Of a stretch of 38,000 bases of DNA, positions 1 to 38,000 are shown in pieces. Under the pieces are notes generated by a model, which worked only from the letters and a program-made list of their open reading frames with translations, did not search any database and was not told the origin of the DNA. The stretch is from Gammaproteobacteria bacterium. GTDB taxonomy: Bacteria; Pseudomonadota; Gammaproteobacteria; QNFE01. The DNA is taken from assembly GCA_003645455.1 (NCBI GenBank), contig QNFE01000016.1, positions 1-38,000 on the forward strand, read 5' to 3'. Made by a program: the position numbers and the translations under genes. The stretch's first letter is position 1; every line of letters starts with the position of its first letter.

Positions 1-1
1 A

Positions 2-1216
2 AGAGCTTCAAATGTAAGCATAGTTGATAATATCATACACGATATATATGGAAATATATCAGATGGTGGAGATGGCATCATAGGCATAACTCCGCCTCCA
101 TCGAAATACGACAAACACCCAAGTTATGGAACAGGTATATTTGATTATCCTAAATACAGCAACAACAAAATCATAGGAAATACAATCGTAGGAGCCAATT
201 TTGTAGGGGTCATGGCGTATTCTCCAAAAAACTACACTATAAAAAATAATACTATATATGGTAATAAAATTGGAATTCACTACAAAAAAGCCAAAAGCAA
301 CTCATCAGCTACAATTACAAACAATAAAATATTTATAACAAGCGGACCAAAAAAGCAAATTGATGACCCAAACAATTATATAGCAGTCAAGTTAAATAAA
401 ATAAAAGGTAAGTTAAAAATTGACAACAATACTTATGTATCGCCATATTTGGATAGTTATTTCAGTGCAAGAGGGAAAGGCACATTTGATGTTGCAGGAT
501 TAAAAGCAAATAAAAATGTAAGTTTTGAAAACAGTGGCAAGCACATAAAATACAGCAGACCTTTATATGTAGGTGAAAAAGTTGTATCAAATTTGATAAA
601 TGAAAATTTTGACAATTGTGATAAATTATCTTTTGGTAGCAAAAAAGAGTGCGACAAAAGCAAATCTAAGATAAAATCAAATAGCTTGAAACTATCTTTT
701 GATGTAAAAAATGTAAAAAATGGTTTCGGTTCTAAAAAGGTGTTTAAGTTTAAAAAAGGTTCAATTTATAAATTTGAGTTTGATGCAATCGCTACAAAAC
801 CAATAATGTTTAATACAAGAATAAGCTCTCACAAGGGTGGATTTAAAAGGGGTACCGCATACAAATCAATAAATATTGGCACCAAAAAAACTCATAAGAC
901 AATATATCTAAAGCCAGTTATAGATATAACTTCTAATTTTAGCTTTGAGATAAACAAAAACCATAAAACAAAGATAAATAGTGTTTGGTTTGACAATATA
1001 AAATTAAGTGAAATCAAAGGCACAAAAGCAAATGTATCAGCAGTTGTCAAAACAAGCAGCGAGTTATCAAAGGCAAATGCCGACTCAATATTGATAATCA
1101 ACCCTAGTAAAAAAAGCAAAAGTTTCAAAGTGCCAAGCAAATATAAGCTGCTTGAAACAAATAGTAGAAAAGTTACTATCAAACCGTATAAATCAGCAAT
1201 ATTGATAAAAAAATAG
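2..1216 (+). CDS. Parallel beta-helix carbohydrate-active protein, C-terminal part
   Basis: The frame is open from the left edge (404 codons visible), so the gene starts outside the window; the internal ATG at 212 is not a convincing start because the same repeat pattern runs through it. The first ~130 residues are Asn/Ile-rich and show beta-helix rungs such as NNKIIGNTIVGANF and TIKNNTIYGNKIGIHY, as in right-handed parallel beta-helix proteins (pectate or alginate lyase-like folds). A middle segment (around residues 190-330) with KKVFKFKKGSIYKFEFDA and SVWFDNIKLSE resembles a carbohydrate-binding jelly-roll. The C-terminus (ILIINPSKKSKSFKVPSKY, then KPYKSAILIKK) looks like the small closing beta-sandwich of many glycoside hydrolases. 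The protein is probably secreted and acts on, or binds, polysaccharide. Catalytic residues and signal peptide are not visible, so no substrate can be named. Confidence 0.7.
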   Translation, partial: RASNVSIVDNIIHDIYGNISDGGDGIIGITPPPSKYDKHPSYGTGIFDYPKYSNNKIIGNTIVGANFVGVMAYSPKNYTIKNNTIYGNKIGIHYKKAKSNSSATITNNKIFITSGPKKQIDDPNNYIAVKLNKIKGKLKIDNNTYVSPYLDSYFSARGKGTFDVAGLKANKNVSFENSGKHIKYSRPLYVGEKVVSNLINENFDNCDKLSFGSKKECDKSKSKIKSNSLKLSFDVKNVKNGFGSKKVFKFKKGSIYKFEFDAIATKPIMFNTRISSHKGGFKRGTAYKSINIGTKKTHKTIYLKPVIDITSNFSFEINKNHKTKINSVWFDNIKLSEIKGTKANVSAVVKTSSELSKANADSILIINPSKKSKSFKVPSKYKLLETNSRKVTIKPYKSAILIKK

Positions 1217-1460
1217 TTGTTGGGATTTAAAAAAATTGTAATATAAAATTTTTGGGTGATATTTTCCTCACCTTTTTACCTGTGTCGTTGTTTTGATAGT
1301 CCTGTATCTATGTGACATTTACAAGAATACCTAAAATTTTTATCTTAATTTATCCAATTTTTCATCCCTATTATTGTTTTATGCTTATGATGCTTACAAG
1401 TTCTTACTGACTCATCGTTATTGTGCTTGTGTTGTGAATAAGATTTTTTATGTTTATTTT

Positions 1461-2549
1461 TTATAATTCCCGAATAATTGCTCTTTTAACATCGTCAAGG
1501 GTGGCATTGATGGTTTTCATGGGTTTTGTGCTTTGAGATATCGCCGTATCTGGATCTTTTAAGCCGTGTCCCGTTAGAGTGCAGACAATATTACTACCTT
1601 GTTTTATTTTACCACTTTTTATATCGGCTATCGCCCCTGATAAAGAAATAGCCGAAGCAGGCTCACAAAAAATCCCCTCTTTTTGGGCGAGTAATTTTTG
1701 TGTATATAATATTTGCTCATCTGTTCTTTGTTCAAACCAACCGCCTGATTCAACTGTGGCATTGACTGCCATATCCCAACTTTGGGGGTTGCCGATTCTG
1801 ATTGCTGTGGCGATAGTTTCTGGATTTTTAATCGGTTTATTGTGGATAAATGGGGCAGCACCTGTGGCTTGATAACCTGCCATAATTGGTTTATTTTTAA
1901 CTTGTTTTTTATCATAAAATTCGCTATATCCCAGCCAATAAGCAGATATATTACCAGCATTACCCACAGGCAAGCAATGGTAATCAGGAGCCTCCCTTAA
2001 ATCTTCGATTATTTCAAAAGCTGCGGTTTTTTGTCCTTGTAACCTATATGGATTGATGGAATTCACAATAGTTACAGGAGCATGATCTGCGACCTCTTTA
2101 ACGAGGCTCATCCCCTCATCAAAATTGCCTTTTATTTGAATGACTGTCGCTCCGTGCATCATAGCCTGTGCTAATTTACCCATAGCAATTTTGCCCTCTG
2201 GAATTAAGACAAATGCACGAATTCCAGCCCGAGCAGCATAGGCTGCAGCTGCGGCGGAGGTGTTGCCAGTTGAGGCACATATAATAGCCACAGAACCCTC
2301 GTTAACCGCACGAGTTACCGCCATTGTCATTCCCCTATCCTTAAAAGAACCAGTAGGATTTAAACCTTCGTATTTAACATAAATGCTGCCATCAAAACCG
2401 ATTTGTTTAGGGATATTTTCAAGTTTTATAAGTGGAGTATTGCCCTCTGATAGGCTAATTATTTTATCACCCTCTTTTACTGGTAAGTATTTTTTATATC
2501 TATTGATTAAGCCCTTATAGTGTTGGTTGCTGTTATTGGCTGTTGTCAT
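1461..2549 (-). CDS. thrC: Threonine synthase
   Basis: Converts O-phospho-L-homoserine to L-threonine using pyridoxal phosphate; last step of threonine biosynthesis, cytosolic. The PLP lysine is K70 in NPTGSFKDRGM, and CASTGNTSAAAAAYAARAG is the phosphate-binding Ser/Gly-rich loop. At 362 residues it is the short form typical of many proteobacteria and Bacillus, not the ~430-residue E. coli form. The start is supported by an AGGAG Shine-Dalgarno eight bases upstream, lying inside the end of hom. It starts three bases after the hom stop, so hom and thrC are co-transcribed and probably translationally coupled. Confidence 0.95.
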   Translation of the reverse strand: MTTANNSNQHYKGLINRYKKYLPVKEGDKIISLSEGNTPLIKLENIPKQIGFDGSIYVKYEGLNPTGSFKDRGMTMAVTRAVNEGSVAIICASTGNTSAAAAAYAARAGIRAFVLIPEGKIAMGKLAQAMMHGATVIQIKGNFDEGMSLVKEVADHAPVTIVNSINPYRLQGQKTAAFEIIEDLREAPDYHCLPVGNAGNISAYWLGYSEFYDKKQVKNKPIMAGYQATGAAPFIHNKPIKNPETIATAIRIGNPQSWDMAVNATVESGGWFEQRTDEQILYTQKLLAQKEGIFCEPASAISLSGAIADIKSGKIKQGSNIVCTLTGHGLKDPDTAISQSTKPMKTINATLDDVKRAIIREL

Positions 2550-2552
2550 ACT

Positions 2553-3863
2553 TTAATCTCCTAATTGCTCGCATCTTATGCGATTATAACTGTGAACTGT
2601 GGATAATTTGGCGATTTTTGTGAGCGCCTCATCCATAAACCGCTCTTTGACTTGACGAGTTAAAATTATCAAAGGAACCTGTGGTTGTGGATTTTTAGTG
2701 TCGTGCTGAATGACTGCCTCAATGCTGATATTTTTATCTGATAAAATTTTGCTTATTTGTGCTAATACCCCTGCCTCATCAATAACTTGCAGATTTATAT
2801 AATATGAACTCGTAATTTGTTCTATAGCCAAAATAGTTGTATTTTGCAATTTATTGGGCTGAAAAGCCAGATGTGGAACACGATTTTTAGGGTCAGAGGT
2901 TAAAACTCGTGCCACATCAATAATATCTGCTACCACAGCTGATGCCGTAGGGTGTGCTCCTGCTCCGGCACCATAGTATAAACTCTCACCTAATGCATCT
3001 GATTGTATCAAAACTGCATTCATAACTCCGTCAACATTTGATAATAATTTGTTATCAGGGATAAGAGTTGGATGGACTCGCATCTGCACCCCATTTTTAT
3101 CTTGTTTCGCTATGCCTAAGTGCTTGATAACATAACCCAATTGTTTAGCATGTTTAACATCGTCTGGTTTTATAGCAGATATTCCCTCCGTATAAACCTT
3201 ATCAAATTGTAATTTGATACCAAAAGCTATTGAGCTCATAATACAAAGTTTATGGGCAGCATCGATGCCTTCAACATCAAAAGTAGGATCAGATTCAGCA
3301 TAACCTAAATCTTGGGCTTGTTTTAATGCATCAGCAAACTTAACATTTTCTTCTGCCATTTTGCTTAAAATAAAATTACCTGTGCCGTTAATTATACCTG
3401 CAATGGATAAAATTTTATTAGCAGACAAGCCCTCACGCATAGCTTTGATAATAGGGATACCGCCTGCTACCGCCGCCTCAAAAGATACAGTTAAGCCTTT
3501 TTTTTGTGCCAAAGAAAAAATTTCATTGCCGTGAATTGCAATTAAAGCTTTGTTGGCAGTTACAATGTGTTTTCCTGCTTCCAAAGCACCTATGACACAC
3601 TTTTTTGCCAAATCAGTGCCACCTATTAACTCCACTATTATGTCAATTTGTGAGTCATTAATAACATCAAAAACATCCTTGCTAAATTTTACAGTAGATA
3701 ATTTTAGTTTTTTCAAACACTTGTCGTCAAGGTTTGCCACCGAATGAATCACAATATCCCGCCCGGTGCGAGCAGCAATTTCAGTTGAATTTTTAATTAA
3801 AACCTCAACTGTGCCACCACCTACTGTGCCTAATCCTAAAATACCAATTTTTACAGGTTGCAT
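2553..3863 (-). CDS. hom: Homoserine dehydrogenase
   Basis: Reduces aspartate semialdehyde to homoserine, the branch point toward threonine and methionine. The N-terminus has the nucleotide-binding GLGTVGGG loop (about residues 10-17). The centre carries AGGIPIIKAMREGL, IINGTGNFILSKM and YAESDPTFDVEGIDAAHKL, all signatures of the catalytic domain. The last ~85 residues (from about YYINLQVIDEAGVLAQI) form an ACT domain, which in this family gives feedback inhibition by threonine. It is a 436-residue monofunctional enzyme with no aspartate kinase fusion. The gene lies 8 bases after the alaC stop and 3 bases before thrC. Confidence 0.95.
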   Translation of the reverse strand: MQPVKIGILGLGTVGGGTVEVLIKNSTEIAARTGRDIVIHSVANLDDKCLKKLKLSTVKFSKDVFDVINDSQIDIIVELIGGTDLAKKCVIGALEAGKHIVTANKALIAIHGNEIFSLAQKKGLTVSFEAAVAGGIPIIKAMREGLSANKILSIAGIINGTGNFILSKMAEENVKFADALKQAQDLGYAESDPTFDVEGIDAAHKLCIMSSIAFGIKLQFDKVYTEGISAIKPDDVKHAKQLGYVIKHLGIAKQDKNGVQMRVHPTLIPDNKLLSNVDGVMNAVLIQSDALGESLYYGAGAGAHPTASAVVADIIDVARVLTSDPKNRVPHLAFQPNKLQNTTILAIEQITSSYYINLQVIDEAGVLAQISKILSDKNISIEAVIQHDTKNPQPQVPLIILTRQVKERFMDEALTKIAKLSTVHSYNRIRCEQLGD

Positions 3864-3871
3864 AATTTTTT

Positions 3872-5047
3872 CTATTTAATAAACATATCTTTCATACAGC
3901 GAATGGCCTGACGGGTTCTTTGCTCATTCTCTATAAGGCTAAAACGGACATAATCATCACCATATTCGCCAAAAGCTATGCCAGGTGAGACAGCAACTTT
4001 TGCTTCAATTAGGAGTTTTTTAGAAAACTCTAATGATCCTAATTTTATATATTTTTGGGGTATTTTTGCCCAAACAAACATGGTAGCTTTTGGTTTTGAA
4101 ACTTGCCAACCTATATCATTCAAGCCGTCACACAAAACATCACGGCGAGATTGATACATATTGCGAATCTCTGCCACACAACTTTGATCGCCCTCCAAGG
4201 CTGCAATAGCAGCAACTTGTATAGGGGTAAACGTGCCATAATCCATATAGGACTTCATTCTTGCCAAAGCACCAACTAATATCGGATTACCGACAACAAA
4301 ACCTACTCGCCAGCCTGGCATATTATATGTTTTTGACATTGAATAAATTTCCACTGCTATATCTTTGGCACCCTTTACTTGTAAAATTGAGGGAGCAACA
4401 AAACTGTCAAAAACAATTTCAGCATAGGCTAAATCATGCACGACCCATATTTTATGCTCCTTTGCTATCTTAATTACTTTTTCAAAAAAATCTAATTCTA
4501 CACATTGGGTTGTGGGGTTAGCAGGAAAATTCAACACTAACATTTTAGGTTTAGGCCAACTCTCTTTGATAGCCTTCTCTAACTCAGCAAAAAAATCAAT
4601 ATCTGGTGTCAAACGAACATGACGGATATCCGCTCCGGATATCACAAAACCATAGGGATGAATGGGGTAAGCAGGGTTTGGCACCAAAATAGCATCTCCT
4701 GGACCTGTGGTCGCCAAAGACAAGTGAGCTAACCCCTCTTTGGAGCCTATGGTTACTATCGCCTCTGATTCTGGGTTCAAATTTACATTATATTTTTTAG
4801 CATACCAATTACAAATTGCAGCCCGCAATCTTGGAATTCCCTTTGATAACGAATAACGATGAGTATCCCCTCTTTGGGCAGCCTGAATTAGTTTTTCAAC
4901 TATATGATTAGGAGTAGGTTGGTCAGGATTTCCCATACCAAAATCAATTATATCTTCGCCGCGTGCACGGGCAGCAGCTTTTAACTCATTAACTATGTTA
5001 AAAACATATGGCGGAAGACGGTTTATTCGAGGAAATTCTGAGTCCAT
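3872..5047 (-). CDS. alaC: Alanine-forming class I/II aminotransferase (AlaC-type)
   Basis: PLP-dependent fold type I aminotransferase, most likely glutamate-pyruvate transaminase AlaC. The PLP lysine is K239 in [15 protein letters not shown], with the AlaC-like N-terminus [19 protein letters not shown] and NFPANPTTQ before it. I chose the ATG at 5047 (391 residues). The longer open frame to 5110 runs through the tRNA-Arg gene and its extra residues are a translated tRNA. An alaC-hom-thrC order is common in gammaproteobacteria and suggests one amino-acid operon. No strong Shine-Dalgarno is visible. A related LL-diaminopimelate aminotransferase function cannot be fully excluded. Confidence 0.9.
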
Positions 5048-5076
5048 TTTTTGTATTAAGAAATGATTGAAATATA

Positions 5077-5153
5077 TGGCGCGCCCGGAAGGATTCGAAC
5101 CTCCGACCACCTGGTTCGTAGCCAGGTACTCTATCCAGCTGAGCTACGGGCGC
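5077..5153 (-). tRNA. tRNA-Arg (anticodon ACG)
   Basis: On the minus strand the acceptor GCGCCCG pairs with CGGGCGC, followed by discriminator G and an encoded CCA. The anticodon arm is CCTGG-CTACGAA-CCAGG, anticodon ACG, and the T arm contains GGTTCGAATCC. ACG is the arginine tRNA whose A34 is normally deaminated to inosine to read CGU/CGC/CGA. It lies 29 bases upstream of alaC. Confidence 0.97.
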
Positions 5154-5235
5154 AAAATTAAAAAAAAGATAACTATTGTATTGTTTTTGTTATCAACTGT
5201 CAAGAATTATTTACAACAAACAAAAACATTAACAA

Positions 5236-5262
5236 AAAAGGCGAACATTTTATTCGCCTTTT
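5236..5262 (-). terminator. Rho-independent terminator of the RRM gene
   Basis: A 10-base perfect stem (AAAAGGCGAA / TTCGCCTTTT) with a 7-base loop lies 22 bases after the stop of the RNA-binding protein gene and, reading the minus strand, is followed by a T-rich run. It would separate this gene from the downstream tRNA and alaC operon. Confidence 0.85.
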
Positions 5263-5283
5263 GATTAAAAACCAATTAAATAA

Positions 5284-5532
5284 TTAGAATTTTTTAGGTC
5301 GTGCTTCGTTTACTTTAATGTTTCTGCCCATAACCTCGGCACCATCTAAGGCTTCAATTGCAGCCTTGGCGGCGTCATCATCGTCCATTTCAACAAAAGC
5401 AAAACCCTTAGAGCGACCATCAAACTGACGCTTTATAACACTTGCAGTTGAGACTTCACCAAACTTACTAAATTCTTTATTCAAGTCATCGTCCTCCATT
5501 TCCCAGGAGATATTGCCTACATAAATATTCAT
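5284..5532 (-). CDS. Single-RRM RNA-binding protein
   Basis: An 82-residue protein consisting of one RNA recognition motif: RNP2 is IYVGNI near the N-terminus and RNP1 is KGFAFVEM (about residues 42-49), both intact. Such small single-RRM proteins occur in cyanobacteria and many proteobacteria and are thought to bind RNA, often in cold or stress responses; the target is not known here. I chose the ATG at 5532 because a GAGGA Shine-Dalgarno sits nine bases upstream; the open frame extends five codons further without support. It has its own promoter (5644-5671), a leader of about 100 bases and its own terminator, so it is a monocistronic unit. Confidence 0.92.
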   Translation of the reverse strand: MNIYVGNISWEMEDDDLNKEFSKFGEVSTASVIKRQFDGRSKGFAFVEMDDDDAAKAAIEALDGAEVMGRNIKVNEARPKKF

Positions 5533-5643
5533 ACTATAATTCCTCATTTGTCGTTGTGCATTAAAAATAATCTATCGAAAACCAAAACACACAACAGGGC
5601 ATCAATAGCAAGTGATGAACGATCACTCGGATACAAACAAGTT

Positions 5644-5671
5644 ATTATAATCATTTTTTTATAAATGTCAA
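5644..5671 (-). promoter_or_regulatory. Sigma70 promoter of the RRM gene
   Basis: On the minus strand TTGACA (5666-5671) and TATAAT (5644-5649) are both perfect consensus hexamers with 16 bases between. A second TATAAT preceded by TGG overlaps just upstream at 5674-5679, so there may be two start points. The predicted leader is about 100 bases. Confidence 0.75.
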
Positions 5672-5785
5672 ATTATTATACCAAAAATAATAAGAAATTT
5701 TTTAGAACCTATGTCTTATCATAAACTAATACTCTCACATAAGCCGAGAATAATTTATAAAACAATTAAAAAAACATGCTTCACA

Positions 5786-5853
5786 GCAAAGGTCTCAAAA
5801 TGAATTATTTTGAAGCATCCTCTACAACAGCACTTGATTTATACAAAAGCCTC
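5786..5853. repeat. Degraded MITE terminal repeats
   Basis: GCAAAGGTCTC at 5786-5796 is identical to the outer 11 bases of the MITE found elsewhere in the window. GCACTTGATTTATACAAAAG plus CCTC, ending at 5853, is a diverged copy of the same end in the same orientation. They look like remnants of old insertions. Confidence 0.5.
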
Positions 5854-5972
5854 ATAACAGTTGGAACGTTATGTAGAAGACCAAAAATGATGCAAATAGT
5901 TTAGTGATATCGTCATTTTATAGTTTTTATGCAATAAATTAGATTATATTAAAGCTATAACTATATGAAGTT

Positions 5973-7028
5973 ATGATAAAAAATAATTTTATTTACAGAA
6001 TATTATTTGCATTTATTTTAAAAATAAGTTATGATAGCAGGCATATTTTATCCATTTTACTTTCTGTTGTTGTGATGTTTTATAAAATTATATTAGGTTG
6101 TTGTTTTTATTCACTTTGTTTTCTTATAAGTGACGCATCATTGCATGCAAAAGAATTATTAAAACTCAATCAATCGCATAACTATAAAAATGAAGTTATG
6201 CAGGTTTCTACTAAAAAAATAAGTAAAAATAAAAAAAGAAAGAGAAAAAAAACAAAAAAAACCATAAGGATGAAAAGAAAAACCAAAGAATCGTTATGCA
6301 GAAAACAAAAGACATCCTATCATAATTGTAAGAAAAAAAGATCTAAAAAAGGCAGTAAAATTAAAAACTGCATACAAGCTAAAAAAGCCTACCGTTCATG
6401 TAAATTTTTTAGCAAATCCATCCAATACAAAAAATTTTCAAAATTTAATGGAACCAAATCCAGCAAACAAAAACCTACTTCAACCCATTTTTATATTGCA
6501 CTTGGTACTGAAAATTTTAGCATAAATAAGGTGAGTAACATAAGCATAGAAAGCAACCCTGTGTCTGCTGGAATCTCACTGGGTGCTTTTAAATATATAG
6601 ATTTATTGAAAGGGATATATGTTAATCCCTATATATCTTCTTATGCAGGAGCAAGTTATAATAGATCTGATTCTGGTAAAAATATTTGGCAAGATTCATC
6701 AATAATGCAAGTAGGCATGAATATTGAAAAACGTTTTAATATAAAAACTGGGTTATTTTATGTTGCTCCATTTACAGGCTTTAAATATCGCTCAATGGAA
6801 GCATCAGCAGATAATTCAAATCAAACATGGCACATGACATCAACCTCATTACCTCTTGGGGCAAATATTGGATTTTCTTTATCTAAAACCATAGGTATGT
6901 TTTTTCAGATTGCCACAGATATCTTCTATTTTTCACAATACAAAGAAGTAGGGAACGCCAAAGCTGGTGCAGCCACCAATACATCATCAGGATTTAGTTA
7001 TTTAATCGGTGTAAGCACTAAATTTTAA
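5973..7028 (+). CDS. Outer-membrane beta-barrel-like protein with basic twin-CX9C region
   Basis: Not recognised as a named family. A hydrophobic stretch around residues 35-58 (MFYKIILGCCFYSLCFLISD, then ASLHA) looks like a signal peptide, so translation may really begin at the ATG at 6075. Residues ~80-165 are extremely Lys/Arg-rich and contain four cysteines as two CX9C pairs (C109/C119 and C133/C143) sharing the pattern C-x3-K-x2-Y-x2-C. Residues ~170-351 alternate polar and hydrophobic residues and end in Phe (GVSTKF), typical of an outer-membrane beta-barrel recognised by the Bam complex. The best guess is an envelope protein with a basic, possibly disulfide-bonded periplasmic or surface segment ahead of a small barrel. 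It is convergent with pfp, with only 15 bases between. Confidence 0.7.
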   Translation: MIKNNFIYRILFAFILKISYDSRHILSILLSVVVMFYKIILGCCFYSLCFLISDASLHAKELLKLNQSHNYKNEVMQVSTKKISKNKKRKRKKTKKTIRMKRKTKESLCRKQKTSYHNCKKKRSKKGSKIKNCIQAKKAYRSCKFFSKSIQYKKFSKFNGTKSSKQKPTSTHFYIALGTENFSINKVSNISIESNPVSAGISLGAFKYIDLLKGIYVNPYISSYAGASYNRSDSGKNIWQDSSIMQVGMNIEKRFNIKTGLFYVAPFTGFKYRSMEASADNSNQTWHMTSTSLPLGANIGFSLSKTIGMFFQIATDIFYFSQYKEVGNAKAGAATNTSSGFSYLIGVSTKF

Positions 7029-7043
7029 AAAGTAATCCAAAAA

Positions 7044-8300
7044 TCAAACATCAAAATTTGTTAATTTTTTGACAACAAGTTTATTTTTTAATGTCACAAA
7101 AATCGGTAAGCCATTTTTATAGTTGGGGTAGCTTTCTCCGTCTATTAGTGGAGTTAGGTATGTGCGACATTTAGCTGAAATATCAAAACCATCGTCTGAT
7201 ATAAAATCTCTTGGCATAAATTTTTCAACATTTGCTACATCTGCAAGGTCGGCTTTACCAATTTTCCATTTATAAGGAAAATCTGATATTCTCTCAATAG
7301 TTGGCATTATTGAATTTTCACCTGCCAATAACATCTCTACTGCTGCCTCCCCTAATGCATAGGCTTGTTCCACATCTGATTTTGATGCTATATGCCTTGA
7401 TGCTCTTTGTAGGTAGTCTGCCACCGCCCAGTGAAACTTATGACCCAAAGAATCTTTTATTATATTTGCTACCACAGGGGCAGCACCGCCTAACTGAGCA
7501 TGACCGAATGCATCTTTTGTGCCCTGCTCTGCAAGAAATTTGCCATCTGGCCAGTGTGCTCCTTCTGATACCACTATCGTGCAATAGCCATATTCTTTAA
7601 CTTTTTTATCGACTTTTTCTAAAAATTTATCCTTATTGAATTCAATTTCTGGAAATAGAATTACTACTGGAATATCATAGTCATCATTATTTATCAGACC
7701 ACCTGCCGCTGCAATCCATCCTGCATGTCGTCCCATTACCTCTAACACAAAAATCTTGGTTGAAGTTTTTGCCATCGAGCGAACATCAAAAGATGCCTCT
7801 AAGGCAGAGATAGCAATATATTTTGCCACAGAGCCAAAACCAGGACAATTATCTGTGATCGGCAAGTCGTTATCTACGGTTTTAGGAACATGAACAGCCT
7901 GCACAGGATAACCCATTTTTTCTGACAATTGTGATACTTTGTAACAGGTGTCAGCGGAATCACCACCGCCATTATAGAAAAAATATCCTATGTTGTGTGC
8001 TTTGAAAACCTCTATCAATCTTTCATATTCTTTTTTATTGTGCTCTAAACTTTTTAACTTAAAACGACAAGAACCAAAAGCACCAGATGGAGTATTTTTT
8101 AAAGATGCAATATCTTCTGCACTCTCTTCATCGGTATCAATAAGCTCTTCTGTTAGAGCTCCAATTATACCGTTTTTACCGGCATATACTGTGCCAATTT
8201 TGTCACGGTGTTTGCGAGCCGTTTGGATCACTCCACAAGCAGAAGCATTTATTACAGCAGTTACTCCGCCTGATTGTGCATAAAAAGCATTTTTAACCAT
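7044..8300 (-). CDS. pfp: Pyrophosphate-dependent 6-phosphofructokinase
   Basis: Reversibly transfers phosphate between pyrophosphate and fructose 6-phosphate / fructose 1,6-bisphosphate, so it can serve glycolysis or, in reverse, gluconeogenesis and the Calvin cycle. Visible motifs are GGGDS (residues 111-115) and PKTVDND (139-145), where the lysine marks pyrophosphate rather than ATP use, followed by the MGRHAGW substrate-binding segment. The ATG at 8300 (418 residues) is preferred over the GTG two codons upstream because AGAGA lies ten bases before it. In several thiotrophic and methanotrophic bacteria this enzyme stands in for fructose-1,6-bisphosphatase; whether that applies here is inference. 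A consensus promoter lies just upstream. Confidence 0.92.
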   Translation of the reverse strand: MVKNAFYAQSGGVTAVINASACGVIQTARKHRDKIGTVYAGKNGIIGALTEELIDTDEESAEDIASLKNTPSGAFGSCRFKLKSLEHNKKEYERLIEVFKAHNIGYFFYNGGGDSADTCYKVSQLSEKMGYPVQAVHVPKTVDNDLPITDNCPGFGSVAKYIAISALEASFDVRSMAKTSTKIFVLEVMGRHAGWIAAAGGLINNDDYDIPVVILFPEIEFNKDKFLEKVDKKVKEYGYCTIVVSEGAHWPDGKFLAEQGTKDAFGHAQLGGAAPVVANIIKDSLGHKFHWAVADYLQRASRHIASKSDVEQAYALGEAAVEMLLAGENSIMPTIERISDFPYKWKIGKADLADVANVEKFMPRDFISDDGFDISAKCRTYLTPLIDGESYPNYKNGLPIFVTLKNKLVVKKLTNFDV

Positions 8301-8332
8301 AATCACTAGTTCTCTTTAAAAATAAAAAGAAA

Positions 8333-8363
8333 ATTATAACATGTTTTTTATAATTTATGTCAA
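8333..8363 (-). promoter_or_regulatory. Sigma70 promoter of pfp
   Basis: Minus-strand TTGACA (8358-8363) and TATAAT (8333-8338), both perfect hexamers, with a slightly long 19-base spacer. They sit about 35 bases upstream of the pfp ATG, giving a short leader. Confidence 0.65.
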
Positions 8364-8381
8364 TATTTTTTATAAACTTTA

Positions 8382-8420
8382 TATGTTTTATAAATTATGC
8401 TTGATTTGGGTAAAATTCTC
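8382..8420. repeat. Degraded MITE right end
   Basis: TGTTTTATAAATTATGCTTG followed by ATTT...AAAA.TCTC matches, with several mismatches, the right ~40 bases of the window's MITE and closely the remnant ahead of bamB. It abuts the 3' end of gph and lies beside the pfp promoter. Confidence 0.55.
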
Positions 8421-8422
8421 AT

Positions 8423-9079
8423 CTACAATAATTGCATTAACTCATCTATTGATGAAAAAATATAATCACCATGCCATTTTGATGCATCTTCTTGTTTATC
8501 AATGTATCCCCATTTTGCAACAGCACATGGCATTTTTGCCGCTATTGCAGCTTGCATATCGCGAATATCATCTCCGATATAGATGCATTTTTTTACATCA
8601 ATATTGATTTTTTGAGCGGCAATTTTGAGCGGTAAAGGGTGAGGTTTGTTTTTTGCCAAACTATCTCCGCACACCAAAACTGCACAATTTTTATATATTT
8701 TTAAATGCTCTAATAGTGGTTTAGCAAACCCATGAGGTTTGTTGGTAACTATTCCCCATTTAATATTATTTTTATCCAAATATGATAAGATCTTGTTTGT
8801 GCCCTCAAAAAGAGCTGATTTATTAGTAAAATTATCTTGATACATTGTTAAATACTCGTCTTTCAAAGTCTCTTGTTTTTTTATAGAACATGACTGAAAA
8901 GCTAATTTTATCAATGCCATAGCACCTTGTGATACAAAGGGACGAATTATTTTTTGATCTAATTTAGTAAGATTATTTTTTTTTAAAAGCAGGTTTAGGG
9001 TGTCTGCCATATCAGGAGCCGTGTCCACCAAAGTTCCATCCATATCAAACAAAACTGCTTGAATTTTATTTTTTGGCAT
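8423..9079 (-). CDS. gph: HAD phosphatase, phosphoglycolate/MurNAc-6-P type
   Basis: HAD-superfamily hydrolase of 218 residues. Motif I is LFDMDGTLVDT (nucleophile D12, acid/base D14), motif II is IVTNKPHG, and motif IV is YIGDDIRDMQAA. Family members hydrolyse 2-phosphoglycolate or, in Pseudomonas (MupP, encoded next to ubiG), N-acetylmuramate 6-phosphate during peptidoglycan recycling. The adjacency to ubiG, which it overlaps by 14 bases, makes MupP a real alternative; sequence alone does not decide. Confidence 0.88.
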   Translation of the reverse strand: MPKNKIQAVLFDMDGTLVDTAPDMADTLNLLLKKNNLTKLDQKIIRPFVSQGAMALIKLAFQSCSIKKQETLKDEYLTMYQDNFTNKSALFEGTNKILSYLDKNNIKWGIVTNKPHGFAKPLLEHLKIYKNCAVLVCGDSLAKNKPHPLPLKIAAQKINIDVKKCIYIGDDIRDMQAAIAAKMPCAVAKWGYIDKQEDASKWHGDYIFSSIDELMQLL

Positions 9080-9761
9080 AGGTCATATAATTTACATCCA
9101 GATTATTGTCCGTTGTATAAAATTCTTTTACTAATGGGTTATATGTTATTCCTTGTGATTTGATGGTTTTAAGTTGTGCTTGTCTCACAAAAAAATCAAG
9201 CTCTGCTGGTTTGATAAAGTTTTCATGTTTGTGAGTGCCTTTTGGTAACATCTTTAAGACATGCTCAGCACCAATAATAGCAAAAAGATAGGATTTAAGA
9301 GTGCGATTTATAGTGGCAAAAAAAACAGCTCCATCAGGCTTTAACAGCGAGTGAATAGCACTTAACATAGAGCCAACATCTGGAATATGCTCTAAAACCT
9401 CCATACAAGTTACAACATCAAATTTGTTTTTATTTTGAGAAGCTAATTCTTCTGCGCTTATCAATTGATAGTTTATATTTTTAAGTTTTGATTCTGCCAT
9501 ATGGAGTTTAGCAACCTCTAATGATTTTTTTGATAAATCAATTGCGGTCACCTTTGCACCCTCTTTTGCCATAGATTCTGATAAAATTCCACCTCCACAA
9601 CCTACATCAAGAACTTGTTGGTTTTTTAATGTCACATTGTTTTGAATAAAATCTAATCTTAGTGGGTTTATATCGTGCAGAGGTTTAAAGTCACCTTTTT
9701 TATCCCACCAACTCGCCGCAAGACCAGAGAATTTATCAATTTCTTTTTTGTCCACATTCAT
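9066..9761 (-). CDS. ubiG: Ubiquinone biosynthesis O-methyltransferase
   Basis: SAM-dependent methyltransferase of 231 residues that performs both O-methylations in ubiquinone synthesis. The SAM-binding motif is LDVGCGGGILSESMAKEG with the acidic ribose-binding end TAIDLS; EVLEHIPD is the post-II motif, and the N-terminus FSGLAASWWDKKGDFKPLHDINPLRL is characteristic of UbiG. It overlaps gph. A complete MITE lies three bases upstream of the ATG, and its terminal AAAGG, seven bases before the ATG, is the only visible ribosome binding site. Confidence 0.95.
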   Translation of the reverse strand: MNVDKKEIDKFSGLAASWWDKKGDFKPLHDINPLRLDFIQNNVTLKNQQVLDVGCGGGILSESMAKEGAKVTAIDLSKKSLEVAKLHMAESKLKNINYQLISAEELASQNKNKFDVVTCMEVLEHIPDVGSMLSAIHSLLKPDGAVFFATINRTLKSYLFAIIGAEHVLKMLPKGTHKHENFIKPAELDFFVRQAQLKTIKSQGITYNPLVKEFYTTDNNLDVNYMTYAKK

Positions 9762-9764
9762 ATT

Positions 9765-9923
9765 GAGACCTTTGCATAATTCAAGTGCGGTTTAGAGTAA
9801 TAAGAAAATAGTGCATATTTTATTAAAAAAAGAGAAAAATAGCCTGCTATTTGACGAATTTTTTGATAAGATAGGTGCATTTTATTGTTGTTATAAATTG
9901 TGCTTGAATTGTGCAAAGGTCTC
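9765..9923. mobile_element. MITE copy 1 (159 bp)
   Basis: Starts with GAGACCTTTGCATAATTCAA and ends with its inverse carrying one mismatch in the 21 bp terminal repeat. It is flanked by perfect 5 bp direct repeats (ATATT at 9760-9764 and 9924-9928), consistent with target-site duplication. No coding capacity. Removing the element plus one repeat restores TAATATG, an lpxH stop one base before the ubiG start, so it split an lpxH-ubiG junction. Confidence 0.88.
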
Positions 9924-9926
9924 ATA

Positions 9927-10643
9927 TTATTGTTTTACCTCATATTGCTGTAAAGATATCAAACCATTTATAACCTTACAATAGCTTAGCTTATCTGTAT
10001 ACCAGTCACTTGTTACATATCTTGTATAGTTTTTCATAGTGTGTTTTGCAGGCTTGTGAGTATGACCGTGAATTATAGTGTTAATTTTATATTTTTTGAC
10101 AAATTCATTGATAAGGTTTTCACTTACATCCAAAATTTCATTATCTTTTTTTTGATTAGCATCGTAACTTACATCTCGCAAAGATTTAGCAAATTTCTCT
10201 CGCTCTATTAAGGGTTTTGATAGAAATTGTTGTTGCCATTTTTTGTTTCTAACTTTGTTTCTTAATTCGGCATAATTTTTATCATGTAGGCAAAATAAGT
10301 CACCGTGAGTAATTAGAGTTTTATTGTTTTTATAATCAATTAGATAAGGATCATCTATCAAAATTATGTTATATTTTTTTAATAGTTTTTTGCTTAGTAA
10401 AAAATCACGATTACCGACCAATAAACAAACACAACAATTATCGTTGATATTTTTAAATAAGTTTAAAACATCAGTATTAAAACCATACTCACAATCATCG
10501 CCTAACCAATAATCAAATAAATCCCCTAAAATATAAAGATTATTTAAATCATCTTTAATGGTGCTTAAAAAACCCTTTAAAAGATTATAAGACTCTTTAT
10601 TGTTCTCTGATAAATGCAAATCTGAAATAAAATAATCCGCCAT
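9927..10643 (-). CDS. lpxH: UDP-2,3-diacylglucosamine diphosphatase
   Basis: Hydrolyses UDP-2,3-diacylglucosamine to lipid X in lipid A biosynthesis, at the inner face of the inner membrane. It is a calcineurin-like phosphoesterase with the metal ligands in order: D8/H10 in ISDLHLS, D41 in GDLFDYW, N78 in VGNRDF, H113 in THGD, and IIHGHTHKPA. The length of 238 residues matches E. coli LpxH (240). It lies 36 bases downstream of ppiB, with MITE copy 1 right after its stop. Confidence 0.95.
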   Translation of the reverse strand: MADYFISDLHLSENNKESYNLLKGFLSTIKDDLNNLYILGDLFDYWLGDDCEYGFNTDVLNLFKNINDNCCVCLLVGNRDFLLSKKLLKKYNIILIDDPYLIDYKNNKTLITHGDLFCLHDKNYAELRNKVRNKKWQQQFLSKPLIEREKFAKSLRDVSYDANQKKDNEILDVSENLINEFVKKYKINTIIHGHTHKPAKHTMKNYTRYVTSDWYTDKLSYCKVINGLISLQQYEVKQ

Positions 10644-10679
10644 AAACTAATTAAAAATTATATAAGTTTTTGTTTTTGT

Positions 10680-11171
10680 TTATGTGATGTATGCTTTTTC
10701 AATTATGATGCTTTCTGTGGGAACATCTTGATGAAATCCCTTGTTGCCTGTTGTCATCTGCTCTATTTTATGAGCTACATCCATTCCTTCTGTGACCACA
10801 GCAAAAACACAATAACCCCAACCATCAGTGGTTTTTGAGCTATGGTTTAAAAACATATTATCATTAACATTGATAAAAAATTGTGCCGTGGCAGAATCAG
10901 GATCTGATGTTCTTGCCATAGCGAGAGTTCCTGTTGAGTTTTTAAGTCCATTATCTGCCTCATTTTTTATCGGATCAGATGTTTTTTTCTCATTCATATC
11001 AGCATCCATTCCACCACCTTGCACCATAAAACCCTTAATCACCCGATGAAAAATAGTGCCATCATAGAAACCATTCTTAATATAGTTTTCAAAATTCTTA
11101 CAGCTTATAGGTGCTTCTTTTGAATATAATTGGATTTTAATATTGCCTTGATTGGTTTCTAAAATAACCAT
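10680..11171 (-). CDS. ppiB: Cytoplasmic cyclophilin peptidyl-prolyl isomerase
   Basis: Cyclophilin-type cis/trans prolyl isomerase of 163 residues without a signal peptide, so cytosolic. Visible signatures are [14 protein letters not shown] (catalytic Arg and Gln-containing loop), [20 protein letters not shown] and [13 protein letters not shown] ppiB-lpxH pair is common in gammaproteobacteria. It follows bcp by four bases, forming ppiA-bcp-ppiB-lpxH. Confidence 0.93.
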
Positions 11172-11175
11172 TGTT

Positions 11176-11670
11176 TTATTCTCCTTGTAGTTTAATTAAT
11201 TTTTTTAATACATTATCGCTGTGCTTGATTACATTGCCTGCTCTTTTGCTGCGAACCTGTAAATTCCTCCAACGATAGCGGATTATTTTTTGCGGATCAA
11301 TGATGAAGGTTGAGCGAATAACTCCCTCATATTCTTTGCCATAATTTTTTTTCATGCCCCATGCATCATAAAGTTTATGGACAGATTTGCTCTCATCAGA
11401 TAAAAGAGGTATTTTTAAATCATATTTTTTGATAAATTTGTGGTGAGATTCACCACTATCAGCACTTATGCCAATAATTTGTGCATTATTTTTGCTAAAA
11501 TTATTTTTAATTTCGCTAAAATCTATCGCTTCATTGGTGCAACCAGGAGTATCGTCCTTGGGATAAAAATATAAAACCAGCCACTTATCATCAAAGCTCG
11601 CTAATTTATAACTTATGTTGTTGTAGGTTTTTAGGTTAAAATCAGGAGCTTGTTGCCCTATATCTATCAT
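11176..11670 (-). CDS. bcp: Thiol peroxidase of the BCP/PrxQ family
   Basis: Reduces hydrogen peroxide and organic hydroperoxides in the cytosol. The peroxidatic cysteine is C44 in [16 protein letters not shown]. It is the only cysteine in the 164 residues: the resolving cysteine five residues on in E. coli Bcp is isoleucine here, so it must act as a 1-Cys peroxiredoxin resolved by an external thiol. It lies directly between two cyclophilin genes with intergenic gaps of one and four bases. Confidence 0.93.
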
Positions 11671-11671
11671 A

Positions 11672-12247
11672 TTATTTTTTAACCTTTATTGATTTTATGA
11701 CTACCATTTTTTTTGGTACATCATTAGCAAACCTACCGCTTGGACCTGTTGGCATATTATTTAGTGTCTCCATAATATCTAAACCCAATACAACTTTACC
11801 AAACACGGCATAACCCCAACCCTGTGCATCTTTGGATTTAAAATCTAAAAATTTATTGTCGTTCATATTTATAAAAAATTGTGAGCTTGCCGAGTGTGGG
11901 TCAGATGTTCTTGCCATCGCAATTGTGCCTTTTGAATTCAGCAAACCGTTATTAGCCTCATTTTGGATCGACTTTTTAGTAGGTTTTTGTTGAAATTTTT
12001 CATCAAAACCGCCGGCTTGATTCATAAAATTTTTAATAACTCGATGAAAAATAACTCCGCTATAAAAACCACTTTCAACATATTCTAAAAAATTTTTTAC
12101 ACTATTTGGTGCTTTTTCAGCATTGAGCTCTATCACAACATCACCTATATTAGTGCTCATAACAACCTGTGGATTATCAGCAGAATAGGCAGGATTAAGC
12201 CCTAAAACTGCAAACAATAAAGTAAGGATAATAAATTTAATTTTCAT
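11672..12247 (-). CDS. ppiA: Periplasmic cyclophilin peptidyl-prolyl isomerase
   Basis: Cyclophilin with an N-terminal signal peptide (MKIKFIILTLLFAVLGL, cleavage likely after AYSA) directing it to the periplasm, where it assists folding of exported proteins. [33 protein letters not shown] and WGYAVFGKV are family signatures. The ATG at 12247 is chosen (191 residues) because GGAG sits nine bases upstream; the frame extends five codons further to a TTG. Strongly similar to neighbouring ppiB, so the pair likely arose by duplication with separate compartments. Confidence 0.92.
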   Translation of the reverse strand: MKIKFIILTLLFAVLGLNPAYSADNPQVVMSTNIGDVVIELNAEKAPNSVKNFLEYVESGFYSGVIFHRVIKNFMNQAGGFDEKFQQKPTKKSIQNEANNGLLNSKGTIAMARTSDPHSASSQFFINMNDNKFLDFKSKDAQGWGYAVFGKVVLGLDIMETLNNMPTGPSGRFANDVPKKMVVIKSIKVKK

Positions 12248-12280
12248 ATAAAATAACTCCAAAATAAATAAAAAACGAAT

Positions 12281-12286
12281 ATTATA
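12281..12286 (-). promoter_or_regulatory. Putative -10 box for ppiA operon
   Basis: A perfect TATAAT on the minus strand 34 bases upstream of the ppiA start, between MITE copy 2 and the gene. No good -35 hexamer was found, so this is tentative. Confidence 0.35.
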
Positions 12287-12306
12287 ACAAAAGATTTATC
12301 TTAATA

Positions 12307-12476
12307 GAGACCTTTGCATAATTCAAGCACAATTTATAACAACAATAAAATGCACCTAAAAATGCACCTATTTTACCAAAAAACTCGTCAAATAGCAAGC
12401 TATTTTCCTCTTTTTTAATAAAATATGCACTATTTTCTTATTATTCTAAATCGCACTTGAATTATGCAAAGGTCTC
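12307..12476. mobile_element. MITE copy 2 (170 bp)
   Basis: Perfect 21 bp terminal inverted repeats beginning GAGACCTTTGCATAATTCAA, flanked by perfect 5 bp repeats TAATA (12302-12306 and 12477-12481). It is in the opposite orientation to copies 1 and 3. The extra 11 bp come from a tandem duplication of AAAATGCACCT inside the element. It lies 10 bases beyond the der stop, between der and the ppiA operon. Confidence 0.9.
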
Positions 12477-12486
12477 TAATATAATT

Positions 12487-13833
12487 TTATTTTTTATCAT
12501 AAGGATTTTCGTTATCCTTGCATATTATTTTCAAAGGAATTCCTTTTAATTTTAAGGTTTTGATAAAAAAATTATTCAAGTAATTGTGGTAACTTGGGGG
12601 GAGTTTTTTGGTTTTTGTGCCATGAATTATTATAAGTGGTGGGTTTGAGCCTCCTTGATGAGCATATTTTAATTTTATTCGGCGATTGGAACTTTTTGGT
12701 GGCTGGTGGGCGGTTGTTGCCTGTTTTAATAAAGTATTTAAGACAGGAGTTGATATTTTTATTCTTGTTTGGTGCCACAGCTGTTTAATTTGTTTGAATA
12801 TTTTTGTTTTAGGAAAATCATTGATGGCAGATATATTTTCAATTATTGCAAAATTATCAAAAGATAATCGTCTTGTGAGTTCTTGGGTGTATTTTAGTTT
12901 TTGGTTATGATTTAATTTGTCCCATTTATTAGCAAGGATTATTGATGGTTTACCACAGGTTCTTATATGGGATAAAATGTGTAAATCTTGAACTGAGATA
13001 TTATCACTGGCATCTGTTAAAAACAAAACTACATCTGATTTTTCAATCGCTTGATATGATTTTATTATGCTATATTTTTCTATCTCATTGTATATTTTTC
13101 TCTTTTTTCGCAGCCCTGCAGTGTCAATTAAGGTGTATTCTTGTTGTTTGTAGGTAAATGGCACAAAAATACTATCTATTGTAGTGCCTGGTTTGTTAAG
13201 AGTTATGCATCTTTTTTTATCTATGATGTGATTTAAAAGAGTTGACTTGCCAACATTTGGTTTTCCTACTAAACTTATCTTAATTGAGCCATCATCGTCA
13301 TCTTTGTTTGTATCTTTATCTTTATCTTTATCTTTGTCGTTAAAATCTACATCTTTGAAAACCTTATCCATTAATTGCTTAATTCCTCTACCGCCTGCGG
13401 CACTTATCAGCAAAGGCTCTCCTATTCCTAACTCCAAACAAATCGCATTGACTTCATCTTGATTTGTGCCATCAATTTTATTAGCAAGTAGATAAAAGTT
13501 TTTAGCATTTTTTCTTAGACTCTCGGCTATATTAAAATCCAATTGATTGATGCCAATTTTTGCATCAACCATAAAAAAAATTATATCAGCCTCCTCTATT
13601 GCTATTTGAGTTTGGATTTGAGTCTGATTATTTAGTGGCTCACTCTCATCAATTATACCTCCTGTATCTATTATTGTGTATGATTTTCCCCCTATTTTAC
13701 CATCACCGTATTGACGGTCACGGGTCAGCCCTGCATAGTTTGCCACGATAGCATCTGATGTTTTTGTTAGGCGATTATATAGGGTTGATTTACCAACATT
13801 TTGTTGTCCTATAAGGGCAATAATTGGTTTCAT
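12487..13833 (-). CDS. der: Ribosome biogenesis GTPase Der
   Basis: Essential double GTPase for 50S subunit maturation. The first G domain has GQQNVGKST (instead of the usual GRPNVGKST, but still fitting GxxxxGKS), DTGG and ANKID; the second has GKPNVGKSTLLN, DTAGLRKK and ANKWDK. A KH-like C-terminal domain follows. The linker between G domains (about residues 170-183) is an Asp/Lys run encoded by a hexanucleotide repeat. It overlaps bamB by four bases (ATGA-type), at the end of the rlmN-der operon. Confidence 0.95.
   Translation of the reverse strand: MKPIIALIGQQNVGKSTLYNRLTKTSDAIVANYAGLTRDRQYGDGKIGGKSYTIIDTGGIIDESEPLNNQTQIQTQIAIEEADIIFFMVDAKIGINQLDFNIAESLRKNAKNFYLLANKIDGTNQDEVNAICLELGIGEPLLISAAGGRGIKQLMDKVFKDVDFNDKDKDKDKDTNKDDDDGSIKISLVGKPNVGKSTLLNHIIDKKRCITLNKPGTTIDSIFVPFTYKQQEYTLIDTAGLRKKRKIYNEIEKYSIIKSYQAIEKSDVVLFLTDASDNISVQDLHILSHIRTCGKPSIILANKWDKLNHNQKLKYTQELTRRLSFDNFAIIENISAINDFPKTKIFKQIKQLWHQTRIKISTPVLNTLLKQATTAHQPPKSSNRRIKLKYAHQGGSNPPLIIIHGTKTKKLPPSYHNYLNNFFIKTLKLKGIPLKIICKDNENPYDKK
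13311..13335. repeat. Hexanucleotide repeat in der
   Basis: About four tandem copies of a 6-base unit (TATCTT on the plus strand) encode alternating Lys-Asp in the linker between the two G domains of Der. The unit is a multiple of three, so copy-number change alters linker length without a frameshift. Confidence 0.8.
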
Positions 13834-15032
13834 TTAAAGTGAATGAAGTTACGATTTTGTTTTTTAACCACTACCAAATTGTGATATTCTCCATTTGCAG
13901 ACTGAACATAAGCCCGATTATCTTTAATTGTTATCTTACCAGATAAAGGCATGGCTCCGTATTGAACTTGTGAAATTGTTCTGCCATTTCTGGAATCCAA
14001 TAGATGGATAAAACCAAAGGCATCAGCTACAAGCAAATTATCACCTATTAATGTAGGTTGTGATAAATTACGATTTTTTAACGATTTATTTTCCCACAAA
14101 ACCTTGCCTGTTTCAGGCGACAAAGCTTTTAAAACATCATTTTCATCAAAGATAAAAATTGTTACACCATCATAGACAAAACTATTAAATGTGGATATGT
14201 TGTTGATCCATTTTGTTTTAAAGTTATTTAGTGATATACGGGTCACAATGCCTTGATAACTGGCCGCCACTATGTCCCGACCTATCAACAAAATATCTGA
14301 ATTTATGTCGTTTAATCTTGATACCACATTATCTGCATAGATTGAATGTAGTTGTTTTTTCAATAAAACTCTACCATCTTTTTCATCTAATATTGCAATT
14401 TTACCATTATCTAATCCTACTATTATATATGTAGATATTGATAACATTTCAGATTGTCCTTTAAGAGAAAGTGGCGGTAGGTTAAATTTCTGCTCCCATA
14501 GGAGCGTGCCATCATCTATGTCAAAAGCACTTATTGAATTGTCGCCACCCTTGACTATAAGCTTTTCTCCCATAAACATAGGGTTTACATTAATTTGTGA
14601 TAAAACTTTGTTTTGCCAAATTATTTTACCATCAGTAGCATCCAATACTACAACGTCTCCATCTGAGCTACCGAATGTTATCAGATCGTCATTGTGTTGT
14701 ATGCCAGATGTCACCTTAAGATTTAATTGCTTTTCCCAAACAAAGAAATTATTTTCATCAATGGCAATAATTTTACCATTTTTGGTGGCGAGGAACACTC
14801 TATTATCAGTGACAGCAGGTGAGAGATTTATAGTTTGATACTTATCATCCGTGTCAATAACTTCACGCCAAATCCGTCTTAAAAATAAACTCTCTTCATA
14901 GTCGGTGACAAGCATTGATGGCTCTGTTTTGATATAATTTTCACTACTACAAGATAATACTGTCGACATAAAACAAAACAACAACAACATGTTTATTTTT
15001 TTAACAGTCAATTTTGTTATGAAAAGGTGCAT
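13830..15032 (-). CDS. bamB: Outer membrane assembly lipoprotein BamB
   Basis: Lipoprotein subunit of the Bam complex that inserts beta-barrel proteins in the outer membrane. The body is a PQQ-like beta-propeller with repeated blades such as DATDGKIIWQNKV, DIDDGTLLWEQKF and SPETGKVLWENKS. From the ATG at 15032 the signal peptide is basic then hydrophobic and ends in the lipobox VLSC, lipidated Cys at residue 28; the later ATG at 14990 would leave no positive charge before the hydrophobic core. The chosen ATG lies inside a MITE remnant, and no Shine-Dalgarno is visible. A TTG at 15068 is also in frame. Standard position between yfgM and der. Confidence 0.9.
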   Translation of the reverse strand: MHLFITKLTVKKINMLLLFCFMSTVLSCSSENYIKTEPSMLVTDYEESLFLRRIWREVIDTDDKYQTINLSPAVTDNRVFLATKNGKIIAIDENNFFVWEKQLNLKVTSGIQHNDDLITFGSSDGDVVVLDATDGKIIWQNKVLSQINVNPMFMGEKLIVKGGDNSISAFDIDDGTLLWEQKFNLPPLSLKGQSEMLSISTYIIVGLDNGKIAILDEKDGRVLLKKQLHSIYADNVVSRLNDINSDILLIGRDIVAASYQGIVTRISLNNFKTKWINNISTFNSFVYDGVTIFIFDENDVLKALSPETGKVLWENKSLKNRNLSQPTLIGDNLLVADAFGFIHLLDSRNGRTISQVQYGAMPLSGKITIKDNRAYVQSANGEYHNLVVVKKQNRNFIHFK

Positions 15033-15075
15033 TTTGTGTGTTTTATAAATTGTGCTTGATTTATTCAAAAGTCTC
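15010..15075. repeat. MITE remnant (right half) at the yfgM-bamB junction
   Basis: About 60 bases match the right end of MITE copy 3, best from AAAAGGTGCATTTTGTGTG to the terminal GTCTC at 15071-15075. The terminal base forms part of the yfgM stop codon and the internal ATGCACCT motif supplies the likely bamB start codon. The left half of the element is absent. Confidence 0.75.
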
Positions 15076-15695
15076 TATTTAACGCTATCTAACTTGATAT
15101 TCAATATCTCAGATACTTTAGGATTTTTTGCAGATGATAAAGCACGAATATAAGACTCTTGTGCTTTTTTATTTTGCTTTATATCCTTATAAATGTCCCC
15201 CATCGTTTCTGCAAAAAGCGTACTAAAGCTCAAAGGGTGATCTATTTGCAAAACTTTTAAGGCCTCATTGAATTTTTTTTGTTGTTGCAATACACGAGCA
15301 AGCCTTACTCTTGCTAATAAAGAAATATCTTTATTAGCATTTTTCACCACCCACTCTAATGATAGCTGGGCTTCTTTATATTTTTTATCAATAACAAATG
15401 ATTTTGCCTCCAGCAACGATGATAACGATACATAGATTGAAGATGAATAATCTTCTTTTAATATTTTGGTGTTTTCATTTATTGCTATGTGATTTTTTTC
15501 CGTCAAACCTCTATATGATTTTTCGTAAAAAGATGATGCCAATGATGATTGTTGCTTTTGCCATATGCCATAGTATTGCCAACCTCCTATCAAAGAAAAT
15601 CCTAAAACGATTCCTGTTATAACTGCTTTGCCGTTTTCTTGCCACCATTTTTTGATAGCATCTATTTGTTGTTCTTCGGTTTCATAATCAATCAT
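15075..15695 (-). CDS. yfgM: YfgM-like SecYEG-associated membrane protein
   Basis: A 206-residue protein with a cytosolic N-terminus (MIDYETEEQQIDAIKKWWQE), one transmembrane helix at about residues 24-45 (VITGIVLGFSLIGGWQYYG) and a periplasmic TPR-like helical domain. This is the UPF0070/YfgM layout; E. coli YfgM is an ancillary subunit of the SecYEG translocon that works with periplasmic chaperones. It overlaps hisS by eight bases, and its TAG stop abuts a MITE remnant. Confidence 0.9.
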   Translation of the reverse strand: MIDYETEEQQIDAIKKWWQENGKAVITGIVLGFSLIGGWQYYGIWQKQQSSLASSFYEKSYRGLTEKNHIAINENTKILKEDYSSSIYVSLSSLLEAKSFVIDKKYKEAQLSLEWVVKNANKDISLLARVRLARVLQQQKKFNEALKVLQIDHPLSFSTLFAETMGDIYKDIKQNKKAQESYIRALSSAKNPKVSEILNIKLDSVK

Positions 15696-16974
15696 AAAAT
15701 TGCTCCTTAATAAATAAAGTTAAATCGCTCATTGCGACGTTTTGCTGTGGCTTTTCGCTCTCTTTTAAAAACTTAATTGCTACTATATTTTTAGATAGCT
15801 CATCATCACCTAATATTATAGCTAATTTTGCTCCGCTCTTATCAGCTTGTTTAAATTGACTCTTAATTGAATTATTTGTCATATTTTGCACGACAATTAG
15901 GTTTAAATTGCTATTGTGGATACTTTCACTGATTGAATTTGCATAGGGCAATACATTGTCTCCCTTAATAATAAGATAAACATCGGTTTTTTGTTTTTTA
16001 ATTTGTTTTTTTCTGTTGATGATGAGCTCTATAACTCTCTCAATTCCGATGGCAAAACCACATGCAGGTGTTTTGTCGCCTCCTAATATTTCAACCAAAC
16101 CATCATATCTGCCACCACCGCATATTGTATCTGAACTACCTAATTTTGTAGTTTTAAATTCAAAAACTGTTCGGTTATAATAATCTAAACCACGCACAAG
16201 ATTTTGATTTATTTTATAAGCCACATTATTTTTTTGCAATATATCTTTGAATAAGTTAAAATTTAATTTTGATTCATCGTCTAAGAAATCCAATATATTT
16301 GGAGCATTTTTTATAAGCTCGGCCATTGCAGGATTCTTAGTGTCCAATATTCTCAATGGATTTGTATGTAGCCTTTTTTTACTATCTTCGTCCAATGATG
16401 ATAAATTGTTATTAAAATAATCAAGCAATTCTTTTTTGTGAGATATCCTTGTGTTGTTGTCACCTAACGAATTTATTTCTAATTCAATATCGCTATCTAT
16501 TGAAAGTTTTTGCCATAATCTATTAACTAATAAAATAAGCTCTGCCTCAACTGCAGGAGAGATTAGTCCAAACACCTCACATCCTGCTTGATGAAATTGA
16601 CGATAACGACCTTTTTGTGGTCGCTCATAACGATACATAGTGCCGTTATACCACAGTTTTTGAATCTTTTTATATGTTAGAGAATGTTGAATTACACAAC
16701 GAACTGTAGAGGCTGTGCCCTCTGGTCGCAGGCTTAGGCTCTCACCGCTGCGATCATTAAAACTATACATTTCTTTGGAGACAATATCTGTTATCTCACC
16801 GATAGAATGGTTGAATAATTTTGAGGATTCAAGCAAGGGGGTTCTTATTTGCTTGTAACCATATTGGTTAAATATATTTTGCATCTGCACCTCAACATCT
16901 TGCCATAAAAAACTATCATCAGGCAAAATATCGTGCATACCGCGGACACTACTTACAACCCCCCTATCATTCAT
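15688..16974 (-). CDS. hisS: Histidine-tRNA ligase
   Basis: Charges tRNA-His with histidine using ATP. Class II motifs are present: motif 2 in RPEGTASTVR and YRYERPQKGRYRQFHQAGCE, the histidine-binding GLDYYNRTVFEF, and motif 3 ACGFAIGIERVIELI. The C-terminal anticodon-binding domain begins around residue 325. The length of 428 residues is normal (E. coli 424). It overlaps rodZ and yfgM by eight bases each, consistent with translational coupling. ispG, which usually precedes hisS in this operon, is absent. Confidence 0.96.
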   Translation of the reverse strand: MNDRGVVSSVRGMHDILPDDSFLWQDVEVQMQNIFNQYGYKQIRTPLLESSKLFNHSIGEITDIVSKEMYSFNDRSGESLSLRPEGTASTVRCVIQHSLTYKKIQKLWYNGTMYRYERPQKGRYRQFHQAGCEVFGLISPAVEAELILLVNRLWQKLSIDSDIELEINSLGDNNTRISHKKELLDYFNNNLSSLDEDSKKRLHTNPLRILDTKNPAMAELIKNAPNILDFLDDESKLNFNLFKDILQKNNVAYKINQNLVRGLDYYNRTVFEFKTTKLGSSDTICGGGRYDGLVEILGGDKTPACGFAIGIERVIELIINRKKQIKKQKTDVYLIIKGDNVLPYANSISESIHNSNLNLIVVQNMTNNSIKSQFKQADKSGAKLAIILGDDELSKNIVAIKFLKESEKPQQNVAMSDLTLFIKEQFYD

Positions 16975-17989
16975 GTTTTTGTTCTTGTATTTTTTTTAAA
17001 TTTTTATTATTTATACTAAATTTTGCAGTATTTGATAAACGAATATATTCTTTAAAATCAAAATTAACATCATTTACTTTAACTGATACAGTTGATGCGT
17101 TACCAATCGATAGATAAAAAGGATAAAAGCCTTCTATATTTATTTGTTCATTTTTATTTAACAACTTATAATAGAGTTGTTTTTGTGATCTGTCTTGAAT
17201 CTCTACCCAAGATTGATCTGTGGTAGAAATATTAATAGTAAGCTTAGGTGGCAATATATTTGGTAATAATTTATCATTGATGATTTTTTCTGTATTAGGC
17301 TTTAATTCTACATCAGTTTTTTGATAATCAGGAACAGGTATCTGGCTTGATGTAATTGTAGCTGGAATATCTGCAATATCTGCTGTTTGCTCCTCATTTT
17401 CTGGCTCTATGGAAGCTCTTGTTATAGGAGCCACTTTATCAGATATTTTATCATTGACCGCATTGTTCACATTATTGTTGTTTGTTGTATTTTTGTTTAT
17501 TTTTTGCGCTTGCTCTATGTTTTCTTTTTGCAATCTCTCTTCTTCATTTTTTATATACCAAATAACTACAACAACGATTATAGTGATAAATGCAAATAAG
17601 TAGATGGGTTTAATTTTTACTGACATACTGGTATTTTTATTCTTAGGTTTCAAGAGTTTTTCAATAGGGACGGTTGCTTTTAAATAATCTTGAACTAACT
17701 GATCGGCATCTAATTTTAAAATTTGGGCATATGATCTTATATAACCACAAACAAAAGCAGTAGATGGAAGGTTTTTAATGTCCATCTCTTCTATTGCTTG
17801 AATAATTTTCGTCTCTAAATTTAAAGAATTAGCAATCTCATCAATAGATGTCTGATTAGCCACTCTCGCTGATTTTAATTGAGTGCCAAATGATTCTTTA
17901 TCACTTAGTGGTTGTTTGGTGTTACCAGTTGTTTTGTTATTGTTGTTGTTGTTTTCTACAAAATCCTGATTTTCAATTATCATTGTCAT
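16967..17989 (-). CDS. rodZ: Cell-shape protein RodZ
   Basis: Bitopic membrane protein linking MreB filaments to the elongation machinery. Residues ~34-110 form a helix-turn-helix of the HTH_25 type (GTQLKSARVANQTSIDEIAN), residues ~125-145 a transmembrane helix (PIYLFAFITIIVVVVIWYI), then a low-complexity periplasmic linker rich in Asn/Thr, and a C-terminal DUF4115 beta domain (residues ~248-330, with DQSWVEIQDRSQKQLYYKLL). The N-terminus has a poly-Asn run encoded by a GTT/AAC trinucleotide repeat around 17934-17954. It follows rlmN by 19 bases; the pilF gene often found between them is missing. Confidence 0.93.
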   Translation of the reverse strand: MTMIIENQDFVENNNNNNKTTGNTKQPLSDKESFGTQLKSARVANQTSIDEIANSLNLETKIIQAIEEMDIKNLPSTAFVCGYIRSYAQILKLDADQLVQDYLKATVPIEKLLKPKNKNTSMSVKIKPIYLFAFITIIVVVVIWYIKNEEERLQKENIEQAQKINKNTTNNNNVNNAVNDKISDKVAPITRASIEPENEEQTADIADIPATITSSQIPVPDYQKTDVELKPNTEKIINDKLLPNILPPKLTINISTTDQSWVEIQDRSQKQLYYKLLNKNEQINIEGFYPFYLSIGNASTVSVKVNDVNFDFKEYIRLSNTAKFSINNKNLKKIQEQKHE

Positions 17990-18008
17990 AATATTTTTAT
18001 TATTAAGT

Positions 18009-19046
18009 TTAAAATTTTCTAGCTAATTGCCCACAAGAGGCATTTATATCAAGCCCACGAGTGCGACGTATCATAACTCTTATTCCTTTGTTATGCAAAT
18101 AATCGGCAAATTTTCTTATTACATTTTCATCTGATGTTTGATAATCACAACCTGAAAATGGGTTATAAGGAATAAGATTTACCTTAACCTGCAATGATGA
18201 TAATAACTTGACTAATTTTTTAGCCTGCATCATATCATCATTGACATTTTTTATCATCGCATATTCTATCACTATATGTTTTTTTCTGTCCGTTTCATTT
18301 TTTACAAACCTATGGCAAGCCTGGATTAAATCATTCAGAGGATATTTTTTATTCAATGGCACTAATTTTTCTCTTAATTTATCATCCGCTGCATGTAATG
18401 AAACCGCCAGACTTACATCTATATCACTCCTTAACCTATCCATCGCAGGGACAACGCCAACTGTGCTTACTGTCACCCGTCTTTTGCTGTGATTGTAGCC
18501 ATTATCGTCCAACAAAACAGCCAAAGTTTCAAGCACAGCTTTGTAATTTAACAAAGGCTCGCCCATTCCCATAAAAACTACATTGCTAATAACCGCAGGC
18601 TGTATCAACTCACTCATTAAGCGATATTGACCGATAATCTCAGCGGCGGTAAGATTACGAGCAAAACCTGAAAAACCTGTGGCACAAAAAGAGCAATCCA
18701 AAATACAACCAGATTGTGATGACACACACAAAGTTCCGCGATTATTTTCAGGAATAAATACCGTCTCAATCAAATTCTGATCCGCCAATTCTAACAAAAT
18801 TTTAATCGTGCCGTCGGATGATTTTTGTTTTTTAATAATTTTAGGCTCATCAAGACAAGCATTTTGCTCCAAAAACTCAATAGATTTTTTAGAAAAATTA
18901 GTCATTTGCGAAAAACTTGTCGCCTGTTTTTGATACAACCAACTCATAAGTTGGACGGCACGATATTTTTTCTCGCCATTTTCAATAAAATACCGCTCCA
19001 AACTTTGGCGACTTAACCCGATTAAATTTTTTTTTTCTGTTTTCAT
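18009..19046 (-). CDS. rlmN: Dual-specificity rRNA/tRNA adenine C2-methyltransferase
   Basis: Radical-SAM enzyme that methylates C2 of A2503 in 23S rRNA and A37 of some tRNAs. The 4Fe-4S ligands are C114, C118 and C121 in SGCILDCSFCATGF; the methyl-carrying cysteine near the C-terminus is C338 in INASCGQLARKF; GEPLLNY is the SAM-binding GEP motif. At 345 residues it is complete. Its ATG shares one base with the res stop (TAATG), so it is probably translated from the same message as the upstream restriction operon. Confidence 0.95.
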   Translation of the reverse strand: MKTEKKNLIGLSRQSLERYFIENGEKKYRAVQLMSWLYQKQATSFSQMTNFSKKSIEFLEQNACLDEPKIIKKQKSSDGTIKILLELADQNLIETVFIPENNRGTLCVSSQSGCILDCSFCATGFSGFARNLTAAEIIGQYRLMSELIQPAVISNVVFMGMGEPLLNYKAVLETLAVLLDDNGYNHSKRRVTVSTVGVVPAMDRLRSDIDVSLAVSLHAADDKLREKLVPLNKKYPLNDLIQACHRFVKNETDRKKHIVIEYAMIKNVNDDMMQAKKLVKLLSSLQVKVNLIPYNPFSGCDYQTSDENVIRKFADYLHNKGIRVMIRRTRGLDINASCGQLARKF

Positions 19047-22000
19047 TATGGTAAAATTTTATCAAACATGGTTTTGATATAAGTGTTTTTGTCATCTTTT
19101 TGAAATAAAATATTTTTATTCATCAATTCTTTTTTTGTAAAATCATTATTTTCTAATCCCAAATATCCTGTGTTTGAAATTATAAAAGAATTTAAAATTA
19201 TACTGTTATCATTTAGATTTTGTTCTTTTTCTTTGATGGTTTTGGATAAATTTATTTTTTCACTATGTTTTAAATCTGTATGATAAATGCCCTTAGGGTC
19301 AATAAAATTTATATATTGTGTGCCATTCTTTAAAATCCACATAATAAAATCAGGATAAAATCCACTGCCCCCTGCAAAAAACCCTATGCCAGTTTTGGCT
19401 TGGTTTCGCAACAAAAATACCTCGCTTTTATCATCATCATTATTATTTTCATTAGATAAGTAGCCTTCTAAGTCTTTGATAAAATCCATTTCGCCCTTAT
19501 TTAATTCTATGGGTGTTATATTGATAGTTTTTAAGTTTTTTAAAGATTTTGTTTGATAAAACAAAGGATTATACAGGTGGGATAAACTATTGAATGATTT
19601 CAATCGTTGCAACTTTATAGTTGATTTTATATTTTTATTTTCTTTTATCTCCTGTTTTAATATGTTAAGCTGTTGAATTAAATTATCATATTCATCTTTT
19701 TCTTGCTCTGCAACAAATATTTGATACTCATCAATAAAATTAGCATCGTTGTCGTTATCGTTCAGATTTTCATAAACCATAAAACCTTTTTCATAGTTAT
19801 TTTTATGATACTTATAAAATTCATCTGTATATTTTTTAAGCAACATTATAAAAGAATCTTGCACTCTTTTGTAATCATTAAAATTGTTAATTTTAAAATA
19901 ATCATCAGGGGCTTCTAATCTATCATACCAACCATCTTCTTGGATAAAATTATTATAGATAATCGCTTTATCAATAGTTAAGTTAAAATAGCCTTTTTCA
20001 TTTTTGTAATCTATAATTTCTGTGTATATTTGGTCTGTGTTTAAAAATGCTAAGTCGGTTTCTTTGTTAAATTTAAAGTTATGCGGTTCGTTAATATAAT
20101 CTTTATCATCACTAGCAGATTTTATGCCTATGATTTGGGCTTGAATATATAAATTTATAACAACTTTTTTTGCTATGTTGTTATAATCTGTGTTTTCTGT
20201 GTCATAAGACAATTGTATATTTTCATTATCTTGGTATTTTTTGCCCTCTTGTAATTTTAAAATTTTTAAGTTTTTCTTTTTATAGGCATTGTTTTTTAAA
20301 ACTGGCAACACCATATCATATCTATCACCACTTGGCACTCCTTCACTTTGTAGATAGGTTTTAAAAGCATCCATATAATTAGCTTTTAAGCCGAAGATAT
20401 TTAGGGTTTCAACGGCTTGGTATTTTATTTTTAATTTTTTACCACTTATAGCTGCACTTCTTTTGAGACAAAATTCATAACCTTTGAGACGCACTCCACG
20501 ACCAAAAAGTTGAATAACCTGCGAACCTTCACTTTTGCCCATATTTAAAAGCCCCATCGTAGAAACACGCCAACTGCTCCAACCTTCGGTAAATTTTCGC
20601 GAACCGATTAAAATATTTATGGTTGATTCTGCATTATTGATATTTAAAAACAAGCTTTTATCAAAATTGTTACTTGAATGTTTTAAGTTAATTTCAGGTT
20701 TTTGACATAACTTTAAAAATTTTTTGGTATCACCTATGTTTATAACTCCGAAATAATCTGTTGCATTTTGTCCTATTTTCAAAGCAATCTCACCATCAGC
20801 TGACTTTAATTCTTCTATCTGTAAACTGCCACCATTGTTGGTATGAAACACTATTTTTAAAATATCCTGATATAACTTTGCTTCATTTAAGCCCAAAGAC
20901 ATAAGATAAACAAATCTATCGGCAAATATATCAGATGAATTGGTGTTGGTGATTCCACTATTGCCGTTCATTATGTTTTTAATTGCTCTTATTGTAGATT
21001 CTCTTGCTTTTTGGGAGGTAAATTTTTCAATGAATTTTAAAATATTAGTGATATCTGACCCCTCGTTTTTTGATAGGGTTTTGGTAACCTTGCCACCTGT
21101 AAAAACCATCAATGGGTTGGTTATATTATATTCTGCCAGCTTCTCATAATTACCATTAAAAATCTTTTTTTGTTGATAAAAACTCAATAACGAACCAACC
21201 AGATAATTATATTTTATCAAATCCTCATCTGGCTCTTTTGTCAGATTCAATATCCTATAATCCTTGCCAAAACCATCATTATAAAAATGCTTATAACTAT
21301 AATCAAAAATAATTGATTTTGCATATTCCTGGATTAAGTCGTCTTTTTTTTCACCTTTTGCAGCACCTATGGCTTGTCCGAAGGTGGCACTATATTCAAA
21401 AGCAAAACCTCTCTGGCTTAATTTATCACGATTAGTTTTCCACTCATCGCCACCTGTGCCGCGATGCCCCTCATCAATAAAAACCAAATTATTGTTATCA
21501 AAACTATCAACAGCAAATGTTGTCTCTCCCTTATTTTCTTTTAATTTGCTTATCTCCAAAACCTCAACGATGGGGGTTGATAAATTATTTTTAAATAAGG
21601 AGCCAGATGACGACTCTTCTGTAAACCGACAAGCATCAAGACCATTATTTTTAAATTCTTTTAAATGTTGGTGGCTTAATCCACTATTAGGAGTAATTAA
21701 AATCGCTTTATTTATCTGTTGGTTATTATAGTATGTAAATTGCATCAGGTTGATGTGCATAATCAAGGTTTTACCAGACCCTGTGGCACTATAAAAAGCA
21801 ATTTTATTAAGATCATCTAATTCAAATTTATCAATCTTATTTTTGGGTGATTTTAGGCAAATATTTGGGTTAAAAACATCATCAAGATATAGATTCAATT
21901 CTTTTAATAAGTTTTCTTTTGATGAAAAAAATCTATCAAGGTAAATTTCAGTAAACAATAACATAAAATATTGAAAATATTTCCACTTAATTTTTTGGGT

Positions 22001-22309
22001 TAATTTTTTGCTGTGGCGGACAATATTATTATCATATTCCAAAAGTTTTGTTTTATCTAATTTTTGGTTATGGTTATGGTTATCATTATTATTGTAGTTG
22101 ATAACAAGTGGCAACAAACCATAGTAAAAATCAGATATACCCTGCTCGTCTATTGTATATTCATATCTATTGTCGTTCTTGATAAGATCTGCTATATCCT
22201 GCAAACTATCAACATTATCATCGCCAAAAAGTGACAGCAAATAAGAATTTAACACTAATTTTTGATTAAATGGCATAGGTGATGACGATAACTTTTTTGG
22301 AGATTTCAT
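19046..22309 (-). CDS. res: Type III restriction enzyme Res subunit
   Basis: ATP-dependent translocase/nuclease of a type III restriction system; acts with Mod on unmethylated sites. A superfamily 2 helicase core has Walker A SATGSGKT (about 175-181), DEGH box in VFIDEGHRG (279-282) and YSATFG; the helicase C-half contains GSRKFTEGWSSWRVSTMGLL and QLFGRGVRLKG. The C-terminal PD-(D/E)XK nuclease is visible as FYPDFIMWIL ... NFIDPKG (about 987-1006). Intact over 1087 residues. The ATG at 22309 overlaps the fic stop as ATGA; the frame reaches a TTG four codons earlier. The stop overlaps the rlmN start. Confidence 0.92.
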   Translation of the reverse strand: MKSPKKLSSSPMPFNQKLVLNSYLLSLFGDDNVDSLQDIADLIKNDNRYEYTIDEQGISDFYYGLLPLVINYNNNDNHNHNQKLDKTKLLEYDNNIVRHSKKLTQKIKWKYFQYFMLLFTEIYLDRFFSSKENLLKELNLYLDDVFNPNICLKSPKNKIDKFELDDLNKIAFYSATGSGKTLIMHINLMQFTYYNNQQINKAILITPNSGLSHQHLKEFKNNGLDACRFTEESSSGSLFKNNLSTPIVEVLEISKLKENKGETTFAVDSFDNNNLVFIDEGHRGTGGDEWKTNRDKLSQRGFAFEYSATFGQAIGAAKGEKKDDLIQEYAKSIIFDYSYKHFYNDGFGKDYRILNLTKEPDEDLIKYNYLVGSLLSFYQQKKIFNGNYEKLAEYNITNPLMVFTGGKVTKTLSKNEGSDITNILKFIEKFTSQKARESTIRAIKNIMNGNSGITNTNSSDIFADRFVYLMSLGLNEAKLYQDILKIVFHTNNGGSLQIEELKSADGEIALKIGQNATDYFGVINIGDTKKFLKLCQKPEINLKHSSNNFDKSLFLNINNAESTINILIGSRKFTEGWSSWRVSTMGLLNMGKSEGSQVIQLFGRGVRLKGYEFCLKRSAAISGKKLKIKYQAVETLNIFGLKANYMDAFKTYLQSEGVPSGDRYDMVLPVLKNNAYKKKNLKILKLQEGKKYQDNENIQLSYDTENTDYNNIAKKVVINLYIQAQIIGIKSASDDKDYINEPHNFKFNKETDLAFLNTDQIYTEIIDYKNEKGYFNLTIDKAIIYNNFIQEDGWYDRLEAPDDYFKINNFNDYKRVQDSFIMLLKKYTDEFYKYHKNNYEKGFMVYENLNDNDNDANFIDEYQIFVAEQEKDEYDNLIQQLNILKQEIKENKNIKSTIKLQRLKSFNSLSHLYNPLFYQTKSLKNLKTINITPIELNKGEMDFIKDLEGYLSNENNNDDDKSEVFLLRNQAKTGIGFFAGGSGFYPDFIMWILKNGTQYINFIDPKGIYHTDLKHSEKINLSKTIKEKEQNLNDNSIILNSFIISNTGYLGLENNDFTKKELMNKNILFQKDDKNTYIKTMFDKILP

Positions 22310-23418
22310 AATATTTGCCAATGACCGCCTTTCAAACCATCTACTCTGATTAATCTATTTTCGTCTTTTAATTTAATCATGTCTCGTTGTATTGTTTTGT
22401 CGGTGACATTCAATTTATCGGCTATCTGCAAAACTGTTAAATATTTATTTTTTTCAATCAATTTTATTATATTTTCCAGTCGTTTTTTAGGGACATTTTT
22501 AGGGACATTTATAGGGACATTTTTAGGGACATTTTTAGGGACATTTATAGGGACATTTATAGGGACATTTATAGGGACATTTATAGGGACATTTATAGGG
22601 ACATTTTTGGCTTTTCTATCTTTTTGATTTTTTTCTAAATCCCGTATTGTTTTTAAAATCACCTCTAACATAAACTCTATGAAAGGTGTGCTTTCTCCCA
22701 AACTTCCTGACTCTTCCAAAACATTATAATACCTCTCTTGATTATCCCTTATGATGCTCTCTGTGGGAACTGCATTAAAAACTTGTCGCCAATGATATAA
22801 AATCACACTTTGCCACAGCCTGCCAATCCTGCCATTGCCATCACTAAATGGATGAATAAATTCAAATTCATAATGAAACACACAAGACTTTATAAGTATG
22901 TGTTCGTCGCTATTTTTAAGCCATGCAAATAAATCTGTCATTAAATTAGACACAATACCATGGGGAGGTGCTATATGTGAGACACCACCTTTACCACCGA
23001 CACCTACATTTATGCCTCTGAAATTACCAGCAGTTGTTAAAATATCATTCATCAATATGTTGTGTGCTTTAAGCAAATCATCTAAACTATCATATCTATA
23101 ATTTTCAAACTCTTTATAGGCATTTATAGCGCCCTCAACTTCCAAAACCTCTCTGTATGTGCCTAATACTTTTTTGCCCTCTAAAATAGCCGTAATTTTT
23201 TCTTCTCCCAGAAAGTTACCTTCTATCTCCAAGGTGCCGGCGATAGTTTTAATGCGGTTTATTTTGCGAAGTTTTGGAGTTATTAGCTGGGCGGCTTGAT
23301 ATTCTAACTTAGTTAAATCCTCGCCTATTGCTGTCGCCAAAGACAACATTTTAGATGTTATGTTGTAGGGTGGTTTATAACCCTTATAAATTTTATTATT
23401 ATTATCTTTATTGTTCAT
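22306..23418 (-). CDS. Fic-domain AMPylase-like protein with winged helix
   Basis: Fic proteins transfer AMP (or other nucleotide parts) to hydroxyls of target proteins. The catalytic HPFSDGNGRIGR (residues 189-200) is complete. An N-terminal autoinhibitory-type motif (S/T-x3-E-G/N) is seen as TLEIEG (62-67), in the class II Fic position. Then come ten tandem NVP(I/K) tetrapeptides (272-311) and a C-terminal winged helix (about 318-370, with LTVLQIADKLNVTDKTIQRD), suggesting DNA binding. The ATG at 23418 is preferred to a TTG three codons upstream. It lies between mod and res, overlapping both, so it belongs to the restriction operon: a regulator, accessory toxin or modifier of the complex. 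The target is unknown. Confidence 0.9.
   Translation of the reverse strand: MNNKDNNNKIYKGYKPPYNITSKMLSLATAIGEDLTKLEYQAAQLITPKLRKINRIKTIAGTLEIEGNFLGEEKITAILEGKKVLGTYREVLEVEGAINAYKEFENYRYDSLDDLLKAHNILMNDILTTAGNFRGINVGVGGKGGVSHIAPPHGIVSNLMTDLFAWLKNSDEHILIKSCVFHYEFEFIHPFSDGNGRIGRLWQSVILYHWRQVFNAVPTESIIRDNQERYYNVLEESGSLGESTPFIEFMLEVILKTIRDLEKNQKDRKAKNVPINVPINVPINVPINVPINVPKNVPKNVPINVPKNVPKKRLENIIKLIEKNKYLTVLQIADKLNVTDKTIQRDMIKLKDENRLIRVDGLKGGHWQIL
22489..22608. repeat. Ten 12-bp tandem repeats in fic
   Basis: Exactly ten contiguous copies of AGGGACATTT(A/T)T (plus strand), coding Asn-Val-Pro-Ile or Asn-Val-Pro-Lys on the minus strand. The only variable position switches Ile to Lys. They form the linker between the Fic and winged-helix domains; copy-number change keeps the frame. 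Confidence 0.97.
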
Positions 23419-26400
23419 TGTTGCCAAACATTAACTTTTCAAATTCTTGTTCTATTAAAACAGCATTTTTTAAATTGCTGTCGCCGTTGACATAAACTAT
23501 ATCAAAATCATCTAAAATAAAAAGTTTGTTCTGCTCGCTTTGTTGCACGAATTGATTTAATTCGTCATTAGTTTTGTTGTCTCGCCAGATTATAAGAATT
23601 TTCTCGTCTTTGAGGTTTTGCCCGGTAATCGTTAAAAAGCCTTGGTTGTTATTAGCAAACTGACAACAATTAACATCTCTCTTATGACAAGGGGACATGT
23701 CCCCTTGTTGGTTCTTATGTAAGTCCGAAGATATATCCTTAACTGCAACTGCCGAGTTATTAAAATCAATTTTTTTAACTATGATTCCTAACAGATAATT
23801 AAAAGTTTCTATTAAATCAATATTTGTATCTTTGGTTTCTCCGACAGACGAGGTAGCGATTTTGAGTTTATAATCAAATGGAGTTTTAAAAGTATCTATA
23901 TTTAAAAGTGATTTTTGCGATTCATAATCCAAAGAATAGTTTAAAATATAATCCTCTTTTAATTTTTTATTTTTTTCAAAAACATCCTGTTGGTCTTTCG
24001 TTTGTTTGGCAAATTCAAGGTTATTGAGAGTATCTTCATAACTCTCTATTTTAAAATATTTAAAAAGTTGCGATATGCCGTTTTTTGTGCCATTTTTATT
24101 ATTTTTATTGTTTTGCGGTTTGCCGTTTTTCCATTCATCGCTATAAATTACTTTTTGGATTCGTGGTTTCAAAACTGTGTCAAAATATTCGCCCATTTCA
24201 ACGAGGATATATTTTCTTTTGCCGTTATCCTCACGATTCAAATTTATAACTGCATGCCCTGTTGTGCCAGAGCCTGCGAAGTAGTCAAGGATTGTTTTTG
24301 AGTGTTCTTTATATTGTATCAGGTACTTAATTAGAGACACAGACTTTGGATATTTGAATACTTCTTCACCAAACATGTTTATTAAATTTTTTCCTGCTTG
24401 TTCTGTGGTAGAAACACCAACTCCTTTATCTATAAAATTAGGTGGCACCTCTAAATCATAACTATTTTTTTTGTAAGAAAGAACAATGCTTTTAGAGCAG
24501 TTAATTGTTGTAAAATTATCAAGTTCTTCATTTAATTTATTCTGCGTCCAAATAAATTTGTTTTCAAAAGTTGCACCATTAAAATTTTTACCATTTTTGA
24601 TTATCATATCATTTAACAGAGTGTTAGGATATTTTGTAGTTCCATAAATTCCTGATTTTATAGTTGTGTCCTTGATTTTACAATTTATACTGTTAGCAGG
24701 AAAATTTAATTTTTTTATAGTATTTTGAGGTTTAGTAAATGGGTCATCGCTTGAACTGTTTTTTTGGACACCTTTGTATTTTTTAGAATCTTTCTGTTTT
24801 TCATAACCCAATACATACTCTATATTTTTTTTAATTTTTAGCGATAAATTTGGTGGAGTAGCAGATTTAAACCAATTCCATTGCCCTAAAAAATTATCAA
24901 CACCAAATATTGAGTGTTTTAATATTTTCAATTTTTCTATTTCGCTATCATCCATGCTTGTAAAAGTGTTACCATCATCACTCATTAACTCTCTACCCAA
25001 AGCCAACCTATCAAACATAAAACTTAACCAACTGCTATGTTGATAACTATCATTATATAAAAATCCATCACTTCCAGTATTATAAGGCGGATCAATATAT
25101 ATAGTTTTTATTTGGTTTTGGTATCTGTGTTGCAATAAATTTAATGCCCCAAAGTTTTCACTTTTTATTAAAACTCCATCAATGGAATCATCAAGGTTTT
25201 CGAACTCGTTTAATAATTTATATTTGAATTTGATGTCAAAAAATTTGGTGTCTAATACGAGATATTGATATTGCTGCTCTTTTAAGTTGGCAAGGTTTTT
25301 AATTTCTACATCAAAAAGGTTTTGCCACTCTTTTAACTGTTCTTGGTTGGCAAAAATTTCTTTATAATATTTCTCATCTATTTTATCGAGAGTCAGGCAA
25401 TAATTAGTTTCAATGATAAACTTTTTCTTCTCCCATAATCTTTTTTGCAAGTTTTCTAATTGTGATAAAAAGTTTATTATTTTTTGTGCCACTTCTTTGA
25501 ATATTTTTATCTTACCCATTACCTCGTCATATTTGATGGGGTTGCTGTTTATAATATCATCAATGAATAACATTTCATTTTTAATATAAAAATCTAATTC
25601 CCGATTTAAAAATCCTTGTAAATCTTTGTGGATAAAATAATCAAAAGAATTTTTGCTGGTATAACTTTTTAAGTGTTTTTCAAGGAGTGTTCTGTTTTTG
25701 TTTTTTTCTGTGGGGGATAAAGTGTTTAGTGCTGTTTTAAAGTTTTCATCTTTAATATTTTCAAGGATTATATTTATTGCTTGTTTGTTTAATTCGTCTT
25801 GTTTAGATCCCCTGTCTACTGCTTTATAATCAAAATTTATATGCAGTTCGTTATCTTTTTTTGACAAGGGGACATGTCCCCTTGTTATAACCGCATCTAA
25901 TGGTTGTGCTTGTGAATCAATCAGAGACTCCCTATGTGAGGTTAAAAGTTCACATCCTATATAGACAAATCTTCGCTCTTTGTCGCCTGTGGCTTTGTTG
26001 TTGTTTTGGGTTATATCTGCCTCTGATAGTTTAAAATGAATAGTTTTGTTTGCTATTTTAAAACTATAATCTCTAAAATACTCACTACTTTTTATATAAT
26101 ATTGATCTGCATTCGCCCAGTGGAGTTTTACCTCTTCGCCTTCGTAGGGAATCGCATAGGTATCTTTTTTATAACGGCGGAGGCTAACAAAATCACCATC
26201 TTTATAATATCGCTTGAAAAAATTAGATAGGTGCGAGAATACATCATTTTCAAGGTCTTGATTGGTTGATAGGTTTGATAACTTTTGATTTAATTCAATA
26301 TATCTTTTAACATCATCAAAACTCTCACAGAAATTTTTAGTTGCTTCATCTCCATCAATATATTTAATAACAGTATCTTCTTTTTTTAACTCCTCTAATT

Positions 26401-26602
26401 CATCTTGCTCTGCTTTGTTTTTACTTTTAGAAAAAGCATCTGTAATGTTATTTAATAAATCCTTTCCTAAAAACTCATTTATCTCATGGCTTTTAATGTT
26501 CATAATCCGATAAATACCAAAGTCTAAATCACTTTGATCAAGTTGAAATATTTGGTTTAAAATTTTTACCAGTTTTTGGTAATTTGGTGGTTGTTCTGCC
26601 AT
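23408..26602 (-). CDS. mod: Type III DNA adenine methyltransferase Mod subunit
   Basis: N6-adenine methyltransferase that sets both the methylation and target recognition of a type III system. Order DPPYNTG (504-507) then ILDYFAGSGTTGHA (775-779) is the beta class, as in other Mod proteins. The region between (about 590-765) should hold the target-recognition domain. At 1064 residues it is much longer than classical Mod (~650), with a ~480-residue N-terminal extension of unknown role and a C-terminal ~200-residue tail. Two copies of a 22 bp DNA palindrome are embedded in the coding sequence, at about residues 239-247 and 965-972. First gene of mod-fic-res; no Shine-Dalgarno is evident. Confidence 0.93.
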   Translation of the reverse strand: MAEQPPNYQKLVKILNQIFQLDQSDLDFGIYRIMNIKSHEINEFLGKDLLNNITDAFSKSKNKAEQDELEELKKEDTVIKYIDGDEATKNFCESFDDVKRYIELNQKLSNLSTNQDLENDVFSHLSNFFKRYYKDGDFVSLRRYKKDTYAIPYEGEEVKLHWANADQYYIKSSEYFRDYSFKIANKTIHFKLSEADITQNNNKATGDKERRFVYIGCELLTSHRESLIDSQAQPLDAVITRGHVPLSKKDNELHINFDYKAVDRGSKQDELNKQAINIILENIKDENFKTALNTLSPTEKNKNRTLLEKHLKSYTSKNSFDYFIHKDLQGFLNRELDFYIKNEMLFIDDIINSNPIKYDEVMGKIKIFKEVAQKIINFLSQLENLQKRLWEKKKFIIETNYCLTLDKIDEKYYKEIFANQEQLKEWQNLFDVEIKNLANLKEQQYQYLVLDTKFFDIKFKYKLLNEFENLDDSIDGVLIKSENFGALNLLQHRYQNQIKTIYIDPPYNTGSDGFLYNDSYQHSSWLSFMFDRLALGRELMSDDGNTFTSMDDSEIEKLKILKHSIFGVDNFLGQWNWFKSATPPNLSLKIKKNIEYVLGYEKQKDSKKYKGVQKNSSSDDPFTKPQNTIKKLNFPANSINCKIKDTTIKSGIYGTTKYPNTLLNDMIIKNGKNFNGATFENKFIWTQNKLNEELDNFTTINCSKSIVLSYKKNSYDLEVPPNFIDKGVGVSTTEQAGKNLINMFGEEVFKYPKSVSLIKYLIQYKEHSKTILDYFAGSGTTGHAVINLNREDNGKRKYILVEMGEYFDTVLKPRIQKVIYSDEWKNGKPQNNKNNKNGTKNGISQLFKYFKIESYEDTLNNLEFAKQTKDQQDVFEKNKKLKEDYILNYSLDYESQKSLLNIDTFKTPFDYKLKIATSSVGETKDTNIDLIETFNYLLGIIVKKIDFNNSAVAVKDISSDLHKNQQGDMSPCHKRDVNCCQFANNNQGFLTITGQNLKDEKILIIWRDNKTNDELNQFVQQSEQNKLFILDDFDIVYVNGDSNLKNAVLIEQEFEKLMFGNNEQ
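23687..23708. repeat. 22-bp perfect palindrome in mod, copy 1
   Basis: Core AAGGGGACATGTCCCCTT. The surrounding 25 bases are identical to the copy at 25864. Here it is read in the frame giving QQGDMSPCH, in the C-terminal tail of Mod. Confidence 0.95.
25864..25885. repeat. 22-bp perfect palindrome in mod, copy 2
   Basis: Same palindrome as at 23687 but read in a different frame, giving ITRGHVPLS in the N-terminal extension of Mod. The frame stays open, so both copies are tolerated in-frame insertions. Confidence 0.95.
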
Positions 26603-26639
26603 AAAAAATTACACAATGAAATAAAATAAAAAAACAACT

Positions 26640-26645
26640 ATTATA
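26640..26645 (-). promoter_or_regulatory. Putative -10 box for the mod-fic-res operon
   Basis: Perfect TATAAT on the minus strand 37 bases upstream of the mod ATG. No matching -35 at 16-18 bases, so tentative. Confidence 0.35.
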
Positions 26646-26677
26646 ACATTTTTTAGTTTACAAAAATACAAGAAAAA

Positions 26678-27112
26678 TCCCGTCATGGCACAGGCGGACG
26701 GAAAAATGATGCAATATCAGGCAACTAAATCGCCGCAGCAATGACGAGAAATCCGTCATAACGAGGCGGACGAAAATAAAGATGTAGTGCAAAACAATGA
26801 ACCGCCGTGGTTATCTCATTAAAGAAGCCGTCATAACGAGGCGGACGATAAAACCAAGGTGCAATGCCAAGCAATAAAACGCCGTGGTTATCTCTCTTGC
26901 TTTTATCCGTCCGATAACAAGAGATTGCCACGCTACGCTCGCAATGACGGGGGGTTTTCACTCGCAATGACGGGTTTTTTTGGTTCACTCGCAATGACAC
27001 GAAGTCCGCAACTTGGAGCGAGAGTAGCGAAGTGTGGCAGTCTCTTTGGGTTTCCGTATACTACAATGAGATCGCTTCGTCTCTTCGTTCCTCGCGATGA
27101 CGGATTCTTTTT
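26678..27112. repeat. Cluster of GTCAT..CGAGGCGGACG palindromic elements
   Basis: Two good copies of a ~70 bp unit (26751-26820 and 26827-26900) start with CCGTCATAACGAGGCGGACG and end with CGCCGTGGTTATCTC. A diverged copy starts near 26679, and further pieces of the type GAGATTGCCACGCTACGCTC and GCAATGACGGG follow to ~27110. The ends are partly complementary, giving hairpin potential. The same family is at 34902-35096. Confidence 0.8.
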
Positions 27113-27117
27113 TTGAT

Positions 27118-27312
27118 CTAATCAATCTCCTCAATCCATGCGGTCTGAATCGCTTCCAATATTCGCTCGCTTGATTTATTTTTATCATCATCAAAATCAT
27201 CTAAACTACAAATTTTATGATGCAAATCTGGGAATGAGATTGACAAAGGATCATCATTTGGGTATTTTTCACATAATTCTATTGTTATATCTTGAATATC
27301 AAGCCATTTCAT
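27118..27312 (-). CDS. iscX: Iron-sulfur assembly protein IscX
   Basis: Small acidic protein (64 residues) that binds IscS and iron and modulates Fe-S cluster assembly. The pattern KWLDIQDI...YPNDDP, FPDLHHKICSLDDFDDD and ILEAIQTAWIEE follows E. coli IscX closely. Directly downstream of fdx with one base between. The rest of the isc operon is not in the window. Confidence 0.95.
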   Translation of the reverse strand: MKWLDIQDITIELCEKYPNDDPLSISFPDLHHKICSLDDFDDDKNKSSERILEAIQTAWIEEID

Positions 27313-27313
27313 A

Positions 27314-27655
27314 TTATTTCGCCTCGCTTACCATATTTATGGTGTGTTTGGGAATCTCCACGACTAAATCTTTATCCGCTAATATTGTCTGGCACGAAAG
27401 ACGAGAATCCATATCAAGCCCCCAAGCTTTATCTAACATATCATCCTCTAATTCATCCGCCTCGTTTAAGGATTCGCCACCTTCACGAATATGAATATGG
27501 CATGTCGTGCAAGCACAACTTTTTTCACAAGAGTGCTCGATAAAAATATCATTTTCATTCGCAACATCACAAATGGATTCTCCACTTTTGATGTTTTCAA
27601 TTACAGCTCCTTCGGGGCATAATTCATCATGGGGTAAAAAAATTATTTTTGGCAT
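27314..27655 (-). CDS. fdx: ISC-type 2Fe-2S ferredoxin
   Basis: Electron donor for iron-sulfur cluster biogenesis with IscS/IscU. The cluster ligands are C43, C49 and C52 in HSCEKSCACTTCHIH and C88 in RLSCQT, as in E. coli Fdx. The ATG at 27655 (113 residues) matches family length; the longer open frame runs into the neighbouring peptidase gene and adds nothing family-like. Followed by iscX; preceded by the M23 peptidase gene rather than by hscA, the usual neighbour. Confidence 0.95.
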   Translation of the reverse strand: MPKIIFLPHDELCPEGAVIENIKSGESICDVANENDIFIEHSCEKSCACTTCHIHIREGGESLNEADELEDDMLDKAWGLDMDSRLSCQTILADKDLVVEIPKHTINMVSEAK

Positions 27656-27666
27656 AATATTATATT

Positions 27667-28521
27667 TTAATCTCCGGTTTTTAAAAATAATTGTGGATCT
27701 ACCCATGTGCCGTTTAATCCTATCGACCAATGTAGATGAGCACCTGTGACACGGCCTGTTTTGCCGACCTGTCCTATTATATCACCTTGTTTGACAACAT
27801 CCCCCACCTTGACATCAATTTTACTCATATGAGCATAAAAACTAACCAAGCCTTGTCCGTGATTTATAAAAACACAATTTCCTGAGAAAAAATAATTACC
27901 AACTTCAATTATTTTGCCAGCGGATGGGGCTTTTATCGGTGTTCCTGCGGGGGCTGCAATATCCATACCGCCGTGTGGGCTTCGTGGTTGTTTATTAAAA
28001 AATCTTCGCAAACCAAACGAGCCGGTTTTTATGCCTTTGACAGGAATTGAAAACGGAATATTCGGCACAACATCTTTGTCGTAGTGTTTTTTGGCAACAG
28101 CAATTGCTTTGGAATCTTCGGTTATTTTTTTATAATCCATTTTGCCGGGGTTGACAAATTTTTTATTTTTAATTGTTATATATTGAGTTTTATACTTTTT
28201 ATAAACAACTTTGAACCATTTTTTTACTCTTTTTTTGTTGTTGATATAAACATTGATAAAATGGCTACCAATTTTTATTTTTAAAGGCAGGCCGATTAAG
28301 GCATATTGTTTGTTATTGTTTTTAACTATCGTAACTGTCTTGCCATAAAAATTTGCCGATATTTTATCGTTTAAATTATCAGACAAAAGCATAATGCGCA
28401 CACCACCAGGAGACGACAAATTAACCGGTAAATTTGTGGATGAATTTGGGGTTAAATTCGCCCCATATGATAAATTCACGACCAAAAAAAATAATAAAAA
28501 CCGAATTAAATTAAAAAACAT
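27667..28521 (-). CDS. Secreted M23 (LytM) peptidoglycan endopeptidase
   Basis: Zinc metallopeptidase likely cleaving peptidoglycan cross-links in the periplasm. The signal peptide is MFFNLIRFLLFFLVVNLSYG; the LytM domain (about residues 160-280) has the complete zinc site: H and D of HGGMDIAAPAGTP and HLHW near the end. An N-terminal beta domain (about 25-110) precedes it, as in many secreted M23 peptidases. The ATG at 28521 is chosen for its GAGGA ribosome site six bases upstream; the frame extends eight codons further. Divergent from cysG. Confidence 0.92.
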   Translation of the reverse strand: MFFNLIRFLLFFLVVNLSYGANLTPNSSTNLPVNLSSPGGVRIMLLSDNLNDKISANFYGKTVTIVKNNNKQYALIGLPLKIKIGSHFINVYINNKKRVKKWFKVVYKKYKTQYITIKNKKFVNPGKMDYKKITEDSKAIAVAKKHYDKDVVPNIPFSIPVKGIKTGSFGLRRFFNKQPRSPHGGMDIAAPAGTPIKAPSAGKIIEVGNYFFSGNCVFINHGQGLVSFYAHMSKIDVKVGDVVKQGDIIGQVGKTGRVTGAHLHWSIGLNGTWVDPQLFLKTGD

Positions 28522-28565
28522 ATTGAATCCTCTTTTAAAAAACATTAAAATAACAAAATTTCGCT

Positions 28566-28571
28566 ATTATA
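28566..28571 (-). promoter_or_regulatory. Putative -10 box in the M23-cysG divergent region
   Basis: TATAAT on the minus strand 45 bases before the M23 start, in the 59-base gap shared with cysG. The -35 is weak. The cysG promoter must share this short region or lie inside the M23 gene start. Confidence 0.3.
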
Positions 28572-28580
28572 ACAAATAAT

Positions 28581-29954
28581 ATGGAATATTTACCAATTTT
28601 TATGAATATCAAGGGTGCGCCTGTGTTAGTTGTAGGCGGTGGTGCGGTTGCCTCTCGCAAGGCTACATTACTTATCAAAGCACAAGCAGATGTGACTATT
28701 GTGGCAGACAAATTCAGCCCATTGTGCGAGAGTTTGGCGGCTAATTTAATCAATCGTAAGTTCATAGATGACGATATAAACGACAAAACTCTAATTATAG
28801 CTGCCACCGATGACAACAAATTAAACCTTAAAATCTCAGATTTAGCAAAGAATAAAAATATCCCTGTTAATGTTGTGGATACCCCTGATATGTGTAGTTT
28901 TATCCTACCTGCCATTTTAGATAGAAATCCTGTGCAAATTGCAATTTCAACAGGCGGTTCGTCCCCTGTTTTATCAAGAATTATCCGCCAAAAATTAGAA
29001 GGACTAATTCCATCAAGCTATGGAAATCTTGGGAGCTTGCTTGCCAAATATCGCACTGATGTAAAAAATAAATTTAAAACCATAAATTTGCGAAAATCTT
29101 TTTGGGAAGATGTTATCTTAGGCCCGATATCACAACTTGTTTTTAGCGGACAAGAACAAAAAGCAGACGATGCAATTCGGACAAAAATTAAAAATAGCGA
29201 TGCACAGCCTGACAATAATGGCGAGGTTTATCTGGTTGGTGCAGGTCCAGGTGATCCTGATTTACTAACTTTTAAAGCCCTGCGACTTATGCAACAAGCG
29301 GATATTGTAGTTTATGATAGATTAGTCTCCAAAGGTATAATAGAAATGTTACCGCGAGATATTGAAAAAATATATGTTGGCAAAGAACGTTCCAACCACA
29401 CCATCACCCAAGATAAAATAAATCAACTTTTGGTGGATAAAGCCCTTGATGGTTATAGGGTTTTGCGTCTCAAAGGCGGTGACTCTTTCGTGTTTGGCAG
29501 AGGTGCAGAAGAGATTGAAACCCTAACAGAAAATAAAATTAACTTCCAAATAGTGCCAGGAATTACCGCCGCCTCCGGATGCACAACCTATGCCGGCATC
29601 CCGCTTACTCATCGTGATTATTCCCAAGCTTGTATCTTTGTCACAGGACACTTAAAAGACGGTAGCATAGATCTCAACTGGAAAATGTTATCCCACAAAA
29701 AACAAACAGTAGTTTTTTATATGGGTTTGCATGGCTTGAAAATAATCACCGAAAACCTAATAAAAAACGGTATGGATAAAAATACCCCAGCTGCCCTTAT
29801 CCAGCAAGGCACAACCGCCAAACAAAGAACATTTATCGGCAGCTTAGAAAACTTAGAAAGTTTAGTAGAAAAACACCAAATCAAAGCCCCCACAATAATT
29901 GTCGTAGGAGAGGTCGTATCGCTTCACAAAAAATTAGCTTGGTTTGGTAAATGA
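28581..29954 (+). CDS. cysG: Siroheme synthase (trifunctional CysG)
   Basis: Makes siroheme from uroporphyrinogen III for sulfite or nitrite reductase. The N-terminal half (residues 1-~200) is the NAD-dependent precorrin-2 dehydrogenase/ferrochelatase with VLVVGGGAVASRKATLL. The C-terminal half (from ~213) is the SAM uroporphyrinogen methyltransferase with VYLVGAGPGDPDLLTFKALR, VVYDRLVS, LKGGDSFVFGRGAEE and PGITAASGC. The length of 457 residues equals the E. coli protein. In sulfur oxidisers using reverse dissimilatory sulfite reductase, siroheme is also needed; that link is inference. Only rightward gene in the right half of the window. Confidence 0.96.
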   Translation: MEYLPIFMNIKGAPVLVVGGGAVASRKATLLIKAQADVTIVADKFSPLCESLAANLINRKFIDDDINDKTLIIAATDDNKLNLKISDLAKNKNIPVNVVDTPDMCSFILPAILDRNPVQIAISTGGSSPVLSRIIRQKLEGLIPSSYGNLGSLLAKYRTDVKNKFKTINLRKSFWEDVILGPISQLVFSGQEQKADDAIRTKIKNSDAQPDNNGEVYLVGAGPGDPDLLTFKALRLMQQADIVVYDRLVSKGIIEMLPRDIEKIYVGKERSNHTITQDKINQLLVDKALDGYRVLRLKGGDSFVFGRGAEEIETLTENKINFQIVPGITAASGCTTYAGIPLTHRDYSQACIFVTGHLKDGSIDLNWKMLSHKKQTVVFYMGLHGLKIITENLIKNGMDKNTPAALIQQGTTAKQRTFIGSLENLESLVEKHQIKAPTIIVVGEVVSLHKKLAWFGK

Positions 29955-29980
29955 ATTGAAAATTAAAAACATTTATCCAT

Positions 29981-30113
29981 AATCGGAGGTGGGACTTTAG
30001 TCCCACTTTTTGAACGAAGTTCAAACAACTTTTTTTGCAAGTTTTAATTTACCGTTTTTGCTCTATATGTTGCAACAAGTTGCAAAAGTGGGACTAAAGT
30101 CCCACCTCCGATT
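29981..30113. repeat. 133-bp element with perfect 30-bp inverted arms
   Basis: The arms 29981-30010 and 30084-30113 are exact reverse complements. Each arm itself contains the 18-base palindrome GTGGGACTTTAGTCCCAC. The 73-base middle holds two more palindromes, TTGAAC-GAA-GTTCAA and TTGCAAC-AA-GTTGCAA. It lies between the convergent cysG and nuclease genes, where it could terminate transcription from both sides. Confidence 0.95.
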
Positions 30114-30188
30114 GGAATTTTACATAGTTTAGAAGTAAGGCAAAATTTAGTTATTTGACAGAATCGGAACGAGTTGAAAAATAAGTTA

Positions 30189-30878
30189 TTAGTTGCCATC
30201 TAATTCTTTCAAGTATCTTCTTATAATGTTCCACTCATTAGAAAAAGTATTTAATTCTATGATTGGCATATCTTTAAAATTAAGCAGGATATTATTGCCT
30301 TCAATTTCTTTTATTGCATCTTTATTTTCTTTGCCCCATTTTCTGTCTTTAATTCTTTTTGGTGCCAAATAAACAAGTTTAGCTTGTTTTATTTGCGACC
30401 ATTTGTATTCTGGTAGTTTTTTAACAATTTTTTCTTTATATTCTTTGTATTTTGGATTAGTTAACCTCCCAAGAAAAGTATACAAAAATTCTGCACTCTT
30501 GTTTTCTATTCTTTTAATAACTTTCTTATATCTGTTATATTGTTTTATGCAAAAAGAATTGCTATCAGTTTTAAGTTCCACAAAATACAAAATATTTTTA
30601 TCCTCATTTAACAACAAATAATCTATATTTTTAGATCGCTTGTTTTTACTATTTTCTCGCTTGTTTTTACTATTTTCCTCGTTATCAAATGGAAACTCTG
30701 CCCCAATAAGAATATAATTACCCTCATCAATTTTACCTTTTTCTGCAAGCTTATTAAAAACACTTTTAATAAAAATATCAAGTATTGGTGCAATTTCCCT
30801 CTCTACTTGCACCTTTGGCATATCTTTATTTCCGATAATCGTCCCCATCAATTCCTTCAAAAATTTATTATCACTCAT
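30189..30878 (-). CDS. Putative PD-(D/E)XK nuclease-like protein
   Basis: No named family recognised. The 229-residue protein has NIDYLLLNEDKNILYFVELKTD (about residues 83-104, split here by one loop), the D...ExK pattern of PD-(D/E)XK nucleases, followed by a helix with Q and Y that often supports this site. A 21-base duplication just before the site gives NSKNKRENSKNKR. It has a good AGGAG ribosome site seven bases before the ATG. It is the last gene of a five-gene minus-strand run, 23 bases after the metallo-beta-lactamase gene. Confidence 0.65.
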   Translation of the reverse strand: MSDNKFLKELMGTIIGNKDMPKVQVEREIAPILDIFIKSVFNKLAEKGKIDEGNYILIGAEFPFDNEENSKNKRENSKNKRSKNIDYLLLNEDKNILYFVELKTDSNSFCIKQYNRYKKVIKRIENKSAEFLYTFLGRLTNPKYKEYKEKIVKKLPEYKWSQIKQAKLVYLAPKRIKDRKWGKENKDAIKEIEGNNILLNFKDMPIIELNTFSNEWNIIRRYLKELDGN

Positions 30879-30901
30879 TTTAACGCTCCTAAAAAAAATC
30901 G

Positions 30902-32170
30902 TTAAATTATAATGTTATCGCCATCATCCAAAACCTTGACATTTTCAAAATGTTTGTTATATTCGTTTTTGTGTTCGGTATGAACTGGGATCAGAGTTTT
31001 GGGATTTATGGCTGTGGCGAATTTTTTTAAAGTTGCTAAATCAGCATGACCGCTGGTGTGAGCATATATCCAGTTATAATTATCTTTTAAATTTTTATAC
31101 ATACTCACTGCATCATCTTCGCTATATTTATGCTCTAAATGACCTATCCATTGATTGTAAATTATGTTGGCTGTTTTTAAATCAAAATGATTTATAACAT
31201 TTTGAACTCTCCAAGCACTTACTTTTAAAAAATAGTTTTGCGGATTGTTTTTTATGTCGTCAATTTCCACCACAATATCTTTTTTGTTAAATATTTCTTT
31301 TAAAAAACTACCAAAATATTCAGGATTTTTTTCGATAACTCCATACTGCCTCCCTACAAGTTTTGTAATAACTTGCACATCGCCCCAATCTTTGTTCGGA
31401 ACACTATCGCTGACTAATTTAACCTGTTCTAATGCCCATGCCGTATACATATCTACAACAAAGATTTTATTTAATCTTTTGCAAGCACGATAGGCTGAAA
31501 CTAAACTGTCTATATTTTGTGATGAACTTATCATAAAAGATAAATTATCATTATCTTTGATTGATTGATAAATTCTATCCTCAACTGCCTGTTCGGTTGG
31601 AAACTCATCGTTTGATCGTTGCATCATCGTGCCTTCTAACAACAAAATATCTGGGTTTTTTAGTTTTTGATTTTTAAGAATGATATCAAAAAGTTCTGAT
31701 TTTCTGCCGTGGGCTCTGAAATCGCCACTATAAACTATTTTTTTATTATCTGCCTCAATTAAAAAAACAAATGCCTCACAGGCGGAGTGATCAATTAAAA
31801 GTGGGGTAATTTTTATGTCGCCGATATTAAAACTTTTTGATTTTTCAAAATATTGAAAGTTGTTTGTCAGTAATTCCTCATGTCCGCTCTTGTCTTTATT
31901 TGGGACAAACAAACGGCTACTATTGATTAGTTTTTGTGATAACTCGCCACAATAAATTGGAATATTTTTGTCAATATCTGCGATAGCACCGAAGTGATCT
32001 TTGTGCGGATGTGATATAACAATGCCATCAATTTTGTGTTTGATGGCAGCAGGTTCGGTTTTATCATTTAACGGTGTGCCATAATCTAATAAAATTTTTG
32101 TCCTATTAGTTGATATTTCAATACATGTTCCGCCGATTTCATTTGTTCCTTTGTGAATTTGAATTTTCAT
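30902..32170 (-). CDS. Beta-CASP metallo-beta-lactamase nuclease-like protein
   Basis: Metallo-beta-lactamase fold, similar in layout to RNase J/CPSF-type nucleases. Metal motifs: SHPHKDHFG (HxHxDH, about residues 53-61), DHSACEAF, YSGDFRAHGR, and towards the C-terminus HTSGHA and IPVHTEH. A helical insert between these fits a beta-CASP domain. The 422-residue length is shorter than RNase J (~550), and the C-terminal RNase J domain is missing. RNA or DNA substrate cannot be told. AGGA lies six bases before the ATG. The context with three nuclease-like genes suggests a role in an accessory (defence-type) module rather than housekeeping RNA decay. Confidence 0.8.
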   Translation of the reverse strand: MKIQIHKGTNEIGGTCIEISTNRTKILLDYGTPLNDKTEPAAIKHKIDGIVISHPHKDHFGAIADIDKNIPIYCGELSQKLINSSRLFVPNKDKSGHEELLTNNFQYFEKSKSFNIGDIKITPLLIDHSACEAFVFLIEADNKKIVYSGDFRAHGRKSELFDIILKNQKLKNPDILLLEGTMMQRSNDEFPTEQAVEDRIYQSIKDNDNLSFMISSSQNIDSLVSAYRACKRLNKIFVVDMYTAWALEQVKLVSDSVPNKDWGDVQVITKLVGRQYGVIEKNPEYFGSFLKEIFNKKDIVVEIDDIKNNPQNYFLKVSAWRVQNVINHFDLKTANIIYNQWIGHLEHKYSEDDAVSMYKNLKDNYNWIYAHTSGHADLATLKKFATAINPKTLIPVHTEHKNEYNKHFENVKVLDDGDNIII

Positions 32171-32257
32171 ATTTTTTCCTATTTTGTTAAATTGTTAATT
32201 TTGCTTTTGCTACCTTGATGATTTATTGATTTTTTAATAACAATAAAATCAAACCTA

Positions 32258-33289
32258 TTATTTTTTATCAAATAAATTCTTAATTTCTTCGGTGGTTGGC
32301 AGAGTTTTTTGCATATCTTTTGGCAGTTGATTTAAAAATTTATACTCTGCTACACCTGTGGGCTGATTGCTGTTGTCTAAGGCATACTCCACTATTGTCT
32401 CGTTTTTTGATTTACAAATAATCAAACCGATTGTTTCTTTATCATCTTTGGTTTTTATGGTTTTATTGACAGCACTCATATAAAACCCTAATTGCCCTAT
32501 ATGTTTCGGTTTAAATTCTGTTGTTTTTAACTCTATTATTACAAATCTTTTTAAAATGTAGTTGTAAAATAATAAATCTATAAAAAATTCTTTATCGCCA
32601 ACATTTAACTTGTATTGTTTGCCGACAAATGCAAAACCTGTCCCCATCTCCATAAGAAATGAGCAAATATCTTGAGTCAATAATTTTTCTAAATCTTTTT
32701 CTTTTGCTTTTTCTGATAAGTTTAAAAAATCTAATATGTAGTTTTTTTTAAAACTTTTTTGCACTATTCCCTCCTCTCTATTTGATAAAGTATTTTTGAA
32801 ATTTGATAAAAGTTTTCCATCTCTGCTATAAAGATTTAGCGATATTTGATGATCTAAAATTGTTCGTGACCATGAATTTTCTATTGTTTTGTTGATATAA
32901 AAAAAGGCTTCTGTGTTGTCTTGTATTTTATCTAAAATTAAGCGAATGTGTCCCCAAGGAATTTGTCCCACAACCTGTGGGATTTTTTTATTTTCTTGAA
33001 AAAAAGAATAACATTTTTTCATATAAAATAAATTTGTTCGCGAAAAACCCTTAACATCTGGCATATCTCTTTTAATATCTTTTTCAATTTGTCCGATAAA
33101 ATCATCGCCCCAGTTTGCATCCCTTTGTTTGAGAGAAATATTTTTACCAATAGAAAAATAAAGATTTATTAGTTCTGTATTGACAGACATTAAAGCTTTG
33201 TTTCTTGCTTTTGTAATATCTGCTTTTATTTTTTCTAAGAAGTTATTGTATTCATTTGTTGCCTCAAATGATTTTTGTATAATTTTCAT
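32258..33289 (-). CDS. DUF1016 / YhcG-type PD-(D/E)XK nuclease
   Basis: The N-terminal DUF1016 domain (about residues 10-160) has NLYFSIGKNIS, FSRTNLFYMKKCYSFF and GQIPWGHIRLILDKI, characteristic of the YhcG family; the C-terminal nuclease domain (about 190-330) has FFIDLLFYNYILKRFVIIEL then KT, the D...ExK site. These 340-residue proteins are common next to restriction systems and other defence genes; their biological role is not settled. 29 bases downstream of the small unknown gene. Confidence 0.9.
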   Translation of the reverse strand: MKIIQKSFEATNEYNNFLEKIKADITKARNKALMSVNTELINLYFSIGKNISLKQRDANWGDDFIGQIEKDIKRDMPDVKGFSRTNLFYMKKCYSFFQENKKIPQVVGQIPWGHIRLILDKIQDNTEAFFYINKTIENSWSRTILDHQISLNLYSRDGKLLSNFKNTLSNREEGIVQKSFKKNYILDFLNLSEKAKEKDLEKLLTQDICSFLMEMGTGFAFVGKQYKLNVGDKEFFIDLLFYNYILKRFVIIELKTTEFKPKHIGQLGFYMSAVNKTIKTKDDKETIGLIICKSKNETIVEYALDNSNQPTGVAEYKFLNQLPKDMQKTLPTTEEIKNLFDKK

Positions 33290-33318
33290 ATTTTTGCCTT
33301 TTAAAAAAATTAGTTATT

Positions 33319-33945
33319 TCAACAATATTTTTCTATAAAATCGTCTGTTGCTTCTTTTAAGTGTGTTATGTCCATAGTGCCACCATTGATTTTAACTGAT
33401 TTTGATCGCAGTGTTTCATAGTCTTTTTCCTTCGGGTCTTCTTCTGTTTCAAACTCATAATTCCCAAATTCTTCTAATTTTTTGTATTCAAAATCATCTT
33501 CTGTTATTGTTTTATTGTTTTCAAACTCTCCACAACAAAAACCTATATAAAAACTTGGTTCATTTTCATCTTTCATAATATACATATCAACAAATTTATT
33601 GCTAACAGCAAACAGCACTCCAAAAATTGCTCTATCCCAAATCTTATCTATATCCAAATATTCTTCTTTTTCATCCCATTTTGAACATTCTTTAAATTGT
33701 GGTTTTTTTTCATCAATGCTTGCAATAACAGTTTTTTCATAAATTTCTTTTAAAAATAACCAATAATCAAGTTTCGTTTTTTCGGCTGCAAGTTTTGCTT
33801 TGTAAGAATTTTCCAACAGGTCAAGGGATTGATCTGTTATTTTGATTTTTTTACCAAGCAAATTATCAACAGCTTCACGAACAGCATCATTGTTATAGTA
33901 AAGTTGCAATGATTCAGGGACTTTAATTTTCATATTTTTTTCCAT
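33319..33945 (-). CDS. Unknown protein paired with PD-(D/E)XK nuclease
   Basis: Not recognised. 208 residues, acidic, with an N-terminal segment KKIKITDQSLDLLENSYKAK that could be a helical pair and a C-terminus rich in Glu/Asp. No signal peptide, membrane segment or catalytic motif was seen. The ATG at 33945 has an excellent AGGAAGG ribosome site. It overlaps the end of the preceding nuclease gene by 16 bases, so the two products are probably made together and may form a complex; inhibitor or specificity partner are both possible. Confidence 0.75.
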   Translation of the reverse strand: MEKNMKIKVPESLQLYYNNDAVREAVDNLLGKKIKITDQSLDLLENSYKAKLAAEKTKLDYWLFLKEIYEKTVIASIDEKKPQFKECSKWDEKEEYLDIDKIWDRAIFGVLFAVSNKFVDMYIMKDENEPSFYIGFCCGEFENNKTITEDDFEYKKLEEFGNYEFETEEDPKEKDYETLRSKSVKINGGTMDITHLKEATDDFIEKYC

Positions 33946-34715
33946 ATTTCCTTCCTAAAAGAATGAAAACAAAACTCTTCATAAGAGATATTGTTTATTT
34001 TTAATTTCGAACCTTTAAATATTTCTCCACTATTTTGTGATAAAATATTTTCCCAATTTCTTAACAAAGTCTCCCAAGATAAGCACAGCCAAGGCTCTTT
34101 TGTTTGAAATTTTTTATCTGGCTTTTCACCTGTTTTTGTCAGATAAACTAAATCATAACTAACACCTTCTTCCTTTTTCTTTTCCTTCGCCCAATTTCTA
34201 TATGAACTTAGTTGCTCTTTTTTTAATATATGATTAAATTTTGCCTCAATGACTATATTCCTTTTTTTGTTTTTATTATTCACCCATTCAACAACGATGT
34301 CAATTCTTTTATTTTTTGTCTTTTTTTCAGCTTCAGCCACAATAACCTGATTTGGTTTTTCACCAAGCAAAGCTTCAACAAAAGATTTTCCAATCAATTG
34401 AGACTCATTGATATGAAAACACAATGTTTTTGTTATGTCGGCTTCTTTTAATTCAAAACCAAGCCTCATATCAGGAAAATTAAAAGAGTGATTTTTGCTA
34501 TAAATGCCAAAAACATTTTTTTCACCATAGAAAACATTTTGCTCTACCTCTATCAAATTAACTGGATTATAACACTCGTTATTAGACAATAATCTGCGAT
34601 ATCTTAATATGTTCTTTAAAAAAAGTTCGGAGTGTTCTAATAAACTTTTTCGGTTATTAGAAAAAATACTATCTAAATCGTATTTTTCTATTTGTTTTAA
34701 AATTTGTTCTATCAT
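33930..34715 (-). CDS. PD-(D/E)XK nuclease family protein
   Basis: 261 residues. The nuclease site is RIDIVVEWVN followed by NIVIEAKFN (around residues 137-159), then a helix QLSSYRNWAKEK, the arrangement of PDDEXK_4-type nucleases (PF14281-like, from memory). The C-terminal part (WETLLRNWENIL) resembles the same family. First gene of the five-gene run; overlaps the small unknown gene. A TATAAT lies about 105 bases upstream without a clear -35. Confidence 0.75.
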   Translation of the reverse strand: MIEQILKQIEKYDLDSIFSNNRKSLLEHSELFLKNILRYRRLLSNNECYNPVNLIEVEQNVFYGEKNVFGIYSKNHSFNFPDMRLGFELKEADITKTLCFHINESQLIGKSFVEALLGEKPNQVIVAEAEKKTKNKRIDIVVEWVNNKNKKRNIVIEAKFNHILKKEQLSSYRNWAKEKKKEEGVSYDLVYLTKTGEKPDKKFQTKEPWLCLSWETLLRNWENILSQNSGEIFKGSKLKINNISYEEFCFHSFRKEIWKKI

Positions 34716-34863
34716 GTTGTTTTAGTTTTTATTTTATTCATTGTGTTAATTGCACTCTAATAAATCTGCTCCACAACCTGTGGGATTTTAATGTTTTGCA
34801 CTTTTTTAAAGTTGCACTTATTATAACTCATTTTGTTTTTTCTGGTTTGAATTTTTCATATTT

Positions 34864-34885
34864 GGGCAGACACATAGGTCTGCCC
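34864..34885. repeat. GGGCAGAC hairpin repeat
   Basis: Perfect 8-base stem GGGCAGAC / GTCTGCCC with loop ACATAG, followed by CCCCTAC. It looks like a dispersed REP-type hairpin; only one copy is in the window. Confidence 0.75.
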
Positions 34886-34901
34886 CCCTACAAAAAAATA
34901 A

Positions 34902-35096
34902 TCCGTCATAACGAGGCGGACGAATAAAGCGATGCAAAACAAATAATAAACCGCCGTGGTTATCTCTTGTTATTATCCGTATACTATTCTTTTAGTCTCT
35001 TGGATTGTCACAGGTTTAGTGCATACACGATGAGATTGCCGCGGCGGTTTAAGTGCTTGATATTACAGCATTTTTTCGTCCGCCTCGCAATGACGA
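34902..35096. repeat. Two GCGAGGCGGACG elements in inverted orientation
   Basis: 34902-34970 is a direct-orientation copy of the ~70 bp unit seen near 26751. 35027-35096 is a copy in reverse orientation with the ends CGATGAGATTGCCGCGGCGG and CGTCCGCCTCGCAATGACG. Together they flank a short AT-rich centre. Confidence 0.85.
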
Positions 35097-35102
35097 GGGG
35101 AA

Positions 35103-37208
35103 TCAAAAGCCGATTTTTTTGTTGGTATTCTCGCCTTTTACTGCTATCTCTTCCTCTAATCTATCTATTAAATCAGTTGCTTTTTCAACTGGTTTGAATC
35201 TATTTTGGCGGATAATAGCGGCAAAGTCTCCGGGCGTTAAATACTTTAAATCCTCTACTCGTTTTTTTAACGAATTTGAGACATCTTTGATTTTTAGCTC
35301 GCAGGCAAAAGATCTGAAAATATCCCAGCTTTGTTTGGTATTGAGATATTTAAATTCTAATTTTAAATCAAATCTACGCAAAGATGCTTTGTCAAGGGTT
35401 TCTAATAAATTGGTAGTGGCAATAAATATTCCTTTAAAATTTTCCATCTGCACTAACATTTCATTAGTTTGGGATAAATTCCATTGTGCTTTGGCACGAT
35501 TTCTGTCTTGTAAAAAAGTATCAGCCTCATCAAAAATCAGCACAGCTTTTTTCTTTTTGGCATCAGCGAAAGCGGCGGCTATGTTTTGCTCACATTCCCC
35601 TAACCACTTTGACTGTAAATCTGATGCCTTTTTTAAGATAACTTTTTTCTTTAAAGTCTGGGCTATATATCTGCCATAGGCGGATTTGCCGGTTCCTGCT
35701 ACCCCATATAAACATAGCCTTGCATCGCAAGTTTTCCTAATGCCTGCGACAAGTTGATTGAGATTTGCCGAGGTATTTAAAAACTTAGTGTCATAATTTT
35801 TTGGTAATTTATCAGTTAAGTTTTTAATCTTTTTTTGCACTTTTTGTAAACCCTGGGCTTGCAAAGTATTATTAACCAATCTTAAAATATTTTTATTCAT
35901 ATTAGCTTTTGGCAAAGACTTGGCAACTTTGGCCGCCGTGTTGATTACTGCCGGAGACAAGTGGGCATGAGATGATAATTTTTTCAATGTTTTGGCATCT
36001 AATTTATCATCACAGTTTTTAATGATTATTTTACGACGTTGTTTTTTATCAGGAACTGGCATATTTATTGATAAATCAAAACGGCGAATAACAGCTTGGT
36101 CTGCTCCATAAATATTATTGCTAATCCAAATTGTTGGCACCGGATTTGATTCCAAAGTTCGGTTTATCCAGGCTTTATTTTTTTGTTTAGCAGAGGTTTT
36201 AAAAAATGTATTTCCTGTGTCAAAAACATCTTCTGCCTCGTCATATAACAACAAAGCATTTTTGGTTTTCATAATCGTTTGTGCCATTTTATATGACTTT
36301 AACCTATCACTGCCACTAATTGGATCATCGTTTAAATCGGCATAACTTATTTCAAACAATTTTGTTTTAAAATGCTCTGCCACGACTTTGGCAAGTTGGG
36401 TTTTGCCGGTGCCGGGCGGTCCATATAACATAATATTAACCCCAGATTTGTTGAGGCTTTTTTGCAGATATGGCAACAACAAATCAATATCTTTTTTGAT
36501 ATGATTATAATCTTTTAATTCCAAATCTGACTTTGATACTGGACGGATAAAATCTGTTAATAGGTGTTCTATATCTTCGTCATTATTTGCCATTTTTTCT
36601 GAAAAGCGATCATTCAATGGGGAAATTTTTCGCTCCAAGCTATTGCGATCTTCTCGCTCTAAATTTACAATTGATGACTGGATAAATTTGCTATTTTGCG
36701 AGAACATTTTATCAATCGCTCGTGGTGGGATTTTTAAAATGACACTCAGAGATTTTTTTACCTGTGTAAGATTTAACTCACGACCTAATAAATCTGTCGC
36801 TGACTCCAACATTTGAGTTTGTTGCAAAATTATAACAAATTCCAGCACTTGACATTCGTATTCATTAAAATTCATCAAAGATGACAAACGAGAGATATTT
36901 TTTTGAATTGTTTTATTCGTTGATAACTGTTTTTTGCCATCAATTTTATCATAATCTACTCGCATTTGCTCCAAAACATCATTCCGTTTAAACTCATCGT
37001 TGCTATCGACAAATTTGCCAAGACCCAAATAATATGCCAAACTATCATCGTCAAAACGATTGCCATTATCAATAAATTCTCGATGTCCGCCGAGTTTAAA
37101 AATAATCCTATAAGTCCAAAGATCAATTTTGCCTTGCAAACACTTTGGCACATAATCAGTTTTATTGGTCGATACACTGAACGATTTTCTTCTTCTATAC
37201 TTTCTCAT
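35103..37208 (-). CDS. Tandem AAA+ ATPase
   Basis: 701 residues with two AAA+ modules: Walker A GPPGTGKT (263-270) and Walker B LLLYDEAED (319-327); then Walker A GVAGTGKS (502-509) and Walker B VLIFDEAD (556-563). Each module ends in an RRFD arginine-finger segment (near 375 and 611). The ~250-residue N-terminal domain is helical and not recognised. No membrane segment or protease domain. Such proteins form hexameric unfoldases or remodelers; the partner is not evident, but the nuclease genes downstream are on the same strand. The ATG has an AAGGAG site seven bases upstream, and a near-perfect sigma70 promoter lies 130 bases upstream. Confidence 0.9.
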   Translation of the reverse strand: MRKYRRRKSFSVSTNKTDYVPKCLQGKIDLWTYRIIFKLGGHREFIDNGNRFDDDSLAYYLGLGKFVDSNDEFKRNDVLEQMRVDYDKIDGKKQLSTNKTIQKNISRLSSLMNFNEYECQVLEFVIILQQTQMLESATDLLGRELNLTQVKKSLSVILKIPPRAIDKMFSQNSKFIQSSIVNLEREDRNSLERKISPLNDRFSEKMANNDEDIEHLLTDFIRPVSKSDLELKDYNHIKKDIDLLLPYLQKSLNKSGVNIMLYGPPGTGKTQLAKVVAEHFKTKLFEISYADLNDDPISGSDRLKSYKMAQTIMKTKNALLLYDEAEDVFDTGNTFFKTSAKQKNKAWINRTLESNPVPTIWISNNIYGADQAVIRRFDLSINMPVPDKKQRRKIIIKNCDDKLDAKTLKKLSSHAHLSPAVINTAAKVAKSLPKANMNKNILRLVNNTLQAQGLQKVQKKIKNLTDKLPKNYDTKFLNTSANLNQLVAGIRKTCDARLCLYGVAGTGKSAYGRYIAQTLKKKVILKKASDLQSKWLGECEQNIAAAFADAKKKKAVLIFDEADTFLQDRNRAKAQWNLSQTNEMLVQMENFKGIFIATTNLLETLDKASLRRFDLKLEFKYLNTKQSWDIFRSFACELKIKDVSNSLKKRVEDLKYLTPGDFAAIIRQNRFKPVEKATDLIDRLEEEIAVKGENTNKKIGF

Positions 37209-37337
37209 AATATTTCTCCTTATTAAAATTAAAAATCAAAACTTAAAACTTACTCTTGCTACCTACATGTTCTATTTAAAATCATTTAAATTCACTTTAA
37301 AATGAAAATAAATGAAAATAAATTTTATTGCTTTTAT

Positions 37338-37366
37338 ATTATACCATACTTTTTTGTCCTTGTCAA
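37338..37366 (-). promoter_or_regulatory. Consensus extended sigma70 promoter of the AAA gene
   Basis: Minus-strand TTGACA (37361-37366), exactly 17 bases, then TGG-TATAAT (TATAAT at 37338-37343). Both hexamers, the spacer and the extended -10 TGn match consensus. Predicted start near 37331, leader about 120 bases. Confidence 0.88.
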
Positions 37367-37569
37367 ATCTTTTTTTGAATTAAATTTAGAAAAAATACCA
37401 GAACTTGGCTATAATTATCTCTGTAATGTTGGTTTTAATCCTGTTGTGTAGGCATTGAGAGTTATAAATTATTTTGATAAAATTTATTTAAGATATTTTC
37501 TATTGGGACAGGTTTTGTCCTTATTGATTTTGCATTTTTGCTGGAAAATGAATTACTATCTATTATTAT

Positions 37570-37728
37570 GAGACCTTTGCATAATTCAAGTGCTGTTTAG
37601 AGAATACAGAAAATAGTGCATTTTTATAGCAAAAATGAGGAAAATGGCAAGTTCTTTGACGAATTTTTGCTATAAAAAGGTGCATTTTGTGTATTTTATA
37701 AATTGTGCTTGAATTATGCAAAGGTCTC
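37570..37728. mobile_element. MITE copy 3 (159 bp)
   Basis: Perfect 21 bp terminal inverted repeats, plus an internal perfect 16-base inverted repeat (TTTTTATAGCAAAAAT and its complement), so the single strand could fold into one long hairpin. Flanks ATTAT and ATATT do not form a clean 5 bp duplication. Same orientation as copy 1. No coding capacity: an open frame across it is translated repeat. Confidence 0.9.
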
Positions 37729-37753
37729 ATATTTAAAAATAAATATACAAACC

Positions 37754-38000
37754 TCAAAAAGTTGATAGATTATGGGTTATTATTTTTTCAACATATTTGT
37801 TAGTGCTTAAACCTGCCATCTGAGCATTTTGGATAAGCTGGCTATGGATTTTAGGATTAGTGCGAACAATAAATCGCCCAGAAGCTGGTTTGTTTGGCAA
37901 ACAACCAAAACTTTTGCAAGAGGTTATATAATCATCAACAGACTCAGCAAATGCTTTTTTAAGGCTATCTACCGATGTTCCGTGAAAACTTATAATATCA
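37754..38000 (-). CDS. HicB-family antitoxin, C-terminal part
   Basis: The frame is open from the right edge; 82 codons to a TGA are visible. DIISFHGTSVDSLKKAFAES is the conserved core of the HicB degraded RNase H-like domain, and GRFIVRTNPKIHSQLIQNAQ with GLSTNKYVEKII is a C-terminal ribbon-helix-helix DNA-binding domain, as in PF05534-type HicB. These antitoxins usually follow a small hicA mRNA-interferase gene, which would lie beyond the right edge on the same strand; it cannot be seen here. Confidence 0.85.
   Translation of the reverse strand, partial: DIISFHGTSVDSLKKAFAESVDDYITSCKSFGCLPNKPASGRFIVRTNPKIHSQLIQNAQMAGLSTNKYVEKIITHNLSTF

What the first reader, a model, noticed from the sequence alone, without database searches (positions are those of the whole stretch)
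30189..34715. Five-gene nuclease module: two PD-(D/E)XK proteins, DUF1016, beta-CASP MBL and an unknown partner
Four genes carry nuclease-type active sites and the fifth (208 residues, unknown) overlaps the first nuclease gene. Gaps are 16-base overlap, 29, 87 and 23 bases, consistent with one transcript. I do not recognise the set as a named defence system. Co-occurrence of DUF1016 and PDDEXK_4-type nucleases near restriction genes points to phage or plasmid defence.
Basis: partly seen in the sequence, partly recalled or inferred. Interest (0 to 1): 0.68.

Follow-up and report, generated by a model that had tools for sequence, protein, structure and literature searches.

The report
RNase gene with swappable nuclease partner
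The five neighbouring nuclease-type genes are not one system but three side-by-side units, and the last two belong to a widespread, apparently unnamed two-gene module in which an invariant RNA-cutting-type enzyme is paired with a nuclease gene that has been exchanged over and over between otherwise near-identical loci.

Summary
In detail: five co-directional genes (g1-g5, minus strand) with the stated gaps, four with nuclease active sites. The five-gene system is not supported. None of 80 loci around the closest relatives of the MBL gene (g4) encodes g1, g2 or g3. The pair g1+g2 occurs without g3-g5 in two other gammaproteobacteria. DUF1016 (g3) has five dispersed copies in this genome. The cluster is therefore three units: g1+g2 (PDDEXK_4 nuclease plus acidic partner), g3 alone, and g4+g5.

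g4+g5 is the interesting part. In 85 loci of many phyla the beta-CASP MBL gene has a PD-(D/E)XK-type gene immediately next to it in 67, always on the same strand, 39 of them overlapping. All ten catalytic MBL residues are invariant in 86/86 sequences. The nuclease belongs to at least six families. Partner family changes at least 23 times on the MBL tree, close to shuffled labels (27.4), while its side changes only 3 times (shuffled 22.5). MBL genes 94% identical in DNA carry unrelated nucleases, with breakpoints at ORF ends. I found no description of this module in the open-access papers searched. A conflict role (anti-phage defence or addiction) is inferred, not shown.

The parts
33930..34715 (-). 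g1: basic PD-(D/E)XK (PDDEXK_4) nuclease, 261 aa, pI 9.2; unit 1
   Evidence: PF14281 7e-13; D139 and E157-A-K159 invariant in three genomes
33319..33945 (-). g2: acidic partner of g1, 208 aa, pI 4.7, no known family; unit 1
   Evidence: Conserved next to g1 in L008 and L134; no usable Pfam or PDB match
32258..33289 (-). g3: DUF1016/YhcG PD-(D/E)XK nuclease; stand-alone unit 2
   Evidence: PF17761, PF06250; PADLOC PDC-S02 3e-132; four more copies in the genome
30902..32170 (-). g4: beta-CASP metallo-beta-lactamase of RNA type (motif C His397); constant partner of unit 3
   Evidence: Lactamase_B_2 + RMMBL; ten catalytic residues invariant in 86/86; nearest PDB 2az4 EF2904
30189..30878 (-). g5: PD-(D/E)XK-type nuclease; exchangeable partner of unit 3
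   Evidence: 40% identical homologue next to the MBL gene in Sulfuricurvum L047; HHalign to partner family c1; AF2 and Foldseek
34890..35100 (.). dispersed repeat (82 matches in the genome) upstream of g1
29960..30130 (.). dispersed inverted repeat (30-nt arms, 33 matches in the genome) downstream of g5

Best explanation
The cluster is three independent accessory units side by side between dispersed repeats: g1+g2 (nuclease with acidic partner), g3 (mobile DUF1016 nuclease) and g4+g5. g4+g5 is a local copy of a widespread two-gene conflict module. The constant part is a catalytically intact beta-CASP enzyme of the RNA-cutting type; the variable part is a PD-(D/E)XK-type nuclease, made with it by translational coupling and replaced as a whole ORF by nucleases of other families. 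Most likely mechanism (inferred): the nuclease is the recognising or attacking component, exchanged under arms-race selection, and the beta-CASP enzyme is the fixed partner that must be present for it to be tolerated or to work, by gating it or by adding RNA cleavage once infection is sensed. Shown: architecture, adjacency, invariant active sites, exchange. Inferred: enzyme activity, RNA substrate, complex formation, defence role.
For: Adjacency 67/85, same strand 67/67, gap at most 67 nt in 64/67, overlap in 39; the same families at offsets 2-5 only 9 times. Catalytic set invariant in 86/86 MBL sequences; motif C His marks RNA-type beta-CASP enzymes (PMC3095777). Partner family c1 has invariant E, D, E-x-K. 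Partner family changes at least 23 times on the MBL tree (shuffles 27.4, lowest 23) but side only 3 (shuffles 22.5). ORF-precise exchange: L056/L071, L061/L071, L070/L081; L046 and L047 (71% MBL identity) carry c1 and g5 between the MBL gene and the same downstream gene. Reciprocity: the c1 hits in plasmids and the one strong c1 hit in 369 genomes of the class all lie next to the MBL gene. Neighbours include WYL, Mokosh, Dpd, Qat and restriction families.
Against: No functional data. Defence neighbours were not compared with a control set. 12 loci have no partner within five genes by profile (two of them, L082 and L096, do have a c1-cluster neighbour), and three of the adjacent partners lie 491-633 nt away. 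g5 itself is joined to family c1 only by a profile match over the nuclease core (90% probability) and a model of moderate confidence whose best PDB match has E 0.011. The 80 loci are the best-scoring 80 of 406, mostly MAG contigs, some possibly misbinned.
Confidence: 0.6

Rival explanations
1. Five-gene defence operon: g1-g5 act together as one system.
For: Co-directional, short gaps, four nuclease sites, type III R-M genes nearby.
Against: No co-occurrence: 0 of 80 MBL loci with g1-g3; g1+g2 alone in two genomes; DUF1016 dispersed.
Confidence: 0.04
2. Toxin-antitoxin type addiction: the PD-(D/E)XK protein is a toxin and the beta-CASP protein a general antitoxin that accepts many nucleases, as PanA does for PanT toxins.
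For: Partner exchange comparable to Panacea partner swapping (PMC8832971). MBL can stand alone (L068 and L069 MBL DNA 90% identical over the whole ORF, L069 without recognised partner), while c1 was seen only beside the MBL gene. Short, often overlapping gene pairs.
Against: An invariant full catalytic site in 86/86 MBL proteins is not needed for an antitoxin that merely binds; the gene order (nuclease first or second) differs between clades.
Confidence: 0.3
3. Housekeeping RNA processing or DNA repair pair.
For: beta-CASP enzymes include RNase J and CPSF73; a DNA polymerase III alpha-like gene follows in two Campylobacterota.
Against: Patchy distribution (own genome plus one strong match in 369 genomes of the class), unrelated flanks, near-random partner exchange, plasmid location.
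Confidence: 0.08

Closest known systems
EF2904 (PDB 2az4) and RNase J / CPSF73 beta-CASP enzymes
   Same: MBL plus beta-CASP fold, motifs 1-4 and A-C, His in motif C
   Different: 422 aa against about 550 for RNase J; scores far below the RNase J cut-offs (69.6 against 400 bits); paired with a nuclease gene
Cas14 of type VII CRISPR-Cas
   Same: beta-CASP nuclease in an immune setting
   Different: 47 bits against a cut-off of 800; no cas genes among the window proteins scanned
Trypsin-MBL module (HamM of Hachiman and others, PMC12799240)
   Same: An MBL nuclease paired with a second gene and acquired repeatedly by defence systems
   Different: That MBL is ComEC-like and its partner is a trypsin-like protease; here beta-CASP with PD-(D/E)XK
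Panacea (PanA/PanT) toxin-antitoxin network (PMC8832971)
   Same: Constant gene with hyper-exchangeable neighbour
   Different: PanA is a DUF4065 antitoxin; here the constant gene is a catalytically intact beta-CASP enzyme and the partners share one nuclease superfamily
Shedu (SduA)
   Same: Closest fold match of g5 is the Shedu nuclease domain 8ti9 (E 0.011)
   Different: No sequence match; g5 is small and paired with an MBL gene
DUF1016 / YhcG nucleases, PADLOC PDC-S02
   Same: g3 is a clear member
   Different: Nothing; stand-alone, multi-copy

Membership tests
beta-CASP MBL family | Motifs 1-4 (D, HxHxDH, H, D) and A-C (E, H, H) | tested here: met
   D29, H54, H56, D58, H59, H128, D150, E179, H371, H397 invariant in 86/86
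beta-CASP MBL family | RNA-type substrate: His rather than Val in motif C | tested here: met
   H397 in 86/86; rule cited from PMC3095777; activity itself not testable
RNase J | Score above the curated RNase J models | tested here: not met
   69.6 bits against 400 (TIGR00649); 56.3 against 820 (RnjA)
Type VII CRISPR Cas14 | Curated Cas14 model, cas gene neighbours | tested here: not met
   47.3 bits against 800; no cas effector genes among the window proteins scanned
Trypsin-MBL module | Adjacent trypsin-like protease | tested here: not met
   Neighbours are g3 and g5
PD-(D/E)XK superfamily (g5) | Active-site D and E-x-K on the alpha-beta-beta-beta-alpha-beta core | tested here: met
   Foldseek support is weak and there is no Pfam match
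PDDEXK_4 (g1) | Above the PF14281 gathering score | tested here: met
   49.3 against 22.3 bits
DUF1016/YhcG (g3) | PF17761 and PF06250 | tested here: met
Five-gene system | Conserved co-occurrence of g1-g5 | tested here: not met
Toxin-antitoxin | Toxicity of one gene neutralised by the other | not testable with these tools
   needs expression assay
Anti-phage defence system | Protection against phage | not testable with these tools
   needs phage challenge
Shedu | SduA sequence family | tested here: not met
   No Pfam or PADLOC match of g5 to Shedu

The most novel reading that the evidence does not exclude
A new class of conflict system in which an invariant RNA-cutting beta-CASP enzyme is a universal partner (licence or immunity) for many unrelated families of PD-(D/E)XK nucleases, which are exchanged ORF for ORF at an almost saturated rate.
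Probability: 0.35. Interest if true: 0.8.

Novelty: new variant of a known kind. Interest (0 to 1): 0.6.

Why it matters
Constant-plus-variable modules show how defence and addiction systems diversify. Here the constant part is an intact enzyme rather than a binding protein, and the variable part is replaced with breakpoints at ORF ends while gene order is kept, so pairs differing in little more than one ORF exist in nature. That makes the question 'which component decides specificity or toxicity' directly testable by comparing natural pairs. It also gives hundreds of proteins annotated 'MBL fold metallo-hydrolase' and 'hypothetical protein' a shared context.

Tried and rejected
Viral contigs with g1, g2 and g5 alignments: no relatives. 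Phage records: no g5; only remote beta-CASP proteins. An eight-row MBL alignment was too diverse to scan with; four rows worked. Plasmids: no g5. Structure of g2 without alignment: pLDDT 46, not used. PDB and Pfam for g2: nothing usable. Promoter and terminator scan: no more than chance. Rfam: only a tRNA. I considered a 19-nt match between the g1 leader and g3 as a DUF1016 remnant; its 14-nt core occurs three times in the genome, so it is suggestive but too short to rest on. The first gene-neighbour script stopped with an error after printing all but one locus (L124), which was left out. Literature: no paper found on a beta-CASP plus PD-(D/E)XK module; subscription papers and preprints mostly not held.

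Full report
Observation. The five ORFs exist as described: minus strand, 34715 to 30189, overlap 16 and gaps 29, 87 and 23 nt. The window is a whole 38,000-base contig of a 2.06-Mb assembly with no near relative among the genomes held. The compared genomes share only its class, which I take to be Gammaproteobacteria from the gene content (inference). Pfam gives PDDEXK_4 for g1, DUF1016_N plus YhcG_C for g3 and MBL plus RMMBL for g4, and nothing usable for g2 and g5.

Are the five genes one unit? No. A scan of 84,980 species genomes with an alignment of g4 gave 406 relatives, of which the best 80 were kept. A search of all their ORFs with g1, g2, g3 and g5 found only one hit, a g5 homologue immediately after the MBL gene in Sulfuricurvum (L047). 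g1 and g2 occur as an adjacent pair, each about 26-30% identical to the window's, in a Methylomonas koyamae plasmid next to WYL and HTH genes and in genome G322, both without g3-g5. g2 is otherwise rare: one further genome in 369 of the class. DUF1016 has five copies in this genome, one per contig on five contigs. The block lies between two kinds of dispersed repeat, with 82 and 33 matches in the genome. I therefore read it as three accessory units placed side by side.

The g4+g5 unit. In 85 loci (80 scanned minus one uncalled, plus six loci from the plasmid and class searches) I called ORFs, clustered neighbours and built profiles of the recurring ones. A PD-(D/E)XK-type gene of one of six families lies immediately beside the MBL gene in 67, always on the same strand, with gaps of at most 67 nt in 64 and overlaps in 39. 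The same families appear at offsets 2-5 only 9 times. Two further loci, L082 and L096, have c1-cluster neighbours that fell below the profile threshold. The largest partner family (c1) has no Pfam or PADLOC match in the members scanned, but its alignment has an invariant Glu, Asp and Glu-x-Lys, the PD-(D/E)XK catalytic set. g5 matches c1 over the nuclease core by profile comparison (probability 90%, E 1.5e-6). Its AlphaFold2 model (pLDDT 71.5) shows the expected core, and the top PDB matches include the Shedu nuclease domain and several restriction, XPF/Mus81 and cap-snatching nucleases, though none is significant on its own.

The MBL protein. All ten catalytic residues of the MBL and beta-CASP motifs are invariant in 86 of 86 sequences. 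Motif C is His, which in this family marks RNA-processing rather than DNA-processing enzymes (PMC3095777). The nearest solved structure is EF2904 (2az4), a hypothetical beta-CASP protein. It is not RNase J, nor Cas14 of type VII CRISPR, by the curated cut-offs.

Partner exchange. On an MBL tree of 86 sequences the side of the partner changes 3 times (200 shuffles: mean 22.5, lowest 16), so gene order is inherited. The partner family changes at least 23 times (shuffles: mean 27.4, lowest 23; 2 of 200 reach 23), so partner identity is almost independent of MBL ancestry. Among MBL pairs 70-99% identical, 17 of 51 have the same partner family. DNA comparisons show where exchange happens. L056 and L071 are 94% identical from 22 nt before the MBL start to 1 nt after its stop, and nowhere else. 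L061, independently assembled, shares the L056 partner. L070 and L081 share the MBL gene with its leader (87.5%) and the gene after the partner (92.7%), while the partner ORF between them is c1 in one and c2 in the other. The window's own family took part: in Campylobacterota the MBL gene is followed by c1 in L046 and by the g5 family in L047, and then by the same DNA polymerase III alpha-like gene.

Reciprocity and context. With a c1 query, plasmid hits (Cereibacter, Cupriavidus, two Rhizobium) all lie beside the MBL hits of the same records. In 369 genomes of the class the only strong c1 match (G091) is next to the only strong MBL match outside the own genome; one weak 49-residue match in G225 was not followed. 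Some MBL genes have no recognised partner, for example L069, whose MBL gene is 90% identical to that of L068. Neighbours of the pairs include a WYL-type regulator cluster (11 loci), Mokosh, Dpd, Qat, PsyrT, restriction and integrase genes. I have no control set for enrichment.

Mechanism. Shown: conserved pairing, overlapping or abutting ORFs, intact active sites, whole-ORF exchange of the nuclease. Inferred: a conflict module (my estimate 0.75), as direct anti-phage or anti-plasmid defence (about 0.45) or as an addiction-like pair with the MBL enzyme as restraining partner (about 0.3). The invariance of the MBL active site argues that it acts as an enzyme. The absence of lone c1 genes, against the existence of lone MBL genes, argues that the nuclease needs the MBL protein.

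The other units. g1 (pI 9.2) and g2 (pI 4.7) overlap by 16 nt here and stay adjacent in three genomes; a nuclease with an acidic inhibitor or accessory protein is the simplest reading (inference). g3 is a stand-alone, probably mobile nuclease. In another contig of this genome a DUF1016 gene follows an intact nucleotide-sugar dehydrogenase gene and is followed by a second copy of that gene's last 300 bases, the pattern called insertion with long target duplication for restriction-modification genes (established knowledge; the term occurs in the papers listed, which I did not read further).

Verdict. Kind: new variant of a known kind, because paired genes with partner exchange are known (Panacea), but not, as far as I could search, with a catalytic beta-CASP enzyme as the constant part.

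Noticed in passing
L137:5134-7812 (genome contig C24): A DUF1016 gene directly follows an intact nucleotide-sugar dehydrogenase gene and is followed by a second copy of that gene's last 300 bases: insertion with long target duplication, suggesting that DUF1016 genes move on their own.
   Followed up: partly
window 34715-34850: Two short exact matches to DUF1016 genes (19 and 16 nt) in the leader of g1; possible remnant of an earlier DUF1016 copy.
   Followed up: partly
window 19046-26602: Type III restriction-modification genes (Mod 1064 aa, Res 1091 aa) with a Fic-family gene between them whose protein has a run of NVPI/NVPK repeats (DNA repeat near 22484-22608).
   Followed up: no
window 35103-37208: 701-residue protein with two AAA domains, similar to the anti-phage ATPase IetA but far below its cut-off, without a visible protease partner before the contig ends.
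   Followed up: no
window 34890-35100, 29960-30130, 9760-9930, 12302-12482, 37567-37733: Dispersed repeat families; the first has 82 and the second 33 matches in the genome, the last three are copies of one element of about 180 bp.
   Followed up: partly
window 10680-11171 and 11672-12262: Two peptidyl-prolyl isomerase genes in near-tandem, 67% identical in DNA: a local duplication.
   Followed up: no
L070:10058-10468, L081:5735-6145 and five other loci: A small protein of about 136 residues that looks TPR-like follows the MBL-nuclease pair in seven loci and stays in place when the nuclease is exchanged.
   Followed up: partly
L046:2485-3456 and L047:7819-8763: A short DNA polymerase III alpha-like protein follows the pair in two Campylobacterota with different nuclease partners.
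   Followed up: no
L041:9215-9859 and L043:9455-10024: In two more distant plasmid loci the MBL gene is followed by a metallophosphoesterase gene, overlapping by 4 nt.
   Followed up: no
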